Assembly: GCF_009026145.1 (NCBI RefSeq)
Contig: NZ_WBUE01000002.1
Location: forward strand, 186,001 to 250,000
Direction of reading: 5' to 3'
DNA: 64,000 bases
Source of the DNA: Hyphomicrobium sp.
GTDB taxonomy: Bacteria; Pseudomonadota; Alphaproteobacteria; Rhizobiales; Hyphomicrobiaceae
Position 1 is the stretch's first letter. The number at the start of each line of letters is the position of its first letter. Shown here one piece after another: positions 1 to 64,000 of the stretch. The notes under the pieces were generated by a model. It saw nothing but the letters and a program-made list of their open reading frames with translations, ran no database searches and was not told the DNA's origin. Position numbers and translations under genes: made by a program.

Positions 1-644
1 GGGTGCGGGTGCGCGTAGCCAATCTGAGCATGACCAGCCACCCCATTCATATGCACGGCTATCATTTCAGCGTCACCTGCACGGACGGTGGCTGGGTGCC
101 GGAAAGCGCCCGCTGGCCAGAGACGACGATCAATGTGCCCGTCGGTGCCATACGCGCCTTCGAGTTCGACGCCGCGTACGAGGGCGATTGGGCCCTGCAC
201 TGCCACAAGTCGCACCACACCATGAACGCCATGGGCCACAACGTGAAGACCTACATCGGGGTGGACCAGAAGGGGATCCAGCAGCAGATCCGCAACCTGG
301 TCGGCGGCGGCTACATGGCCATGGGCAAGGACGGCATGGCGGAGATGGGGGAGATGCAGATGCCGCTGCCCGACAACACGCTGCCGATGATGACGGGCTT
401 TGCGCAGTTCGGGGCCGTCGAGATGGGCGGCATGTTCACCGTCGTCAAAGTGCGCGAGGGCCTGGCACGCGACGACTACAAGGACCCGGGCTGGTTCAAG
501 AATCCGCCGGGCACGGTTGCTTTCGAGTGGAAGGGCGGGGCACTTGAAGCGCCGCGTGCCTCAGTTGGGAAGAATGGAGATGCGGGCGGTGCCGAGTTCA
601 AGGCCGTGAAGCCTCAAGGGCACGGCGGTCATTCTGGCCACTAG
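1..644 (+). CDS. Multicopper oxidase, C-terminal part (CopA/PcoA-like), cut by window start
   Basis: C-terminal end of a periplasmic multicopper oxidase of the copper-resistance type; the 5' part lies outside the window, so the GTG at base 3 is not the true start. The copper-binding signatures HPIHMHGYHF and HCHKSHHTMNAM are visible; they carry the His and Cys ligands of the type 1, 2 and 3 coppers found near the end of this family. A Met-rich stretch (MAMGKDGMAEMGEMQM) follows, as in enzymes that oxidise Cu(I), and the tail is His/Gly-rich (GHGGHSGH). By family knowledge it oxidises Cu(I) to the less toxic Cu(II). The RND efflux genes downstream on the same strand fit a metal-resistance cluster. 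Confidence 0.85.
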   Translation, partial: VRVRVANLSMTSHPIHMHGYHFSVTCTDGGWVPESARWPETTINVPVGAIRAFEFDAAYEGDWALHCHKSHHTMNAMGHNVKTYIGVDQKGIQQQIRNLVGGGYMAMGKDGMAEMGEMQMPLPDNTLPMMTGFAQFGAVEMGGMFTVVKVREGLARDDYKDPGWFKNPPGTVAFEWKGGALEAPRASVGKNGDAGGAEFKAVKPQGHGGHSGH

Positions 645-1112
645 CGCTACACGCCATTACCGCTGATCGCTCCAATCTCAATGGCAAGCGTCACCTGCGC
701 TGATCAAACTCGCGTTTGAACTATTGTTTGTCGCCAACTCTACTCAAGCGCTGTGATAGCCCGCGCAGGACGTGCCAACCGGCAGACGCTATCACGCATG
801 CAGGCGCAGCAGCTACGGGGAAGGCACTTAAGCGCGTGACGCGCTTCACCTTCCGTTGCCAAGGGGTGAGAGAAGACTTCACAGCAATCGATCTGTTCCT
901 GGACCGGCCCTTCATATGGCCGAGGGTTGGGCAACTCGGCTGCTGACTTTATTGATTCCGCCGACGTCACAGTGACCTTCATTGCACGTTTCTATGGATA
1001 CATGTTGTTACGCAATTTCGGGGTCGCTACGGGCTGATCAGTTGATGTGCCCTGCCCACATATACGCATCCACTTTTGGATCAGGTCTGCGATCTTCGTT
1101 TGGAGGCATCCC
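645..1112. other. Intergenic, no gene recognised
   Basis: Only short overlapping ORFs without recognisable products or convincing ribosome binding sites are present. No clear terminator hairpin was found after the oxidase gene. Confidence 0.5.
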
Positions 1113-1400
1113 ATGAAAACGTTGCTAACAGCCATAGCGCTCTTCGGATTCCTTGCCGTGTATGCGACGGCGGCTACATCACGCATCCTCTGCGACGAGG
1201 AGTATCAGTTATCGGGCGGCGCTTTCATCGCGACGCCGTACTGCCAGGATGAGTATTTGGCCAAGGTTGCGCGCGAGCGCGGCATGAATGTCAGCGGCGC
1301 GTTCGTCCGCAACGATCCTGCGATCAAAGAGGACGCCTGCCGGCGCGTCGGATACAATCTCCGCGTAAGGTTGGATTGCCCCACCTTCCGCGGCAACTAA
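1113..1400 (+). CDS. Small exported hypothetical protein with four cysteines
   Basis: Predicted 95-residue protein. The start at the ATG preceded by TGGAGG is preferred over the longer frame in the ORF track because a signal peptide begins there (MKTLLTAIALFGFLAVYATA). The mature part holds four cysteines (ILCDEE, PYCQDE, DACRRV, LDCPTF), suggesting two disulfides in the periplasm. No family was recognised. It lies alone between the multicopper oxidase and the RND efflux genes. Confidence 0.6.
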   Translation: MKTLLTAIALFGFLAVYATAATSRILCDEEYQLSGGAFIATPYCQDEYLAKVARERGMNVSGAFVRNDPAIKEDACRRVGYNLRVRLDCPTFRGN

Positions 1401-2185
1401 CGGTAGCGCGCCACAGACGCTAGCGATTCTTAGCCCCTTCCACAGCCAGCGCATGCCGGGAAACGCGCTATCATACGCAACGGCGCAGAGACCAGCTCTG
1501 CGCCCATCCGCAGTGGTCGAAGGAATCACAATCGATGGCATGCTCTTCATGGCCACGCGGCACGCCGCGTCGCTCGTCGACACGTTACCGGACTACGGAC
1601 TTCGCAGTGACTGGATAGGTGCGGCAACCAGTTGATCGATATCAATTCATAAGATCGCCGGTCGTGCGTATGTATCCCAATGCCACGCTTGCTTCCCCCG
1701 GCAAGCCAGCTCCCCCAGCTATCGTGGCAAGAAGGGGCGTCCCGGTCTTACCCTCAGACCCGGCGCCTCTTTTTTTCCTCTCGCTTCGGATTTGGATCGC
1801 CCTCGCTGCCCTGGCCCTTCGCCGCCATCTTCGGCGCCGGTGCGCGGCGAACATGCACATCTCAGCGTCCGCCGCGACGCTCTCTGCGCCCACCGCTAAC
1901 CCCACCGACCTCGCGAATTCCGAACAAGCGCGGCGTCAGTCCGACGGCTCAACGCGAAGCGGCGGGCCCATGGCCGAACAAGATGCCCCCAGGGGCTTCG
2001 TACGACAGACAGCGCGTCCTAGGTGTACCGCTTGCCGTCGGAGATCATTGCAGTTCCGCCAGCCACGTTACAAGCCGTTACTAAATAAATCGAGTGGGAT
2101 CCGAAATTGAACGTGCCCTGATGCGAAATCCTTCGAGCGGGCAGAAGCCCCCCGGCGGCATAGTCGTCTAGCCTGGAGACAAGCA
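1401..2185. other. 785-bp gap, no gene recognised
   Basis: Overlapping ORFs exist here (for example 1619-2110 and 1680-2084), but their translations are Arg/Pro/Ser-rich GC-frame artefacts without domains or ribosome binding sites. A promoter for the downstream efflux genes presumably lies in the last part; no operator was identified. Confidence 0.5.
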
Positions 2186-2245
2186 ATGATCATCACGGCC
2201 ACGGAATCGGACACGGGGACTATGGGCTGTGCGGGGCACTGCTAA
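2186..2245 (+). CDS. Possible 19-residue leader peptide before the RND adaptor
   Basis: ATG with a CTGGAGAC ribosome binding site about eight bases upstream encodes a 19-residue peptide ending GCAGHC. Its TAA stop directly abuts an ATG in frame with the adaptor gene. The Cys/His-containing end and the abutment suggest a regulatory leader or translational coupling, but an ORF this short can arise by chance. Confidence 0.25.
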   Translation: MIITATESDTGTMGCAGHC

Positions 2246-2269
2246 ATGGAAATACTTGAGAGAGCTGTC

Positions 2270-4054
2270 ATGCGGACGAATCTAACGCCGAAGGCGTTGC
2301 TATCGGCGCTCGTTTTTGCCTTGGCTTCTCCCGCGCTCGCGCACGAAGGGCACGATCACGGCCCGCCGGCTGTCGAATTGCCGACATCCAACCAGCCTCG
2401 CGCCATTGCAGCGAGTGAGGATTACGAGATCGTCGCGGTTCTCAAGGGCGAGGAGCTATTCATTTACGTAGACCGGTTCGCTGACAATAGCCCCGTGACC
2501 GAAGCTCGTCTCACTGTCACTTTCGGCACTACGGATATCCAGACCAAATTGATGCCAGACGGTGTCTTCAAACTTGAAAGTAGAGAACTACGGCGGCCGG
2601 GCAAGCATGAACTCATTTTCGCGGTTGAAGAAGGCTCGAAGAGTGATCTTCTGATTACAAGTCTCGAAGTTCCCGAGCTGGCACTTGAATTGGCACCACA
2701 GTCCAACTCGGACCGGTTCCTGACATCGCATCTTGAGACGGCAATTTCTACGGTGAAGTCTTGGGTGACCCCACGGCAAATCGGCGTAACCGGCGGCATT
2801 CTTGGCGTCCTTCTCTTGGCGCTGCTCATATTACGTCGAAGGAAAGCCAGAGCGCTCAAGGCTGTCGTTACCGAGGTGGATCAGGCTAATGCCGACGCGG
2901 CCAAGACCGGTGTGTCGAAGCTTCGACCAAGATCGGCAGGACCCGCCGCCGCTGCAGCAATTCTGCTGCTCTTAGTCTCGCCGGCGACAAGGGCCGTCGC
3001 CCACGGAGACGAGGACCATGGCGATGCCAAACAATCGATTGCATTTGCCGGCGATGCCCCACGGCGGTTGCCGGACGCAAGCGTCTACCTACCGAAGCCC
3101 TCGCAGCGACTGCTCGAAGTGAGAACCATCCAAGCCAGGGAGACGACGACACAGCCAAGCGTCTCGTTCGTGGGCCGCATCATCGCCAATCCCGACCGCT
3201 TCGCCGTCGTACAAAGCACGCTTGGTGGGCGCTTCACGGCGCCCGCTTCCGGTCTTCCGAAGCTCGGACAAGCCGTCAGGGCGGGCGAAGTTTTGGGCTA
3301 TGTGGCACCCTACATCGCTACGATTGACCGGTCCGACGCGGCCCAGACGGCGGGCAATCTCGAGCAAGAGATTGCACTGGCGGAAAACCGGCTAGCGCGC
3401 GCCAAGCGGCTGCTCGCGGTCAATGCCGGCACAAGAGTTCAGGTGGAGGAAATCGAGATCCAACTCAAGGGCCTTGAGAAGCGCCGAGCCGATCTGCGGG
3501 CGAACCAGACCACCCCCGAGCCGCTCGTTGCGCCCATCGAGGGCGTGATCGCCGCCACCAAGGTTGTGGCCGGACAGGTCATCGAGGCGAAGGACGTCCT
3601 GTACGAGATCATCGATCCGTCGAGCCTGTGGGTCGAGGCGTTCGCTTTCGACCAGTCTGCGCCTCAAGCATTCTCCGAGGCATCGGCAACGGCGCACAAC
3701 TCCGCTTCTTTCAAGCTGAGGTTCATCGGCCGGAGCCGTGCACTGCGACAGCAGTCGACCGTGCTGCATTTCGCCATCGAGAACCCCGCCACCTCCCTCA
3801 ACGTCGGAATGCCCGTCACAGTGCTGGTTCGGGAAGGCGCCGCGATCAAAGGCATCGTCCTTCCGAAAGCGGCCGTCGTCCGTGCCGGGAATGGTGAGAA
3901 TGTTGTGTGGCAGCACCGGGAGCCGGAGCGCTTCATTGCCGCGCCGGTCAAGGTTTCAAGCTTCGACGGCGAGCGCGTACTGGTAAAGGGTGGCCTCAAG
4001 GCTGGCGAACGCATCGTGGTTGAGGGCGCCGAGCTCATTAACCAGGTGCGGTAG
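2270..4054 (+). CDS. HME-RND efflux periplasmic adaptor with extra N-terminal membrane domain
   Basis: Membrane-fusion protein of a tripartite heavy-metal RND pump; it links the inner-membrane pump to an outer-membrane channel. Counted from the longer frame at 2246, residues 9-32 form a signal peptide followed by HEGHDHG. A periplasmic domain runs to about 175, a transmembrane helix covers about 181-197 with an RRRK stop-transfer, a second hydrophobic stretch covers 233-251 followed by HGDEDHGD, and the HlyD-like barrel/lipoyl/hairpin region fills about 285-602. A normal adaptor has only the last part, so this looks like a fusion of a small His-containing membrane protein with a CzcB-like adaptor that kept its own signal sequence. 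The ATG at 2270 has a GAGAG ribosome site; 2246 is an alternative. The pump gene begins 12 bases downstream. Confidence 0.85.
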   Translation: MRTNLTPKALLSALVFALASPALAHEGHDHGPPAVELPTSNQPRAIAASEDYEIVAVLKGEELFIYVDRFADNSPVTEARLTVTFGTTDIQTKLMPDGVFKLESRELRRPGKHELIFAVEEGSKSDLLITSLEVPELALELAPQSNSDRFLTSHLETAISTVKSWVTPRQIGVTGGILGVLLLALLILRRRKARALKAVVTEVDQANADAAKTGVSKLRPRSAGPAAAAAILLLLVSPATRAVAHGDEDHGDAKQSIAFAGDAPRRLPDASVYLPKPSQRLLEVRTIQARETTTQPSVSFVGRIIANPDRFAVVQSTLGGRFTAPASGLPKLGQAVRAGEVLGYVAPYIATIDRSDAAQTAGNLEQEIALAENRLARAKRLLAVNAGTRVQVEEIEIQLKGLEKRRADLRANQTTPEPLVAPIEGVIAATKVVAGQVIEAKDVLYEIIDPSSLWVEAFAFDQSAPQAFSEASATAHNSASFKLRFIGRSRALRQQSTVLHFAIENPATSLNVGMPVTVLVREGAAIKGIVLPKAAVVRAGNGENVVWQHREPERFIAAPVKVSSFDGERVLVKGGLKAGERIVVEGAELINQVR

Positions 4055-4065
4055 GGAACGCCTCG

Positions 4066-7000
4066 ATGTTCAACTTCCTGGTCAGAAACAGCCTTAAGAA
4101 TCGCGTGTTCGTTCTCGCTGCCGCGCTCTTACTGATTGGCTATGGCAGCGTCGCTCTGCCGCGTCTGCCGGTGGACGTGTTCCCCGACCTCAACAAACCT
4201 CTCGTTACGCTCATGACCGAGGCCGAGGGGCTCGCGCCGCAAGAGGTTGAGCAGCTTGTCACTTACCCGATAGAAACGACGATGAACGGCATGCCTGGCG
4301 TCACGCGCGTCCGGTCCGTATCTGGCGTCGGCCTGTCGATCGTCTTTGTCGAGTTCGACTGGGGCACCGACATCTATCGCAACCGCCAGCAAGTGGCAGA
4401 GCGGCTCGCTCTGATCCAGAGCCAGCTTCCGCAGGGCGTACTCCCACAGATGGGGCCCATCTCGTCCATCATGGGCGAGATCATGCTCGTTGCCATCTCG
4501 AGCGACGGCCCGAGCCCGATGGACGTGCGGGAGATAGCTGACTTTGTGATCCGGCCGCAGCTCCTGGCGATCCCAGGTGTCAGCCAAGTGATCCCGATCG
4601 GGGGCGAGGTGCGACAGTATCGGGTGACACCCAACCTCGTCGCGATGCAGGCACTGGAGATCACCGCCGATACGATCGAGACCGCAATCAAGCGGTTCGG
4701 CTCCAATACCGGTGGCGGCTTCGTCGATCAGCACAGCCGCGAGTACCTCATCCGCAATGTTGGCTTGACCAACCGCCTCGAGGATCTCCGCAACGTGGTC
4801 GTCGCCTCCCGCGACGGACAGCCGATACTGTTGCGCCAAGTTGCCGAGGTGGATTTCGCTCCCCGCGTGAAGCGCGGAGACGCCGGCTTCATGGGCGCGC
4901 CCGCCGTTGTCATTTCGGTCCAGAAGCAGCCGGGCGCCGACACCATCAAGCTGACCAAGACAATCGAGACGACCCTCGCGGAGCTGGAGAAGACACTCCC
5001 GGAAGGAATCGCGGCGACCAACATACAGTTTCGGCAAGCAACCTTCATTGAGACCTCGATAGGCAATGTCGAAAAAGTCCTGGTCGAAGCCGCCGCCATC
5101 GTGGCGATTATCCTCATCGTCTTTCTCATGAATTGGCGGGCGACCATCATCTCGCTGACGGCTATTCCGATCTCAATTCTGATCACGGTCGTTGTGTTTC
5201 AGGCTTTCGGCCTCACGATCAACACCATGACGCTTGGCGGTCTTGCCATTGCCATGGGTGAGCTTGTCGACGACGCGGTCGTTGACGTCGAAAACGTCTT
5301 GCGGCGACTGAAAGAGAACTGCGCGGCATTACACCCTCAACCGGTGCTCGACGTTATCGCCCGTGCCTCTCAGGAGGTCCGCTCCGGCATCGTGAATGCC
5401 ACCATCATCATCGTGCTGGTGTTCGTGCCACTGTTTGCGCTGTCCGGCATTGAAGGCCGGCTCTTTTCGCCCCTCGGCGTTGCCTACATCGTGTCGATTC
5501 TGGGCAGCCTCATCACGTCGATCACGGTCACACCCGTGCTGTCCTACTATCTGCTCGCCAAGACAAGACACGCGGACGAGAAGGATAGCCTCGTGGCGGG
5601 CATCCTCAAGGCCGGCAACCGCAAGGCACTCGACTTCTTCTTCAACCACCCGATGCCGCTCATCAGCGTGATTGCGACCGCCGTGGTCGCCTCGGGCTAT
5701 GCGGCGACCTTGCTGCCACGTTCCTTCCTGCCGCCGTTCAATGAAGGCACGTTGACGATCAGCACACTCTTCAACCCCGGAATTTCACTGGCTGAATCGA
5801 ATCGGCTGGGTCTCATCGCCGAGCGCCTGATCCGCGAAGTGCCCGAAGTTGTATCCGTGGGCCGCCGCACGGGTCGCGCCGAATTGGACGAGCATGCGGA
5901 AGGCGTACATTCGAGCGAGATCGACGTGGACTTGAAGCGGTCGGAGCGACCGAAGGAGGCTGTGATGGCCGACATCCGGTCACGGCTATCCTCCCTGCCG
6001 ATGGCGGTCAACATCGGGCAGCCGATCTCGCACCGCTTGGACCACTTGTTGTCGGGCGTGCGCGCCGAAATTGCGCTCAAGGTTTACGGTGAGGATCTCG
6101 ACACCCTGCGCACGCTGGCCGAGACGTTGCGCGAAAAGCTGTCGCGCATCGACGGGCTCGTCGACCTGCAGATCGAGAAGCAGGTACGCATTCCCCAGCT
6201 TCGGGTTGCGGTCAATTACGAGAGGATCGCGCTTTACGGCATCACGCCCTCGGCGGTCACCGAGGCTCTCGAGGGTCTTTCCAATGGACGGGTCGTTTCG
6301 CAAATTTTGCAGGGTAATCGGCGCTTCGATGTGGTGCTCCGACTGCAGGATGCGGACCGCTCAACACAAGGGCTGAGCAAGCTCCTACTTCCCACGCCCA
6401 ACGGCTACATCCCCCTCGGTCTCGTCGCCACCGTCACCGAGGACGATGGGCCCAATCAGATCCTGCGGGAAAACGGGCAGAGGCGCATCGTGGTGCTCGC
6501 AAATAGCAACGGCCAGCGGGATTTGGCGAAGATCATCGCAGACATCCGCAGCGCCATTGCCACGACCCAGCTTCCGAGCGGCTACCGCACGAGCCTCGAG
6601 GGAACCTTCCAGGCGCAAGAGGAAGCGGCCTTGTTGATCGGACTCCTTTCGCTCATGTCGCTCGGGCTCATCTTCGTGGTGCTCTATACGCGCTACCAGT
6701 CGGTGATTTTGGCATTGATTATCATGGGCAACGTGCCGCTGGCGCTGATCGGCAGCATCATTGCGCTTTGGCTCGCCGGGCAACCCTTATCGGTGGCGAG
6801 CATGATCGGTTTCATCACGCTCACGGGCATCAGCGCGCGCAATGGCATCCTGAAAATCAGTCACTACATCAATTTGGCGCTCTACGAGGGAGAGACCTTC
6901 GGGCGGGCGCACATCATTCGCGGCAGCCTGGAGCGGCTGACGCCTGTCCTCATGACGGCACTTGCCGCGGGACTCGCCCTGATCCCGCTCTTGTTCGGTG

Positions 7001-7182
7001 CGGGGGAGGCCGGCCGCGAGATCCTGCACCCCGTGGCGGTCACCATTTTCGGTGGGCTCATCAGCTCCACGCTCCTCGACACCTTTCTCACGCCGGTCAT
7101 GTTCCTCAAGTTCGGGCGAAAGCCGCTCGAACGGATCATGGCCGGGAGAAAAGCAGCTCTCGCGCCGGCCGAAGCCTTTTAA
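4066..7182 (+). CDS. Heavy-metal efflux RND pump, CzcA/CusA family (divergent branch)
   Basis: A 1038-residue inner-membrane proton-driven metal exporter, full length for the HME-RND family, with the N-terminal helix (FLVRNSLKNRVFVLAAALLL), two large periplasmic loops and two six-helix bundles. The TM4 proton-relay motif reads GELVDDAVVDVENV. This differs from the Cu/Ag-type MVDAAIVMIENA in the second pump of this window, so the substrate is more likely a divalent ion such as zinc; that is inference from motif type. It follows the adaptor by 12 bases and precedes two small periplasmic genes, suggesting one transcript. No outer-membrane factor gene is present nearby. Confidence 0.92.
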   Translation: MFNFLVRNSLKNRVFVLAAALLLIGYGSVALPRLPVDVFPDLNKPLVTLMTEAEGLAPQEVEQLVTYPIETTMNGMPGVTRVRSVSGVGLSIVFVEFDWGTDIYRNRQQVAERLALIQSQLPQGVLPQMGPISSIMGEIMLVAISSDGPSPMDVREIADFVIRPQLLAIPGVSQVIPIGGEVRQYRVTPNLVAMQALEITADTIETAIKRFGSNTGGGFVDQHSREYLIRNVGLTNRLEDLRNVVVASRDGQPILLRQVAEVDFAPRVKRGDAGFMGAPAVVISVQKQPGADTIKLTKTIETTLAELEKTLPEGIAATNIQFRQATFIETSIGNVEKVLVEAAAIVAIILIVFLMNWRATIISLTAIPISILITVVVFQAFGLTINTMTLGGLAIAMGELVDDAVVDVENVLRRLKENCAALHPQPVLDVIARASQEVRSGIVNATIIIVLVFVPLFALSGIEGRLFSPLGVAYIVSILGSLITSITVTPVLSYYLLAKTRHADEKDSLVAGILKAGNRKALDFFFNHPMPLISVIATAVVASGYAATLLPRSFLPPFNEGTLTISTLFNPGISLAESNRLGLIAERLIREVPEVVSVGRRTGRAELDEHAEGVHSSEIDVDLKRSERPKEAVMADIRSRLSSLPMAVNIGQPISHRLDHLLSGVRAEIALKVYGEDLDTLRTLAETLREKLSRIDGLVDLQIEKQVRIPQLRVAVNYERIALYGITPSAVTEALEGLSNGRVVSQILQGNRRFDVVLRLQDADRSTQGLSKLLLPTPNGYIPLGLVATVTEDDGPNQILRENGQRRIVVLANSNGQRDLAKIIADIRSAIATTQLPSGYRTSLEGTFQAQEEAALLIGLLSLMSLGLIFVVLYTRYQSVILALIIMGNVPLALIGSIIALWLAGQPLSVASMIGFITLTGISARNGILKISHYINLALYEGETFGRAHIIRGSLERLTPVLMTALAAGLALIPLLFGAGEAGREILHPVAVTIFGGLISSTLLDTFLTPVMFLKFGRKPLERIMAGRKAALAPAEAF

Positions 7183-7202
7183 CTCTAGATACGGAGAACA
7201 CC

Positions 7203-7580
7203 ATGCGTGTAAAGCATCTCATCCTCGCCGCCGTACTATTCGCCGGCCCCGGAAATTCCTTCGCCCATGAGGAGGCGAACGGCCCCAACGGCGGCCAGAT
7301 CGCCGACGTGCAGGGCCACCATGTCGAGTTCACCGTCAAGGACAAAGAGATCGTCCTCTTTCTGACTGATGAAGACAGCAAGCCCATCGCCTCCAAGGGC
7401 GCCTCGGGCCGCGTGATCATTCAAGCCGGCGGCAGGCAGGTGACGGTAGCCTTGGCGCCGACCGATCCGAACGTGATGACCGCCAAGCTCGATGCTCCAC
7501 TTGCCGCACGAGCGAAAGTCGTCGTCTCGGCGAAACTCGGTGACGGTCACGATATCCAGGCACGCTTCGTCGCGAAGTGA
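7203..7580 (+). CDS. Small periplasmic protein of metal efflux cluster
   Basis: Predicted 125-residue exported protein. The true start is the ATG at 7203 (signal peptide MRVKHLILAAVLFAGPGNSFA), well inside the longer frame 6768-7580, which is a shadow of the pump gene. The mature N-terminus HEEANGPNGGQ followed by a beta-rich domain (GHHVEFTVKDKEIVLFL) matches small proteins I recall beside CzcBA-type pumps, possibly periplasmic metal chaperones. The exact role is not established. It starts 20 bases after the pump and ends 13 bases before the cupredoxin gene. Confidence 0.75.
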   Translation: MRVKHLILAAVLFAGPGNSFAHEEANGPNGGQIADVQGHHVEFTVKDKEIVLFLTDEDSKPIASKGASGRVIIQAGGRQVTVALAPTDPNVMTAKLDAPLAARAKVVVSAKLGDGHDIQARFVAK

Positions 7581-7593
7581 GGAGAAACCCGAG

Positions 7594-8076
7594 ATGTCGT
7601 ATTTTAAGAATTCGGCCATCCTGGCCTTGGTGCTTGCGATGCCCCTTGGCCTTGCGCGTGGGAGTGAAGAGCAAGGACATCACGGGCAAGATGAAAGTTC
7701 GGCAAATGGCATACCCGGCGACATGAATAAGCCGTCGCGGCTTGTCGCGGTATCCATGCGGGAAGGGGATGGCAAGATGCTGTTTGTGCCCGACGCCGTG
7801 ACCGTGGCCAAGGGAGAGCAGATTCACTTCCAGCTAAGGAATGACGGGGAGCTCGAGCATGAATTCGTGCTAGGGACCGCTGAGGAGTTCGCCGAGCACG
7901 CCGAAAAAATGAAGGCGCCTGATACGATGCACCGCGGCCCCAACGCCGTGCTACTCGGGCCAAAGGCGAGCGGGGATCTTGTCTGGAAATTCACGACGCC
8001 GGGCGACTTTGAATTTGCTTGCCTTATTCCCGGTCACCTGGAGGCTGGGATGAAGGGAAAAGTCGTCGTGAAATGA
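7594..8076 (+). CDS. Exported cupredoxin-domain protein
   Basis: A 160-residue periplasmic protein with signal peptide and a C-terminal cupredoxin fold. Type 1 copper ligands are visible in order: His in LEHEFVLG, Cys and His in ACLIPGHLEAGM, and the Met of the same motif. A ribosome site GTGAGGAG overlaps the stop of the preceding gene, supporting the ATG at 7594 over the longer frame. The linker after the signal peptide is His-rich (GHHGQD). Likely role: copper binding or electron transfer in the periplasm as last gene of the efflux operon. Confidence 0.85.
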   Translation: MSYFKNSAILALVLAMPLGLARGSEEQGHHGQDESSANGIPGDMNKPSRLVAVSMREGDGKMLFVPDAVTVAKGEQIHFQLRNDGELEHEFVLGTAEEFAEHAEKMKAPDTMHRGPNAVLLGPKASGDLVWKFTTPGDFEFACLIPGHLEAGMKGKVVVK

Positions 8077-8388
8077 CGGGCGAATTGTTGGGAGTTCGGG
8101 CATCGCTTATGGTGCGAAGACAGACTATGGGACCTTGCCATACACGACGCCCAACAATGCTAATGTTGTGCCCATGAGCATTGCCCGCCATGCACAATCG
8201 TTGAGGCTGCCATTTAGGGCCGCGCCCGCGAGGGCGGTCTGCCCGTTCAAGGAATATGGCGTCAGAGCACGCTCAATTCGCAGAGATGATCCTCTCCATG
8301 GACTCGTAGCTCCTGAACAGCAAAGTCGAAATCGCGAGGTGATGATAATGTTTGGCGCAATGCAACGAGCGACTGACTGGAGGACGGG
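8077..8388. other. 312-bp gap, no gene recognised
   Basis: The ORF at 8135-8395 has no recognisable product. No strong terminator hairpin was seen after the cupredoxin gene. Confidence 0.4.
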
Positions 8389-8655
8389 ATGCTGAACACG
8401 AAACTGGTCACCTGGGCGCTGGGCCTCTTCACCGCCGTCACCTTCGTGGTGTGCGTAATATACGGCCTCGTGACGCCACAGAGTCTGCGTATGAGCGAAT
8501 TTCTCGAAATGGTGCTGCCGGCCTTCAAGTGGCTCACCTGGTGGGGCTTTCTGCTCGGCCTCGTAGAGAGCTTTCTGTACGGGGTCTATGTCGGCCTGGT
8601 GTATTGTCCGATCTATAATTGGTTGTACCGGCTCTGGGGTGAGGAGCGGGAATGA
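8389..8655 (+). CDS. DUF5676-like small membrane protein
   Basis: An 88-residue protein with two transmembrane helices: residues 5-27 (VTWALGLFTAVTFVVCVIYG) and a second helix in the conserved block WLTWWGFLLGLVESFLYG followed by a short NWLYRLWG tail. This architecture matches the DUF5676 family, common next to metal-resistance genes in proteobacteria; the function is unknown. The annotated start codon is ATG, just after GGACGGG. A decayed second copy lies at about 10286-10400. Confidence 0.8.
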   Translation: MLNTKLVTWALGLFTAVTFVVCVIYGLVTPQSLRMSEFLEMVLPAFKWLTWWGFLLGLVESFLYGVYVGLVYCPIYNWLYRLWGEERE

Positions 8656-8779
8656 TGATGGCGGGGGCCTTCGCGCTGCCGATAACCAGCGATGAGCGCC
8701 AGAACGGCGGGGGAGCGTTTCCTGTCGAAAGGATCCAGATTCTTATCGGCGCGTGTTCAGACAACGAGCAGCGGCAAAC

Positions 8780-9985
8780 TCAGAGAAGCCGGCGTGCCGC
8801 CCTCCCGATCAGCTCAAGGCCGCGCTCGCGCCATCCGCGAAGCCGCCATTGCGACGGCATTACCTGCGCCGCATCCCGGACATCATCCTCATGCTGGACG
8901 CGCAGTGCTTCTGCCAAATTACGATCACGCGCGATTAGCACCAGCTCCTGGTTGACGAACAGGCTCAAGTGATCGAGGTTGGCTGACCCGATTACGCTCC
9001 ATTCCCCATCGACCACTGATGCCTTGGCGTGCAGTTTGCGTGACAAGTACTCGTAGACCTGGACACCCGCCGCCAGGAGAGGCGCGTAAGCGGCCCGAGT
9101 CGCCCAGCCTGCGACCAGCGGGTCGCCTGTGCGGGGAACCAGCAGTCGCACCTCAACGCCGCGCTTTGCCGCGTTTCGGAGTGCTGTTTCGATGAGCGTT
9201 CCCGGCGCGAAATAGGGCGACGTGAGAGCCAAGTAGCGTTGCGACCTTTCGATCAGGTTTGCGTGCAGACAGGCGAGGCGTTGTTGGCAATAGCGCGAAT
9301 GGCTTGGCACGAGTAGCGCGTCGAGTCCTGTGGGCGTTTCCGGAATTGCTTCGGGATGGATGGGTGTCGTGTCGTTCCAAAGCTGGTCGGACAACAGGGA
9401 GGCAACACGCGCAAGCGGCCCAGCAACGCGGACATGCGTGTCGCGCTGTCGGCGATCCCCAGATAGTTTGCGCGAGTTCAGTCGGCGAATGTTGAAACCG
9501 CCAAGAAAAGCAACCTGGCCATCGACAACGAGGAGCTTACGATGGTTTCGCTGAAGGTACTCAAGCGGGCGGAGCCAGCGAAAAGGATGGAACCACTTAA
9601 ACTTTACGCCCGCGAGCTCAAGGTCGCGCTGAATGCTGGCAAATGCCGGGTAGCCAGACCCGAACGCGTCCAGGTGTAGGTGTACCTGGAGCCCCGCGCG
9701 AGCCTTGGCTGCCAATGCGGTAGCAAAGCGCTTCCCCACCTCGTCGGCCGCGAAGATGTACGACTCCATCCCGACGTCGCGCTGGGCGCCTTCGATGCTG
9801 TCGATCATCGCGTCGTAAAGCTCATCGCCCTCGGTAAAGACGCGGAAAGTACCGCGTCCCTCACGGAGCGACGGCACGCAAATTCGCGCGCGTTCGCTCG
9901 CTATGTCAGCCTGCCTGCACGCTGTGGAAGGACCGGTGTTGCACTTGACCTCGGCAGGTCCTCGCGAGTCGTTTCGATCAGTCAT
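8780..9985 (-). CDS. Phospholipase D family protein, cardiolipin synthase-like
   Basis: A two-HKD phospholipase D enzyme of about 401 residues. HKD motif 1 is HRKLLVVDGQVAFLGGFN; motif 2 is LHAKASVVDGEWSVIGSAN, and both carry the full H-x-K-x4-D catalytic set. The size and lack of obvious N-terminal transmembrane helices resemble ClsB-type cardiolipin synthases, which make cardiolipin from phosphatidylglycerol; other PLD activities remain possible. The longer frame starts with TTG at 10036, so the ATG at 9985 is preferred, although no strong ribosome site is seen. It stands alone, with accessory genes of other functions on either side. Confidence 0.85.
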   Translation of the reverse strand: MTDRNDSRGPAEVKCNTGPSTACRQADIASERARICVPSLREGRGTFRVFTEGDELYDAMIDSIEGAQRDVGMESYIFAADEVGKRFATALAAKARAGLQVHLHLDAFGSGYPAFASIQRDLELAGVKFKWFHPFRWLRPLEYLQRNHRKLLVVDGQVAFLGGFNIRRLNSRKLSGDRRQRDTHVRVAGPLARVASLLSDQLWNDTTPIHPEAIPETPTGLDALLVPSHSRYCQQRLACLHANLIERSQRYLALTSPYFAPGTLIETALRNAAKRGVEVRLLVPRTGDPLVAGWATRAAYAPLLAAGVQVYEYLSRKLHAKASVVDGEWSVIGSANLDHLSLFVNQELVLIARDRNLAEALRVQHEDDVRDAAQVMPSQWRLRGWRERGLELIGRAARRLL

Positions 9986-10285
9986 TCCGCGCCCGTGGAC
10001 GTCTGTCGACCGTGCGTCACTTGGTTGTCCTCCCAAATCGTGACCTCAAACAAGACGTTTCTGAGCCAATCGTAACATGATGACCAAGCTCGCTCGTGTA
10101 TCGAAGGAAGGGTCTCAGGTCAGCAAGCCGCAGGTCTGGGTTCAAACTTCGCGCTCGGTAGGTGGGTGATCGTGTCTTGGACGACTACGCATGTGATGGC
10201 GCGTTCGCCGATACGCTCGCCACTCTAAAGGCTTTCTACTGGCGCGGTCGGCCAGATCAGTAGCACGTAGGGATCGACGGAGCCT

Positions 10286-10400
10286 ATGCATGAGCGAATT
10301 TATCGAAACGAGTTTGCTGGCGTTCAAGTGGCTCACTGGTGGGGCACTCTCCTGGGACCCGTGGAGAGCTTCCTGTACGAGGTCTATGCCGGCTTGGCTG
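10286..10400 (+). pseudogene. Frameshifted remnant of a DUF5676 gene
   Basis: The first frame reads MSEFIETSLLAFKWLTGG, matching MSEFLEMVLPAFKWLTWW of the intact gene at 8389. A frame change near 10345 is then needed to continue as GPVESFLYEVYAGL, matching GLVESFLYGVYVGL. The upstream helix is not recognisable and the 3' end runs into the end of the MFS gene. The region 9986-10285 before it holds no other gene. Confidence 0.75.
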
Positions 10401-11664
10401 CTGCACCGGTCTCGCGCAGGAAGAACGTTAGGATGAGCGCCAGTATGATGGCGCCGGCCCAGATGAGGTCGGCTTGATGAAACGTCGGAAGCGTGGGCAG
10501 CTCAGCGCCGGAAAATTGCTGGAGGGCAAGGCCGAAGACCGGGGCCAGAAGGGCACTGAAGCTAAAGACCAGGAAGTTGATCGCTCCTGTCGTGCTGCCC
10601 TTTACGCTATCAGGATTGGCCTCTTTGGCGATCGTGTAAGGGATTACGGCCGCGCCGGAGCCGATACCGAATATCAGGGCTCCGATATAAATCGACAGGT
10701 ACTGATGTAGGTAGACTACGCCTATCCCCGAGACGAGCATTAGCACGATCCCGCCAGCCAGGACAGGCTTACGGCGCCCCCACCAGTCGGCCACATAGCC
10801 CAGCAGGGGCGCGCCCATCACCCATCCGAGCGGGACCATGGATGATCGCGCGACGGCGTCCCCTGCCTCAATGCCGAGGCCTTGACGGAGAAAGGGCACT
10901 CCCCAGATCATGTCGCCGATGGTCGTCGGCATGAAGAGCAGACCCGCAATAATACCGCAGAGATAGGATTGTGGATTGCGTAGAATCACTTTGTAAGGCG
11001 AGAACATGGACCAAAAGGAACCCCGCACCGGCACGTGACTTCCCGGCGTCACGATCAGAAGCAACATAGCGATGATGCCGATCAGAATTCCGGCATAGGG
11101 CCAAAACGACTGCCAAGCGATCGGCCCCTGAACCAGCGCACCGACAATAAACTGTCCCGCGAAACCGCCCAGCAGCCCGGCGGCCTGCGTAAATCCGATT
11201 ACGGTCGCCAGCCGGCGAGCGGAGAACCCGTGCACAGCGAGATAGACCGCGCCGGTGAAGGCGAAGGCCGAACCTGCGCCCTGTAGCAGCCGTCCCGTTC
11301 CAGCAAGTTCGACTCCACCTAGGACGAATAACCCGCTGCCAATGGCCACAGTGAAGACGCCGAGCGGAAGAGGAAGCTTCGCGCCAAAACGATCGAGCGA
11401 CGCGCCAGCTACGATGGAGAAGCCAGCAAGGGTGTAGTAGTAGAGTCCAACGAGCGTGCTAACACCGAGTGCCGTGAGCCCGAATGCAGTAGACAACTCC
11501 GGGATCATGACGCCTGGCGCCGAGCGCAGCACGTATGTCAAGAAAAAGAAGACTAGACAGAAAAGCCAGGCGAGAACAAAACCCGGATGGGAATCCAGCT
11601 TCGTCGCTGATGACGCTTGTGCTCGCGCTTCGGGCATACAGCCTGCCCTATATTCGGAGTGCAC
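10384..11664 (-). CDS. MFS transporter
   Basis: A 426-residue major facilitator superfamily carrier with about twelve hydrophobic helices. The loop 2-3 region carries a MFS-type LDRFGAK motif and the loop 8-9 equivalent reads DWWGRRKPVLAGG. The substrate is not predictable from sequence; the family includes anion, sugar-acid and drug carriers. The start is uncertain: GTG at 11664 (as tracked) or ATG at 11637, neither with a strong ribosome site. The 3' end overlaps the DUF5676 remnant. There is no regulator next door. Confidence 0.85.
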   Translation of the reverse strand: MHSEYRAGCMPEARAQASSATKLDSHPGFVLAWLFCLVFFFLTYVLRSAPGVMIPELSTAFGLTALGVSTLVGLYYYTLAGFSIVAGASLDRFGAKLPLPLGVFTVAIGSGLFVLGGVELAGTGRLLQGAGSAFAFTGAVYLAVHGFSARRLATVIGFTQAAGLLGGFAGQFIVGALVQGPIAWQSFWPYAGILIGIIAMLLLIVTPGSHVPVRGSFWSMFSPYKVILRNPQSYLCGIIAGLLFMPTTIGDMIWGVPFLRQGLGIEAGDAVARSSMVPLGWVMGAPLLGYVADWWGRRKPVLAGGIVLMLVSGIGVVYLHQYLSIYIGALIFGIGSGAAVIPYTIAKEANPDSVKGSTTGAINFLVFSFSALLAPVFGLALQQFSGAELPTLPTFHQADLIWAGAIILALILTFFLRETGAAAKPA

Positions 11665-11867
11665 TTACCGGTGGGTGCCTCCCGAGGATGTCGGCATCTC
11701 GCATTGTGAGTGAACTTTCGAAGGTTGCGGTGATGCGGTGCCAGGAGCCCTGAGCTGTTGCGCTCCGCCTTGACCTACACACCGCAGGCAGCGAAGTCCC
11801 TGCATGGCCATCGTTGTGGGCAGCTTCTTTCAGCCAGCGAGCCCCCTCTCCGCTTCCGGCTTAAGAT

Positions 11868-12251
11868 CTATTCGGCCACGTGCACAATGCGCCGCGTCCG
11901 CGGATCAACGATCACGTGCCGATCATTCACGATGGAGTACTGATGCCTGCGGGCCCCCGGCACCTGCCTCACGAGGTCGTCGGGAAGTGGGTGAAAGCGG
12001 GCCGAGTGGGGAAGAATCGCCCCAACCTGCACTTTGAAATCCCGATGATGCGTGGAGGCGAAGCCATGACTGTGGCCGTGCTCGCGGAGCATGTGCCCGT
12101 GCGCCGGCGTGTAGGTATTCGTGCTTCCATGGCTACCGGTTTCATGATCGTCATGCTGAGCAACGGCCGGAGTGATGCCGACATTTGCACCAACGAGCAG
12201 GGCCACGACTGCGGTCACGCCCAACACCGGTATCTTCATAGAACGTCTCAT
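11868..12251 (-). CDS. DUF1236-like exported protein
   Basis: A 127-residue exported protein. Signal peptide (start MRRSMKIPVLGVTAVVALL, cleavage near AVA), a His-rich linker (HDDHETGSHGS, HGHSHGFASTHH), then a C-terminal block ending HVIVDPRTRRIVHVAE, which resembles the DUF1236 domain common in Rhizobiales envelope proteins of unknown function. The ribosome site AGAAGAGAA precedes the start; ATG at 12239 is an alternative. The His clusters suggest metal binding, which is inference. Confidence 0.7.
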   Translation of the reverse strand: MRRSMKIPVLGVTAVVALLVGANVGITPAVAQHDDHETGSHGSTNTYTPAHGHMLREHGHSHGFASTHHRDFKVQVGAILPHSARFHPLPDDLVRQVPGARRHQYSIVNDRHVIVDPRTRRIVHVAE

Positions 12252-12309
12252 GTGGTTCTCTTCTAGCCTGAGGTCTTCTTGTTCCCTCGATGTAGTAGCG
12301 TCGGGACAC

Positions 12310-12860
12310 GTCGAATTTCAGACCCATACCAATCTGATTGGTAACGCGTTGTAACGGCTCAGTCGGCAATTCAAGGATTTGGCACAGGTCAGCGGCGTGG
12401 GCGCCCCCGAGCTCGCTGGCGGACGCGCCGGCGCGTGTACGACCTCCCGCGCTGGCGATATCTGTGCATGGAGAAAACGCCATGAAGGCACTTCTTGCCT
12501 GTATGCGTTAGGCCGGCTGCTTGCCTGGGGGCGAGACGCACGCGGTAGGCCGCATTCTGACGGCTGCTGGTCACCGAGCCGGAGAGGACAACTGCCGCTA
12601 AGCCGAGACAGAGCGAGCGAAGTCCGACAATTTTTCTCATTGCGCACCTCTTGGGTGCCTGGGGTGCGCGCCGCAATGCGGCTCTTACTGACGCCAAGTG
12701 CGCTTACAGACTGTTACCAAATTTTGGTCCGCCAACTGCTCGACTTCGCGGGACACCGTCTCGATGTAAACACGGTGAACAACGAGAGCACAGGCGAGGT
12801 GCCGACGAAGACGATCGATTTGCGATCTCATCTCTCTTGGTTCCTGCAAGAGCGGCTCTG
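12310..12860. repeat. Degenerate copy of the 24.0-25.0 kb locus
   Basis: This stretch aligns by eye, with internal deletions, to 24040-25010. Shared blocks include the start region TGGTAACGC...TCGTAAC-type sequence, GAGCTCGCTGGC, ATGAAGGCACTTCTTGCC, GAGACGCACGCG and CTTACAGA.TGTTACCAAAT. The orientation is the same, so the two are diverged direct repeats about 11.7 kb apart. Confidence 0.7.
12389..12640 (-). pseudogene. Truncated paralogue of the 24456-24761 exported protein
   Basis: Start and ribosome site (AGAGGTGCGCA before ATG) are conserved with the gene at 24761, followed by a signal peptide MRKIVGLRSLCLGLAAVVL. The middle of the protein is missing, the C-terminal block NAAYRVRLAPRQAA (compare NATYRVRLIPKRAA) is joined directly, and the frame then runs antisense into the remains of the ATGAAGGCACTTCTTGCC gene. 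Two deletions relative to the 24-kb locus explain this. It could still make an 80-residue product. Confidence 0.55.
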
Positions 12861-12980
12861 ATCTGAGCGGCGGGCCCGGAAACCAAGCCGGCGTTGTGCG
12901 TTGCACGATCACCGCGAGGAGAACGCAACTGGGGGTCACCCGTTGGCTTCACTCAACCCGCTCTCCCAAGGAGAAAAGCC

Positions 12981-13313
12981 ATGTTACGCTATTTGACACA
13001 GTTCGCCTGTGGCGCTGCCGCGTTGGTCTTCATGGTCGTCGGCGCGCAAGCCATCCCTGCGCCGAAGCCTGCCGGCATTGCTGAAGCCTCAGCTGTGGAT
13101 ACGGTGCATTACCGTCGCCATCGACACCACCGGCGCTATTACCGGCACTACTACGGGTATTACCCGGGCTACTATTATTTGCATCCGTACTTTGGACATC
13201 ACCATCACCGGCACTTTGCCTTCCATGGTCACCACGGGTTCCATGGATTCCACGGTTTCCATGGGGGCCATGGAGGTCACGGCGGCCATGGCGGTCATGG
13301 CGGTCATCACTGA
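12981..13313 (+). CDS. His/Gly/Tyr-rich exported protein
   Basis: A 110-residue protein with a signal peptide (LTQFACGAAALVFMVVGAQA). After a linker come a basic Tyr/His/Arg segment (YRRHRHHRRYYRHYYGYY), then FHGFHGFHGG and a HGG tandem array ending HH. The ribosome site AAGGAG precedes ATG 12981, so the longer frame at 12894 is rejected. More than a quarter of the mature chain is histidine, which suggests Cu, Ni or Zn binding in the periplasm; no named family was recognised. The tandem HGG codons are prone to copy-number change. Confidence 0.75.
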   Translation: MLRYLTQFACGAAALVFMVVGAQAIPAPKPAGIAEASAVDTVHYRRHRHHRRYYRHYYGYYPGYYYLHPYFGHHHHRHFAFHGHHGFHGFHGFHGGHGGHGGHGGHGGHH

Positions 13314-13599
13314 CTGCCGCACCGGTCGATGCTAGCGAACCGCTCTTCGGCCGCGGGCCGCCATGAGCGAAAGAGTGGAAATTCTGGCGCAGCCTGGTCG
13401 AGAAATGGGTCAAGCTCAGATGGTGGCGCAATGGCGATCAGGTTATTAGCCTCGTGCTGGACCCCGTCAGCGCGACGAAAGGGGACGCAATTGTCTGGGC
13501 CCTGGTTTGTCCGCCGCGCGGCGCCCGGAGTCGGCCGCCCACGTCATGGTGGCGGCCACGCGGGCGGTGGCTACGGCGGCGGTCATCGCCGTTAGCAAG

Positions 13600-13842
13600 C
13601 ACATCCGCCGCTCGGCACGTTCCCAAGCAGGGGATCAGCGTGTCGAGCGTCAGCCCGGAGACCGCCTTCTTGAGCTGGTTATTCTCCTGCTCAAGCTCCT
13701 TGAGCCGCTTGGCCTGGTTGGGCTTCAAGCCTCCATACTTTCGCCGCCACCGGTCGTAAGTCTGCTCGCTGATCCCGATCACACACAGGGTCCCCACCGC
13801 CTGGCCCTGAGACATACGAACCTCCGCTTCGAGCTCCTCCAT
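13600..13842 (-). mobile_element. IS3-family OrfA fragment
   Basis: The minus frame shows ISEQTYDRWRRKYGGLKPN followed by RLKELEQENNQLKKAVSG and LTLDTLI. This is the helix-turn-helix plus leucine-zipper end of an IS3-family OrfA of the type ending LTLDKLIL. The coding match stops abruptly after LTLDTLI, and no OrfB follows. The N-terminal helix is also damaged (SQGQAVGTLCVIG). It is a relic and cannot transpose. Confidence 0.75.
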
Positions 13843-13927
13843 CGAGGACAGATTGGTATCGACTCAGGATGGCAGGCCAACCTGATTTCATGGCTCTTGG
13901 CTGTTCGGTGCTGTCGCGTTGCGCCGC

Positions 13928-16894
13928 CTAAATGATGTATCGGTCCCAGCCTGCATAAGCGTCCTTGACGCGTCCGCGGGGGATCGCCAACGCGATTAGC
14001 AGTGCACCGCCGATGACGCCGCTCCAGGTGGCGAGTGCCGAGCCGCTGCCTTCAAGCAGCCACGGTGCACCAATCAGCCAGGCGCCGAACAGAATATTGA
14101 TGAAGCGCACCGCGCGCGCGACCTCGGCGAAGGCCATGATCGAGAACACCACCACCAGAGAGCCCACCAGATGGTCGCTATCGGCCATGGCGCCCGAGTT
14201 GCCGAAGGTGAGCCGCGTCAGCATGAGCCAGACGCCAATCGCGCTACTCACCGCCAGCGTGACAGGGAAGCTCATGCCGCGGTCGGCCTCCCGCAGCATC
14301 TCGCCTACGGTTCCCAACAGACCTCTGGAGGAGTCGTCACTGCCGCCCTCCATCGCGTCCCCCATCAAGAAGGTGCGCCAGAACGGCTTACCTTGGCGGC
14401 GCGCCCAGACCAGGAATTGGCCCATTGCTACGAATTCGTCGAGCTGGTACGGGATCATGATTGTCATCGCCAGGGCCGCAATCAGGCAGAGCGTGCACCA
14501 GGTGCCGATAACGATCGGCTGGATGATGATGAAATAGATGCTCACCACGCCGAGCGGTACGATGAGGAAGGTGAGTGCCAGCACCATCCACGGCATGGTG
14601 CGCCAGCGGTCTTTGCCGCCCATCCAAGTCATCACCAGCTCGAGCATGTAAACGATGGCGCCCAGGGCCCCATCCGCAATCGGCCAAGCCTTGGAGACGT
14701 CTGAAGTGATGATCGCTTCGGTGCCATTCATGACACCTTTCATCTCGCCGCTGCCGGCGAAGAACGGCTCCCAGACGAAACCGACATGGCCTAGTTGATA
14801 GGCGCCGAGATAGCGGGCGATTAAAAATCCGAGAAAAGCGAGTACCGCGATCGGCGTGCGCTGTAGCCAGCTCGACGGGGTATACCCCCAACCCGGTGGG
14901 ATGTCGGGCTTGCCCATCATGCCTTCCATGCTCATGCCAGGCATCATTGGCACCAGCATCGAGAAGGCGATGACGAGCCCGCCGACCAGGGTGTCATTGG
15001 CATAGGCGGCGGGCAACGGCGTCCAGAATATTAGCGGCGCGAACAGCAGCCAGCCGCCGACGAAAGCGTTGGCCCATTGCGCCCAGGGAAAGCGGCGCGA
15101 CGAATCGAGGGACAATCTACTGAAAACGATCACCAGAACGCCACTGATGACATCGCTCCAGGTCATTGCCAGATTGCGCAGCTCGAACGACGGCAGCCCT
15201 CGCTCGGCCATGACGCGCAACTGGTCGGCATTGGGGACGAAATCGCTCAGATAGCCCAATGTCAGCGGGCTAGTTAGCAGCCAGAATCCGAGCATCAGGT
15301 TGAGGTAATGCGGCCACAGCATTTTGCGGTGGTCTTCGACCATCATGTCGGCATGGCCAGCCGCATGATCCATTGCGGCGCCGCGCGGCACGAGCGTCAT
15401 GCCGCATTTGGGGCAAGTGCCCGGCTCCTTGCTCACGACCTCGGGGTGCATCGGGCAGGTGTACTCGACCGCCTCCCCGGCATGCTTCATATCGCCGTGT
15501 CCGGCATGGTCTTCCTGCATGACCTTCCCCGGGACCTGGCGCAGTTCGAGCGGCATGCCGCATTTGGGACACCGGCCCGGTTCGCCGCTCGTGACCTCGG
15601 GGTGCAGCGGGCAGGTGCACTCGAGCGCCTCGGCCGGCAGCGTGGCAGGTTCCAGGGCCGTGCCGCAGCGCGGACAGTTGCCCGGCGAAGACTGAGCGAC
15701 TGTGGGGTGCATCGGGCAGGCATATACGCGGCGGCCTGATACGGTGAGCCGGGCGTCACCGTGCGCGTGCATGTGGCCGGAGGCGGGCGCGGGCTTGGTC
15801 GCCGGCACGGCGCGCTCCGCCCTTTTCTGCAAGGCTGATGGTGGCTCGAGGCCGTGCTCGCGGTACCAGCCGAGGGGATCGGCCTTCAATGCCGCAACCA
15901 TCTTCGGCATCGTCTCGCGCAGCGAGTGGCGCGGCTGCCAGCCGAGCAAGCTGCGGGCGCGCGTGATATCGAGCGCGTAGTGGTCATTGGCGCGGTCGAT
16001 CATCCAGGGCTTGATAAACGGATGCTGGCCGGGGATGTGGTCCTGAACCCAGGCCCCGATCTTCGCCATCAGCCAGGGGACATTCTGCGTCTCCCATGAC
16101 TCCTCGCCAATCAGCCGCCGGAACGTATGCTGCAGCTCGTCATAGCTGAGCGTCTCCGGCTCGCCGATCAGGATCGCCACCTCGGGCGGTAGCTTCGCTC
16201 GACGCTTGATGGTGCGCTCGATCGCGTCCACCACGTCGTCGAGATGAACGAAAGCCTGGCCGTGCGCGCTCGAGCCGGAGTAGAGGTGGCCAGCGAGCTG
16301 CCGCTCGTAGATGCGCTGGATCTGGTGGGCGAGCGGCGGGGAGTCGCAGACGTCGTTGTAGACCCCGGCAAGGCGCAGGGTCACGGCGGGAATGTCGCCA
16401 CGATGCTGCCGAATCAGCGCCTCGGTGCGCACCTTTGACTCGGGATAGGCCCAGGTCGGCCCGAGCGGCCAATCCTCAGTTATGAACTGCCCCGGCTCGC
16501 CCGGCCGGTGCACCAGCATGGTGCTCGAGAAAATGAACTGCTCGACCTTGAAGTGCTCGCGGAGCCCGAGCAACAGGCGTCGCGTGCCGTTGACGGTGAT
16601 CTCGTCGTATTTGCGGCTCGGTTGGCCGAGGAAATCGTAATACGCAGCCAGATGCACCACGCTGATGATGTGCGTCCCATGGTGCTCGCGCAAGACGAGC
16701 AGCCCTTCGCGGACGCTGTCATCGGAAGTAATGTCGACGGGTATGCGCACGCAGCCCGGTGGTGGCGGCGTAGGCGACTTGAGGTCGAAACCCACGACAT
16801 CGCTGAACTGACCGGTCAACCGCCGCGCCACTGCGCTGCCGATTCGGCCGTTGCTGCCGGTGACGAGGACGATACCCTTTGTCATCGCTGGCAT
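13928..16894 (-). CDS. Chimeric SDR epimerase / triple heavy-metal-binding / SPW-VKOR membrane protein
   Basis: A 988-residue multidomain protein. Residues 7-350: extended SDR/NAD-dependent epimerase with Rossmann motif TGSNGRIG and catalytic Y150-x3-K154 (YPESK). Residues 388-502: three heavy-metal-binding domains of the YxCPMHP...PGxCPxCGM type, separated by His-rich linkers. Residues 525-650: SPW-type helices (LMLGFWLLTSPLTLG, AFVGGWLLFAPLIFW). Residues 675-870: VKOR-like domain with C800-TL-C803 in a helix. The last 100 residues are a second SPW pair. The ribosome site is GGCGGAG. The first 515 residues lie in a 1601-bp repeat shared with the gene at 17038. Family knowledge suggests thiol redox plus metal binding at the membrane; the substrate of the SDR part is unknown. 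Confidence 0.85.
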   Translation of the reverse strand: MPAMTKGIVLVTGSNGRIGSAVARRLTGQFSDVVGFDLKSPTPPPPGCVRIPVDITSDDSVREGLLVLREHHGTHIISVVHLAAYYDFLGQPSRKYDEITVNGTRRLLLGLREHFKVEQFIFSSTMLVHRPGEPGQFITEDWPLGPTWAYPESKVRTEALIRQHRGDIPAVTLRLAGVYNDVCDSPPLAHQIQRIYERQLAGHLYSGSSAHGQAFVHLDDVVDAIERTIKRRAKLPPEVAILIGEPETLSYDELQHTFRRLIGEESWETQNVPWLMAKIGAWVQDHIPGQHPFIKPWMIDRANDHYALDITRARSLLGWQPRHSLRETMPKMVAALKADPLGWYREHGLEPPSALQKRAERAVPATKPAPASGHMHAHGDARLTVSGRRVYACPMHPTVAQSSPGNCPRCGTALEPATLPAEALECTCPLHPEVTSGEPGRCPKCGMPLELRQVPGKVMQEDHAGHGDMKHAGEAVEYTCPMHPEVVSKEPGTCPKCGMTLVPRGAAMDHAAGHADMMVEDHRKMLWPHYLNLMLGFWLLTSPLTLGYLSDFVPNADQLRVMAERGLPSFELRNLAMTWSDVISGVLVIVFSRLSLDSSRRFPWAQWANAFVGGWLLFAPLIFWTPLPAAYANDTLVGGLVIAFSMLVPMMPGMSMEGMMGKPDIPPGWGYTPSSWLQRTPIAVLAFLGFLIARYLGAYQLGHVGFVWEPFFAGSGEMKGVMNGTEAIITSDVSKAWPIADGALGAIVYMLELVMTWMGGKDRWRTMPWMVLALTFLIVPLGVVSIYFIIIQPIVIGTWCTLCLIAALAMTIMIPYQLDEFVAMGQFLVWARRQGKPFWRTFLMGDAMEGGSDDSSRGLLGTVGEMLREADRGMSFPVTLAVSSAIGVWLMLTRLTFGNSGAMADSDHLVGSLVVVFSIMAFAEVARAVRFINILFGAWLIGAPWLLEGSGSALATWSGVIGGALLIALAIPRGRVKDAYAGWDRYII

Positions 16895-16949
16895 GGCTGC
16901 AACTCCGCCTGATGTTGCATTGGGGGCCGACTATCGCCGCGTCTTCCTG
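15349..16949. repeat. 1601-bp direct repeat, copy 1
   Basis: From CGGCATGGCCAGCC to GTCGTCTTCCTG-type end, this segment matches 17607-19207 at a constant offset of 2258 bases. All ORFs in all frames of the track are duplicated with identical translations, so nucleotide identity is at or near 100 percent. It covers codons 1-515 of the chimeric gene plus about 55 bases upstream. Confidence 0.95.
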
Positions 16950-17037
16950 GTCGAGCAAGATGTCAAAGAAGTTGCGCGCGGCGGGCTCCGAGAGGGGATT
17001 GTCACCGACACGAAAAGGGTCATTGTTTCGTCTCTGG

Positions 17038-19152
17038 CTAGGGGGAAACGCGCTGATCGAGCGCGTCGTAATCCACAGCTTGCATGTTAGAAGATGCCTT
17101 CATAAACGCGACGATGTCCCAAATCTCCTGATCGGTCAGAGACGACCCCCAGGCCGGCATGCCGGTGAACCTGATGCCGTTCTTCGTCACCCAGAACAGC
17201 TCGGCGGCAGTCATATCGCTCACCAACTCGGCAAGCGGAGGCGCTTCCGGATTGAGCCCTTTCGACATCATCGTTACCTGCCAGCTGGGCGGGGTATGGC
17301 ACATGGCGCATTGATCTCGGAAGAGGCGAAAGCCGTTCTCCACCCGTCGCGCCTCGCCAAGGCGCGGCACCTGGATGTCCTTAGCGTGGCGGCGCACAGA
17401 GGCTTCGCGTGTGGTGATCAGTACCCATCGCAGTGGCGCCGCGTCGCTCACCGTCGCGGCGACGTTGAAGACGCCTGAGTAAATCACTGCAAGCGCCACA
17501 AGCACGCCGAGGAGGGGCCCGAGAACAGTGTAGATGAGCAGTGCAGCAAGTATCGGTTTCCAGGTCCCCGGCCCAAAGATTGCACGCCCGGCATGCGTGA
17601 TGTGCCCGGCATGGCCAGCCGCATGATCCATTGCGGCGCCGCGCGGCACGAGCGTCATGCCGCATTTGGGGCAAGTGCCCGGCTCCTTGCTCACGACCTC
17701 GGGGTGCATCGGGCAGGTGTACTCGACCGCCTCCCCGGCATGCTTCATATCGCCGTGTCCGGCATGGTCTTCCTGCATGACCTTCCCCGGGACCTGGCGC
17801 AGTTCGAGCGGCATGCCGCATTTGGGACACCGGCCCGGTTCGCCGCTCGTGACCTCGGGGTGCAGCGGGCAGGTGCACTCGAGCGCCTCGGCCGGCAGCG
17901 TGGCAGGTTCCAGGGCCGTGCCGCAGCGCGGACAGTTGCCCGGCGAAGACTGAGCGACTGTGGGGTGCATCGGGCAGGCATATACGCGGCGGCCTGATAC
18001 GGTGAGCCGGGCGTCACCGTGCGCGTGCATGTGGCCGGAGGCGGGCGCGGGCTTGGTCGCCGGCACGGCGCGCTCCGCCCTTTTCTGCAAGGCTGATGGT
18101 GGCTCGAGGCCGTGCTCGCGGTACCAGCCGAGGGGATCGGCCTTCAATGCCGCAACCATCTTCGGCATCGTCTCGCGCAGCGAGTGGCGCGGCTGCCAGC
18201 CGAGCAAGCTGCGGGCGCGCGTGATATCGAGCGCGTAGTGGTCATTGGCGCGGTCGATCATCCAGGGCTTGATAAACGGATGCTGGCCGGGGATGTGGTC
18301 CTGAACCCAGGCCCCGATCTTCGCCATCAGCCAGGGGACATTCTGCGTCTCCCATGACTCCTCGCCAATCAGCCGCCGGAACGTATGCTGCAGCTCGTCA
18401 TAGCTGAGCGTCTCCGGCTCGCCGATCAGGATCGCCACCTCGGGCGGTAGCTTCGCTCGACGCTTGATGGTGCGCTCGATCGCGTCCACCACGTCGTCGA
18501 GATGAACGAAAGCCTGGCCGTGCGCGCTCGAGCCGGAGTAGAGGTGGCCAGCGAGCTGCCGCTCGTAGATGCGCTGGATCTGGTGGGCGAGCGGCGGGGA
18601 GTCGCAGACGTCGTTGTAGACCCCGGCAAGGCGCAGGGTCACGGCGGGAATGTCGCCACGATGCTGCCGAATCAGCGCCTCGGTGCGCACCTTTGACTCG
18701 GGATAGGCCCAGGTCGGCCCGAGCGGCCAATCCTCAGTTATGAACTGCCCCGGCTCGCCCGGCCGGTGCACCAGCATGGTGCTCGAGAAAATGAACTGCT
18801 CGACCTTGAAGTGCTCGCGGAGCCCGAGCAACAGGCGTCGCGTGCCGTTGACGGTGATCTCGTCGTATTTGCGGCTCGGTTGGCCGAGGAAATCGTAATA
18901 CGCAGCCAGATGCACCACGCTGATGATGTGCGTCCCATGGTGCTCGCGCAAGACGAGCAGCCCTTCGCGGACGCTGTCATCGGAAGTAATGTCGACGGGT
19001 ATGCGCACGCAGCCCGGTGGTGGCGGCGTAGGCGACTTGAGGTCGAAACCCACGACATCGCTGAACTGACCGGTCAACCGCCGCGCCACTGCGCTGCCGA
19101 TTCGGCCGTTGCTGCCGGTGACGAGGACGATACCCTTTGTCATCGCTGGCAT
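17038..19152 (-). CDS. Chimeric SDR epimerase / triple heavy-metal-binding / membrane cytochrome c
   Basis: A 704-residue protein identical over residues 1-515 to the gene at 13928: SDR epimerase with YPESK, then three CPMHP/CPxCG metal-binding domains. The C-terminal part differs: a transmembrane helix at about 531-557 (LLIYTVLGPLLGVLVALAVI), a juxtamembrane YSGVFNVAATVSD block, and a cytochrome c domain with C615-AM-C618-H619 and a likely axial Met in TGMPAWG. Membrane-anchored cytochromes with this YSGVxxVAA...RWxLxTT layout are known by themselves; the fusion to an SDR is unusual. An N-terminal SDR lacks a signal peptide, so the topology is a puzzle: the cytochrome must be periplasmic to receive haem. 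It lies 97 bases downstream of the SH3-like gene. Confidence 0.85.
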   Translation of the reverse strand: MPAMTKGIVLVTGSNGRIGSAVARRLTGQFSDVVGFDLKSPTPPPPGCVRIPVDITSDDSVREGLLVLREHHGTHIISVVHLAAYYDFLGQPSRKYDEITVNGTRRLLLGLREHFKVEQFIFSSTMLVHRPGEPGQFITEDWPLGPTWAYPESKVRTEALIRQHRGDIPAVTLRLAGVYNDVCDSPPLAHQIQRIYERQLAGHLYSGSSAHGQAFVHLDDVVDAIERTIKRRAKLPPEVAILIGEPETLSYDELQHTFRRLIGEESWETQNVPWLMAKIGAWVQDHIPGQHPFIKPWMIDRANDHYALDITRARSLLGWQPRHSLRETMPKMVAALKADPLGWYREHGLEPPSALQKRAERAVPATKPAPASGHMHAHGDARLTVSGRRVYACPMHPTVAQSSPGNCPRCGTALEPATLPAEALECTCPLHPEVTSGEPGRCPKCGMPLELRQVPGKVMQEDHAGHGDMKHAGEAVEYTCPMHPEVVSKEPGTCPKCGMTLVPRGAAMDHAAGHAGHITHAGRAIFGPGTWKPILAALLIYTVLGPLLGVLVALAVIYSGVFNVAATVSDAAPLRWVLITTREASVRRHAKDIQVPRLGEARRVENGFRLFRDQCAMCHTPPSWQVTMMSKGLNPEAPPLAELVSDMTAAELFWVTKNGIRFTGMPAWGSSLTDQEIWDIVAFMKASSNMQAVDYDALDQRVSP

Positions 19153-19207
19153 GGCTGCAACTCCGCCTGATGTTGCATTGGGGGCCGACTATCGCCGCGT
19201 CTTCCTG
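17607..19207. repeat. 1601-bp direct repeat, copy 2
   Basis: Second copy of the repeat, at constant offset 2258 from copy 1. The 657 bases between the copies hold the cytochrome c tail of the gene at 17038 and the promoter-proximal gap before the gene at 13928. Confidence 0.95.
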
Positions 19208-19249
19208 CCCATTATTGCCTGAACCCAAAAGCCCGCCCCCAGGATCAGT

Positions 19250-19993
19250 TCAGGCTGGGGCAAGCTCCTCCGCCACGTACCAATTATGCACTTCGGGCAT
19301 GTCGTCGAACTTAACGCCCAGTGCGGGAGTGGCGATCTCGACGATCGTTCCGGTCTTGCCAATCGTCATCTTGTCATGCTGCAGGCCGGGTTTCACCCTG
19401 ACCCGATCCCCAACTGAGTACGAGTCTCCCTCAAGTTCCTCTGCCACATACCACTTGTGTATCTCAGGCATCCCCTCAAACTTCACGGCGAGAGCGGGAC
19501 TGCCGATCTCGATGACGGTTCCGGTCCTTCCGCGGGTCATGGCATTGTGTTCTATGGTAGGCTTGACCCGCACGCGCTCACCGAGCGCGTAGCCGCCCGC
19601 GTCAGCCACGGACATCTCGGCCAGCACGATCCTCCCGCGGTGGGGCTCGATTCCGCTCGGATCGAAGTTCTGACTGACGCCATCGGCCGCCGTTATGTGC
19701 GGCACTTGTTGGTCGTGGTCGAAACTCGCGCCGGTCCGCATTCGGATGGCTTCGCGGACGAAGATCGTAATCGCCTTTCTGTAATCGGACGGGGCATTGG
19801 TTTCCTGCAACCAAACCATCTGCAGTTTACCGCTGTGGCGCCACAGTGAGAACTCCCGGCCGGCGACCGGCGACTGACCAGGGCCCGCCATACGCGCCAG
19901 CTGCTCCTCATCGGAGCCAGCTATTGCCTGACCGGAGACGCCCATCATCACCGCGATGAGAGTGCCGGCCAGAACACCGGATTTGATCTTCAT
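19250..19993 (-). CDS. Exported protein with tandem SH3/KOW-like repeats
   Basis: A 247-residue protein. The start is taken at the ATG with ribosome site CCGGAGAGAAACTC, followed by a signal peptide (MKIKSGVLAGTLIAVMMGVS, cleavage near AIA); the longer frame to 20167 reads through the promoter region. Residues 134-188 and 191-245 are two repeats of about 55 residues sharing GxRVRVKPxxxH, RTGTVIEI/KTGTIVEI and WYVAEEL, a small beta-barrel pattern resembling KOW/SH3-type domains. Residues 45-100 form a separate region. No function is known to me. It is the first gene of the minus-strand run that includes the two chimeric proteins. Confidence 0.65.
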   Translation of the reverse strand: MKIKSGVLAGTLIAVMMGVSGQAIAGSDEEQLARMAGPGQSPVAGREFSLWRHSGKLQMVWLQETNAPSDYRKAITIFVREAIRMRTGASFDHDQQVPHITAADGVSQNFDPSGIEPHRGRIVLAEMSVADAGGYALGERVRVKPTIEHNAMTRGRTGTVIEIGSPALAVKFEGMPEIHKWYVAEELEGDSYSVGDRVRVKPGLQHDKMTIGKTGTIVEIATPALGVKFDDMPEVHNWYVAEELAPA

Positions 19994-20100
19994 GAGTTTC
20001 TCTCCGGCTCGCCGCGTGGCGACACTGCGCTCTTCCGACAGCGGCGGCTCGCGCCTCTGAAGTGGTGATTTGCCAACACCGGCTATTCGCTCCTCCTCTA

Positions 20101-20146
20101 GAGTTACAAAGTTCCATCCACTAAAGTTACACAAAGTTGCACAAAC
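20101..20146 (-). promoter_or_regulatory. Cluster of AACTTTGT-type direct repeats in divergent promoter
   Basis: Read on the minus strand, the region holds GCAACTTTGTGTAACTTTAG and then GGAACTTTGTAACTC, i.e. three spaced copies of (T/G)AACTTTGT or its core AACTTT. It lies between the divergent genes at 19993 and 20232, a natural place for an operator. The protein that binds is unknown. Confidence 0.4.
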
Positions 20147-20231
20147 ATATGACCACACAATTCTCACCTAACTAAGCTACCCCTAAGCGCGCAAAATTGA
20201 TATCGTGATCAGTGGTTTTAAGGGGGATACC

Positions 20232-21049
20232 ATGCGGTTCTTTTCGGCCATCGTACTAATCGGCACCCTGACCGTGCCGTCGGTCGACGCTCACGCCGGC
20301 GAAATCGATACCGACCACCTCTTCGCCTTCTCTCAGGGCACCGATATCGGCGAAGTGGGCACAAAGGAGCTAGAGAGCGACACGAACGGCCGCTTCGGCA
20401 AACGCGACGGCAGGTACGCGGCCTATTCACAAGAGATTGAAGTCGGGTACATTCCCATCAAGAACCTGCACGTGTTCGCCGGCGGTTCGCTTGCCTATTT
20501 TGACATTGCGGACGTGCCTGAACTCGACGATCGCCAGCGGCTGTCGTTCGAAGAACTGGAGATTGAGGTGCGGTATCGGCTGATGGACCGCAACCCGGCT
20601 GGGCCGCGGTCGACGAGACAAGCGGCGAGCCAGTCGACAGCTACGGTGCCGCCTTTGCAGTTTTGGCCGACAAAGAGCTTGTTAAGGACCTGGTCGTGTC
20701 CGTCATCAATATCGTCTACGAACCCGAAGCTACCCGCGAAGACGGATCCTGGGAGAGAGAATCGGCTCTGGAGGTTAGCGGGGCGGTGCTAGCGCAGGTG
20801 CGTCCGGGTCTCTTCATTGGCGTTGGGGCGCAACACCTGCGCCAATATGAGGGCCTCACGCTCGACAGCCTCGCCGGTCAGGCCACGTTTTTCGGGCCGA
20901 ACATCTGCTGGCATCCCAACGACATCTGGGTCATCGCCGGCTGGAGCACTCAGGTTGCGGGCAACGATGCGAGCGGGTTGAACGATTCCCTCGATCTCGT
21001 GAACTTCGAGCGCCAGCAGGCGAAGCTTACTGTTGGCTTTAGCTTCTGA
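20232..21049 (+). pseudogene. Outer-membrane beta-barrel protein gene with a frameshift
   Basis: The first frame starts at ATG 20232 after AAGGGGGATACC, with a signal peptide (MRFFSAIVLIGTLTVPSVDAHA) and alternating beta-strand sequence (YSQEIEVGYIPIKNLHVFAG, LEIEVRYRLMDRNP). Near 20605 the reading shifts by one: the natural continuation is VDETSGEPVDSYGAAFAVLA and on to EARQQ-like strands ending with a terminal aromatic (LTVGFSF). Both halves are typical of a roughly 270-residue barrel ending in Phe. A single-base indel is the only lesion seen, so either recent inactivation or a base-calling error is possible. It is divergent from the SH3-like gene. Confidence 0.7.
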
Positions 21050-21063
21050 TATCGACCTTTGAT

Positions 21064-21097
21064 TCGAGCTAACCCTTTTTTCGAGCTAACCCCTTTT
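21064..21097. repeat. Two tandem 17-bp units
   Basis: TCGAGCTAACCCTTTT is followed at once by TCGAGCTAACCCCTTTT, right after the stop of the barrel gene. The rest of the gap up to 21329 shows no gene. The meaning is unknown; the T-runs could aid termination. Confidence 0.55.
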
Positions 21098-21329
21098 GAG
21101 CGGGGACTTGGAGGCGTCTATATCTGGGATATCTGCGTTCCCTAGTGGCGTTAGCATTTTTCCTGCCATAGGCTCTCACCCGCGAACTTGGCTCGCCGAC
21201 GGTGGTTAGGTGGCTCCCCGGCGTTCCGTTTAATCTGCTGGCCTCGAAATAAGCCCCCATCCCCCATCGTCTGCCTTGGGGCAGGGTCAAGAGCCGAGCC
21301 GGCTTTCTCGACCACACTTTGTGGGTCAA

Positions 21330-22598
21330 TCAAATTACCTGAAGCAATGCGTGGCCGCCCACTCCGGCAGCGATTGTAGCGGCGAATATAAGGGCGCTCC
21401 AGCGAGCCAAGACGCCTCCGGCGAGACCGTAGACCAGCAATCCCTTCATGATCACATTGGCACCAGCGGCAATGAGGATCGCTACACCCGCCGTCCCCTC
21501 TGACAGAGTCTGATCTGCGCTGAGCTTGCCGAGCGAAATCGTAATCGCATCGGCATCGGCGAGACCCGATACACCTGCCAATGCAAATATTCCGAACGAT
21601 CCGAGCCGATCCTTGAGGATGCCTGCGAGCAATAGAGTACCCGCGAGCAGCGCGCCGACGATCATGGCGGGACCAAACTCAGCAGGATTGCGGAGTTCCT
21701 CGCTCAACGCCACCGGCGTAGCATTGCTGCGCCAGAGCCACCACCCCGCGCCAGCTGTCGTAAGTCCCATCAATCCCAACGGTACCCACATCGACAACAG
21801 CAGGGGAGCGTAAACGATCGCGAGCAGTATCATTACGCGGGCGAGCATCACACTGCACGCGAACGCGATCCCGGCTGCCAACACTTTCGATAGGAGAGCA
21901 TCGCCCTTAGCCATGCGCGCTAAGGTCATCGTTGTGGCCGTCGACGACGCGAGACCGCCGAAGAGCCCGACCAGCAGGATGCCTCGTTCCGGCCCAGCGA
22001 GCTTGACGGCAATATACCCGGCAAAGGATAGGCCTGAGATCAACACAACGGCCCATCCGACTTGGTAGGGATTGAATGCGTCAGAGGGGCCGTATCCGAC
22101 ATTGGGCAAGAGGGGCAGAACGACGACGGCGATTAGAAGGAACTGGATTGCGGTCTGCAGCTCGCGGGCCTCGATCAGCTCGAGCCATCGGTGAAGAGCG
22201 GGCTTAAGGCTGAGCAGGAGAGTCGTGACGACCGCCGCTGCTGCGGCGATCGCAGGATATCCTCGCACGGCAGCGGCACCCGATCCAAACACAACAAGAC
22301 CCGCCACAATGGTGGTCAGGCCAATTCGGTGGTGAACCTGCACACATCGCCAATATCCGAGTGCTAAGAAGCCGGCTGTGGTGAGAATGCCCGCAGCAAG
22401 CACCATCCCGCCCAATTCGGAGCCCAGAAAGCCGCAAATGCCCCCGAAAAGTCCGATGAGGGCAAATGTTCGAATGCCCGCGATTCGTTCGCCCTCTTCG
22501 CGCGCGCGCTGGTGCCAGCCTCGCTCCAGGCCGACCAGTAGACCACCCGCCGATGCAATCGCGAGGCCTTGGAAAAGCTGGATCTGGTCGGTCGGCAT
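21330..22598 (-). CDS. MgtC/SapB and DUF4010 family membrane protein
   Basis: About 422 residues from the ATG at 22598 (ribosome site GGTGGAAG). The longer frame to 22718 adds 40 residues without hydrophobic character and runs into an IS110 relic. The N-terminal part carries the MgtC-like block [10 protein letters not shown]...[13 protein letters not shown], followed by many transmembrane helices and the DUF4010 C-terminal half ([36 protein letters not shown]). Proteins of this architecture are widespread and of unclear function; some MgtC relatives affect magnesium limitation and acid stress. Confidence 0.8.
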
Positions 22599-22649
22599 AA
22601 CTTCCACCAAAGGAAATGCTCGACTACCCGCTCGCCGTTGAAGAGGAGG

Positions 22650-22772
22650 CCAGCTAAGCGAAGTCGGCTCAGAAAGGCTAAGGTCGCGGTCGCGCGCAAG
22701 CTGGCCGTCATTCTGCACTGCATGTGGGTCGACGGCACCGAGTTCGTTTCAAAGAAGGAGGCGGCAGCGTAG
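22650..22772 (+). mobile_element. IS110-family transposase C-terminal relic
   Basis: The plus frame reads [20 protein letters not shown] then [15 protein letters not shown] and a stop. It matches the C-terminus of the IS110 transposase at 44011 ([20 protein letters not shown]). Only about 40 codons survive, and they overlap the non-genuine N-terminal extension of the DUF4010 ORF. Confidence 0.75.
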
Positions 22773-23056
22773 CGCGCAACGGGAGATCACGCGTCTTCCT
22801 GCTCCTAAGCGGTAAACGATTTCCCTGCCGGACGAAGGCGGTGGCGAGTTCGTTCAATGCTTTGCGTGGGCCCGCAATGGCCACCGCGCTTTCGACATTG
22901 ATCCGCCAGTGTCATCTTACGCCATCATGCGGAGGGGTCCCCTGGCGCGGAGAGAACAGTGGGCCCGACAAGAATGATCGCAGAAAGCTTGATACCTAGT
23001 CCCGAATTTAAAGAACAGCATCGACCGACTAAGACCTTGAGGTCTGAAAACAAGAG
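22773..23056. other. Intergenic, no gene recognised
   Basis: There are no supported ORFs between the IS110 relic and the dodecin gene. Confidence 0.4.
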
Positions 23057-23272
23057 TTAGTCCGCGCTTTGATATTTGAAGGATACTTTCACCTTGGTGC
23101 GATACGCCACGACCTTGCCGTTTTCAATCACGATATCCTGCTCGGCAACCTCGGCAACCCGCAGTTCTCGTAGATGCGTGCTCGCTTCCTCGATCACCGA
23201 TTTGGCAGCCTGCTCCCACGACTCTGTACTGCAGCCGATCAATTCTATCACTTTATACATGCTGTTCGGCAT
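23057..23272 (-). CDS. Dodecin family protein (first of two)
   Basis: A 71-residue dodecin: YKVIELIGCSTESWEQAAKS at the N-terminus and a C-terminal strand VVAYRTKVKVSFKY match the small beta-alpha-beta-beta flavin-binding dodecamer family. Known dodecins sequester FMN, riboflavin or lumichrome. The ribosome site GAAGGAGG precedes the start strongly. A second, diverged dodecin lies at 38895. Confidence 0.9.
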   Translation of the reverse strand: MPNSMYKVIELIGCSTESWEQAAKSVIEEASTHLRELRVAEVAEQDIVIENGKVVAYRTKVKVSFKYQSAD

Positions 23273-23416
23273 TGAAGCCTCCTTCGGTCTTTGTGTGAGC
23301 GCTAGCCCTAATCGCAGGGATCGTCATTTTCGGCATTGAGGCAGATCAAGCGCAAAGCGGCAAAATCAGGACGGAAACCTGTCCCAGCACAAACTCATGG
23401 TCACAGACGGGCTGCG

Positions 23417-23542
23417 TTAACGAGAGCCCCAATAGGCGAGCCCAAGCACGGCGATCACGGCGATCATGACCGTGCAGCAGACGATGATCCAAAGCCACGC
23501 CCTCCAGCCCTCTTGAGCTTCGTCGTCCGATTCATGCTGCAT
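23417..23542 (-). CDS. 41-residue single-pass membrane protein
   Basis: Too short for the ORF track. An acidic N-terminus (MQHESDDEAQEGWRAW) leads into one transmembrane helix (LWIIVCCTVMIAVIAVLGLA) and ends YWGSR. The ribosome site TAGGAG overlaps the stop of the upstream DUF2892 gene, implying translational coupling. No family was recognised. A similar tiny membrane ORF occurs at 54760. Confidence 0.6.
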   Translation of the reverse strand: MQHESDDEAQEGWRAWLWIIVCCTVMIAVIAVLGLAYWGSR

Positions 23543-23556
23543 GGCTCGATACGCTC

Positions 23557-23790
23557 CTAGTCATATTTTGGCCCGGCTGTGCTCCACCCAAGCCAATTAT
23601 ACAATGGGCAATAGCCCCGGATGCCAGTTGCTACAAAGTCCACTCCCAATGCGATCAGTACGAAATATAGAAGCAGCCAAACTAAACCGGCCCCGCCGAA
23701 GAGCAACACCAGTGCCCATATGGCCAGAGCGCCACCCAGCGTCACACGGAGCACCCGTTCGACTGTCCCGAGGTTCTTCTTCTTTTTCAT
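23557..23790 (-). CDS. DUF2892 / YgaP-type small membrane protein
   Basis: A 77-residue protein with a KKKK N-terminus, a short amphipathic start (NLGTVERVLRVTLGGALAIW), two transmembrane helices and the conserved C-terminal CPLYNWLGWST motif of the YgaP-like transmembrane domain family (DUF2892). In some relatives this domain is fused to rhodanese; here it stands alone. It is followed immediately by the 41-residue membrane protein. Confidence 0.85.
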   Translation of the reverse strand: MKKKKNLGTVERVLRVTLGGALAIWALVLLFGGAGLVWLLLYFVLIALGVDFVATGIRGYCPLYNWLGWSTAGPKYD

Positions 23791-24199
23791 TAGAAGCTCC
23801 TATCAGTCGCTGTTTGGGGCAACGTCGTCTTCGAGCCGACGTGTCGCTTACGGCTTAGCCCGTGCATGCCCTAGCCTTGAGCGCTTTGTTGCGGTGCCGG
23901 TCGAGGTCTCCAGCTTCGAGAGAACGGGGCTTGGTAGCTGACGGACAGCGACTGCTGCGACAACTGCCAAACGAATGTTATCTTTGCTTTCTCTCATTGC
24001 CTGTATCCAGGTTCGTTCTCTCCCGGGCGAATTTCGAATTCCATTCAGAATTATTTGGTAACGCATCGTAACAGATCAGTCGGCAGCCCAAGGATTTCGG
24101 CGTAGGTCAGCTGCGGCAGCGCCCCGAGCTCGCTGGCTAAGGCGCGCACGCTAGTGTATGACGTCCCGCGCTGGGGTAACTGTCCATGGAGGGAACACG

Positions 24200-24358
24200 A
24201 TGAAGGCACTTCTTGCCCTGCTGACCTTAGGCCTTGCGGCTGCGTCCACCATCCCAGTGATGGCGCACGACGGCGCGGCGCCGATGACAAAGGCCGAATG
24301 CGAAAAGACGCCGGACATGCAGTGGGACGCAAAGACCGGTACGTGTGTGCACAAATGA
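24200..24358 (+). CDS. 52-residue exported hypothetical protein
   Basis: The start at ATG 24200 after GGAGGGAACACG gives a signal peptide (MKALLALLTLGLAAASTIPV, cleavage at MAHDG) and a short mature chain with two cysteines (KAECEKTP, TGTCVHK). The sequence resembles small Rhizobiales periplasmic proteins with an AECEKTPDMQWD-type core; the function is unknown. A strong hairpin follows the stop. Confidence 0.65.
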   Translation: MKALLALLTLGLAAASTIPVMAHDGAAPMTKAECEKTPDMQWDAKTGTCVHK

Positions 24359-24373
24359 CGAACTAGCGGATTG

Positions 24374-24401
24374 GGGCGGCGGATCGCATGAGCCGCCGCC
24401 C
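24374..24401 (+). terminator. GC-rich hairpin after 24358
   Basis: GGGCGGCGG and CCGCCGCCC form a perfect 9-bp stem around a 10-base loop, 15 bases after the stop codon, followed by TCTGCTGCCTT. The lack of a long T-run makes this a probable rather than certain terminator. It also faces the convergent gene at 24456. Confidence 0.55.
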
Positions 24402-24455
24402 TCTGCTGCCTTAGCCGCGCTCACCTGGTCACATGGCCAACGCGCGGCTGACGCC

Positions 24456-24761
24456 TCAGTCAATGCGTTCAACGTCGGCGGCCCTCTTGGGAATGAGACG
24501 CACGCGATAGGTCGCATTCTGACATTTCAAGACCCAAACGGCTTCATTTGGCTTCGAGCGCTCGCGCTCGGCTTCGGCACGCAACGGGCGGTCACAGACA
24601 AATCCTTGCTTGCGGATTTGGGCCGCAATGACGGCCGCCTCTTCGGCAGCCTGCGCCTCGGAAACATGGATCGGCATCGGTCTGTAATCGCCGGTGCCAG
24701 GGATAACAATCGGAGCCAAGCCGAGAAGAAGCGACGGAAGACCGAAAGAAATTTGTGTCAT
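24456..24761 (-). CDS. Exported hypothetical protein, 101 residues
   Basis: Signal-like N-terminus (MTQISFGLPSLLLGLAPIV), an Ala/Glu-rich helical middle (SEAQAAEEAAVIAAQIRKQG), then a compact domain with two cysteines (FVCDRP, LKCQNATYRVRL). The ribosome site AGGTGCACA precedes the start. No family name is certain. The truncated copy at 12389-12640 keeps the start and the AxYRVRL block. It is convergent with the gene at 24200. Confidence 0.6.
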   Translation of the reverse strand: MTQISFGLPSLLLGLAPIVIPGTGDYRPMPIHVSEAQAAEEAAVIAAQIRKQGFVCDRPLRAEAERERSKPNEAVWVLKCQNATYRVRLIPKRAADVERID

Positions 24762-25460
24762 TGTGCACCTGTGGAACGCCCCGGGCTGTGCGCCGCGATG
24801 CGGTACTCTCTGCAGCCGGCTATGACCTCAATTTATACGATATAGGCCAAGCAGCACTCCGCTTACAGATTGTTACCAAATTTTTTTGGTGCGCCTTCCC
24901 CCAACTTCGCCAGCTACACTGCCGAACGAAAACGAAGCACGCCGTGGCATGGCGAGCTCGAAGAAACCGCGAGAACTGGTGGTCTCATCTCTTGTGGACC
25001 CCACGGGTTGCCGCGGAAGTCCACGCCTGCACTGATAGCCGCGTAGAGAACGGCAATGAACCGAGCGTCGGCGAGTGGCGGGGCCATTAGCGCGCAGCTG
25101 CTGGGAATCGAGAATGCCGCTTCGACCCACACCAACCTGTTTGCGCTCATCCACGCTTAGGGCGGAGGCGGCGGCTGCTCCGGCTATTGGAGCCCAATTC
25201 TTTGGTAACTGAACGCATAAGCGGGTTTCTTGACGCCGCCAGGGATCTCGATGGTGGGTCAAGGTTCCAAGCATCGGCCCACGTGTCAGCTCCTTCGCGG
25301 TGCCAGTGCGAACAAGAATGGCTATCAGCCGAAGGACCCCGATATGAACATGCGCTGACACACGCGTTCAGTGTGAGTTCAAGCCCGGGCCCATAGCTTC
25401 TTGCTCTATCGCCGAAGGGCTCTGAGCCGAGCCTGGAATTGTTGCAAGATGGAGAGCACC
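24762..25460. other. 700-bp gap, no gene recognised
   Basis: The first 250 bases belong to the duplicated locus. Overlapping ORFs on the minus strand (24873-25361, 24914-25150) have no recognisable domain or convincing start. Confidence 0.4.
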
Positions 25461-25697
25461 ATGAAGCTTCACTCAATGTTATTGAGTTCCGCCGTCGTTG
25501 CGGCCGCGACTTTTGTAGCGCTGCCGGCATCGGCCGAAAGTTACGGCGCCTACGGTTTGCGGCATGGAGGCCGCAACTATGCTTCGCATTTACTGGGAAG
25601 CGCCTGGAGAAATAGTGGGGATGCCCATCACTTCGCCGCTCGAGATATCCGCGTACGCAGACATGGGTTTTGGGATCGATGGGCGGGGCCACGCTGA
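25461..25697 (+). CDS. Small exported hypothetical protein, 78 residues
   Basis: ATG 25461 after GGAGAGCACC opens a signal peptide (MKLHSMLLSSAVVAAATFVA, cleavage near ASA). The mature part is Gly/His/Arg/Tyr-rich (SYGAYGLRHGGRNYASH, FWDRWAGPR) without cysteine. No family was recognised. A GC-rich hairpin lies 50 bases downstream. Confidence 0.55.
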   Translation: MKLHSMLLSSAVVAAATFVALPASAESYGAYGLRHGGRNYASHLLGSAWRNSGDAHHFAARDIRVRRHGFWDRWAGPR

Positions 25698-25747
25698 CAT
25701 TTGCAGCGCCGCTCGCACGTCGACATGCACTAACGTCCTTTTGGCTA

Positions 25748-25772
25748 GGGGCCGCGCGAGCCGCGCGGCCCC
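25748..25772 (+). terminator. GC-rich hairpin after 25697
   Basis: GGGGCCGCGCG and CGCGCGGCCCC form a perfect 11-bp stem with a 3-base loop. No T-run follows, so this could be a transcript-stabilising hairpin instead of an intrinsic terminator. Confidence 0.5.
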
Positions 25773-26174
25773 GGTCTATGTCTTAAGAACTGCTTATTTC
25801 CGCTGGAATGCCCCGAATGCAATGTTGCTTGCTGCGACCCTCATAGGCGTTCACCGCATCGAGCTTTTTTACCCGTTGCAGGCCAAATAAAGTCCTGCCT
25901 GCCACTGGTCGTGCGGGACGCGCTTCTGTTTTGCGGTGTCACAGTGCTGTCCTTCAGGGCACTTTTTCTGCGCGGATGCCCTAAGTGACGCAGTACTTGG
26001 GGCTGCAGCCGCCAAGGCTATGATGATGATGATCTTGTGCGTGGAACATAATTGAGCAGCGCTATCGTTTTTCGATGCCGCGAGAGTGGGCTTAGTCCCG
26101 GGCTCTGTGCCTCGGTTCCCACTGCTGCACTGGCAAGTTAGGCCGGCGCGCCAGTCGGTTTGGGCGAGTAGCCG
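25773..26174. other. 400-bp gap with a possible degenerate exported peptide
   Basis: On the minus strand, bases 25869-26050 encode KIIIIIALAAAAPSTAS followed by KKCPEGQHCDTAKQKR, which looks like a signal peptide plus a Cys-containing mature chain. No start codon fits it, and the open frame runs antisense to the GroEL relic. It may be a broken gene; nothing else was seen. Confidence 0.3.
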
Positions 26175-26545
26175 ACGGCGTGGATGACGCGTGCATGCCA
26201 CGCGCGCGGCGGTCGAGGAAGGCATCGTGCCAGGCGGCGGCGTGGACTTGCTGCGGGCGGGGAAGGTGCTCCACAACCTCAGCGTGGAGAATGACGACCA
26301 GAAGGTCGGCATCAATATCGTCCGCAAGGCGCTGCTGGCTCCTGCAAGGCAGATCTTCACCATGCCGGCGAGAACGGCTCCGTAATCGTGGGCAAGATCA
26401 TCGAGAACAGCAAAATACGCCTTGGGCTACGACGCCCAGACCCATTCCTTCGGCGACCTCGTTGCCGAGGGCGTCATCGATCCGACGAAGGTAGTACGCT
26501 GCGCCCCGCAGGATGCATCCTCCGTGAATTCGCTGAGCGTTCTGG
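26175..26545 (+). pseudogene. GroEL C-terminal fragment with frameshifts
   Basis: Three consecutive frames together spell the apical-to-equatorial end of GroEL: VDDA, then [34 protein letters not shown] and APARQI, then LGYDAQTHSFGDLVAEGV and IDPTKVVR. Frame changes are needed near 26192 and 26380, and residues such as NAGEDGS are scrambled. The N-terminal 400 residues and groES are absent, so this is a relic of a transferred or duplicated chaperonin gene. Confidence 0.9.
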
Positions 26546-27104
26546 CTTGGCGTTCGGTGACGTCTGCCGCGCTTGGCTGCCTCACCCACCGCGCGCCAGA
26601 AACAAAAACGCCCGCGGCTTCATCAGCGGCAGGCGTAGCGTCTCGTCGAGACTAGAACTTGACCCTGCCGATTCGGGCCTATCTGTAAACAACTTTTTGA
26701 AGATGCTACGCGCGTTGCCCGAGCGCATCACTTGCCCCACGATACTCTGCAATTTCGACCGGCACGCTATTGACGATGCGAAGACCAAGACCGCGTCCCT
26801 CATCAGGGCGTCCTCTGCGCCGATCTTTTTAGTTCCTCCGCGCGCTGACTGCTGCACCGCTGCACTTCACGCCATGATGGAGCAGCACCCTCGACCCCGG
26901 TGGACGTGAAGCCCTGCCGGGGTCACTCTTCTAGAGGTCGAGCTCTGCGCCGGCATGGCATTGCGCCGGCATGGCATTCCCTCGGCGCCGGCATCTTGTC
27001 GTGCGACTCGCGCGGCGGCTTGCGCTTGAATTTCCAGCCCGCCAGACGCCGGCCATCCGCGCAATTCTGATGCAATCTGGCGATTCGCCAGAAAGTGCAG
27101 ATTC
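26546..27104. other. Intergenic, no gene recognised
   Basis: ORFs at 26582-26857 (minus) and 26388-26909 (plus) lack recognisable products. The tandem ATGGCATTGCGCCGGCATGG-like duplication near 26955-26980 is a minor repeat. Confidence 0.4.
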
Positions 27105-27135
27105 GCCCGGCCCCTCTAGGTATGAGAGGCCGGGC
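27105..27135 (-). terminator. Hairpin downstream of 27184
   Basis: GCCCGGCCCCTC and GAGAGGCCGGGC form a 12-bp stem with one mismatch and a 7-base loop, 49 bases after the stop of the minus-strand gene at 27184. No T-run follows. Confidence 0.45.
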
Positions 27136-27183
27136 CTTGCGGATTGGCTCCTCTGCGGAGCCGATCCCAAGCTTGCCGTTCGC

Positions 27184-27342
27184 TTACTTTCTCGGCTGCG
27201 GTGTGACCGGCGTAACGGGGCACCCCGCTGTGAAAATCCCTGGCACGCAGTGCCCTGTCTTGTGGTGCGCCTGCGCCGCGCCAGCAAATCCGACGGCAGC
27301 GATCGACGCCACAAGGAGTGCAGCGAACATCGACTTCATCAT
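27184..27342 (-). CDS. 52-residue exported Cys/Pro protein, paralogue A
   Basis: Not in the ORF track because it is short. The start MMKSMFAALLVASIAAVGFA is preceded by CGGGAGACACG; the mature chain begins AHHKTGHC and ends TPQPRK, with a second cysteine in TAGCPVTPVTP. It aligns over its whole length with paralogue B at 27418, sharing AQ(A/V)...C.PG....GCP.TP..PQ. The two form a tandem pair. Function unknown. Confidence 0.6.
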   Translation of the reverse strand: MMKSMFAALLVASIAAVGFAGAAQAHHKTGHCVPGIFTAGCPVTPVTPQPRK

Positions 27343-27417
27343 TTTCGTGTCTCCCGAGTTTTGATGTCTGCTCTCTTGCGGAGAGCGTGATGAGGGATCG
27401 CCCCCCTAATGCTGTCG

Positions 27418-27576
27418 CTACCTTCTCGGCGGTAGCTGCGGTGCGGTCGGCGTATAGGGGCATCCCTTCGTTGAGGTACCGGGCGGGGGACAGTTGACCT
27501 GCGCCTGCGCGACGCCGGCGAGTGTCAACGTCGCCGCCATGCCCAGGGCCAAAGCCCCGATGAGTGCTTTCAGCAT
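27418..27576 (-). CDS. 52-residue exported Cys/Pro protein, paralogue B
   Basis: The start at 27576 with ribosome site TTGGAG gives a signal peptide (MLKALIGALALGMAATLTLA) and the mature chain QVNCPPPGTSTKGCPYTP ending PPRR. The longer ORF to 27657 adds 27 residues with no ribosome site. Same length and cysteine spacing as paralogue A; the pair probably arose by tandem duplication. Function unknown. Confidence 0.6.
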   Translation of the reverse strand: MLKALIGALALGMAATLTLAGVAQAQVNCPPPGTSTKGCPYTPTAPQLPPRR

Positions 27577-27670
27577 TGTCGTTACTCCAAGTTTGATCAT
27601 CCAATCGCGCAACAAGAGGCGCGCACCATCATTCGCGAGCCTCGCTGCCCGCGACATTCAGCTGGAACGA

Positions 27671-28018
27671 TCAAATTCGCGGTGGTGGGGTCGGTGGTCG
27701 CCAGTTCAGCCCATGAGGCATCGGGGGCACGATGCCACTCAATGCGGCGTGGCCGATCAGCGCTACGGGGAAGAATACGTCGGAAGCAAAACCTGTTAGT
27801 GAGCAGTTCATGCTGCACATGGCCGCGACGCATTTGCCAATCTTATCGCAGCAGGGGCACGGCTTGTCAGTCGACGACGTCCTAGCCGGCCCGGCGTGGT
27901 CTCCGGCGTGACTCATGAGAGTTGCCGGCGCTGCGGCCACGGCGTTGGCGGGTGCGACGGGTGAGAGCACGAGCCCGACGCTGACGAGAGCGGCAATAAT
28001 CAATCTGACGATCAGCAT
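27671..28018 (-). CDS. Exported Cys-rich small protein (CPCCD...C type)
   Basis: Start chosen at ATG 28018 where the signal peptide begins (MLIVRLIIAALVSVGLVLSP). The central motif is KPCPCCDKIGKCVAAMCSMN with a further Cys, six cysteines in about 20 residues, followed by a hydrophobic segment and a Pro-rich tail (PPTPPPR). Paralogues lie at 28533, 35621 (more divergent) and in the chimera at 36321. No named family was recognised with confidence. The motif suggests copper or zinc binding, and two of the paralogues flank the Cu efflux operon. Confidence 0.65.
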   Translation of the reverse strand: MLIVRLIIAALVSVGLVLSPVAPANAVAAAPATLMSHAGDHAGPARTSSTDKPCPCCDKIGKCVAAMCSMNCSLTGFASDVFFPVALIGHAALSGIVPPMPHGLNWRPPTPPPRI

Positions 28019-28125
28019 GCGCTTCACCGCTTCGCTATGCGCTTCGCCTTGTTGCAAATATTGTTCGCCGTCAATACGCCTTCAAGCCAAATCGGCCTGA
28101 GTGCAACGCAGCATGGAACCCGAGC

Positions 28126-28155
28126 GCGGCCGGCCCTGATCATTGGGCCGGCCGC
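28126..28155 (-). terminator. Perfect 11-bp hairpin after 28167
   Basis: GCGGCCGGCCC and GGGCCGGCCGC pair perfectly around TGATCATT, 11 bases after the stop of the minus-strand gene. No T-run follows on that strand. Confidence 0.6.
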
Positions 28156-28166
28156 GCGGCTCCGCC

Positions 28167-28403
28167 TTAGCGGGCCTTCACCCGAGACTTCGCCCTTGCC
28201 TTCGGAGCCCTGTAGAGTCGATAGGACTTGCGGGGCTCGTAGCTCGGCTCGACTTGGGCCGGCGCCATATCGACGGTCCGCGACTGGGTCCGGGCCGGCC
28301 AGTGGGTGGACGGATCGGAATTCCAGGTCTTGTCAGCCATGGCGCTGCCAGCGACGCCGAACAGACCTGCGACCAAGATGGCCGCTGTCATGATAGTCTT
28401 CAT
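28167..28403 (-). CDS. Small exported basic protein, 78 residues
   Basis: The start at 28403 follows AGGAGAAATCCG. Signal peptide MKTIMTAAILVAGLFGVAGS, cleavage near AMA. The mature chain is DKTWNSDPSTHWPARTQSR and ends in a Lys/Arg/Ala-rich tail (PKARAKSRVKAR). No cysteines and no family recognised. The longer ORF to 28505 is not supported. It sits between two paralogous Cys-rich genes. Confidence 0.6.
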   Translation of the reverse strand: MKTIMTAAILVAGLFGVAGSAMADKTWNSDPSTHWPARTQSRTVDMAPAQVEPSYEPRKSYRLYRAPKARAKSRVKAR

Positions 28404-28532
28404 CGGATTTCTCCTGAGCGTGTTGTTTCTGCCCGTGCTGCGTTTTGGGCGCCTACGGGCTCGTTCGAATGCCAGCGAATGCGAAGGTGCACGGCGTATG
28501 GCCACGCGAATCCGCTTTGCTGCGAGGTGCGC

Positions 28533-28859
28533 TCAGGCGCGCGGGGGTGGGGTCGGTGGTGGCCTGCTCAGCCCGTGATGCATGATAGGTACGATACCAC
28601 GTAAGACGGCATGACCGATGAATTCTATATTGAAGAAAGGATCTGATGGCGCGAGTTGCACGCAGCCCATTGTGCAAACGGGGGCAACGCATTTCGCAGC
28701 GAAATCGCAGCATTGGCATGGCTTGTCGGGGGAGGTTGTGGCTGCAGCGCGGCTAGCGTCCATAGAGGCAGACGAAGTAAGAACATTGGCGCTCGCAATG
28801 GGCGATAGGACGAGCCCGATGCTGACCAGTATGGCGACAAATAGCCTGATGCCGGGCAT
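28533..28859 (-). CDS. Exported Cys-rich small protein, second paralogue
   Basis: Start chosen at ATG 28859 (MPGIRLFVAILVSIGLVLSP signal peptide); the tracked ORF extends 41 residues further without support. Motif KPCQCCDFAAKCVAPVCTMG plus a hydrophobic block (FIGHAVLRGIVPIMHHGL) and tail PPTPPPRA align with the protein at 27671 over nearly the full length. A periplasmic or membrane-bound metal-binding role is inferred from the six clustered cysteines. Confidence 0.65.
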   Translation of the reverse strand: MPGIRLFVAILVSIGLVLSPIASANVLTSSASMDASRAAATTSPDKPCQCCDFAAKCVAPVCTMGCVQLAPSDPFFNIEFIGHAVLRGIVPIMHHGLSRPPPTPPPRA

Positions 28860-28978
28860 GCGCTTCTTGTCCTGCTTCTTTCGCCGCACGCTTTGCCTAA
28901 GGTGCATATCGATGCCCACCACTATCGATTCAAGCATCAATCCCGCGTGCCGCGCGGCATCGTTTCCATAGCTAGCTG

Positions 28979-29992
<1,014 letters not shown>

Positions 29993-30021
29993 GGCACCTG
30001 TCTCCGGTGAATAGGGGACGC

Positions 30022-30459
30022 TTACTCGGTGGCGAAGACCGCTGGCGCGGCGTCCTGGCCCGTTATCGAGAGGATCTCGAATGAGCCCGTCTTGCTGCCG
30101 GACATGCCGGGCGAACCGGGCGGCATTCCCGGCAGCGTAATGCCCTTGATGGCCGGCTTCTCACTAAGCAACCGATTGATCGAGCCCACAGGCACGTGCC
30201 CTTCCACTACGTAGCCGCCGATCACCGCCGTGTGGCAGCCTTCGAGATTCTTGCCAACGCCGTACTTCTGTTTGATCGGCGTCATGTCCGGCGCCTCGAT
30301 GACGGTTACGTCAAAGCCATTGGTGCGCAGGTAGTCGGCGTATTTTTTGCAGCATGAGCAGTTTGGGATCTTGTACAACGTGGCCGCGACTCTTTCCTCG
30401 GCCATGGCGGACAGCGTTGCGAGCGCGAGCACCAGGCTCGCCGTAACCATGCGGATCAT
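30022..30459 (-). CDS. DUF411 metal-binding protein (CopG-like)
   Basis: A 145-residue exported protein: signal peptide MIRMVTASLVLALATLSAMA, then IPNCSCCKKYADYLRTNGFD with the CxCC metal site of DUF411, and GCHTAVIGGYVVEGHVP, the second conserved block. Relatives in copper-resistance clusters bind copper and help detoxification. The start overlaps the cusA stop by four bases (ATGA), so it is translated from the same transcript as the Cu/Ag efflux genes. Confidence 0.9.
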   Translation of the reverse strand: MIRMVTASLVLALATLSAMAEERVAATLYKIPNCSCCKKYADYLRTNGFDVTVIEAPDMTPIKQKYGVGKNLEGCHTAVIGGYVVEGHVPVGSINRLLSEKPAIKGITLPGMPPGSPGMSGSKTGSFEILSITGQDAAPAVFATE

Positions 30460-33400
30460 GCTTCGACCTCCTCTCTGGAGCTTTCATTGCATTGGGCTTC
30501 CCCTTCACGGCCAACGCGCGGCAGGCGCCAGCCTTTGATGAGGCCGTAGATGGCGGGAATGACGATGAGCGTCAGCAGGGTCGAGGAGACCATGCCGCCG
30601 ATCATCGGCACCGCGATGCGCTGCATCACCTCCGAGCCGGTGCCGGTGCTCCACAGGATGGGCAGCAGTCCGGCAATGATGGCGACGACGGTCATCATCT
30701 TGGGGCGCACGCGCTCCACCGCGCCTTCCATGATCGCCGCGTGCAGATCGGTGCGCGACAAGGGGCGCCCTTCCCGCTGCGCGCGCTCTCGGGCCTCGTT
30801 CAGCGCCTGATCGAGGTAGATGAGCATGACGACGCCCGTCTCCGCGGCGACGCCGGCGAGGGCGATGAAGCCCACCGCGACGGCGACCGAAAGGTTGAAG
30901 CCGAGCCACCACATGAGCCAGAAGCCGCCGACGAGCGCAAAGGGCAGCGACAGCATGACGATCAGCGTCTCGGTCCAGCGGCGGAAGTTCAGGTAGAGCA
31001 GCAACACAATGATCAACAGCGTCACCGGGACGACGACCTTCAACCGCTCCTTGGCGCGCTCGTAGTATTCGAACTGGCCGCTCCAGGTGACGTAGTAGCC
31101 GTCGGGCAGCTTCACCTGCGCGGTGACCGCGCGCTGCGCGTCGGCGACGTAGCTGCCGAGGTCACGATCGCGCACGTCGACGAAGATGTAGGCGACGAGC
31201 TGCGCGTCCTCGGTGCGGATGGAGGCGGGCCCTTGCGTGCGCTTCACCGTGGCGACCTCCCCCAGCGGCACCGTGCCGCCACCGGGAAGGGTGACGAGAA
31301 CATCCCGCGCGATCGCGTTCGGATCGGAGCGCAGCTCGCGCGGATAGCGCACGTTGACCGCATAGCGCTCGCGCCCTTCGACGGTCGTGGTCACCGTCTC
31401 GGCGCCGAGCGCGGTGGCGACGACGTCCTGCACGTCGCCCACCATCAGACCGTAGCGGCCGAGCTGATCGCGCTTGGGCTCGATCTCGAGATAATAGCCG
31501 CCGATGACGCGCTCGGCGTAGGCGCTGGCGGTACCCGGTACGTTGCGCAGGGCCACCTCGATCTCGCGGGCGCTACGCTCGATCTCCTTCAGATTCTGGC
31601 CGAACACCTTGACGCCGATGGGCGTGCGGATGCCTGTCGCAAGCATGTCGATGCGCGCCTTGATGGGCATCGTCCAAGCATTGGAGACGCCCGGGAACTG
31701 CAGCGACTTGTCCATCTCGCCGATGAGCTTGTCGGTCGTCATGCCGGGGCGCCATTCGCTTGCGGGTTTGAGATTGATGACGGTCTCGAACATCTCGGTC
31801 GGCGCCGGGTCGGTGGCAGTCGCCGCGCGCCCCGCCTTGCCGTACACGGACTGGACCTCTGGGAAGGACTTGATAATCCGGTCCTGGGTCTGCAGCAGCT
31901 CGGCTGCCTTGGTGATGGAAAGGCCGGGGAGCGACACCGGCATATAGAGCAGCGTGCCTTCGTTGAGGTTGGGCATGAACTCCGACCCGAGCTTGGCCGC
32001 CGGCCAGATGCTGATGGCGAGCACCACCATCGCCAGCGCGATGGTCAGCGTCTTGGCTTTGAGCACGGCGTCGATCACCGGGCGGTAGACCCAGATCAGG
32101 AAGCGGTTGATAGGGTTCTTCTGCTCGGGAAGGATTTTGCCGCGCACGAAGATCACCATCAGCGCCGGGACGACGGTCACGGACAGGAAAGCCGCCGCTC
32201 CCATGGCGAAGGTCTTGGTGAAGGCAAGCGGCTTGAACAGGCGCCCTTCCTGCGCCTCGAGCGTGAAGATGGGCAGGAACGACACCGTGATGATGAGGAG
32301 CGAGAAGAACAGCGCCGGCCCGACCTGGGTCGCGGCCTCGATCAGGATCTCCATGCGCGGCTTATCGGGTGGCGCGCGCTCGAGATGCTTGTGAGCGTTC
32401 TCGATCATCACGATGGCCGCGTCCACCATGGCGCCGATGGCAATGGCGATGCCGCCGAGGCTCATGATGTTGGAGCTGATCCCCAACAGATACATGCACA
32501 CGTAGGCGATGAGCACGCCCAGCGGCAGCGTCAGAATGGCGACGAAGGCGCTGCGCGCATGCAACAGGAACACGACGCACACGAGCGCCACGATGAGGCT
32601 TTCCTCGGTGAGCGTGCGTTTGAGGGTTTCGATCGCCCGCTTGATCAGCTCCGAGCGGTCGTAGACGGGAATGATTTCCGTGCCGTCCGGTAAGCTCGAT
32701 TTGATCTCCTCCAATCGCGTTTTGATGTCGTCGATGACCGCGAGCGCATTTTGCCCATAGCGCTGCACGGCAATGCCGGAGACTACCTCTCCCTCACCGT
32801 TGAGCTCGGTGATGCCGCGGCGCTCGTCTGGGGCCAATTCCACGCGCGCCACGTCGCGGAGATAGACCGGTGTGCCGTTCTCACTCTTCAGAACGATCTG
32901 CTCGAGATCCTTGATATTCCTGATGTAGCCGCGCCCGCGCACCATGAACTCGGTCTCGGCGAGCTCGACGACGCGCCCGCCGACGTCCATGTTCGAATCA
33001 CGAATCGCGTCCTTGATCTTGGCGAGCGAGATGTTGAAGGTCTTGAGCCGGCCGGGATCGACCACAACGCTATACTGGCGCACGAACCCGCCGACGCTCG
33101 CGACCTCAGCTACCCCTTCTGCCTTCGCCAGCGCATAGCGCACCTGCCAGTCCTGAATGGTGCGCAGGTCGGCCAGGTTCCGCTCTGCGGCCATGACCGC
33201 ATACTGGTAGACCCAGCCGACGCCCGTGGCGTCGGGGCCGATGGTCGGGGTGACGTTGCGCGGCAAGTTGCGTGCGGCGAAGCTCAGATATTCGAGCACG
33301 CGCGAGCGCGCCCAGTAGATGTCCGTGCCTTCCTCGAAGATGACGTAGACGAAGCTGACGCCGAAGAACGAGAACCCGCGCACCACGCGCGACTTCGGCA

Positions 33401-33626
33401 CCGAGAGCATGGCCGTGGTCAGCGGATAGGTGATCTGGTCCTCGACCACCTGTGGGGCCTGGCCCGGCGCCTCCGTATAGATGATGACCTGCGTGTCCGA
33501 GAGGTCGGGAATGGCATCAAGCGGCACGTTCCTGATGGCGTAGATGCCGGCGCCGGTGGCAAACACGGCGCCGAGCAGGACCAACATGAGGTTGTTCGCC
33601 GACCAGCGGATGATCCAGGCAATCAT
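30456..33626 (-). CDS. cusA: Cu(I)/Ag(I) efflux RND pump CusA
   Basis: The true start is ATG 33626 (MIAWIIRWSANNLMLVLLGA), overlapping the cusB stop by ATGA; the tracked ORF to 34151 is an antisense-of-cusB style extension in another frame and is rejected. About 1056 residues, the full HME-RND length. The TM4 motif GAMVDAAIVMIENAHK is that of the monovalent-cation branch (Cu, Ag). Two periplasmic porter regions and twelve helices are readable. It works with CusB and an outer-membrane channel not found here. Met-rich relay residues were not individually assigned. Confidence 0.93.
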   Translation of the reverse strand: MIAWIIRWSANNLMLVLLGAVFATGAGIYAIRNVPLDAIPDLSDTQVIIYTEAPGQAPQVVEDQITYPLTTAMLSVPKSRVVRGFSFFGVSFVYVIFEEGTDIYWARSRVLEYLSFAARNLPRNVTPTIGPDATGVGWVYQYAVMAAERNLADLRTIQDWQVRYALAKAEGVAEVASVGGFVRQYSVVVDPGRLKTFNISLAKIKDAIRDSNMDVGGRVVELAETEFMVRGRGYIRNIKDLEQIVLKSENGTPVYLRDVARVELAPDERRGITELNGEGEVVSGIAVQRYGQNALAVIDDIKTRLEEIKSSLPDGTEIIPVYDRSELIKRAIETLKRTLTEESLIVALVCVVFLLHARSAFVAILTLPLGVLIAYVCMYLLGISSNIMSLGGIAIAIGAMVDAAIVMIENAHKHLERAPPDKPRMEILIEAATQVGPALFFSLLIITVSFLPIFTLEAQEGRLFKPLAFTKTFAMGAAAFLSVTVVPALMVIFVRGKILPEQKNPINRFLIWVYRPVIDAVLKAKTLTIALAMVVLAISIWPAAKLGSEFMPNLNEGTLLYMPVSLPGLSITKAAELLQTQDRIIKSFPEVQSVYGKAGRAATATDPAPTEMFETVINLKPASEWRPGMTTDKLIGEMDKSLQFPGVSNAWTMPIKARIDMLATGIRTPIGVKVFGQNLKEIERSAREIEVALRNVPGTASAYAERVIGGYYLEIEPKRDQLGRYGLMVGDVQDVVATALGAETVTTTVEGRERYAVNVRYPRELRSDPNAIARDVLVTLPGGGTVPLGEVATVKRTQGPASIRTEDAQLVAYIFVDVRDRDLGSYVADAQRAVTAQVKLPDGYYVTWSGQFEYYERAKERLKVVVPVTLLIIVLLLYLNFRRWTETLIVMLSLPFALVGGFWLMWWLGFNLSVAVAVGFIALAGVAAETGVVMLIYLDQALNEARERAQREGRPLSRTDLHAAIMEGAVERVRPKMMTVVAIIAGLLPILWSTGTGSEVMQRIAVPMIGGMVSSTLLTLIVIPAIYGLIKGWRLPRVGREGEAQCNESSREEVEA

Positions 33627-35119
33627 TGGCCAGCCTCCGCACCGGATTTCATCTCCTGATCTTTCGCGCCAGGCTCGCCGGGAGCGAACCCCTTGAGGGC
33701 GGCCCGCAGATTGCTTTCCGCGTCGATGAGGAAGTTTGCCGCGGTGACCACCTTGTCGCCGGCCTTGACCCCCTCGGTCACCTCGCGGAACCCGTCTCCG
33801 TGCTGCCCGAGCTTGACCTCGCGCGGCTCGAAGCGGCCGTCGCCTTTGTCGAGAATGACCACCTGGCGCGTTCCGCTGTCGATAACGGCACTGTTCGGCA
33901 CCGCCACGACCTCGCGATCGGCGCCGGCCGTGATCTCGACGTCCGCATACATGTCGGGTAGCAGCGCCAGATCGGGATTGGGCAGCTCGATGCGGACGGG
34001 GGCGGTACGCGTCTCCTTGTTGAGATGCGGATACACGACGGCGACCTTGCCGCGGAACTCCCGGTCCGGGTAGGCGCGGGCACGCACCGTTACCGGCTGA
34101 CCGACCTTGAGGGCGCCAAGCTCGGCCTCCGGCACGTCGGCCATCACCCACACGTACGAATGGTCGGCAATGCGGAACAGCACTTCGCCGGCCTGCGCGC
34201 GCATGCCCTCGACGGCGGTGCGATCGAGAACGATCCCGTCGTTCGGCGCGCGCCAGACGATGGTATCGGGAACATTGCGCGTGCGTGCGATACCATCGAT
34301 GACGTCCTTCGGGATCTTCATGTTCTCCAGGCGCCGCCGCGCCCCGATGACGGGTGCGCGCGTGCGCGCACTTTCTGCCGCTGTCCGCCTGCCAGAGGCG
34401 ATGGGTCCCCAGCCCGTCTCTTCCTCGACGACCAGCCGGGCGCCGATGGAGAGCAGCTCGGGCGCATAGATCGTCATCAGCGGCTCGCCCGCCTTGACAT
34501 GCGTTCCGGTCGTGACGTCCGCGACCTTCTCGAGATAGCCGTCGAAGCGCAGGGCGATGACCGAGATGCGCCGCTCATCCAGCTTGACGATGCCGGGTGC
34601 GCGCACGGTATGGCCCAAGGTGCGCTTTTTCACCTCCTCGCTGCGCACGCCGCTGCGCTGGATCTTCTCCGGCGAGATGCTGACGCTGCCCGCGTCGTCC
34701 TCGCCTTCGTAGACGGGGATGTAGTCCATCCCCATGGAGTCCTTCTTCGGCACCGGGGAGATGTCGGGCAGGCCCATGGGATTGCGGTAGTAGAGGATCT
34801 TCTTCTCGCCCTGGCCGGAATTGGCTGGTGGCGCTGCGGCAGCTTTGCTCGGCTCGTCTAAGCGCACGTCTTCGCTCGCATGCACGGCGAGATACGGTTT
34901 TCCGGCTTCGGTGCTCTTGGGTGTTAGCGAGTAGAACGGTTTGCCATCGGGATCACGGTAATAGATGACCGGACCCGTGGCTTTGGAGGCCGATGCGCTC
35001 ATCACCGCTGCGGAGTTTGGTGGCAGCCTGATGAGACCAGTCTGACCAGACCAAAGCCCGGCTCCCGCCGCAGCCGCAATGACTGCGGCGGTTGCCACGC
35101 CCTTCAAGGCGCCGTTCAT
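33623..35119 (-). CDS. cusB: Cu(I)/Ag(I) efflux periplasmic adaptor CusB with heavy-metal-binding domain
   Basis: A 498-residue membrane-fusion protein. N-terminal anchor or signal (LKGVATAAVIAAAAGAGLW), a degenerate metal-binding repeat (YYRDPDGKPFYSLTPKS, about 52-70), a canonical YYRNPMGLPDISPVPKKDSM metal-binding domain at about 109-137, then the CusB adaptor core (VRAPGIVKLDERRISVIALR, lipoyl and beta-barrel domains). It starts and ends with four-base ATGA overlaps with its neighbours, so stoichiometry is probably set by translational coupling. The first repeat lacks the Met/Cys ligands. Confidence 0.92.
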   Translation of the reverse strand: MNGALKGVATAAVIAAAAGAGLWSGQTGLIRLPPNSAAVMSASASKATGPVIYYRDPDGKPFYSLTPKSTEAGKPYLAVHASEDVRLDEPSKAAAAPPANSGQGEKKILYYRNPMGLPDISPVPKKDSMGMDYIPVYEGEDDAGSVSISPEKIQRSGVRSEEVKKRTLGHTVRAPGIVKLDERRISVIALRFDGYLEKVADVTTGTHVKAGEPLMTIYAPELLSIGARLVVEEETGWGPIASGRRTAAESARTRAPVIGARRRLENMKIPKDVIDGIARTRNVPDTIVWRAPNDGIVLDRTAVEGMRAQAGEVLFRIADHSYVWVMADVPEAELGALKVGQPVTVRARAYPDREFRGKVAVVYPHLNKETRTAPVRIELPNPDLALLPDMYADVEITAGADREVVAVPNSAVIDSGTRQVVILDKGDGRFEPREVKLGQHGDGFREVTEGVKAGDKVVTAANFLIDAESNLRAALKGFAPGEPGAKDQEMKSGAEAGQ

Positions 35120-35511
35120 TGGGTGGCCGTGACGATGAGCTTGTTCTCAACCGTCCCGGCCTCTCCCTGAACTTTGGCGGCGAGCGACAGCGCCCACCTG
35201 CCGGCCATGGTGAGTTTCGTCTTGAAGCGATAGACGCCCGGCTCGGTCGCGGCGACCGGCTCAAGAGGCGAATCCATCATCGCCATGCCGTCCGGCCCCA
35301 TGTCGATCCGTTTGGCGAAGATCACCGCGTCGGGGATCGGACGACCCGATGGCTTGTGCACGAGCTTCACCGCGATGACCGCGTCGCCCTGCTTTACCGC
35401 CTGGTCGATGAGCTGGAACTCGTAATCCTTGCTGTCAGCCAAGGACGTTGTCGCCATGGCCGCGAGGAGCGCGGTGCCGATGGCCCCCGCGCGCATAGAA
35501 TTGCGTCGCAT
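35116..35511 (-). CDS. FixH/YtkA-like periplasmic protein
   Basis: A 131-residue protein from ATG 35511 (ribosome site AGGAG; signal peptide MRRNSMRAGAIGTALLAAMA). The mature domain (DYEFQLIDQAVKQGDAVIAV, HKPSGRPIPDAVIFAKRIDM, RWALSLAAKV) resembles the FixH/YtkA-like immunoglobulin fold seen next to Cus-type pumps; its function there is uncertain. It is the first gene of the four-gene overlapping operon. The longer ORF to 35727 overlaps the Cys-rich gene and is not supported. Confidence 0.75.
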   Translation of the reverse strand: MRRNSMRAGAIGTALLAAMATTSLADSKDYEFQLIDQAVKQGDAVIAVKLVHKPSGRPIPDAVIFAKRIDMGPDGMAMMDSPLEPVAATEPGVYRFKTKLTMAGRWALSLAAKVQGEAGTVENKLIVTATQ

Positions 35512-35620
35512 CGTATTTCTCTCCTGCTTGTCCTGAACCTTCGCGCCAGCCAGCACGGCCAACGCGCGCGCAGCCGCAGCACGTGCCGCGACGGCGCTCA
35601 TCGCCTGCGGGCGAGGGGTT

Positions 35621-36007
35621 TCAGACGCTAGGAGGTCGGAGAAGCGGGGGGATGAGAGAGTCGGCCGCAACCTGTGGCGCCGCGGGCAGCAGTCGCGAGC
35701 TTGCCACCCTGCTCTGTGGGGGCGCATCTGCTACGGGCGACGACAGAGGCTGGAAGCAGGTAACCAGGCAAGTGCCCATATCCGGGCACACCTTCTGCGG
35801 GCAATCAGGGCACGGGTTCGCGGGCTTATGGCAGGGCATCTGCTCGGATGCCGCTGCCGCAGACGTCGAAGTGGCCATCGCCAGGGCGACAGACGCCGTC
35901 ATCGGCATAGCAATAAGCGCCCCGAGCATGGCAAGCATGCCCAGGACCGCAAAACAGCGATGGAATAAACGTCTGCTCACGGGAAAAGACTGCCATACCT
36001 TCCGCAT
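35621..36007 (-). CDS. Exported Cys-rich protein upstream of the Cu efflux operon
   Basis: About 128 residues from ATG 36007; the tracked start at 36028 is TTG. A hydrophobic helix (CFAVLGMLAMLGALIAMPMT) is followed by MPCHKPANPCPDCPQKVCPD and MGTCLVTCF, seven cysteines with one His, then a variable tail. It is more divergent than the 27671/28533 pair but has the same layout of signal, Cys cluster and Pro-rich end. Metal binding is inferred. It lies 110 bases upstream of the FixH-like gene on the same strand, so it may share its promoter. Confidence 0.6.
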   Translation of the reverse strand: MRKVWQSFPVSRRLFHRCFAVLGMLAMLGALIAMPMTASVALAMATSTSAAAASEQMPCHKPANPCPDCPQKVCPDMGTCLVTCFQPLSSPVADAPPQSRVASSRLLPAAPQVAADSLIPPLLRPPSV

Positions 36008-36320
36008 CCACGCAAATGATACGTCCAATGGCGTTGCTGACCGGTGAATTAACCGTAACCTGTGGTGAGGTGCTTACGCTTTTCGTGGGGCAAGCGAACA
36101 CCGTCTGCTCTAGGTTGCCGTTCACGGCGCGTGGAGTGTGACTGGAGTTCCGCCGACAGCTGACCTCATCGACGGCTGCGTGATCCTCGCCGCGCCAGAT
36201 CCGTGAGAACGGGCATGACTCTCGAGTTCTACTAGCTCGTTGCAGTGCGAGATGCGTTCATTGCATCCAAACCCAAGAGTGCCAACATTAAACAAAGTGG
36301 CTCACAGGGATGAGCGGTTG

Positions 36321-36686
36321 ATGCGCATGCGGATCCTCAGATCGATCCTTGCCGCCCTTGTTAGCATTGGGCTCGTACTTGCGCCCATCCCTGGCGCCAG
36401 TGCGATTGGATCGATGCAGTCCGCAATGACCGACGACGCGGCGCACACCCCTAAGTCAACATCACCCATCAAAAAGTCTTGTCCCTGCTGCGATGTCGGC
36501 AAGTGCGTCGCGGCGGCGATGTGCACAATGAGCTGCGTGCAGTTCGCGTCCGCGCATGGCGGGGACCGGCGCATTTGGGACATCGAGGAGCTCGACCTCG
36601 CCTTCAAGGCGCTGCCGCGCGAAGGTGGGGAGGCTGAGCCGATCTTCACCTCCGGCGAAACGGACAGCTGGGCTGACTTCACGTGA
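36321..36686 (+). pseudogene. Chimeric ORF: Cys-rich exported protein joined to the end of an excisionase-like protein
   Basis: The ORF opens like the 27671 family (MRMRILRSILAALVSIGLVL, then KKSCPCCDVGKCVAAAMCTM). After about 36555 it turns into RRIWDIEELDLAFKALPREG and ends SGETDSWADFT, which is the usual C-terminus of small HTH/excisionase proteins preceding integrases in Alphaproteobacteria. Its stop overlaps a GTG start of the integrase fragment, as in the natural excisionase-integrase pair. So the junction near 36555 joins two unrelated genes in frame. Confidence 0.65.
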
Positions 36687-36842
36687 CGATCGTCAAGCTG
36701 AAGCACGTCGATGCCTTCACCGACCGCCACGGCCGTCGCCGCTACTATTTCCGCAAGGGCAAGGGTGCGCGCATCGCCTTGCCAGGGACGCCCGGATCTC
36801 CGGAATTCCTCGCCGCCTACCAGCGCGCCCTCAATGGCCAGC
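36683..36842 (+). pseudogene. Tyrosine recombinase (integrase) N-terminal fragment
   Basis: GTG start; the product begins MTIVKLKHVDAFTDRHGRRR, then YYFRKGKGARIALPGTPGSP and EFLAAYQRAL. This is the typical N-terminal strand and core-binding start of Rhizobiales phage-type integrases. Homology ends near 36842, where IstB sequence begins in another frame. The catalytic domain is gone. Confidence 0.8.
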
Positions 36843-36845
36843 CCA

Positions 36846-37095
36846 CTGCGACGTCGCCGAAGGTACGCACCGCAGCGTTGCCGAGTGGGGCACCGTGTTC
36901 GCCGATCCGGTCGTGGCGACCGCCATCCTCGACCGGCTGCTGCACCACAGCCACGTGCTGACGATCCGCGGCGACAGCTACCGGCTCCGCGCCAAGCGCA
37001 AGAGCGGCCTCATCAAGCCGCCCGCCGGTGACGGGCCTGCGGTCGGCTCCGCCTCCCTTCGTCCCGCCACCGGTGATCATCAACCGACACCATGA
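36846..37095 (+). mobile_element. IstB (IS21 helper ATPase) C-terminal fragment
   Basis: In the frame of ORF 36556-37095, the sequence SVAEWGTVFADPVVATAILD then RLLHHSHVLTIRGDSYRLRA and KRKSGLIKPPA is the C-terminus of an IS21-family IstB. The ATPase motifs are absent. Its left end is the junction with the integrase fragment; its right end abuts the inverted repeat of the next IS. Confidence 0.85.
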
Positions 37096-37133
37096 CCCAA
37101 GTGAGAGCAGTTCTTCATGACGCAAAGGGGCGC

Positions 37134-38812
37134 ATTGCCTCATCAAAGTTGTTACCGAATAAGCTGACCGTCACGGGTGCGGGGCCGCCGGGGAATCAGG
37201 TCGCTGGCGCCCATGATGGGGCGGATCAGCATGCGCGCACGGCGCGAACTCGTGGCCGCGGTAGCGGACCGCTATCGCATGGCGGAGCGGATGGAGAAGG
37301 GCCGGATCCTCGACGAGCTCACGGCCGTGACCGGGTGGCACCGCAAGCATGCCGTGCGGGTGCTCAACCCGGAGAGGGCACGGCCGAGGATGCGGCGACC
37401 GCCGCGACGGATCTACAGCGAGGCCATTCGCGACGCGCTGATCGCCCTGTGGGAGGCTTCCGATCGCGTGTGCGGGAAGCGTCTCAAGGTCATGATCCCG
37501 GTCCTGCTGCCGGCGCTGGAACGCCACGGACGACTGAACCTCGGCGAGGCCGATCGAGCTCTCGTGCTGACGGCCAGCGCGGCAATGATCGACCGGATGC
37601 TGCGCGACGTTCGCATCGCGGCCCGTGGCGGCCGGCGCCGGCGCGCAGGATTCTCATCGGCGGTGCGTCGTGAGGTGCCAATTCGGACCTTCAACGACTG
37701 GGGCGATCCGCCACCGGGCTTCTGCGAGGCCGATCTCGTCGCGCACGGCGGCGTGTCGGTCACCGGCGCGTTCATCCAGACGTTGACGATCGTCGACGTA
37801 GCCACCGGCTGGACCGAATGCTTGCCGTTGTTGGTTCGCCAGGCGACGCTGGTCGTGCAGGCGATCGAGCGGGCACAGAGCCTCTTTCCCTGGCTGATCT
37901 GCGGGCTCGATTTCGACAACGACAGCGCGTTCATGAACGATGTCGTGGTGCCCTGGTGCCGGGCGCACGGCATCGCGGTCACGCGCTCGCGCGCCTATAA
38001 GAAGAACGACCAGGCCTTTGTCGAGCAGAAGAACGGGGCAGTGGTCCGCCGATTGGTCGGCTACGGCCGGTTCGAGGGCATCGAGGCGACGCGCGCGCTG
38101 GCACGCCTCTTTGCTGCGGCGCGGCTCTACGTGAACTTCTTCCAGCCCTCCTTCAAGCTGAGGGAGAAAGCGGCGCGAGGGTGCCAAAATCATCAAGCGC
38201 TACCACGCGCCGGCGACACCCTGCGAGCGCGCTCTGGCACACCCGGCGATCAACAAGGCCATCAAACGCAAGCTGCGCGAGATGCGGCGCGGTCTGGATC
38301 CGGTCGCCTTGCTGGCGGAGGTGCGCGAGGCCCAGGCGCAACTGGGCAAGCGCGTCGACCGACGCGCCGGATCGCCAATCGAGTCACCTACCAACGAGGC
38401 GACGTTCACGAGCTTCGCCGAAGGGCTTGGCAAGGCGTGGGAAACGGGTGAGCGGCGGGCCATACATCGCCGGCCCTACGTCCGGCGCAAGCCCGTGCCG
38501 CGGCGCGCCTCGATGCTGGACCCGTACGTCGCCACGATCGAGGCATGGCTCGCGGCCGAGCCACACCTCACGGCTGTCGCCATCATAGATCGGCTTCGTC
38601 GATGCACGCCGGATGCCTTCGGCGACCGGCAGCTGCGCACGCTGCAGCGTTTCGTGAAGTCCTGGCGAGCCAGGACCGCCAAGCTGCTGATCGACGGTGC
38701 GGAGGCGGTGATCAACATCGACGCGCCTGCTTCCGTCCCGGCCGGGACGGAAGCAGGCAGAACGCACCAAACACCGATGCCACGCCTCGGTAACATTGCT
38801 CCGTGAGGCAAT
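37134..38812 (+). mobile_element. Insertion sequence with integrase-core transposase, bounded by inverted repeats
   Basis: The left end ATTGCCTCATCAAAG then GTTACCGA and the right end, read inverted, ATTGCCTCACGGAG then GTTACCGA give imperfect terminal inverted repeats of about 24 bases around one transposase gene. No clear target-site duplication was seen. The IS interrupts nothing obvious but abuts the IstB relic. Confidence 0.75.
37213..38806 (+). pseudogene. Integrase-core (DDE) transposase with a frameshift
   Basis: The first part (MMGRISMRARRELVAAVADR on) has an HTH region and an rve-type catalytic core: D in CEADLVAHGG, D in GLDFDNDSAFMND, E in FVEQKNGAVV. Near 38165 the frame must shift by one to continue REGAKIIKRYHAPATPCE, then MRRGLDPVALLAEVREA up to the stop inside the right inverted repeat. 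Total length would be about 530 residues. A frameshift near the end of the core probably inactivates it, although programmed frameshifting cannot be excluded by reading alone. Confidence 0.75.
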
Positions 38813-38894
38813 ACGAGGGGGCAGTTCTGGATGGCGTTTGACAGTGTAGTGATAGGATGAGCTGCTGAGAAACCGCTTACATCGGAGAGAAGCT

Positions 38895-39104
38895 ATGGCC
38901 GATCACGTGTACAAGCACATCCAACTCACGGGGACGTCCGCGGTCTCAAGCGACGATGCGATTCGGGCCGCAATTGCCAAGGCCGCGAAGACGGTACGTG
39001 GGATGCGCTGGTTCGAGGTGATCGAAACACGAGGACATATCGAGGACGGCGCCATCAACCACTGGCAGGTTTCAATCAGAGTGGGATTCACGCTGGAAGA
39101 CTAA
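38895..39104 (+). CDS. Dodecin family protein (second)
   Basis: A 69-residue dodecin: VYKHIQLTGTSAVSSDDAIR, RWFEVIETRGHIEDGAINHW and QVSIRVGFTLED match the beta1-alpha-beta2-beta3 layout and the Trp involved in flavin stacking. The ribosome site GGAGAGAAGCT precedes ATG. It shares only moderate similarity with the dodecin at 23057, so they are old paralogues. It follows the IS right end by about 80 bases. Confidence 0.9.
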   Translation: MADHVYKHIQLTGTSAVSSDDAIRAAIAKAAKTVRGMRWFEVIETRGHIEDGAINHWQVSIRVGFTLED

Positions 39105-39119
39105 CTCGGTGAACCGGTC

Positions 39120-39250
39120 ACCGGGGGCGCTAGCGCTGTCTTGCTCTTGGAAGGTGGGGAGGATGCGGACAGTGGCGGATTTGGTTTGGGTGGTTTTTCT
39201 CAGCCGAACCGCTTCCGCCGGATCAACGATGTTCGCGCAGCTCATTCGAG
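39120..39250 (-). pseudogene. Fragment related to the end of the 40952 gene
   Basis: The minus frame reads KTTQTKSATVRILPTFQEQ, matching TTLTKTATVRIIPTFQEK at the C-terminus of the protein encoded at 40952. Nothing upstream aligns for more than a few residues. A third trace (ILPTFSAKR) lies at about 40905-40940. So the same gene end occurs three times within 2 kb. Confidence 0.6.
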
Positions 39251-39354
39251 ACCTTTCGCCCAGTCGTCCCATGCGTGCCAGCACTCTTACTCCCGTCACG
39301 TTCTCACGTGACGAGCCGGTGGGATGAGGCCGGGCGTTGTGATATAATTTCGAT

Positions 39355-39582
39355 ATGATCAAGGTGCTGGAGGATGCCCTCAAAAAAGTGCGGGAACTGC
39401 CGGAGGAGCGGCAGGAGTTCGCCGCGGAGGTCCTGGAGACGATCGTCGCACAAGACGATGGCGTATATCACCTGACCGACGAAGACCGCACCGAGGTGCG
39501 CGCAGGGCTCGCCGAAATCGAGCGCGGGGAAATCGCGAGCGACGAAGACGTTGCGGCCATGTGGAAGCGCTTCGGTCTATGA
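39355..39582 (+). CDS. Antitoxin of a ParDE/RelBE-like pair
   Basis: A 75-residue acidic protein (MIKVLEDALKKVRELPEERQ, EFAAEVLETI, C-terminal DEDVAAMWKRFGL). The size, helical N-terminus and disordered acidic tail fit a type II antitoxin, and its stop overlaps the toxin start by ATGA. Antitoxins of this class usually repress their own operon. The sequence before the start (GTGATATAATTTCGAT) has a TATAAT-like -10 element. Confidence 0.8.
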   Translation: MIKVLEDALKKVRELPEERQEFAAEVLETIVAQDDGVYHLTDEDRTEVRAGLAEIERGEIASDEDVAAMWKRFGL

Positions 39583-39851
39583 CCCTGCGGTATTCGGCGC
39601 GAGCGCGCACACAGATCGATTACATTTTCGGTTGGTTGTCGGAGCGGAATGTTGGTGCAGCCCACGACGTAGTGTCGGCGATTGCGGGAGTTCTCAAAGC
39701 AGTCTCGAAGTGGCCGGAGATGGGGAAGGCGACTGAAGAAGGGGACGTGCGCGTCGTGATCGTGCCGCGCTATTTGTTTCGCATTTTCTATCGCGTCGAA
39801 GGCGACACTATTTTCGTCATTCGAGTGCTGCACCCGAGGCAGGAGCGGTAA
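39579..39851 (+). CDS. ParE/RelE-superfamily toxin
   Basis: A 90-residue protein: LRYSARARTQIDYIFGWLSE, the central EEGDVRVVIVPRYLFRIFYR and the C-terminal FVIRVLHPRQER are typical of the ParE/RelE fold, including the Arg/Tyr block and the final HxRQ. ParE members poison gyrase, RelE members cut mRNA; which applies cannot be told here. Co-translated with the antitoxin by a four-base overlap. Such pairs often stabilise islands. Confidence 0.88.
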   Translation: MTLRYSARARTQIDYIFGWLSERNVGAAHDVVSAIAGVLKAVSKWPEMGKATEEGDVRVVIVPRYLFRIFYRVEGDTIFVIRVLHPRQER

Positions 39852-39883
39852 GCGGGCACGTGTCCAATGTGTCGCAGAGCCGC

Positions 39884-39897
39884 TTGACCTAGATCAA
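39884..39897 (+). promoter_or_regulatory. FNR/FixK-type box upstream of the CBS gene
   Basis: TTGACCTAGATCAA matches the FNR/FixK consensus TTGAT-N4-ATCAA with one mismatch. Its centre lies about 124 bases before the CBS start, leaving room for a class II promoter with an 80-base leader. It implies induction at low oxygen. Confidence 0.65.
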
Positions 39898-40014
39898 AGC
39901 ACCTCAGGGGAAAGAGGAAAACGCTTCACTAGCTTTTGCAGCGGCGCATGGACTGAGCTCGAGTCTAATGTGCATGCTGCAAGTATCGGGAAACTCTTGG
40001 AGAGGAGACGCCCG

Positions 40015-40458
40015 ATGACCATCATCAATCAACTTCTGAAAGTGAAGGGGCACGGCTGCTTTTCGGTCGGGCCCGGCGAAACCGTGTATGCGGCCATAGA
40101 GAAAATGGCGGAGAAGAATGTCGGGTCAGTGCTCGTGATGGATAGGGCAACGCTCGTCGGCATCTTCACCGAACGTGATTATGCGCGGAACGTTGTGCTC
40201 AAGGGCAGGAGTTCTCCGCAGACCCTCGTCAGAGACATCATGTCAACAGAGCTCGCATGCGTGGCGCCTGACGATACTGTCGAGGACTGCATGGCACTCA
40301 TGACGGAAACACGCGTACGCCATCTGCCCGTCGTTGAGGATGAAGCCGTGGTGGGCGTCATCTCGATCGGAGATCTGGTCAAGAGCATCATCGATGACCA
40401 GCGTTTTATGATCGACCAGTTGGAGACCTACATCAGCGGCGAGGTCTATGTGCATTGA
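40015..40458 (+). CDS. Tandem CBS-domain protein
   Basis: A 147-residue protein of two CBS motifs: KVKGHGCFSVGPGETVYAAI with GSVLVMDRATLVGIFTERDY, and TLVRDIMSTELACVAPDDTV with RVRHLPVVEDEAVVGVISIG. The pair forms a Bateman module that senses adenosyl ligands. The ribosome site GGAGAGGAGACG fixes the start at ATG 40015. Stand-alone CBS proteins of this type are often in FixK/FNR regulons of Rhizobiales, in line with the box upstream. The partner is unknown. Confidence 0.9.
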   Translation: MTIINQLLKVKGHGCFSVGPGETVYAAIEKMAEKNVGSVLVMDRATLVGIFTERDYARNVVLKGRSSPQTLVRDIMSTELACVAPDDTVEDCMALMTETRVRHLPVVEDEAVVGVISIGDLVKSIIDDQRFMIDQLETYISGEVYVH

Positions 40459-40527
40459 CGCCATGCCGCGGGTGTCGGGTGAGCTCGGATATCCTGTTTG
40501 GAGTGCCATCCCAAAGGAGGGCCAAAA

Positions 40528-40821
40528 ATGAGCGGGCTTAGCGATCATCAGCCGATGCTTACTTGGTATCTTGATTGCCCCGAGTTGATGGCTCGCATGA
40601 TGGAGCGCGCGGGTGTGAGCCCGACCGAGGCTGCCCGCGTCGATGGCGGCCTCGCCTGGCTAGAAGCCCGGACCAAATGCATCTACTGTCGCCATGTCGG
40701 GAAATGCTGCAATTGGCCCGAGGGCTCAGACACGCGCAGCACGCCGGCAGATTTCTGTCTTAACTTTGAGTTCTTCGGTTCCTGTGCGGAGCACCCGTCT
40801 GCTCGCATCTGCGATCACTGA
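40528..40821 (+). CDS. DUF6455-like Cys protein (first of two)
   Basis: A 97-residue protein with ribosome site AAAGGAGG. Conserved core RVDGGLAWLEARTKCIYCRH, then KCCNWPEG and DFCLNFEFFGSC. Six cysteines, two as CxxC, suggest a small zinc or iron-sulfur site. It matches the DUF6455 family as I recall it, function unknown. A paralogue is at 50549; both lie near FNR/FixK boxes. Confidence 0.75.
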   Translation: MSGLSDHQPMLTWYLDCPELMARMMERAGVSPTEAARVDGGLAWLEARTKCIYCRHVGKCCNWPEGSDTRSTPADFCLNFEFFGSCAEHPSARICDH

Positions 40822-40951
40822 TGCCCGTCAGCCCATTGGCAGCGGGCAGCTGCCGCCGCGGCATAGGGCATCAGCGAGGGCAGCGGCCACGAAAGGCCGC
40901 CCTTTTTGCGCTTCGCGGAGAAGGTGGGGAGGATGCAGATTTCAAGGGAGG

Positions 40952-41510
40952 TCATTTCTCCTGGAATGTTGGGATGATGCGGACGGTGGCGGTTTTGGTG
41001 AGGGTGGTGCCGTCGAGCGCGAGGCACGAGAGCGTGTAGGTGGTCTCGCCGGTGATGGGTTTGGAGAGGTTGCCGCCGAGCGGGGATTGAAGGCCACTCC
41101 AGCTGTCGCCGTTTTGTCCTTGCACGGTGCAGCTCTGCACGTTGGCGGCGCTCCAGTTCACGTTGGTGGTGTTGCCGGTTCTGACGAGCGAAGGGATGAC
41201 GCGCAGGTCGAGGTTGGGGAGGAGTTGGACGGTGCCGAGCCCTCCGCTGGTATCCCCGCCGCTGTTGTCGTTCTCGTTGAGATCAACGGTCGCTGAGGCG
41301 GTGCACGAGAAAGAGATGCTCGCCCAGCCGGGGGAGTTGCCGTTCTGGTCTTGCGCGAGGACCTTGACCGTCTTTGCGCCGGCAATGGCGTAGGTGCGGC
41401 TCGGACATTTCAAGCCTGTGCACGTGAAGAGCCCACAGTCGCAGCGTACGCCCCCGGTGAAGGCCGTCTTGCGGACGAGGAAGACATAGGTCCTGTTGGT
41501 GACAGTTGGT
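40952..41510 (-). pseudogene. C-terminal part of an exported Ig-like/Cys protein, 5' end lost
   Basis: The open frame reads from VTNRTYVFLVRKTAFTGGVR through CDCGLFTCTGLKCPSRTY to ATVRIIPTFQEK. It has Ser/Thr/Asn-rich beta repeats (NVQSCTVQGQNGDSW, TYTLSCLALDGTTL), like secreted PKD/Ig-type domains. A stop lies just upstream at about 41510 and the IS66 relic begins at once, so the signal and N-terminal part were cut off. The ATG at 41413 could give a shorter product but has no clear ribosome site. Confidence 0.6.
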
Positions 41511-41535
41511 CACGATTGGGGATTGTTCCGTGCCT

Positions 41536-41964
41536 ATGTCTGGAGATAGGTCCTCGCGGCGCTACGATATCGTTGCCGAGAGTCGGGGGCGGTGGAGCAA
41601 GTCCGAGAAGGAAGCCGTTGCCGCCGAGGCTGCCGCGCCGGATGTCAATGTCTCGGCGATTGCCCGCCGGCATGGCATCAGCCCGAGCCTTCTTTTCCGC
41701 TGGATCAAGATCCATGGACCTCGACCTGGCGAGCCGGCCAAGGCCGCGCCGGCCTTCCTACCTGTGGCACTGCCGTCACCAGGAGTGATCGAGCCCTCGG
41801 AACCCACGGGCCATCCCAGCAAGCGAAGCGGCCGGACCTGTCGCGCGTCCTCGCCCTCTGATGGGCGCATCGAGATCGAACTTTGCAACGGGCGGCTCCT
41901 GCGTGTCGGCACTTGCGTAGATGCGGTGACGCTCAAGCGCCTGATCGACGTCCTGGAGGCGTGA
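41536..41964 (+). CDS. tnpA: IS66 TnpA
   Basis: A 142-residue HTH protein of the IS66 accessory type: RGRWSKSEKEAVAAEAAAPD, then SAIARRHGISPSLLFRWIKI and a C-terminal block RIEIELCNGRLLRVG. Start taken at ATG 41536 (tracked ORF begins at GTG 41506). It ends with a TGATG overlap into tnpB, as usual in IS66 elements. Confidence 0.88.
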   Translation: MSGDRSSRRYDIVAESRGRWSKSEKEAVAAEAAAPDVNVSAIARRHGISPSLLFRWIKIHGPRPGEPAKAAPAFLPVALPSPGVIEPSEPTGHPSKRSGRTCRASSPSDGRIEIELCNGRLLRVGTCVDAVTLKRLIDVLEA

Positions 41965-42311
41965 TGATTCCGGTCCCCTCCGGCGTGCGCGTGTGGATCG
42001 CGAGCGGGTACACCGACATGAGAAAGGGTTTTGCCTCGCTGGCTCTGCTTGTGCAGGAGAAGCTGGCCAAGGATCCGCACGGCGGGCACCTGTTCGTGTT
42101 CCGGGGACGCCGCGGCGACCTCATCAAGATCATCTGGCATGACGGGCAGGGCGCCTGCCTGTTCGCGAAACGGCTCGAGCGCGGTCGCTTCATCTGGCCG
42201 ACGCCTTCGGAAGGCGCGGTGCCGATGACGCGGGCCCAGCTCGGCTACATGCTCGAGGGGATCGATTGGCGGGCGCCGCAGCAGACGTGGCGGCCCGAGA
42301 TCGCGGGGTGA
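41964..42311 (+). CDS. tnpB: IS66 Orf2 family protein TnpB
   Basis: A 115-residue protein with the IS66 Orf2 signature: MIPVPSGVRVWIASGYTDMR, KGFASLALLVQEKL, and LFVFRGRRGDLIKIIWHDGQ. It is intact and required with TnpA for IS66 transposition in studied elements. The start is the ATG overlapping the tnpA stop. Confidence 0.93.
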   Translation: MIPVPSGVRVWIASGYTDMRKGFASLALLVQEKLAKDPHGGHLFVFRGRRGDLIKIIWHDGQGACLFAKRLERGRFIWPTPSEGAVPMTRAQLGYMLEGIDWRAPQQTWRPEIAG

Positions 42312-42400
42312 CTGAACACGTGTGACCTCGGCGACTCGCGTCGTGGATTATCATTGCGAGTCCACCCAGACGATGAGCGAGGCAGCTATGATCATGGGCT

Positions 42401-43979
42401 ATGGCACTCGATCCCAGGCAGCTTCCCAATGACATCGCGACGTTGAAGGCGATGCTCATTGCCTCCGAGAGCCGGGCCGAGGCCGCCGAGACGCGCGCCA
42501 TCGACCTCGACGCCGAGATCGCCAATCTGAAGCTGACCATCGCCAAGATGCAGCGCGAGGCGTTCGGCTCGAACTCCGAGAGGAGCGCCAAGCTCCTCGA
42601 TCAGCTCGAGCTGCAGCTCGCCGAGCTCGTCGAGAGAAAGGCCGAGAACGAGACAGCAACCGCGGTCGCCCATCCTGCCGCTTCTGCGAAGGCCGACAGC
42701 CGCAAGCCAGTGCGCAGGCCGTTGCCGGAGCACCTTCCGCGCGAGCGGCTTGTGCATCCCGCACCGGCAGTCTGCCCTTGCTGCTCGGGGACGAAGTTCC
42801 GCAAGCTCGGCGAGGACGCGATGGAGACGCTCGAGCGCGTCCGGCGCATTGGAAGGTCATCGTGCACGTGCGCGAGCGCCTCGCCTGCCGGACCTGCGAC
42901 ACGATTGTCCAGACGCCAGCGCCTTCGCATCCGATCGCACGCGGCCGCGCGGGACCGAACCTGCTCGCCAATGTACTGTTCGGCAAGTTCGCGGCGCACC
43001 TTCCCTTGAACCGGCAGAGCAAATCTATGCGAACGAGGGCGTCGATCTCGACATCTCGACGCTTGCCGACTGGGTGGGCGCGTGCGCGGCGACGCTAATG
43101 CCTCTGCGCGATGAGATCGAGAAGCACGCCCTCGCCGCCGGTCGCGTCCACGCCGATGACACCACCGTCCCGGTGTTGGCCAGGGGCAAGTGCACGACGG
43201 GACGGTTGTGGACTTACGTGAGGGACGACAAGCCATTCGCTGGCACAGCCGCACCGGCAGCTCTCTATCACTACTCGCCCAACCGCGATGGCGCCCATCC
43301 CGAGACGCATCTGGCCAGCTACACTGGCCCCCTGCAGGCCGATGCCTACGCCGGCTTCAACGGGCTCTACGTCGAAGGCCGCAAGCCGGGACCGATCATC
43401 GAGGCTGCGTGCTGAGCGCACGGGCGACGTAAGTTCTTCGAGTTGGCCGAGCTAAAGAAGGCACCGATCGCCATCGAAGCCGTGAGGCGCATCGATGCTC
43501 TGTTCGCCATCGAGCGCGAGATCAACGGCAAACCGCCGGACGAGCGGCTGGCGGTGCGCCGCGAGCGATCGAAACCCTTGGTCGACGACCTCGAGCAATG
43601 GCTGAGAGAGGCGCGCAAGAGGCTTTCCTCCAAGAACCCACTGGCCAAGGCCATGGACTACACCCTGAAGCGTTGGGACGCCTTCACGCGCTTCCTGGAC
43701 GACGGCCGCATCTGCATGAGCAACAACGCCGCGGAGCGGGCTGTGCGCGGCATCGCCGTTGGCCGGCGCAACTGGACCTTTTGCGGCTCGGATGCCGGAG
43801 GCCGTCGCGCCGCCGTCATGTACACGCTGATCGAGACCTGCAAGCTCAACGGCGTCGACCCGCGCGCCTGGCTCGCCGACGTCTTGGCTCGCATCGCCAC
43901 CCACCCCGTGAGCCGCATCGGCGAGCTTATGCCGTGGGCTTGGACGGCGACGCACGCCCATCAGGCTCAAGCCGCCTGA
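42401..43979 (+). pseudogene. tnpC: IS66 TnpC transposase with two frameshifts and a nonsense codon
   Basis: The pieces read in order: leucine-zipper start (LPNDIATLKAMLIASESRAE), Cys block (VCPCCSGTKFRKLGEDAMET), frame change near 42838 to AHWKVIVHVRERLACRTCDT, a second change near 43020 to IYANEGVDLDISTLADWVGA, then catalytic HADDTTVPVLARGK and TGPLQADAYAGFNGLY. At 43413 EAAC is followed by TGA where the family has Trp (EAACWAHGRRKFFEL). The last third to ICMSNNAAERAVRGIAVGRR is intact. The element is therefore dead. Confidence 0.9.
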
Positions 43980-44010
43980 TCAGGCCGCTATACTCCCGGG
44001 CCTTGGCCGG

Positions 44011-44700
44011 ATGCGTACGTCGCAGCTGGTGAGGACTATGCTCATCGCGCGCAAGAAATTCGTCGACCACATGCTGTCGATTGAGCTCACCATCCGAGGC
44101 TTGCTCAAGGTGCATGGGCTCAAGTTCGGCGCCCCGCATCGCAGCACGTTTGCGGCGAAAGTCGAGAAGCTTCTCGCCGACGCCCCCGAGCTGAGCGCGG
44201 CGATCGAGCCGTTGCTCGAAGCACGCAACGTCATGCGCAAGCAAAAGGTGATCCTCGACCGGCGACTGCATCAGATGGCGCGCAAGGACGAAGTCTGCAA
44301 GCGACTGATGACCGTACCCGGGATCGGGCCGATCATCAGCCTAGCCTACAAGGCGACCATCGACGACCCGAGCCGGTTCCAATCATCCAAGGCGGTCGCA
44401 GCGCATATCGGTCTGAGGCCGCGCATCTATCAATCGGTCGAGCTCGATCGATCGGGCAACATCAGTAAGTGCGGAGATAAGTTTTTGCGACACGCACTGT
44501 ACGAAGCCGCCAACTCACACCTGCGCATCAGCCGGAAGCGCTCTGTTTTGAAAGCGTGGGGACTAAAGCTCGCCAAGCGGGTGGGCAACAAGAAGGCTCT
44601 CGTCGCGGTGGCGCGCAAGCTCGCGATCACAATGCACCGCATGTGGGTCACCGGCTCGGATTTTCAACATGGAGGGCCCGAGATCGAGGCCGCCGCGTAA
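44011..44700 (+). mobile_element. IS110-family transposase, N-terminally truncated
   Basis: 229 codons covering the C-terminal Transposase_20 half: MTVPGIGPIISLAYKATIDD, AAHIGLRPRIYQSVELDRSG, ISKCGDKFLRHALYEAANSH and the end [20 protein letters not shown]. The N-terminal DEDD nuclease part is missing, being cut at the junction with the IS66 right end (about 43985-44010), so it is not functional by itself. The same C-terminal end occurs as a relic at 22650. Confidence 0.9.
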
Positions 44701-44741
44701 GAATGTCCTCGTAGCGTACCCCGCTTTGCCGAGGACGTGGG

Positions 44742-45005
44742 TTAGGTCAGTCCGCTTTGATCCCTGTGCGACTTGAGAAATCTCAATCTCGGCACGTGCC
44801 GCCAGCTTGGACGACCTAAGCCTCGCCGAACCCCATCATGGAGCAGCGTCTGACTGACTCCGAACAGAAGCGCGGGCCAGGCAGAGCAAGAGTGCTATCG
44901 AGGTAAGTTGCGTTTCGCGCGGTATCTCTGCGCGAGGTGTTGGTCAGTCCGGTTCCGTCCCTGTGAAGGTCATGCGGCCTGTTACGCGCAGCCAGCTTGG
45001 ACGAC
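44742..45005. repeat. Pair of imperfect direct repeats downstream of IS110
   Basis: GGTCAGTCCG..TT...TCCCTGTG followed about 45 bases later by GCCAGCTTGGACGACC occurs twice: 44742-44816 and 44941-45005. The ends are conserved while the middle differs. The rest of 44701-45253 shows no gene. Confidence 0.6.
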
Positions 45006-45253
45006 CGCCACAACGCGACGGTCGTTGGAGGTGACCCTGTGCTCGACACAGGCTCCCGCGGCAACGACCGTAACCCGGATGGGCCGAGACGCCGACTCTG
45101 CACGGCGGCTCGGTCGCGCGCCAACTTGGCGCGCGATAGGCCGTGACCTGACCGCAAGGGAGGGGACCGCCAAAGCTACCAATGTCAAGAAACAAGACTT
45201 GGGGCACCGATGCGTCCAAGTCGGACAAAGGGCTGGACCGAGAGAGAATGCAG

Positions 45254-45895
45254 TTACTCCAGACCACTGAGATAGGTTGCGACGGCTGAAATTTGTTGTG
45301 CGGTCAAGCTGTGAGCAATCGGTTGCATGATGGCGGAGGTGTCTGGATGTGCGGGATCCTGCCCCCGCTCTTTGTCCCAATTCGACAATACCTTTATGAG
45401 GTAAGGATAGACCTGACCTGCCAAACGAGGAAATGCCCCATTACCTTTGGCTTCCGGACCATGACAACTCGCGCAGGGAGGAACATTTGCCTCGGGAATT
45501 CCTTCTTCAAAGATCTTCTTTCCGGCTGGAACCAGATCCTTTGGCGCACCTCCTAGGGGTTTAGGATTGAGCCCATTAAAGTGCTCGGCCAAGGCCGAAA
45601 GCATCGCCGGATTGAGACTGTGGGCCACTTTGAACATGAACTTGTCCGTGCGCCGACGCTCGATAAAAGCCTTTAGCTGGTTCTCAAAGTACTCGGTCTG
45701 TTGTCCCGCGAGGCGCGGTATCGGTGAAGATCCCCGATACCCCTCGCCCGATGGCTGATGACAGGAGGTGCAATATTGGATCTTGGCCTGAAGCCCTCGC
45801 GGAGAACCTGTATTCTCGGCCGCCCGCACTAAGCCAGCGCAAGCCATGGTCAGGACCGCCGCAGACAACGCGAGTTGTAACCCTAAGCCCCTCAT
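45254..45895 (-). CDS. Diheme cytochrome c4-like protein (distal)
   Basis: 213 residues from ATG 45895 (ribosome site CGGAGATTGG), signal peptide MRGLGLQLALSAAVLTMACA. Two haem sites, CTSCH and CASCH, each followed by a PRLAGQ element as in cytochromes c4, indicating an ancient domain duplication. The longer frame to 46063 is not supported. It is the last gene of the cytochrome run, 176 bases after hemA. It probably shuttles electrons in the periplasm; whether it serves a terminal oxidase or the outer-membrane partner is inference. Confidence 0.88.
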   Translation of the reverse strand: MRGLGLQLALSAAVLTMACAGLVRAAENTGSPRGLQAKIQYCTSCHQPSGEGYRGSSPIPRLAGQQTEYFENQLKAFIERRRTDKFMFKVAHSLNPAMLSALAEHFNGLNPKPLGGAPKDLVPAGKKIFEEGIPEANVPPCASCHGPEAKGNGAFPRLAGQVYPYLIKVLSNWDKERGQDPAHPDTSAIMQPIAHSLTAQQISAVATYLSGLE

Positions 45896-46071
45896 GACCA
45901 ATCTCCGGTCGACATTGATGGCAATTCTACCCGTCTCGCGGATCACCTGGAATTCGAGAGTTGCGCAGCGTCTGACTTGCTTCGGCCCCAGTGAAGTGAG
46001 CACGTCAAGCGTGTAGCTCATCCTCGCGCCCAATCGAGAGTGACCTATGGAGTTGATACGCAAACCTCACC

Positions 46072-47307
46072 TCACTCGGCCGCGAGCCGGACGGTCTCGC
46101 CCTTCGCCAGCGGGCAAGCTTCCCACAGCTCACTCAGCGCATGGACAAGGTGGTCCATCTGCGCGTTCGTGTGCACCGGCGACGGGGTCAGCCGGATGCG
46201 CTCGGTGCCCCGCGGGACGGTCGGATAGTTAATCGGTTGCACGTAGATGGCATAACGGTCGAGCAGAGCATCGGTCACCGCCTTGCAGTGCACCGGATCG
46301 CCGACCGTCACCGGCACGATGTGGCTCGGGTTGCCGACGAGCGGCAGCCCGGCTTCCGACAGCCGGCGCTTCAAGGTCTGTGCGCGCTCGTGCAGCCGCG
46401 CCCGCTCGATGACACTCGTCTCCAGATGGCGGATGCTGGCGAGGGCGCCGGCGGCAAGCGCAGGCGCCAGCGAAGTGGTGAAGATGAAGCCCGACGCATA
46501 GGAGCGGATGGCGTCGCAGCAATCGCGGCTCGCGGCGATATAGCCGCCCATCACGCCGAACCCTTTGGCGAGCGTGCCATTGATGATGTCGACCCGGTCC
46601 ATCACGCCATCACGCTCGGCGATGCCGCCGCCGCGCGGGCCGTAGAGGCCGACGGCGTGCACCTCATCGAGATAGGTGAGCGCGCCGTACTTCTCGGCGA
46701 GATCGCAGATCGGCGTGACGGGTGCGAAGTGGCCGTCCATCGAGTAGACGCTCTCGAACGCGATCAGCTTGGGCGTCGCGCGGTCATACTCCTTGAGCTT
46801 GGCCTCGAGGTCGGCAAGGTCGTTGTGGCGGAAGATGCGCTTTGGACCACCGCCGTGGCGTATGCCGGCGATCATGGAGGCGTGGTTCTTCTCGTCCGAG
46901 AAGATCACCAATCCGGGGAGGAGCTGCGTCAGCGTCGACAGCGTGGCGTCGTTGGCGACGTAAGCGGAGGTGAAAAGGAGCGCCGCCTCCTTGCCGTGCA
47001 GGTCGGCGAGCTCGGCCTCGAGCTCGACGTGATAGTGGCCGGTGCCGGAGATGTTGCGGGTGCCGCCGGAGCCGGCGCCAACGGAGTCGATCGCCTCGTG
47101 CATCGCAGCGATGACGGCAGGGTGCTGGCCCATACCGAGGTAGTCGTTGGAGCACCAGACGGTGATGGGGTGGTGCTGCTGGTCAGCCTTGAAGTGCTCG
47201 GCGGCAGGAAATGCGCCCCGGCGGCGCTTCAGGTCGGCGAAGATGCGGTAGCGGCCTTCGCGGTGGACCGCCTCCAGCGCGTCCCTGAATTTCTTTGCGT
47301 ACTCCAT
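46072..47307 (-). CDS. hemA: 5-aminolevulinate synthase
   Basis: 411 residues from ATG 47307 ([20 protein letters not shown]). PLP enzyme of the C4 (Shemin) pathway condensing succinyl-CoA and glycine. Signatures: [47 protein letters not shown] and the PLP lysine in [14 protein letters not shown]. The ORF extension upstream contains [10 protein letters not shown], which could be a haem-regulatory-like motif but has no start support. Its placement between c4-type cytochrome genes suggests a dedicated haem supply for this operon. Whether another hemA exists in the genome cannot be seen. Confidence 0.95.
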
Positions 47308-47402
47308 CGAGCGTCCTTCGCTCCCCGCCACATCGCAACCATAGTTTTCGCAAGCAGGGCAAAGGCTCAGATGCACCCGACCGCACTTCCGCAGAACCGG
47401 GG

Positions 47403-48023
47403 TCACTTGACAAAACTCAGATACGAGGCGAGCGCCTCGATTTCGTCGTCAGAAAGTTTGCTCGCGATGCCCGGCATTGGGACCGCGGCTGCCGCGTGAT
47501 AGCCCTCGCCCCATTGAGCGAGCTTCCTTCGCGAGTAGTAGTACGATTGGCCGGCCAAGCGAGGAATGGCTCTGATCCCCTCGGCATTGGGGCCGTGGCA
47601 GGCAACACAGGAGGGAATATTGGCGGCTACATTTCCGCCGCGATAAAGGGCCTCTCCGGCAGGCGCGAGACGGCTGTCGCCATCGCTTGCCGGCTCGGGA
47701 CAAAGCGTCGAGTAATAGGCGGCCAAAGCGAGCGCCTCTCGTGCGTCCAGATTGACCGCGGCGGGCCACATATACTGCTGGGAAAAGGGGTTGTCGCGAC
47801 CATGGACTTTGAAGCTCCAAAGCTGGCTCTCGATGTACTGACTCCTTTGCCCGGCCAGCTTGGGTGCGGTCGCGTAACCTTGCCCCGAGGGCCCATGGCA
47901 CCACGCGCAGTTGCTGTCGGCGAGGGCCTTGCCGAAACGCAAAGTCTCCTCCTCAGCTGCCGATACACCCGCGGCGGAGCCCAGGAGGGAAAGGAGTGCT
48001 ATCGTTGACTTCATCAGTTTCAT
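47403..48023 (-). CDS. Diheme cytochrome c4-like protein (middle)
   Basis: 206 residues with signal peptide [20 protein letters not shown]. Haem sites CAWCH ([13 protein letters not shown]) and CVACH ([12 protein letters not shown]), each followed by P(K/R)LAGQ, and a Met-containing loop near [20 protein letters not shown]. More distant from the two flanking c4-like proteins than they are from each other. It lies 22 bases after its upstream neighbour and 95 bases before hemA, consistent with one transcript. Confidence 0.88.
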
Positions 48024-48045
48024 GATCGGACCAAAACGGATGGGC

Positions 48046-48747
48046 CTAGTTCAGAGTGCTGAGATAGGCCGCCACGGCCTCCATTTCTGACCTGCTCAAG
48101 CTCTGTGCAATGGGCTGCATCACCTTTGAATGAGCTGCTCCGCCCCGCTCTCTATCCCAATTCGCCAGCGCCTCGATCGTGTAGGCATAGAGCTGGCCTG
48201 CCAGCCGCGGATTCGGGCCTTGCCCTTCGGCCTCTGGGCCGTGACAGACGGAGCAGGCAGGGACATTGGCATCGGGAATGCCTTCCTCGTAGATTTGCTT
48301 GCCCCGCTCCGCCAGCCGGCCGGGAGCCCTGCCATAGGGCCTTGGATTGAGGTCGGCGAAACGGTCGGCCAGCGCCGATCGCATCGCCGGGCCGATGCCG
48401 TGCACCCGAGACATGATCATGCCGGTATGACTTTGCCGGGTTCCTTCAAGGAACGCCCGCAACTGGTTCTCGATGTACTCCGGCGTTTGTCCCGCCAGCC
48501 GCGGCATGACATAAAATCCGCGATAACCCCGTCCCGACGACCCGTGGCAATCGGTGCAATATTCGAGCTTGGCCCTCAGCCCGCGCATGTAGTGGGCGGC
48601 GCCGGCGTCCGCGCGAACCACGCCTGGGCAGACAAGGCCCAGGAAAGCTAGAGGGAGCAGGACCGCAAACACGATGTGCTGCCGCGCCATGCCTTTTGCG
48701 CTAGGCCTTGCGGCCGCATCGCTCTGACGTCTTGGTCGCGTTGGCAT
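48046..48747 (-). CDS. Diheme cytochrome c4-like protein (proximal)
   Basis: Up to 233 residues; start at 48747 (9 bases after the porin-cytochrome stop) or at ATG 48690, where MARQHIVFAVLLPLAFLGLV opens the signal peptide. Haem sites CTDCH and CSVCH, with PRLAGQ after each and conserved YIENQLRAFLEGTR, NPRPYG and MQPIAQSLS blocks. It aligns well with the protein at 45254 (YFENQLKAFIERRR, MQPIAHSLT), so those two are recent paralogues. Confidence 0.88.
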   Translation of the reverse strand: MPTRPRRQSDAAARPSAKGMARQHIVFAVLLPLAFLGLVCPGVVRADAGAAHYMRGLRAKLEYCTDCHGSSGRGYRGFYVMPRLAGQTPEYIENQLRAFLEGTRQSHTGMIMSRVHGIGPAMRSALADRFADLNPRPYGRAPGRLAERGKQIYEEGIPDANVPACSVCHGPEAEGQGPNPRLAGQLYAYTIEALANWDRERGGAAHSKVMQPIAQSLSRSEMEAVAAYLSTLN

Positions 48748-48756
48748 GTTGCGAAC

Positions 48757-50205
48757 CTAAAAGGCCGTCCACGAATAGAGCAGGACGGTGTTGTCGTCCC
48801 TGGCGTTGCGCCCCATGCCATCGTAGTTGGTACTCGCCCCGTTCAGCTTGTCGTAGTGCCAGTACTGCGCACCAAAGCGCGTATTGAGCCAAGGCCAGAA
48901 GCTGGGACCCCCATGGCTCCAGGGGGAGTAGCCGATGTCGATAACTTCCCCGCTTGTATTCGGCGAGCCGTTAGCCGTCTCGAAGTAGCTGAAAGGCATA
49001 CCATCGGCGTCGAAACCTAAGTCCGTACTGCCGGTTGTGTTGAAGTATCCGAGCGTCACCGACCACCTGGCGTCATATGAATACGTTAGTGAGGCATTGA
49101 ACTGTGCGAGGTGGTTCTTCAGATTTGCCGCCATTCCGTTGAAGACGCTCCCGTACAGTTTTTGCCATTCATAGATGTAGCTCACCCGTGCGGTGAAGAA
49201 ATGCAGGTCACTGAGATACTGGAACTGCGCGTCCCACCCCACATCCGTGATCTGGTCGGCGGGAGACACCATCATGACGTCAGGGATGACATTGGCAGTG
49301 ATGCCGAAGGTGCCGAGCATGAGCGAGTAAACGTCCCAGGTCTTCTCGACCGCCAGGCGCCAATAGGGGGCCGCCCCGTCGAAGGCGAACATGGGCGGAC
49401 CTTCGCCGAGCGCCTGCAGCAGGTCTTTGTCGAGCGTGTTGTAAGCGCTCACGGCGGCGTAAAACATGTTGTTGGCGAAGACATAGCCCCCAGCTCCGGC
49501 CACCATGGCGTCCAGCATGTCAATCAACGGAGCTGGGGTTTCGGGAGCGAATGCGCTGGTGACTGAGCCCATTCCGGGAATGCGCCAGGCGGGTGTCGTA
49601 TTCCACGGGTCCTCGAGCGTCGGGTTGTTGTTGACGTCAAGGCCGTAGATCAGGTCGATGCCGCCGACCTGGGTTCTATTGGCATAGCGAATATCTGCCA
49701 TCTCCAGGGCAAAAACCTCCTCGGCTCGATCGTATGCCGCTTGAATCATCGCACCGAGCTGGCAGTAGATCTGGCCGTCGTAACCAACAATCCAGTCCTG
49801 CACCATCACATTGTTGTTGGTTTTCAAGCCGTTTGGCTCACCGTCCCGGTTCGTTGGCAACTCCGCCAGATCTTTTTGCGTGTGCGTGTAGGTCGGCACC
49901 AGCATGACCGAGATCGGGATCTGGGGCGTCGGGTCAGCCGCCACGCTGTCGCGGCACCGGGTGCCGCCGGCCGTATAGCCATTGAGCTTGAACTGCCGAC
50001 CGTAGGGCGTCAGCTGCGGAAAGGCTCCATTATGGCAGGTCGCGCACGGTTGGCCGGTTTGGCGGGCAAAGCTCGGCACGGCCCAGGCTGGTCCTGCCCT
50101 CAGCGAAAGCCCTGCCGCCAGGGCCAAGGCACAAGCGGTCGCGCCGCCGAAGACGTATAGCGGGGAAAGATCAGTGCCGATGCCGCGATCTCCCCTACGC
50201 GTCAT
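48757..50205 (-). CDS. Porin-like outer-membrane monoheme cytochrome (Cyc2-like)
   Basis: A 482-residue protein. Signal helix about residues 14-40 ending AWA, then VPSFARQTGQPC54-AT-C57-H58, and PQLTPYGRQFKLNGYT. After this single N-terminal haem site the chain is all alternating beta-strand sequence with aromatic girdles (YDARWSVTLGYFNTTGSTDL, LNTRFGAQYWHYDKLNG) ending in Phe, as an outer-membrane barrel. A haem domain directly fused to a porin is the design of Cyc2 iron oxidases, which share the FARQTG..C..CH...P.L..FGR.FK..GY start. Membership is a proposal: many related cytochrome-porins have no known substrate. It heads the minus-strand cytochrome/hemA operon. Confidence 0.75.
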   Translation of the reverse strand: MTRRGDRGIGTDLSPLYVFGGATACALALAAGLSLRAGPAWAVPSFARQTGQPCATCHNGAFPQLTPYGRQFKLNGYTAGGTRCRDSVAADPTPQIPISVMLVPTYTHTQKDLAELPTNRDGEPNGLKTNNNVMVQDWIVGYDGQIYCQLGAMIQAAYDRAEEVFALEMADIRYANRTQVGGIDLIYGLDVNNNPTLEDPWNTTPAWRIPGMGSVTSAFAPETPAPLIDMLDAMVAGAGGYVFANNMFYAAVSAYNTLDKDLLQALGEGPPMFAFDGAAPYWRLAVEKTWDVYSLMLGTFGITANVIPDVMMVSPADQITDVGWDAQFQYLSDLHFFTARVSYIYEWQKLYGSVFNGMAANLKNHLAQFNASLTYSYDARWSVTLGYFNTTGSTDLGFDADGMPFSYFETANGSPNTSGEVIDIGYSPWSHGGPSFWPWLNTRFGAQYWHYDKLNGASTNYDGMGRNARDDNTVLLYSWTAF

Positions 50206-50548
50206 CCAAATGGTCCCCTCGAGCCCTACTCCCCTTCGCGAGAAGGCAATGCGTCAAACTAGCACGTGGTCTCAGCGGCCGTCCATTTGTGACTGAAATT
50301 TGTGCCGTTTCGGAATGGAGTTGTTGCGCAATCGCCACTCAAAGATACGTGTAAGGATGCTCGAGCCGGCAAACCTAAAAGCGAGCAGAGCCCAGGGCGC
50401 TCGCAATCAAGCTTGCCAGAATCTCTCAGGCGAGAGATGCGGTGAGGATCTCATCGCCACTGGGGCTCAGTTCTGTGCTGAGCCGAGGGTTTGAAGCGGT
50501 CAAGCCAATCAGTCGCCCGGTAATTAGATCAGTCCCCTGAAGCGGTCG
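50206..50548. other. Promoter gap of the cytochrome operon
   Basis: No gene seen. A small hairpin with a GCGA loop (CCTTC-GCGA-GAAGG, with flanks) lies at 50233-50246, 28 bases upstream of the porin-cytochrome start, and a TTGACG hexamer lies just upstream of it on the minus strand. No FNR/FixK box was found here. Confidence 0.4.
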
Positions 50549-50851
50549 CTATTCCATGCCGCTGTCGTGAGGCAAAAACTGATCATGAGCATAGGCCACA
50601 GCGCAGCGCCTGAAGAACTTGGCGTTGAGACAGAACTCCGGCAGCGCCTCGGGATGCTCTAGCCAGCTCCGACATTCTCTTTCATGACGACAGAAAATGC
50701 ACTTGCTGCGGGCTGCGTACCAAGCCAGGCCGCCATCGACACGCTCGGCCATCTTCCAGTTCACGGCCATGCGGTCCATCATGCGCATCATCAGCTCCGG
50801 TGCCGGAGAGTTCTGATCAAGCAGGGACAACTGATCGCCAACGCTCATCAT
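50549..50851 (-). CDS. DUF6455-like Cys protein (second)
   Basis: A 100-residue protein, start after CAGGAGGGGAAG. Core ERVDGGLAWYAARSKCIFCR, then ECRSWLEH and EFCLNAKFFRRC, matching the paralogue at 40528 (RVDGGLAWLEARTKCIYCRH). N-terminal segment PELMMRMMDRMAVNW is Met-rich. The conserved CxxC and later Cys suggest a metal site. An FNR/FixK-type box lies about 95 bases upstream of the start. Confidence 0.75.
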   Translation of the reverse strand: MMSVGDQLSLLDQNSPAPELMMRMMDRMAVNWKMAERVDGGLAWYAARSKCIFCRHERECRSWLEHPEALPEFCLNAKFFRRCAVAYAHDQFLPHDSGME

Positions 50852-50944
50852 CTTCCCCTCCTGATTGTCTTCTGTGCCAGGACAGGTCTTCCATCGGATT
50901 TGGAACCTTCTATTTGAAGGATCTCCCTGTCGGCATAGCGCGCA

Positions 50945-50958
50945 TTGATCTAGATCAG
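50945..50958 (-). promoter_or_regulatory. FNR/FixK-type box upstream of 50549-50851
   Basis: TTGATCTAGATCAG matches TTGAT-N4-ATCAA with one mismatch at the last base. The centre is about 100 bases from the start codon, compatible with a class II activator site. Confidence 0.65.
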
Positions 50959-51538
50959 GCTCTGCCGCGGCTTATTAGCGCGAAAGCTCGTCCCGGGAAC
51001 CTCCTGCTTGCACCTGAGCCAAGCTCTCGGGGCAGGCCGAATCCCGAGCGGTCAAGGCTTCACCGAGAATGCTTGCGGGGGCGTCACGCTCCCCTTCTTC
51101 GCCATCGAGATGCCCCTAGCCGCCGCTCGCGCGAACTCAAAGGGCGCCGTAGCGCACCCTTGTTGGTTGGCGACCGGGGTAGACAACGATACCCTGAGGT
51201 CGGCATCGCTGCTCCAGCTGTTCCGAAAATTCCATGATTTCTGAGCGGTCCATTGGCTCCTCCGCGATCACAGATCGGCCAATGAACCAGAGGCTTGTCA
51301 GGGCCGTGTGTCAGCGTGTCGAATTTTGTGTCGTGGACCCGAGCGCCTCTCGCGAACGTCGATAATCCTCTTGATCTCCTTGATCGGCGTTGCTCGCTTT
51401 GTACAGGTGCTCCATCCTCTCCAGTGCCAACGGCAAGCCCGCCTTTCGGCGGCGGACAGAAGGTCACAAAGAATATTTTCTTCTGCTGAACTCAGTCGTA
51501 TCCTTCCACCGATGCTTTGGAGCTGCAGGAGAACTGCT
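50959..51538. other. 580-bp gap, no gene recognised
   Basis: ORFs on both strands (for example 51084-51467 minus, 51308 plus extension) have no recognisable product upstream of the cytochrome start. Confidence 0.4.
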
Positions 51539-51925
51539 ATGCGCAAAATCGTCGTGTCCATTGCAGCCGTTGCTTGTCTAGCGAACGCGGCTAGTGCTCA
51601 AGATCGAGCCGAGGGTGAAAAGGTTTTTGCCACGTGCAAGGCATGCCACCAGATCGGTGAGGGCGCAAAAAACGCTATCGGGCCACAGCTTAATGGTATC
51701 GTCGGTCGAAAAGCGGGTTCGGTACCCGGATATAATTACTCGGACGCCAACAAGAACTCGGACATCATGTGGGATCAGTCCAGTTTGGCGGAGTACCTCA
51801 AGGATCCGAAGGCCAAAGTGCCGGGCACGAAGATGGTCTTCGCCGGCATCAAGGATGAGCAGAAAGTTCAGGATCTGATCGCGTTCTTAAGGCAGTTCGA
51901 CGCCGCGGGAAAGAAGGCGCAATAA
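51539..51925 (+). CDS. Class I cytochrome c (c2/c550-like)
   Basis: 128 residues from ATG 51539, ribosome site GCAGGAG; the longer frame to 51308 is not supported. Signal peptide MRKIVVSIAAVACLANAASA. One haem site, CKACH (FATCKACHQIGEGAKNAIGP), the GRKAGSVPGYNYSDANK block and the axial Met in PGTKMVFAG are those of mitochondrial-type cytochrome c. It is a likely periplasmic electron carrier between the outer-membrane cytochrome system and the respiratory chain, by inference from location. Confidence 0.93.
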   Translation: MRKIVVSIAAVACLANAASAQDRAEGEKVFATCKACHQIGEGAKNAIGPQLNGIVGRKAGSVPGYNYSDANKNSDIMWDQSSLAEYLKDPKAKVPGTKMVFAGIKDEQKVQDLIAFLRQFDAAGKKAQ

Positions 51926-52119
51926 GGAACTCGAATGTGTACACATGGCAGGAACAACCGTGCAGAGCCACCCCGTAACGCCCTATCACTCGAGCTCATC
52001 GGCTCGATCGCCGCTTGAGGCCGATATGGCATTCACGCACGCGCGTGGGTGCTGAAGTATGCGCAAAAGGTCGTGTCCCGGATGTTGTAAGAGCGCCGGC
52101 CATGGCCCAAGCTCAAGGG

Positions 52120-52235
52120 CTCGGGCTCGTCCGCCAAATCTTTTTGCGTGTGCGTGTAGGTTGGCACCAGCATTGCCGAGTTCGGGATCTGTGGGGGCGG
52201 GGTCAGCCAGCAGCGGAGAGGCGGAAACGTTCGTC
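52120..52235 (-). pseudogene. Fragment of a second porin-cytochrome gene
   Basis: In one minus frame: QIPNSAMLVPTYTHTQKDLA, against QIPISVMLVPTYTHTQKDLA in the gene at 48757. Nucleotide similarity is high over about 75 bases (TCTTTTTGCGTGTGCGTGTAGG) and fades on both sides; a frameshift precedes it. The haem site is not preserved. Confidence 0.8.
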
Positions 52236-52239
52236 ACCA

Positions 52240-52509
52240 CGTGCTGCCGCTCATCCGATATTATCAATTCGACGGGCGCGAGGGCATGTACACCACCTTG
52301 CTCATGTCGACGGGACTGACCTTCGGTGTACCATCTCGGCACTGTTTGGACTGACGAACGGCATCATCGATCAGCAGCAGTACACGATCCTCGTCGCCGC
52401 CGTCATCGGTAGCGCCGTGGTGCCGACCCTCATCGCCCAGCAGTGGTTCATGCCGCAGCTGACGCCCGCCGAAGAAGGAGCACGCGCCGGGGAGCGGTCG
52501 GATGTTTAG
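52240..52509 (+). pseudogene. Cation:proton antiporter C-terminal fragment, frameshifted
   Basis: The sequence YYQFDGREGMYTTLLMSTGL then, after a one-base shift near 52331, TISALFGLTNGIIDQQQYTI, LVAAVIGSAVVPTLIAQQWF and MPQLTPAEEG is the end of a CPA-type Na+/H+ or K+/H+ antiporter. The rest of the membrane domain is absent. The stop overlaps the start of the universal stress gene. Confidence 0.85.
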
Positions 52510-52920
52510 GAAGATCCTCATCGCCAACGACGGTTCGGAAGGCGCCGGTCGGGCTCTTTCGGCCGCCATCAATCTCGCCAAGGAGCACGAAGCCGGGCTC
52601 CACATGATCTCGGTCGAAGAGATGCCGCGCTTTCCCGTGTCGGTCGACGAGGTGGTCGAGGAGCGGCTCGACGCCAATCATCGCTACGAACCGGTGATCG
52701 CGCGTGCGCAGGCGCAGGCGCAAGCGCAAGGCATCAAACTCAAGACCCATGTCGTTCCCGGTCACGCCGTACCGACCATTGTGGATTTCGTCGAGCGCCA
52801 CGGTTTTGATATGCTGGTCGTCGGCTATATGGGCCACTCGGCACTTTATAATCGCCTTATCGCAGTACGACGGACCGCCTCGTCGAACATGCACCCTGTC
52901 ATGTCCTAGTGGTGAAATAA
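52502..52920 (+). pseudogene. Universal stress protein gene with a late frameshift
   Basis: The UspA-family start MFRKILIANDGSEGAGRALS and the ATP-loop region VVGYMGHSALYNRLIA are intact, with four helices and strands as expected. After GHSALYNRLIA the frame shifts near 52862; the shifted frame continues STTDRLVEHAPCHVLVVK to a TAA at 52918-52920, the normal family end. Without repair the last 17 residues are replaced. A functional product is unlikely but not impossible. Confidence 0.85.
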
Positions 52921-52972
52921 CGCCGCTGTCGTGCGCGGCGTGTCCTTTGAAGGCATTCCATGGGGGGTAGCT

Positions 52973-53317
52973 ATGCAGATTCCCCGCGACGCGATGCTGC
53001 TGAGGATCTTTATCGGCGAGGACGACAAGGCGGGCCGGCTGCCCCTCTATGAAGCGATCGTGCTCAAGGCGCGCTAGATGCATCTGGCCGGCGCCACCAT
53101 CTTGCGCGGCCCGTTAGGCTTCGGGCGGTCAAGCCGCCTGCACACAACGAAGATCCTGCGCCTTTCGGAAGACCTGCCCATCGTGGTGGAAATCGTCGAT
53201 ACCGAGGAGAAGATCGAAGGCTTCCTGCCGGAGCTCGACAAGCTGATGGGCAGCGGCTTGATCACGCTCGAGAAGGTCAAGGTGCTGCGCTACGGCGATG
53301 CTCCCGCGCATCCCTGA
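52973..53317 (+). pseudogene. DUF190 gene interrupted by an in-frame TAG
   Basis: ATG 52973 with GGGGGGTAG ribosome site: MQIPRDAMLLRIFIGEDDKA, EAIVLKAR, then TAG where a Gln codon is expected, then MHLAGATILRGPLGFGRSSR and LPIVVEIVDTEEKIEGFLPE. Both halves are in the same frame and match the DUF190 (PII-like) family over its full length. It needs only a C-to-T change, so this is a recent nonsense mutation. Whether the second half is reinitiated at the ATG after TAG is open. Confidence 0.9.
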
Positions 53318-53462
53318 TAGCGCACACCGAAGCAAGCGAACAGCGGACATATGGCGCAGGAGCGCGAGGGCCGCGACGACATTCCACTGCGTCTTGCGGC
53401 GACGCTCCGGGGCTGATCATGGGCCGGACATTTCTGATGCTGACGCAGAACCTGTAAGAACC

Positions 53463-53756
53463 ATGCGCAGACCGTCACGCGCCAGCGTCATCAATGACAT
53501 CGAGCGCATCCTCAAGAGCGGTGATCGCCTCGGCAAATACCGATGGGAAACGAACGGCGTTGAATGCACTCTCGACCGCCACACCTACTATGGCGCGTTG
53601 TACAGCTTCGACGTTGAGGTGTTGCGCGTGCGCGCGACCGCGCGACCAAAATGGCAGCTCTATCTCATCCCCGAATTCTGGCGCAATGAGGCTGGCGAGG
53701 CTGTGCGCATCAACAGCACATTCAATAACAGTTCTAGTTGCGCCTGCGATTTCTGA
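53463..53756 (+). CDS. Conserved hypothetical protein, C-terminal end replaced
   Basis: 97 residues from ATG 53463. MRRPSRASVINDIERILKSG, DRLGKYRWETNGVECTLDRH, TYYGALYSFDVEVLRVRATA and WQLYLIPEFWRNEAGEAVRI form a compact conserved-looking domain. The end (STFNNSSSCACDF) is low-complexity and unlike the rest, suggesting truncation near 53715. No function known to me. Confidence 0.5.
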   Translation: MRRPSRASVINDIERILKSGDRLGKYRWETNGVECTLDRHTYYGALYSFDVEVLRVRATARPKWQLYLIPEFWRNEAGEAVRINSTFNNSSSCACDF

Positions 53757-53776
53757 TCGACATTTTTCAATGCACA

Positions 53777-54181
53777 TCAACTGCGCCGAGGAACCCACTC
53801 CAGTTCGCGTCCAGCCGACACACTACTCGTTTGCTCCTCTGCGCCTTCCTTGGTCTCTACATCGACAATAAACTTGGCAGTAATCGTTACAGCCTGATAC
53901 ATCGCGCGCGCCAAGCTTTCGGGCGTGATCCACTCCGTTGTCTCTTGCCCCAGCGCCAGTCGCATCGCCTGGTCCATGGTCCAAGAGCTGACGTGTTGGC
54001 GATCGTCATTCGTGGCGCGTATGAGACGGATCTCATTGTGCCCTGACGTAAAGTCCCATCCGGGCAGCGGTTCGGCATCGAGACGTTGCGCCAGAGCCTG
54101 CAGTACCGCACGTTCAACCCGGCGTACCTCCTCGTTCCTTCGCGCACGTTCCGCAGCCAACGCTTCTCCAAGAGTCAGCAT
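53777..54181 (-). CDS. Hypothetical protein, 134 residues
   Basis: Start at ATG 54181 with a very good ribosome site GAGGAGGAAGCC; the tracked start at 54220 is rejected. A helical N-terminus rich in Ala/Arg/Glu (LTLGEALAAERARRNEEVRR) is followed by RLDAEPLPGWDFTSGHNEIR and WTMDQAMRLALGQETTEW. No signal peptide, membrane helix or known domain. It is convergent with the gene at 53463. Confidence 0.55.
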   Translation of the reverse strand: MLTLGEALAAERARRNEEVRRVERAVLQALAQRLDAEPLPGWDFTSGHNEIRLIRATNDDRQHVSSWTMDQAMRLALGQETTEWITPESLARAMYQAVTITAKFIVDVETKEGAEEQTSSVSAGRELEWVPRRS

Positions 54182-54759
54182 GGCTTCCTCCTCGGATGTA
54201 GCGAGATTTTTCCCGACCATCGCGTGTGCGGGCGGGAGCGCTCGGCGAGGTCGCGCTCGAGCAGGCGCCTCAACGCACGCTCGATGTCCGGCTTCGGGCC
54301 GGCGGGCGCGCGGTCCAGTTCGGTCTTGAGATGCTTACCAATCACGAAAGTGCATCCCTTTGTCGATCGGTTGGCATGCCGCTTCAAAACTAGCTTGGGA
54401 GTGTTCGTTGCGGACAGCCCGCCAAAAGTCGGAACGGCGCGTGTGGGCACCGCTATCGCCACGAGCGATCTGCCGGGAACCGATGGAGACACCCGGACGG
54501 CGGCAGCGGGGTACACCGTCGGCCGGGTGCCCAGGGCCAATCCGCCACCCCCCTCTGGCGGACAACGGCCTGCCGGCAGATTATCAAGGGTGCGGGCCTA
54601 AGCTGCGCGGAAGCTGCACGATGCCCAACGCGTGGCGGTGGGAGAAGGGCTGCTTCAGCGTGGAACAACCGGTTGTCAGGCGGCGCGCGTGGCTCCGAGC
54701 GAGGCTTGGCGCCGTCAGGAAGGGCGCCAAGTCGGACGCGCGTTCAAAGTCTGAGCCGA
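54182..54759. other. 580-bp gap, no gene recognised
   Basis: Overlapping ORFs (54175-54540 minus, 54360-54767 plus) lack domains. A helical stretch LDRAPAGPKPDIERALRRLL on the minus strand may be a relic. Confidence 0.35.
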
Positions 54760-54867
54760 TCACATGAGGAGTGCGGCGACTGCCGCGCCAAGCCCACAGA
54801 ACAACAAGATCACGGCAAAAACCCAAGCAACGTTGAGCGCTGAGCGCTTCACATCCGTTGCGTTCAT
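54760..54867 (-). CDS. 35-residue single-pass membrane protein
   Basis: Too short for the ORF track. MNATDVKRSALNVAW then a hydrophobic helix VFAVILLFCGLGAAVAALLM to the stop. Ribosome site GAGGATTCGC. Comparable in plan to the 41-residue protein at 23417 (polar head, one helix, very short tail). No family recognised. Confidence 0.5.
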   Translation of the reverse strand: MNATDVKRSALNVAWVFAVILLFCGLGAAVAALLM

Positions 54868-55039
54868 GCGAATCCTCGCAGGAATATCGCTAGCGCCTAA
54901 GCGCGGCTGGGCCTGCTACCCCGCGGCAGCAACGTACCGGATGCCCGGAAAACCGCGAACTCACGTTGCTTTGCGCCTTGTTAAACATCGGTCGTTCAAA
55001 TTTGACCGCCCACGCATTCGACGATCTTCACCCCTCCCA

Positions 55040-55282
55040 ATGCTGCGAAGTGCGACCGCTCGCGAGATCGAAACGCACCTGCGTGAGCTGCTGCGCAGCG
55101 AGCCCGTCTACGCCCGCCTGATCACGCTGCAGGTCGTGCCCTCGGACTGCATCGTCGGGGCTTGGCTCGCCAAAGTCGAGGTGAGGGATGTGACTGAGGA
55201 TGACCGGCGCGTCATCGAGGCGGCTGTCACCCATCTGCGCAGATCCATTCCTTGTCTGCAGCGGCCACACAGCGATGCCTGA
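55040..55282 (+). CDS. Hypothetical protein, 80 residues
   Basis: ATG 55040 opens MLRSATAREIETHLRELLRS, with EPVYARLITLQVVPSDCIVG and KVEVRDVTEDDRRVIEAAVT, a helix-strand-helix pattern without membrane segments. No ribosome site is obvious, and the upstream ORF extends to 54764, so the start is uncertain. No family recognised. Confidence 0.4.
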   Translation: MLRSATAREIETHLRELLRSEPVYARLITLQVVPSDCIVGAWLAKVEVRDVTEDDRRVIEAAVTHLRRSIPCLQRPHSDA

Positions 55283-55341
55283 CATACCGCCAGCAGTGGG
55301 AGTGGGCATGTGCGATATTCAGGGACCTTGCGAGCGAAGGT

Positions 55342-55584
55342 CTAGCTCATTGCGTCCCCGCTCCATCCCTCGCCGTGGGCCAGCAGCCGCACAGCTCTTC
55401 GGCGCAGCTCATCGGGATCGTCTAGCCGCTGGCCGAGAAGCATCACGATCCCAGCGAGCTTCGAGCGGAGGCGCTCGGCGTGGTGATCCGATGTTGCCCT
55501 CGATCGGGTTTCGACCCAGGCGTCCTCGAAGACCTGAGTGAGAGATGCCGTCATCTCGGGCGCGTAGCCGGCGTCTGCAATCAT
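55342..55584 (-). CDS. Small conserved-type helical protein, 80 residues
   Basis: MTASLTQVFEDAWVETRSRA, then AERLRSKLAGIVMLLGQRLD and DPDELRRRAVRLLAHGE resemble a common Rhizobiales small hypothetical protein with the pattern helix, LA.I....... D...L...A..L. Start at 55584 or the internal ATG at 55554. The function is unknown. Confidence 0.5.
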   Translation of the reverse strand: MIADAGYAPEMTASLTQVFEDAWVETRSRATSDHHAERLRSKLAGIVMLLGQRLDDPDELRRRAVRLLAHGEGWSGDAMS

Positions 55585-55850
55585 CCGGCGGACTTTGATG
55601 GGGCGAGCTATGAAGTCTGGTTCACCATGCGATCAACGCGGATCCAGAAACACGGCCAATGGCGGGTTAATCGCGGCGAACATGGTACCGGGCGGGCGGC
55701 TCTTAAGGCAGGGCTGACCCCGCTGCAGGCAAAGATCAGATCAGCCCCGGGTGCGCCCACCGGGAGCGGTGCCCGTCTCCTTGGCGCGCCGATCATCAGT
55801 GTACACGCAAATCGTCGGGCCGTCAGCTTAAGGAGTTGTCGGCGTAAATG
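55585..55850. other. Intergenic, no gene recognised
   Basis: No supported ORF was found. The plus-strand ORF 55480-56064 is a shadow. Confidence 0.35.
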
Positions 55851-56132
55851 TCAGAGCGCCACGACCAGCCAAAGCAGGCCAGCAAGAGTTACGGCGATGA
55901 CGCCACCGATGAACGCGATCGTCATTGTGTCCATGGCTTCCCTTCCACTGAAGCCGGTCGACGGCCGCGCCGGGTTGTCGGCGTCGGCGAGATTGCACAC
56001 CGGGCACGGGATGCCGGCGCCGCACTCGCAGCCCCGCGGCTTAGTGCGATCCCACGGACAATAGGGATGGTTCTCGCACACCCAGCCGACGTCGAAGCAG
56101 TTCCCGCATTTGGGTATGGGCGTGAAAGCCAT
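55851..56132 (-). CDS. Zinc-ribbon-like Cys protein with C-terminal membrane helix
   Basis: 93 residues from ATG 56132. MAFTPIPKCGNCFDVGWVCE, NHPYCPWDRTKPRGCECGAG and PCPVCN hold eight cysteines in CxxC-type pairs, the pattern of a short Rhizobiales zinc-ribbon protein. A linker leads into a transmembrane helix (TIAFIGGVIAVTLAGLLWLV). The join between ribbon and helix contains an internal MDTMTIAF, so the helix could also be a separate tiny ORF. The longer frame to 56264 is not supported. Confidence 0.55.
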   Translation of the reverse strand: MAFTPIPKCGNCFDVGWVCENHPYCPWDRTKPRGCECGAGIPCPVCNLADADNPARPSTGFSGREAMDTMTIAFIGGVIAVTLAGLLWLVVAL

Positions 56133-56412
56133 GTTCACTCCGTTGCCCCGCCGATGCGCGGCTCGCCCAGCCGCCGATGAAGCCAAGATCGCGGGATGGC
56201 CACGGACGAAAAAGCCCGGACAGCGTGTGCGCACTATCCGGGCCGAAGAGGGAACCTCTGTCATGACGAACAGAGATTCGCACCGGCAAGAATATCAGCA
56301 CGCAGACAAATGCAGGAGAAGGGGCGCGAAAAATTGGTGGCCGTGTGTCACCGTGGTATCAGCGCCATTAATAGACGTGATCACCGACGAGTAGACAATC
56401 AGGGCCCCCGCA

Positions 56413-56426
56413 TTGATTTGGATCAA
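56413..56426. promoter_or_regulatory. Perfect FNR/FixK-type box
   Basis: TTGATTTGGATCAA fits TTGAT-N4-ATCAA exactly. The nearest supported gene start is at 56132 on the minus strand, 280 bases away; no plus-strand gene follows. Its former target may have been lost. Confidence 0.6.
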
Positions 56427-56662
56427 TGCATCGTGCGCGTCACTTCAGCCCAGGTGACGGCGACGGGATCTCAGGGTGGCCGCGGTTGCCGATCTTCGAC
56501 AACAACATCGCTTTCGAGCCCGACGAGACGGCGGTGATCTGGGGCCATGCCCCTCCCTCGCAGCGCTTCCGGCTGTGCGTCACCGAGACATTCCGTGCGA
56601 TGGGCGAGCAACGTACCCGCCTTCGATGGCGGCAGGGGCTTCTTGCACACGTGCTGCCCAGC

Positions 56663-56827
56663 CTATTGCTTAGCCCAATAGCCGCGTTCGGGAACCGGTA
56701 TGTTTGCCCGTCGGCAGGCCTTCGCAAGGCCATTCCCCGAGATCCCATAGCGAGCAGCGAGCTTGATCATCGGTTCGGACCAGACGAGCTCGTACAGCTC
56801 CTCTCGGGTAAAGCTGGTGCTACTCAT
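56663..56827 (-). pseudogene. N-terminal part of a conserved hypothetical HTH-like protein, stopped by TAG
   Basis: MSSTSFTREELYELVWSEPM, IKLAARYGISGNGLAKACRR and ANIPVPERGYWAKQ form a block I recognise from larger Rhizobiales hypothetical proteins. A TAG follows WAKQ, after which AGQHVCKKPLPPSKAGT continues the family pattern in the same frame. The rest of the protein is not readable further downstream, so this is a decayed gene. Confidence 0.7.
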
Positions 56828-56887
56828 CGCCGGGCGCCTGCTTGCTTGTCGTATCGCCCCTCAAAGCTGCAAGCCTGCTGGCCCGGC

Positions 56888-57056
56888 AGCTATCGCTTAT
56901 GCTGAGACGCAGAAGGCACGCGACTGAGACACGGCTGAGACATGACCCAAGATCGCCACAATTGGGAGGTGCCATCAAAAGGTGAGACTGAGACACCAGT
57001 GAGACACGGGCCCTTTGGGCGACTGAGACACGGGGTGGCTAAGTCTCTGAGATGAA
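56888..57056. repeat. Scattered TGAGACA(C/T) repeats next to tRNA-Pro
   Basis: Between the HTH relic and the tRNA, TGAGACAC or TGAGACA occurs at least five times, three within ACTGAGACAC(G/C). Units are unevenly spaced. They could be recombinase arm-type sites at an island edge, or relics of a local slippage. Confidence 0.45.
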
Positions 57057-57134
57057 TGGTCGGAGCGGGGAGATTTGAACTCCCGACCCCCAGTCCCCCA
57101 GACTGGTGCGCTAACCAGGCTGCGCTACGCTCCG
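57057..57134 (-). tRNA. tRNA-Pro (anticodon GGG)
   Basis: A complete cloverleaf on the minus strand: acceptor CGGAGCG pairs with CGCTCCG, anticodon stem CCAGT/ACTGG around CTGGGGG, T-arm GGTTCAAATC-like (GGGAGTTCAAATCTCCC), discriminator A and an encoded CCA. Its 3' end faces the accessory region. Plus-strand ORFs over it (MVGAGRFELPTP) are spurious. Confidence 0.95.
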
Positions 57135-57190
57135 AGGCGCCCCTTTTGCCAAGCGGCGCCATGCGGGTCAACGGCAAAGCCCACGCGACG

Positions 57191-57949
57191 TCAACTGATG
57201 AGCTTTTCGAGGCCCTTGGCGCTCGCCGGCAGCCACGCTACATCGGACGTCGGCGGCGCCCCGGCGAACACCGCGGCGGCATAGATATCCTGGCCGAGTT
57301 GCAGATCGCGAACGCTGGGCGCCTCGCCGCCCACAAACGCGGCCGCGACCGCAGCGCGATCGCCGGTGCCGGCCTCCTGGCTCGCCACGGCCTTGCCCGT
57401 GCCGAATATCCCGAGGCGCGTCAACAGGCGCCCGATGCCGCCGCCGTCGGCCTTGGCGTAGGCCTCGAGCCGCACCCATGCCTGCAGGAAGCGTGCGTCT
57501 TCCGCAGCCGGCAGCGGCGGTGCGGCAAGGGCTGCTCCCGCCGCCTCGATGCGCGCGCGCCGCTCCTCGCCGACATGCACCGTGCGCGAACGCTCGATAT
57601 CGACCCCGATGCTGCCCTGGCGCGCCATGCCGATCAGCGCTAGCCCACGCGTGTGCGACAGGCTGAAGGCGAGCGGGGCAGCCTCGAGATGTGGTTTGCC
57701 GCGCTCGGAACGCGTAAACGAAACGCCGCGCCATTCAGGACCCGCGGCGCGCTCGATCAGCAGGCGCAGCGCGATATGGGTCGCCAGCCACTCGTGGCGC
57801 GCCGCTGCGTCGGAAAAGGCCGATCCTCGCGCTCGGTCGCCCGGGCACAGCCGCGGGACGCGCTGCTCGATGGCGTGCAGCGCCGGCGCCGCGGCGCGCA
57901 GATCCACACACCATAGCTCGGGTATCGCCAGCGTCGGCAAGCCGCTCAC
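57191..57949 (-). CDS. 4'-phosphopantetheinyl transferase, Sfp type
   Basis: 252 residues. It transfers phosphopantetheine from CoA to a serine of carrier proteins. Motifs: RGKPHL and [13 protein letters not shown] (P1-P2), GVDIERSR (Mg site, P-loop D and E) and [12 protein letters not shown], in which the usual W.KEA.K has Leu for Lys. It closes a run with merR/ihfA, overlapping the MerR-type gene by ATGA. Next to fabH/plsX it fits fatty-acid or polyketide carrier activation. Confidence 0.88.
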
Positions 57950-58449
57950 GCGCGGGCGGAGCGGCGCGCCTTGGCCGGAGCGCGACGCGCGGCGGCCTCC
58001 GGCGGCTTGCCGAGCAGGATGCCGCGGCAGGCCTCGAGCTCGGCTATGGCAGCGAGCAGGCGTTCGCGCACTTCACCCCGCGTCGGCCCACCCGCAGTCG
58101 CCGGCTGCCTTCCGGCGCGCGTGTTGCGCTTCCCTACGGGCGCCGGCGCCGCGGCAGCCGGAACCGCGGCGGCAGCGGTTTCCGCGCCGATGCGCTTCAC
58201 CGTGTCGACACCCTGATCGCGCAGAATCTTCTGCACGCCCTTGATGGTGTAGCCTTCAGCATGCAGCAGGTGGCAGATGCCGCGCAGCAGCGCCATGTCC
58301 TCGGGCCGGTAATAGCGCCGTCCGCCGCCTCGCTTCATCGGCCGAATCTGCGGAAATCGGCCTTCCCAGAAGCGCAGGACGTGCTTGGGGACCTCGAGCT
58401 CTTCGGCAACTTCGCTAATGGTGCGAAAGGCCTCGGCCGTCTTGGTCAA
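57946..58449 (-). CDS. MerR-family transcriptional regulator
   Basis: 167 residues: winged helix start [40 protein letters not shown], then [20 protein letters not shown]. The Ala/Pro-rich C-terminal part has no metal-binding cysteines, so this is the core Rhizobiales MerR that follows ihfA, not a metal sensor. Its target is not known. It ends in an ATGA overlap with the transferase. Confidence 0.9.
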
Positions 58450-58494
58450 TTACGCCTCCACCGGCTGCGCCACCACGCCGCCGCCGGACGCCGT

Positions 58495-58812
58495 TCACTC
58501 GGCTGCCTTGCGGCGGATGAGGCCCTGGTTGATGCGCTCTTTCATAATGTTGCTGGGGCGAAAGACCAAGACCCGGCGCGGCGTGATCGGCACTTCGTCC
58601 CCGGTTTTGGGATTGCGCCCCATGCGCTCGCCCTTCTGGCGGATGCCGAAGGAGCCGAACGAGGAGAGCTTCACCGGCTCGCCTCGCGCCAAGCTGGCAG
58701 AGATTTCCCCCAGCACCAGTTCGACCAGATCCTGGCTCTCATTGCGCGGCAATCCGACCTTGCGCACCACCGCCTCGGCAAGGTCCGCACGCGTTAACGT
58801 CTTGCCTCCCAT
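58495..58812 (-). CDS. ihfA: Integration host factor alpha subunit
   Basis: 105 residues of the HU/IHF family, alpha type: [60 protein letters not shown]. Binds and bends DNA as a heterodimer with IHF-beta. The position between fabH and the MerR gene is the usual alphaproteobacterial order. Confidence 0.95.
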
Positions 58813-58949
58813 GGCATTTTGCCTCCCGCTCTCTCACCTTTTTAGAGATGCTACCGGGGGGCGAGCCGATCGTCAATCGCGAGAGCATTTCAACTAGCTG
58901 AAATCAAAGAAAGAAACTTGGCACGTTGTAGAAAGTTCCTCACCACACG

Positions 58950-59927
58950 TCACCAGCGGGCGAGCACCGCACCCCAGGTGAAGCCGCCGCCCATCGCTTC
59001 CATGAGCACCAGCGAGCCCTCCTTAACACGATGCTGTTCAAAGGCATGGTTAAGCGCCAGCGGGATGGACGCCGCCGAGGTGTTGCCGTGCTTGTCGAGC
59101 GTGACGACAATCTTTTCCGCTGGCACGCCGAGCTTCTTCAAGACGCCATCGAGGATGCGCTGGTTGGCTTGGTGCGGCACGTAGAGGTCGATCTCGTCGG
59201 GTGCATAGCCGGTCATGACGAGCGTCTCCTCAATGATGCCGGTGATCTTCTGCACGGCGTGGCGAAACACCTCGCGCCCGTTCATACGCAGATGGCCGAC
59301 GGTCTTCGTCGAGCCCGGACCGCCATCGACATAGAGCAGGTCCTCGAAGCGGCCGTCCGAGCGAATGCGGGTGGCAAGAATGCCGCGATCCTCGCGCGTG
59401 CCGTGTTGCGGCTGTGCCTCGAGCACGACCGCTCCCGCGCCATCGCCGAACAGCACGCACGTGGTGCGGTCCTCCCAGTCCAGAATGCGCGAGAAGGTCT
59501 CCGCGCCGACGACGACGGCGCGCTTGAATTGCCCGGTCTTGAGGAAGTTGTCGGCGATGGTGAGGGCGTAAACAAAGCCCGAGCATACCGCCTGCACGTC
59601 GAATGCGGCCCCCTTGGTGACGCCAAGGCTCTGCTGGATCCTCACCGCGGTGGCAGGGAATGTGCGATCGGGCGTCGCCGTCGCGCACACCACAAGATCG
59701 ATGTCAACGGGATCGATACCGGCGCGCACTAGCGCCTGATGGGCGGCAGCGGTGCCGAGATCCGACGTGAGCTCGTCATCGTCGGCGATGTGGCGCTCGC
59801 GGATGCCGGTGCGCTCGACGATCCACTCGTCGCTGGTGTCGACGATCTTCGTCAAATCGGCGTTGGTCATGACGCGCTTCGGAAGATGGGCACCGACGCC
59901 GCGGAAGACTGAACGGATGACTGCCAC
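58950..59927 (-). CDS. fabH: 3-oxoacyl-ACP synthase III
   Basis: 325 residues. It starts fatty-acid synthesis by condensing acetyl-CoA with malonyl-ACP. The catalytic Cys lies in [12 protein letters not shown], His in PHQANQRI and Asn in [26 protein letters not shown] is the typical start. Upstream plsX is 90 bases away on the same strand, downstream ihfA 137 bases away. Confidence 0.97.
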
Positions 59928-60017
59928 TGAGCTGCCTTGCTTCTTGTAGTTGAACCAGCCTCAACGGAAATCGGGCAGCAGAAAAAGGCCGATGCCCTAC
60001 CGTGATGGCCCGCAGCG

Positions 60018-61058
60018 TCAGCCCGCGGCGGCTGCCTCGAGCTTGTGATGGAACGCTGTCAGGTCGGCGGCGAGCCGCGGAATGAGCCGGCTCTGGGCCA
60101 TCTCGTACGCGAGATCGACGGCACTGGCAAAGCCCACGGCGTCCGTGCCTCCGTGACTCTTGACCGCTATGCCATTGAGGCCAAGGAACGTGCCGCCGTT
60201 GGCACGCCTTGGATCCATCTTCTCCTTGAGGACGCGAAAGCCGCCAGAAGCCAGAAAAGCCCCGAGCCTCGACATTAAAGTGCGCTGCATGGCGGCGCGC
60301 AGGTATTCGCTGATCTGCTTGGCTGTGCCTTCCGCCGTCTTCAATGCGATGTTGCCGGCGAAGCCCTCGACCACGACCACGTCGACGATGCCCTGCCCGA
60401 TCTGGTCGCCCTCGATGAAACCACGATAGTCGAGCGGCAGCTCAGTGCTCTTTAACCATGCGTGTGCTTGCCGCACTTCCTCGACGCCTTTGATCTCCTC
60501 GACACCGACGTTCAAGAGCCCAACGGTGGGCCGCTCGATATGGAACAGCGCCCGCGCCATGGCGGCGCCCATCAGCGCGAAGTCGCACAACTCGCGGGCC
60601 GAAGCGCCGATATTGGCGCCGACGTCGAGCACGATACATTCGGCTCTGACGGTCGGCCAAAGGGCGGCAATTGCCGGCCGCTCGATGCCGGCCATCGGCC
60701 GCAGGATCAGCTTCGACATGGCCATGAAGGCGCCGGTATTGCCCGCCGACACGGCGACGTCCGCCTCGCCCGAGCGGACGGCATCTATGGCCAGCCACAG
60801 ACTAGTGCCCTTGCCGCGGCGCAACGCCTGGCTCGGCTTGTCGCTCATGGCGACCACCATGTCGGTGTGAACGACGCGCGATTTGGCCGCCAGCACGGGA
60901 AGCTTGTCGAGCTCGGCGCGAATGCGCGCCTCATCGCCGTACATGATGAAGCTGAGCGCTGGATATCGCTCCAGCGAGAGGGCGGCGCCCGGAACCACGA
61001 CGGCGGGACCGTGGTCGCCGCCCATGGCGTCGAGCGCTATGGTCCGCGGCTGAGACAT
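60018..61058 (-). CDS. plsX: Phosphate acyltransferase PlsX
   Basis: 346 residues. It makes acyl-phosphate from acyl-ACP for phospholipid synthesis. Signatures: [60 protein letters not shown] and [20 protein letters not shown]. It forms a lipid-synthesis run with fabH. Confidence 0.97.
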
Positions 61059-61215
61059 GTCGCGGTTTGCCTCGCAATTATCCCCTGAAAGGAGGCCGCG
61101 TAGGATCGCGCCTGCCCACCCCTAAACCAGCGGACCATACTCTTTTGCAAGTGCGAAACAACTGGATTTTCACATCTATCGCGCGGCCTTGTGCGGCAGG
61201 TGCCAGCCGCGCGCC

Positions 61216-61737
61216 TCAGCCGTGATCCTTGAGCTTCTTCAGGGCGGCAAACGGTCCGGTTGCGGGCGCGCTGCTATCTTCAATCGCGTCCGATTGGAAT
61301 TCGGCCCCGGGCTTGCGCGGGTACGGGTCGACGGATGCCGATAGGGTCTCGAATACGATTCTGCCGGCGTCGATCATCCCGTGCTCGATCGGCTCGATCT
61401 CGGCGGCGCTCAGCGCCTCGACCTCCTCCTCGCCCGGCCGCGGCATGCTCATCGGCGGCCAGAACTCGACGTCGAACGTTGCTTCGACGTGCTGCGCCAC
61501 GGGGTCGAGCGTCACGACACAGCTCTGCGTCAGCTGCGCCTCGAGCTTTCCGGCCAGGCGGTAGCATCCTTGCCCGGTGGCGCGGATCGTGAAGTCGGCC
61601 ATCAGCGCCTCACACGAAACCACCTCCAGTGCAGCCGCCACCGTCGCGCGCTCGGCGCTGGTGGCCGTGCGTCTCTCGCGAAATCCCGGCTCCGGGATCT
61701 CCGTGGTTCGGTAGGACCAATGCAGCGGCGCGCTCAT
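61216..61737 (-). CDS. DUF177 (YceD-like) protein
   Basis: 173 residues from ATG 61737 (ribosome site GGAGGCACC), overlapping the upstream chaperone stop by ATGA. TLDPVAQHVEATFDVEFWPP and EVEALSAAEIEPIEHGMIDA are the conserved core of DUF177, linked to 23S rRNA/ribosome large subunit biogenesis in other organisms. The Cys of CVVT is present. rpmF is not adjacent here, as usual for Alphaproteobacteria. The 157 bases to plsX hold no gene. Confidence 0.9.
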   Translation of the reverse strand: MSAPLHWSYRTTEIPEPGFRERRTATSAERATVAAALEVVSCEALMADFTIRATGQGCYRLAGKLEAQLTQSCVVTLDPVAQHVEATFDVEFWPPMSMPRPGEEEVEALSAAEIEPIEHGMIDAGRIVFETLSASVDPYPRKPGAEFQSDAIEDSSAPATGPFAALKKLKDHG

Positions 61738-62282
61738 GGTGCCTCCGCAGCAGTATCGCATACCTTCGGAAATCCGAGGCTCCCATCGAGGATCTGTACA
61801 GCCTCCATCGCCGCCAGCGAGCCGAGCGCTTCTCGCATGTATTGCGCCAGCGAGCGGGCTTGCGCGCTCTCGGCACCATCGTAGACGTGCGCGGCCAGCG
61901 CCTTGGCCAGATCACGCTCATTGCCCGTCTCCAGCGCCGCCCTGTAGGCCATGCTGCGCGCCAGGAGGCCGTCCGCGGCACGGCGCACCTTCTTCGGCAC
62001 CGCGAGATCTCCGGTGCCGAGCTCGCGCAGGGAATCGTCCATGTCGGAGACGAACGCCTCGACGAGCAGGCGCGGGATTGGCGAACTCGGATCGGTAGCG
62101 GTGCGCAGCCGCTCGAGAACAAGGAAAAGGTGAAGAACCACCATCTCGTAACGGCCCGACGGTGTGTCGAGGACGCCCATTTCGGAGTAAAATTCCGGAC
62201 AGCGGGCCCGTGTCACGATCACGCCATAAATCTCGCCTGCTTTACGGCGCATCTCGCTACGGGCAATGAGGGAATCCAGCAT
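61734..62282 (-). CDS. Ubiquinol-cytochrome c chaperone (CBP3-like) family protein
   Basis: 182 residues with the CBP3/UQCC1 pattern: ARSEMRRKAGEIYGVIVTRA, RCPEFYSEMGVLDTPSGRYE, MVVLHLFLVLERL and LVEAFVSDMDDSLRELGTGD. Mitochondrial relatives assist cytochrome b assembly into complex III. It is the first gene of the DUF177/plsX/fabH run and is divergent from bamE. Confidence 0.92.
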   Translation of the reverse strand: MLDSLIARSEMRRKAGEIYGVIVTRARCPEFYSEMGVLDTPSGRYEMVVLHLFLVLERLRTATDPSSPIPRLLVEAFVSDMDDSLRELGTGDLAVPKKVRRAADGLLARSMAYRAALETGNERDLAKALAAHVYDGAESAQARSLAQYMREALGSLAAMEAVQILDGSLGFPKVCDTAAEAP

Positions 62283-62425
62283 CAGTGCCGGGACCTTACG
62301 TGAAGGCGATCACAAATCGGGGGCGATGCCGCCTGAGTTGAGCTTGCGCCTGTTGCAATCGACAAGGGGTCGGGGTAAGCGCCAATTCGCCCTGCCTCGA
62401 TCCAGTCTCGGGAAGACATAACATA

Positions 62426-62920
62426 ATGCGCCGAGAGACCAACGCCCACCAGCGCCGCACACGCGCGCCAGTGATCCATGCGAAAGGCTGGCGCTTGATG
62501 GCCGGCCTCGCCGCCTGCCTCGCCCTCGCGGCGTGCGACTCGAACGTCATCAAGCACGGCATGCAATTCCACGAGGGCGACCTGCAGCAGATCCAGCCCG
62601 GGATGACCCAGGAGCAGGTGCGCATGAACCTCGGAACCCCATCGACCACCGCCGTGGTCGGCACCAGCCAAGCCTACTATTACATCTCGAGCACGGCGAC
62701 GCAGACCGCCTTCATGCTGCCGACGGAGCAGGACCGCCAGGTCGTTGCCGTCTACTTCACGCCCGGCGGCACAGTCGAGCGCGTCGCCAACTACGGCATG
62801 AAGGACGGACGGGTGTTCGACTATGTCTCGCGCACGACGCCAGCTCCGGGCGGTAAGGACGTCGGCATCGTCCAGCAGCTGTTCCGCAACCTCGGAACCA
62901 AGCAGATCTTCGGCGACTAG
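62426..62920 (+). CDS. bamE: Outer membrane assembly lipoprotein BamE (SmpA/OmlA)
   Basis: Lipobox LAACLALAAC gives a lipidated Cys, then QQIQPGMTQEQVRMNLGTPS and the beta-hairpin block of the SmpA/OmlA domain. It stabilises the BAM complex. Start at ATG 62426 gives a long charged n-region; GTG 62471 would give a more normal 21-residue signal. It is divergent from the chaperone gene, and convergent with the gene at 62927. Confidence 0.92.
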   Translation: MRRETNAHQRRTRAPVIHAKGWRLMAGLAACLALAACDSNVIKHGMQFHEGDLQQIQPGMTQEQVRMNLGTPSTTAVVGTSQAYYYISSTATQTAFMLPTEQDRQVVAVYFTPGGTVERVANYGMKDGRVFDYVSRTTPAPGGKDVGIVQQLFRNLGTKQIFGD

Positions 62921-62926
62921 GGTTTC

Positions 62927-63589
62927 TCAGCCGGCGCGGTCGTAGTCGATATCGGCGCGGTAAACGTCGTAGGCCCTGCCGTATTCCATCACGCGCGCGA
63001 CCTCGGAGATGAACGCCTCGTCGTAGCCGGCGCGTCGCAGCAGATGGAAGCCGACCTCCATGCCCGACGCGATGCCGCCGCCGGTGATGATGCGGCCGCT
63101 GTCCACGACGCGTGCACGCGAGATGCGGCAGGCGGGTGCAATTTCCGCCAAGCGGTCGATCGGCACCTTGCCCATGCTCGACTGCTCGAGGCGATCTGGC
63201 TCTTTACGGTTCGTCGCCGCGCGTCCGTCGAGAAGCCCCATGCGGCCGTAGATCCACGAGCCCGTACAGACGGAAACGAGGAGCGTCTTCTCGGGCAGCG
63301 CGCGGATGAAAGCGTGCAGCCGTCCGTTGTTCATCTCCTGGCGCGTGCCGAATCCACCCGGAATGAGAAAGGCATCCATATCGGGTGTGTCGGTGAAGGC
63401 GTAGTTGGGGAGCACGGTGAAGCCGGCCTGCGCCTGCACCGGCCGCATGCTTTCGGCGATGAAGAAGGCATCGAGCTCGGGATCGAAGCGGCGGGCGACG
63501 GAGAACACCCCATAGGGCGCTGCGAAGTCGACGATCTCCAGATCCTTGCAGATGTAGACCCCGAGCCGGAACCCTGCCTTCTTGGCCAT
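62927..63589 (-). CDS. DJ-1/PfpI family protein (isonitrile hydratase-like)
   Basis: 220 residues of a class I glutaminase-like fold. The nucleophile elbow is LLVSVCTGSWIYGRMGLLDG with Cys; a Glu/Asp pocket lies in the N-terminal EIVDFAAPYGVF. Later ITGGGIASGMEVGFHLLRRA matches the isonitrile-hydratase/AraC-type GATase branch. It is divergent from a TetR-type gene with an operator between them, so it is probably repressed by it. Confidence 0.85.
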   Translation of the reverse strand: MAKKAGFRLGVYICKDLEIVDFAAPYGVFSVARRFDPELDAFFIAESMRPVQAQAGFTVLPNYAFTDTPDMDAFLIPGGFGTRQEMNNGRLHAFIRALPEKTLLVSVCTGSWIYGRMGLLDGRAATNRKEPDRLEQSSMGKVPIDRLAEIAPACRISRARVVDSGRIITGGGIASGMEVGFHLLRRAGYDEAFISEVARVMEYGRAYDVYRADIDYDRAG

Positions 63590-63605
63590 GACGCAACCTC
63601 CTATA

Positions 63606-63645
63606 TAGACCTATCTGTCTATTCGTATAGACAGACTTGTCTGTC
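63606..63645. promoter_or_regulatory. Two palindromic operators between PfpI-like and TetR genes
   Basis: GACAGACTTGTCTGTC (63630-63645) is a perfect 7-2-7 palindrome, and TAGACCTATCTGTCTA (63606-63621) is a related imperfect one. Both share TAGAC/GTCTA half-sites and lie in the divergent promoter, as expected for TetR-family binding. Confidence 0.75.
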
Positions 63646-63662
63646 AATGGTAGAAACAGCGG

Positions 63663-64000
63663 ATGGCGAAGACTGCGACAAAAGCCCTCCCGGCGCGGGA
63701 GCGCATTCTCGAGACGGCGCTGCGGCTGTTCTACGCGCATGGCACGCGGGTGGTCGGCGTCGACCGCATCATCGCCGAGTCCGGCGTTGCCAAGATGAGC
63801 TTCTATAACCACTTCCCGTCCAAGGCCGATCTCGTCGCTGCGTTTCTCGAGGAGCGGCATATGCGCTGGATGGCCTGGTTCCGCGCACGGCTCGAGGCGC
63901 GACATGCGAAGCGCGGCAACAACCTGGCAGCCATCGCCGACGTCCTGCGCGAGTGGTTCGCGGCGCCTGACTTTCACGGCTGCGCCTTCATCAACATCCT
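63663..64000 (+). CDS. TetR-family regulator, cut by window end
   Basis: The first 112 residues are present. The HTH domain reads ARERILETALRLFYAHGTRV, VGVDRIIAESGVAKMSFYNH and FPSKADLVAAFLEERH, standard for TetR. The ligand domain starts RLEARHAKRGNNLAAIADVL and continues beyond the window. It is missing from the ORF track because it has no stop. Likely represses itself and the divergent PfpI-like gene through the palindromes. Confidence 0.92.
   Translation, partial: MAKTATKALPARERILETALRLFYAHGTRVVGVDRIIAESGVAKMSFYNHFPSKADLVAAFLEERHMRWMAWFRARLEARHAKRGNNLAAIADVLREWFAAPDFHGCAFINI

Follow-up and report, generated by a model that had tools for sequence, protein, structure and literature searches.

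The window analysed here, a 64,000-nucleotide stretch of a 307-kb Hyphomicrobium contig (genome 4.3 Mb, 63 contigs), carries two adjacent reverse-strand genes, P0001 and P0002, whose intact open reading frames of high GC3 begin with the same sequence (Table 1). Pairwise base comparison revealed that 1601 of 1601 bases are shared at an offset of 2258, comprising the 55 bases upstream of each ATG, in which a Shine-Dalgarno-like GGCGGAG can be read, and 1546 nt of each coding sequence (515 codons plus one base). Identity in the flanks is at chance beyond both repeat ends, so that the edges are sharp and the neighbouring sequence is unrelated. The repeat lies far beyond chance, because no second direct exact repeat longer than 74 bp was found in the whole 307-kb contig. 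Past the repeat, Pfam profiles showed that the gene ends diverge: P0001 continues into an SPW-VKOR-SPW membrane module, P0002 into a transmembrane (TM) anchor and a cytochrome c domain. An earlier sequence-only reading had reported the shared 515 codons and 55 upstream bases at this offset, which we could confirm in every measurable detail, and Pfam agreed with its domain make-up for both proteins (an SDR, three metal-binding domains, and cytochrome c or SPW plus VKOR ends); the repeats that it called near-identical are in fact identical. The spacer between the two genes holds a protein-like reading continuous in frame with the repeat (NDPFRVGDNPLSEPAARNFFDILLDQ...), the translation of which had no convincing homologue and a single weak match, on an Allorhizobium plasmid (E = 0.1). 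Elsewhere in the window, a 72-nt direct repeat (49862-49933 and 52130-52201) has 89% identity and a spacing of 2268. Upstream of the twin genes, 19250-20167 on the reverse strand encodes a protein with two similar repeats (GERVRVKP...KWYVAEEL) and no match in a Pfam search.

Table 1 Features of the twin-gene locus, in window coordinates
Feature	Position	Strand	Basis
IS3-type transposase OrfA remnant, directly downstream of P0001	13438..13842	-	HTH_Tnp_1; site of cytochrome c in relatives
P0001, SDR - 3x HMBD - SPW - VKOR - SPW, 988 aa, ancestral layout	13928..16894	-	Full-length collinear homologues, 75-77% DNA identity
Second SPW domain	13985..14251	-	Pfam
VKOR domain (residues 681-817)	14444..14854	-	Pfam, 77.2 bits against a cut-off of 27.5; structure comparison
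CTLC (C800-C803), start of VKOR TM4	14486..14497	-	Sole cysteines in the P0001 membrane part
First SPW repeat region, 4 predicted helices	14954..15316	-	Pfam and structure model
Repeat copy 1, 55 bp upstream + 515 codons	15349..16949	-	Exact comparison
Three HMBD (CPMHP...CPxCG) stretches of P0001; same in P0002 at +2258	15383..15703	-	Pfam
Extended-SDR domain of P0001 (TGxxGxxG, S124/T125, Y150xxxK154); same in P0002 at +2258	15899..16870	-	Profile and conserved residues
Spacer, 88 bp, between cytochrome stop and repeat copy 1	16950..17037	-	No homologue found
P0002, SDR - 3x HMBD - TM anchor - cytochrome c fusion, 704 aa	17038..19152	-	No fused homologue found
Cytochrome c domain (CAMCH haem motif, TGMPAW Met ligand)	17101..17343	-	Pfam Cytochrome_CBB3/Cytochrom_C, residues 604-686
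TM anchor of the cytochrome part	17482..17559	-	Position read from sequence
Repeat copy 2, 100% identical to copy 1	17607..19207	-	Exact comparison

The shared head combines an NAD-dependent epimerase fold with three HMBD stretches in both proteins (PF19335, 110.9 and 113 bits against a cut-off of 23.6). T12, G13, G16, G19, S124, Y150 and K154 are invariant across 26 sequences and T125 nearly so, which argues for catalysis. Searching the PDB with the single SDR protein gave no match at 1e-10, while an SDR profile did obtain matches, the nearest folds being sugar-nucleotide epimerases and dehydratases. The domain has its fold, TGxxGxxG and YxxxK in common with extended SDRs of the NDP-sugar type (GalE, RmlB and the UDP-glucuronate 4-epimerase 6zl6), but unlike them it goes together with a membrane redox module in most loci examined. 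Assignment as GalE or another named sugar epimerase was rejected, because the scores fall far below every NCBIfam equivalog cut-off (e.g., GalE, 41.2 against 262.3 bits; HpnA, 32.7 against 367.7 bits). Fused homologues contain 3, 2, 1 or 0 HMBDs, suggesting that the HMBD is an optional insert between the SDR and the membrane part.

Homologues were recovered from genomes of the same order and class, plasmids and GTDB genomes, and their hosts span Gamma-, Beta- and Alphaproteobacteria, Nitrospira, Chloroflexi, Acidobacteria, Bacteroidetes, Chlamydiae and Planctomycetes; viral contigs that were searched held no relative. When 103 homologous loci were checked ORF by ORF, the SDR and SPW-VKOR-SPW formed one ORF in 40 and lay adjacent, SDR then SPW-VKOR, in 48, while the SDR stood alone within the stretch compared in 13. 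The SDR-HMBD-SPW-VKOR order, unfamiliar to the sequence-only reading and taken there as possibly new, is thus widespread. P0001 aligns end to end with five of these loci (L045, L046, L047, L048 and L050; 75-77% DNA identity), straight through the copy-1 edge at 15349, which demonstrates that P0001 has the native layout. It is a plain member, roughly 46-57% identical among the matches listed, of a group of proteobacterial plasmid proteins annotated "vitamin K epoxide reductase family protein" or "NAD-dependent epimerase/dehydratase family protein"; it differs from them in its three HMBDs, and P0002 in that cytochrome c replaces the membrane module. The open-access literature searched yielded no description of an SDR-SPW-VKOR protein. 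The parent layout is a known and widespread but unstudied kind of protein. Among 103 genomes of the organism's own family, a head of comparable similarity occurs only here, which suggests horizontal gain. Two relatives have additional copies: the genome with locus L022 (G145) carries a second SPW-VKOR ORF of 652 aa (L021), which lacks an SDR and lies about 13 kb away, and an acidobacterial contig (L063) has two SDR copies ~6 kb apart, one of them followed by SPW-VKOR, possibly another head duplication.

The membrane part of the parent protein was compared with the quinone-dependent thiol oxidoreductases of the VKOR/DsbB type. Its structure model has a mean pLDDT of 86.8 (the full-length model has low overall confidence, pTM 0.44), and the known structure that it resembles most, Synechococcus VKOR, is matched only weakly (E 0.2, probability 0.90). 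With Synechococcus (4nv5) and human (6wv3) VKOR it shares a four-helix core, a CXXC at the start of TM4 and a Pfam VKOR score above cut-off. The CXXC is kept in the VKOR part of the family, and in the model C800-C803 marks the N-terminus of the predicted helix 287-319 (the helix being numbered within the membrane part). Judging from the helix count and from charges that follow the positive-inside rule loosely, the SDR, HMBDs and C-terminus would be cytoplasmic, and the CXXC would sit where VKOR TM4 meets the periplasm. Two further features mark VKOR enzymes (PMC11208910): a CXnC pair in the TM1-TM2 loop and, at CXXC+4, a position that matters for quinone use, an aromatic residue, whose place Arg takes in DsbB. 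In all 40 sequences, the TM1-TM2 loop is free of cysteines and position CXXC+4 is neither aromatic nor Arg (Ala in 33, Ser in 5, Gly in 2). By predicted fold and CXXC the membrane part is VKOR-like, yet it fails the two defining VKOR features tested and, unlike 4nv5 and 6wv3, has SPW repeats on either side and an SDR either in the same ORF or next to it.

The P0002 tail resembles a membrane-anchored monohaem cytochrome c, with a CxxCH (as CAMCH), a distal Met, an N-terminal TM segment and a Cytochrome_CBB3 score of 57.8 bits against a cut-off of 27. Eight loci (L022, L046, L052, L056, L057, L058, L060 and L071) encode a cytochrome c 53-66% identical to this tail within 1 kb downstream of SPW-VKOR, beginning anywhere between a slight overlap and 0.75 kb past the SPW-VKOR stop, as a separate gene with its own visible start codon. 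Among the matches listed, no unlinked cytochrome homologue from the same genome, family or order exceeds 42% identity. A conserved, separate cytochrome partner of the parent protein is plausible. Unlike these operon-linked cytochromes, the P0002 tail has no start of its own and continues from the SDR-HMBD head: no in-frame ATG, GTG or TTG occurs from the junction to codon 550, inside the anchor helix, so translation of the tail would have to begin at the P0002 start, giving the fusion, or at an internal start in the repeat, the ATG at codon 508 being one candidate. None of the 103 loci contains an SDR-cytochrome c ORF. Genomes sampled from the order, family and class gave no SDR-HMBD-cytochrome c ORF either, and the 515 plasmid records that matched had none at 80% coverage, although the genome searches score few candidates per genome and rare fusions could escape them. 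The fusion is likely a recent variant of a single lineage, found only in this genome. The sequence-only reading had taken this layout, too, as possibly new and had itself named homologues with one of the C-terminal parts in a separate, self-starting gene as grounds for refutation, which is how the cytochrome occurs in the eight loci. Its idea that one common head feeds two electron acceptors is, as a design, unlikely, since the cytochrome tail is normally a separate gene and no second SDR-cytochrome ORF was found. In L022 (4388-7762), SDR-HMBD, SPW-VKOR and cytochrome c are three tightly packed genes, the end of SDR-HMBD overlapping the SPW-VKOR ORF.

We hypothesize that the twin genes arose by a recent rearrangement of such an operon. 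The ancestral unit would have been SDR-(HMBD)-SPW-VKOR-SPW followed by a separate gene for a membrane-anchored cytochrome c; its main product would have been a cytoplasmic NAD(P)-binding extended SDR with an optional HMBD tether and a ~12-helix SPW-VKOR-SPW module bearing one periplasm-facing CXXC. A copy of the upstream 55 bp and the SDR-HMBD head would then have been joined in frame to the cytochrome c gene, providing the cytochrome with a new N-terminus and translation start. Gene order in the window (head-cytochrome, spacer, head-SPW-VKOR, IS3 remnant) differs from that in relatives (head, SPW-VKOR, cytochrome c), and the simplest route between them would be a tandem duplication of the operon, after which the upstream copy lost SPW-VKOR in frame and the downstream copy lost its cytochrome gene beside the IS3 remnant; template switching during replication could give the same arrangement. 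We infer this order of events, and neither intermediate states nor the lost second cytochrome were seen. The exact repeat, upstream bases included, supports the recent duplication or conversion already proposed from the sequence. If the two heads recombined, 2258 bp would be lost and the ancestral SDR-HMBD-SPW-VKOR gene would re-form, such that mixed populations are expected.

Two other accounts of the twin structure were weighed against this rearrangement. The true locus might hold a single head, with the head-cytochrome or spacer-head join produced by the assembler or by mixed strains. The perfect identity over 1601 bp would fit such an artefact, as would an estimated genome contamination of 5.29%. 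So would the failure to find a 16S rRNA gene in the 63-contig genome although it is rated 100% complete, which signals that the assembly left repeats unresolved. Moreover, with no further exact repeat above 74 bp in the contig and no 16S rRNA gene found, nothing indicates that the assembler can resolve repeats of 1.6 kb. However, the head-cytochrome join is in frame and yields a clean 704-aa ORF with no leftover native cytochrome start, the relatives' operon includes the same cytochrome, which argues against a random join, and the long contig that contains both joins is free of Ns. An artefact is therefore unlikely in our view, albeit with a chance large enough to be taken seriously. Alternatively, P0001 and P0002 could be paralogous fusions of long standing in which gene conversion maintains identical heads, and a single SDR-metal head would by design serve two redox tails. 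Intact ORFs of high GC3, identical heads on unrelated tails and the operon partnership of cytochrome and SPW-VKOR in relatives are all consistent with this account, but it sits poorly with the absence of the fused ORF from the loci, genomes and plasmid records searched and with the identity of the 55 upstream bases, which fits one recent copying event; we regard it as decidedly improbable. Recent rearrangement of the operon, taken as the whole explanation and including the redox function proposed below, is the reading we favour and consider somewhat probable.

It is the plasmid-borne relatives that link the family to metals. Of these, 14 of 14 examined have genes for copper, other metals or periplasmic thiol redox no farther than 7 kb away, against 2 of 10 controls (the opposite stretch on ten of the same plasmids), an association rather than a functional test, as the gene classes were set after looking and the relatives are best matches. 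These neighbours include CueR, multicopper oxidase, CopBCD, CusA/B, P-type ATPase, DUF411, DUF305, SCO, TlpA, DsbA and CcdA; a Glaciecola plasmid relative has mercury genes only. Chromosomal relatives have mixed neighbours with no dominant family besides the cytochrome. In the window, 2246-8076 encodes a CusB-like (HlyD) protein, a CusA-like RND pump and a cupredoxin of the plastocyanin/azurin type, 6-14 kb from the twin genes; with a protein at 3-644 that resembles the end of a multicopper oxidase, they make up a putative copper-handling cluster. Both the plasmid contexts and this CusB/CusA-like pair with its cupredoxin agree with the metal-linked redox association that had been suggested.

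From these features the parent protein may be a redox membrane protein of the thiol/quinone type that acts when copper or another metal stresses the envelope, and the cytochrome would probably be its electron partner. In a competing account, the membrane protein would sense, carry or chaperone metal while anchored to the SDR; its CXXC and HMBDs would bind copper, and no thiol/quinone enzyme would be involved. The HMBD stretches, the copper neighbourhoods of the plasmid relatives and the absence, in 40 of 40 sequences, of the loop cysteines and CXXC+4 residue that known VKOR chemistry requires speak for it; many homologues without HMBDs, the invariant SDR catalytic residues and the frequent thiol-redox neighbours (TlpA, DsbA, CcdA) speak against it, and we consider it unlikely but the most serious of the alternatives. 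More speculatively, and with little confidence on our part, the NAD(P)-dependent SDR, the SPW-VKOR-SPW module with its lone CXXC and the anchored cytochrome c could form a widespread three-part system that moves electrons or thiol redox equivalents across the membrane during metal stress by a chemistry unlike that of VKOR/DsbB; here, the duplicated SDR-HMBD head would speak directly to cytochrome c. If a redox role in metal stress is true, the family would be a missing component of plasmid-borne copper resistance. The twin repeat offers a clean recent example of a head-to-tail fusion protein born from an operon. The neglected parent family, which couples an SDR to a VKOR-like membrane part in many phyla, is often plasmid-borne with copper-resistance genes and lacks residues thought essential to VKOR chemistry, is of more interest than the repeat itself.

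Perfect FNR/FixK-type palindromes (TTGAT-N4-ATCAA) occur in the window at 1632 and 56413, and also downstream of the operon in L046, L056 and L058. Regulation of the operon by FNR is not proposed, as the 55-bp upstream repeat has no FNR/FixK-type box and the palindromes take no consistent position near relatives. In Sulfobacillus, a VKOR-annotated gene lies in a plasmid-like region rich in metal-resistance genes (PMC6803676); that report makes no mention of an epimerase, and a relation to the parent family is only possible. Beside the IS3 remnant, 12894-13313 on the forward strand encodes a predicted secreted protein with a His/Gly/Tyr-rich tail (HGHHGFHGFHGGHGGHGG...) that possibly binds metal.

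Follow-up and report, generated by a model that had tools for sequence, protein, structure and literature searches.

The window analyzed here, a stretch of 64,000 nucleotides from Hyphomicrobium sp., holds a patchwork of truncated genes and mobile elements on its forward strand. An initial annotation described it as Cys-rich, excisionase, integrase, IstB and IS pieces joined to one another, and we found a match for each of these pieces. The first is the 5' part of a gene for a small, secreted Cys-rich protein (CPCC...MCTMSC) at 36,324-36,551, which starts at about position 36,324 and whose 3' end is gone. Contig C51 of this genome carries a full-length paralog (81% identity over 316 bp), and the match to it ends at 36,551. 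Further on, positions 36,557-36,833 match the contiguous and intact excisionase-integrase modules of four related genomes (L007-L010) with 69-74% identity. In one of them, L007, profiles identify the two genes as a member of the excisionase family (TIGR01764, E 2.6e-5) and a tyrosine recombinase (PF00589, E 2e-22). What is left of this module in the window is the C-terminal part of the excisionase-type gene (36,557-36,686), intact in the four relatives, and the N-terminal part of the tyrosine integrase gene (36,683-36,865), which also matches intact genes there. The GTGA at 36,683-36,686, where the integrase gene overlaps the excisionase stop, is a natural overlap, since the relatives in which both genes are whole show the same one; it survives here even though both partners are cut, as the initial annotation had pointed out. 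The arrival of this piece as an attachment-site insertion was considered and rejected, because the excisionase comes without its start.

These pieces meet at two joints. Joint 1 (36,552-36,556), between the end of the C51 match and the start of the module match, fuses the Cys-rich gene in frame to the tail of the excisionase. Joint 2 (36,866-36,869) connects the head of the integrase, whose match ends at about 36,833-36,865, to the tail of istB, whose match begins at 36,866-36,869. Two in-frame joints had been announced. The one between the Cys-rich gene and the excisionase is indeed in frame, but the one between the integrase and istB is not, because the two genes are in different frames. The position originally given for the former (about 36555) holds, whereas the latter had to be moved from 36845 to about 36,866-36,869.

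Searching for the junctions in other genomes, as had been suggested, did not reveal the joined arrangement as a real gene in many species: it is absent from 60 relatives and from 103 genomes of the family, and the exact junction strings had no match in viral contigs. Relatives carry either the excisionase-integrase part or the istB part, and never the joint between them. Given that no other genome searched has the joined arrangement, joints 1 and 2 look like private deletion scars. They look like separate events, each a single deletion or recombination. It is improbable that they were made by errors in the assembly. The genome is a draft of 63 contigs with an estimated contamination of 5.29%, and the joints are carried by no other genome searched, but both lie inside a contig of 307 kb and the pieces that they connect are diverged single-copy remnants, while repeat-induced chimeras usually look otherwise.

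Additional Cys-rich sequences occur in the window. A short stretch at 27,803-27,865 is 76% identical over 63 bp to the cut Cys-rich gene, and another small ORF, for a secreted protein also rich in Cys, lies on the minus strand at 35,621-36,028. Both are near heavy-metal RND efflux genes (30,456-34,151, ACR_tran). On the minus strand at 13,928-19,152, two adjacent long ORFs have in common an N-terminal epimerase and a heavy-metal-binding domain (HMBD), and differ in their C-terminal parts (VKOR/SPW in one, cytochrome c in the other). They may be tandem duplicates that have swapped their C-terminal parts, or else a fused gene.

An IS1202-type element in the end of an IS21

The istB tail belongs to the 3' part of an IS21-family element (36,869-37,130, plus strand), which is about 87% identical to IS21 tails of Bradyrhizobium plasmids. 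It includes the inner terminal repeat and, before it, the C-terminus of IstB (36,869-37,095, with the stop at 37,095), which matches positions 192-237 of the 238 in profile PF01695 (E 5.6e-16). Only this part of IstB and the right end remain of the element; they fit the istB helper ATPase and the TGT...ACA multi-repeat ends that characterize the family. An uninterrupted version of the same end is available at locus L025, where an intact IS21 (1,992-4,297) scores above the cut-off for both IstA and IstB, has a 7-bp outer repeat GGCAAGT, and has an end that reads ...GACGCAAAGGGGGCAGTTCCGGATGGCGTTTGACA. In the window, this end is broken after AAAGGGG by 1,685 bp and then continues with AGGGGGCAGTTCTGGATGGCGTTTGACA to position 38,843. 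The part that follows the interruption (38,816-38,843, plus strand) is the outer tip of the same IS21; it ends in TTTGACA and is also found in the intact element of L025. Its first five bases, AGGGG (38,816-38,820), adjacent to the right end of the inserted element, duplicate the AGGGG at 37,126-37,130, of which the uninterrupted end in L025 has a single copy.

Compared in this way with the intact IS21, the third joint is a simple insertion into the right end of an IS21, with a 5-bp target-site duplication AGGGG. The stitched junction initially placed at 37134 is instead this clean insertion, with IS21 sequence up to 37,130 and again at 38,816-38,843. The order of events is partly fixed: the IS21 preceded the insertion of the IS1202-type element. 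The locus had also been read as a recombination hot spot. As a single phenomenon this reading is neither supported nor needed: the locus consists of two scars and the outcome of a different process, transposition. The ends of IS21 elements hold the repeats L1/L2 and R1/R2 (PMC10122671), and it is the outer and the inner repeat that the insertion separates. The IS21 family, defined by istA/istB and whose IstA resembles the Tn7 and Mu transposases (PMC10122671), is here the host and the target, not the mover. Directly downstream of the tip (38,895-39,851) we found an intact dodecin gene, then a ParE-type toxin and a likely antitoxin.

The inserted element (37,131-38,815, plus strand) is of the IS1202/ISNCY type. 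Its ends are CGCATTGCCTCA(7)TGTTACCG and CGTATTGCCTCA(8)TGTTACCG, with inverted repeats of the form CGYATTGCCTCA...TGTTACCG, and the imperfect inverted repeats CGCATTGCCTCATCAAAGTTGTTACCG and CGTATTGCCTCACGGAGCAATGTTACCG fit the range of the IS1202 family (about 22-29 bp). The DDE transposase gene (37,177-38,806, plus strand; rve PF00665, E 2.2e-8) is frameshifted at about 38,160-38,185, which leaves two ORFs, 37,177-38,451 and 38,282-38,806. The copy in the window, which is the sole one in its genome, is thus probably dead. The transposase is 34% identical over 335-387 aa to that of ISLbi1, which is annotated as ISNCY-like, and its relatives include other elements annotated as ISNCY. By this comparison with ISLbi1, and by its rve domain, it lies within the 25-60% identity reported for the transposases of the IS1202 family. 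A sequence search of the PDB returned only weak matches to retroviral integrases. The 5-bp duplications, AGGGG in the window and NGGGG in L022, L024, L177, and L185, are those of the subgroup with short target-site duplications (3-5 bp). Identical cores of 1,790 bp with differing flanks set the ends of the core at 5'-CG, unlike the TGT/ACA ends of the ISAjo2 type. Targeting of pdif sites was rejected, since a search allowing up to 7 mismatches gave no dif-like site next to the element in the window, whose flanks are IS21 ends.

In the tree of the transposases, the element groups with IS21-associated elements of Bradyrhizobium, the next group being the elements of Rhizobium and Novosphingobium found between two IS21-type tips (see below). 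A sister clade and a deep branch of other phyla are separate. The local support for the exact position of the window element is low (0.41), and the larger groups are well supported.

Recurrence at IS21 ends and shells lacking istAB

We gathered copies of the element from plasmids and genomes using the transposase, the DNA, and a pattern of its terminal sequences that is blind to the flanks. In Bradyrhizobium sp. 62B (L022), an element 69% identical in DNA provides an independent repeat: it interrupts this IS21 at exactly the same base, again with AGGGG. In at least about 15 loci (the window, L022, L053, L071, L171, L176-L180, L183, L185, L218, L220, and L224), remnants of istA or istB lie no more than about 150 bp from the left end. 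On the other side, 32 of the 38 distinct right flanks among the matches listed have an ACA that ends 26-29 bp out, for a background of 2.6% at other offsets. Nearly all of these are an IS21-type tip at 27-29 bp, in copies from Bradyrhizobium, Rhizobium, and Novosphingobium. The other 6 of these 38 listed flanks lack a strict tip: those of L071, L118, and L183 look like decayed tips, those of L181 and L195 do not. In L181, the copy is bordered on both sides (3,456-3,501 and 5,291-5,340) by one and the same unrelated sequence, GGCGCGCCATAAAAACAAWCACKATCATCGAATATGCGTCAGAG, which is more than 40 bp long and inverted on one side relative to the other, as though this copy lay inside the ends of another element. 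In the sister clade, an ACA at 26-29 bp is found in 2 of the 15 flanks among the matches listed, and at least one of these two cases (L146, whose flank is the same as that of L089) is an end of the clade-A type.

The right end of the insertion sequence faces the tip of the IS21 and its left end faces istAB. Insertions occur at both ends of the IS21, in several IS21 lineages: L177 and L178 are on the istA side and L179 and L180 on the istB side, and the same contrast between left and right end separates L053 and L071 from the window and L022. Copies that share an IS21 lineage are not independent, as they could have travelled inside the IS21, and a conservative count gives about 9 events. We found no report of IS21 ends as targets of insertion sequences in the open-access literature. 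The recurrence of these flanks indicates that the preferred target is very probably the point where the outer tip of an IS21-family element meets its inner terminal repeat, entered in a fixed orientation and with an NGGGG duplication, and that the host IS21 is possibly hollowed into a shell.

Shells are units in which the insertion sequence lies between two IS21 tips and istAB is gone. The cores of L180 and L219 are 100% identical over 1,790 bp, and that of L177 is 99.8% identical, with different flanks: L180 is in a right IS21 end, L177 in a left one, and L219 between a right-type and a left-type tip without istAB. Since these near-identical cores carry different flanks, the 28-bp tips are not part of the insertion sequence. 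Arrangements like that of L219 are found in L228, L184, L168, L223, L103, L357, L358, L359, and L361. In L228, the element is surrounded precisely by the two tips, left and right, of an IS21 of the L025 type, with a 4-bp repeat GGTT outside. Outer repeats of 5 bp are present in L103, L358, and L361, and reading the tip of L357 as 27 bp gives such repeats there too. The tips of the Rhizobium and Novosphingobium shells are IS21-like, but our searches retrieved no intact IS21 that bears them.

Could the 28-bp tip be the outer inverted repeat of the IS1202-type element itself, its likeness to IS21 being a coincidence among TnsB-like transposases with TGT...ACA ends? There are indeed tips to either side of the core in Rhizobium, in Novosphingobium, and at some loci of Bradyrhizobium, and some of these units have outer direct repeats of 4-5 bp. 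Yet we regard this as very improbable in view of the cores of L177, L180, and L219, and of those of L358 and L361, which are 96% identical and have the two tip types in opposite order. The same observations, identical cores with different flanks and swapped tips, led us to reject the Rhizobium tips as the element's own repeats. Moreover, the sequence to the left of the element is the interior of an IS21 in the window, L022, and L053, and an empty IS21 end free of the element exists. For Bradyrhizobium, this explanation is already contradicted. Even less credible is the absence of any targeting, whereby insertions in IS21 ends would merely survive because these ends are abundant and dispensable. 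Plasmids of Bradyrhizobium are full of IS21 copies, and tolerance could contribute in part. However, tolerance predicts insertions anywhere in the IS21 and in both orientations, whereas we observed one position and one orientation, at both ends and in diverged lineages; the fixed distance and orientation are left unexplained by it.

A proposed mechanism and its relation to known systems

From these sequence comparisons, we propose that a clade of the IS1202 family seeks out the ends of IS21 elements and is able to hollow these out. The transposase would recognize the IS21 end, either as DNA or as DNA bound by IstA, and the element would insert at one end with its right end toward the tip and a 5-bp NGGGG duplication. 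The free left end might then attack the same preferred site in the opposite end of the IS21, intramolecularly. This second attack would delete istAB and leave a shell, which is the simplest path to such units.

The IS1202 family was proposed by Harmer, Pong and Hall in 2023 (PMC10132070), who showed that elements of the ISAjo2 type lie in a single orientation at 5 bp from the XerC site of a dif or pdif site. They found no target for the groups with long or no target-site duplications, and did not mention IS21. Our element resembles the ISAjo2 type (PMC10132070) in its large DDE transposase, related at the family level, in its imperfect inverted repeats of about 27 bp, and in its 5-bp duplication. 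It also shares with it a fixed short distance and a fixed orientation relative to a special site, with no accessory targeting gene. In contrast, its target is an IS21 end rather than dif/pdif, its ends are CG rather than TGT, and it is found in shells devoid of istAB. Insertion into the ends of other mobile elements has a precedent in IS4321/IS5075, of the IS1111 type, whose specific insertion sites are the terminal inverted repeats of transposons of the Tn21 family. In this respect, the two systems are alike. However, IS1111-type elements rely on a DEDD transposase together with a guide RNA (PMC11187229), whereas we find a TnsB-type DDE transposase and an IS21 host.

In the branch of other phyla (L049-L166, L277-L356; Syntrophales, Spirochaetes, Dehalococcoidia, Nitrospirae, and others), one end of the element lies upstream of a sigma70-like promoter, at a fixed distance from it. 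These promoters point away from the insertion sequence; the -35 box begins 15-16 bp from its end, and in some lineages the distance is 5 bp. A score of at least 9/12 was reached by 63% of 65 flanks (12% when shuffled), and by 70% of 66 new flanks (13% when shuffled and 6% further out). We do not claim that the clade of the window hunts promoters through the TTGACA of IS21 tips, the best score beside the right end in the window being 8/12.

These observations lead to a broader reading that we hold only tentatively. IS1202-like transposases might be fixed-distance hunters with one landmark per clade, namely dif (as published), IS21 ends, or sigma70 promoters, and the IS21-hunting clade might turn its host into a hollow shell that carries it and is possibly mobilized by IstAB provided from elsewhere. 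With IS21 ends as the landmark of one clade, TnsB-like transposases that work alone, with no Tn7-type helper proteins, would have a second class of target, and the way in which targets are recognized becomes accessible to tests. Should the shells prove mobile, the ends of one insertion sequence would have been taken over by another.

In Bradyrhizobium and Rhizobium, copies of the sister clade (L199, L207, L144, L214, L169, L170, and L363) have recurrent flanks of their own, GCGRCRATCAGGRTGAGA, which point outward and are present at both ends in several loci. This suggests another preferred target, perhaps the ends of another element, and a possible empty site for these flanks is found in L118 (2,634-2,673).
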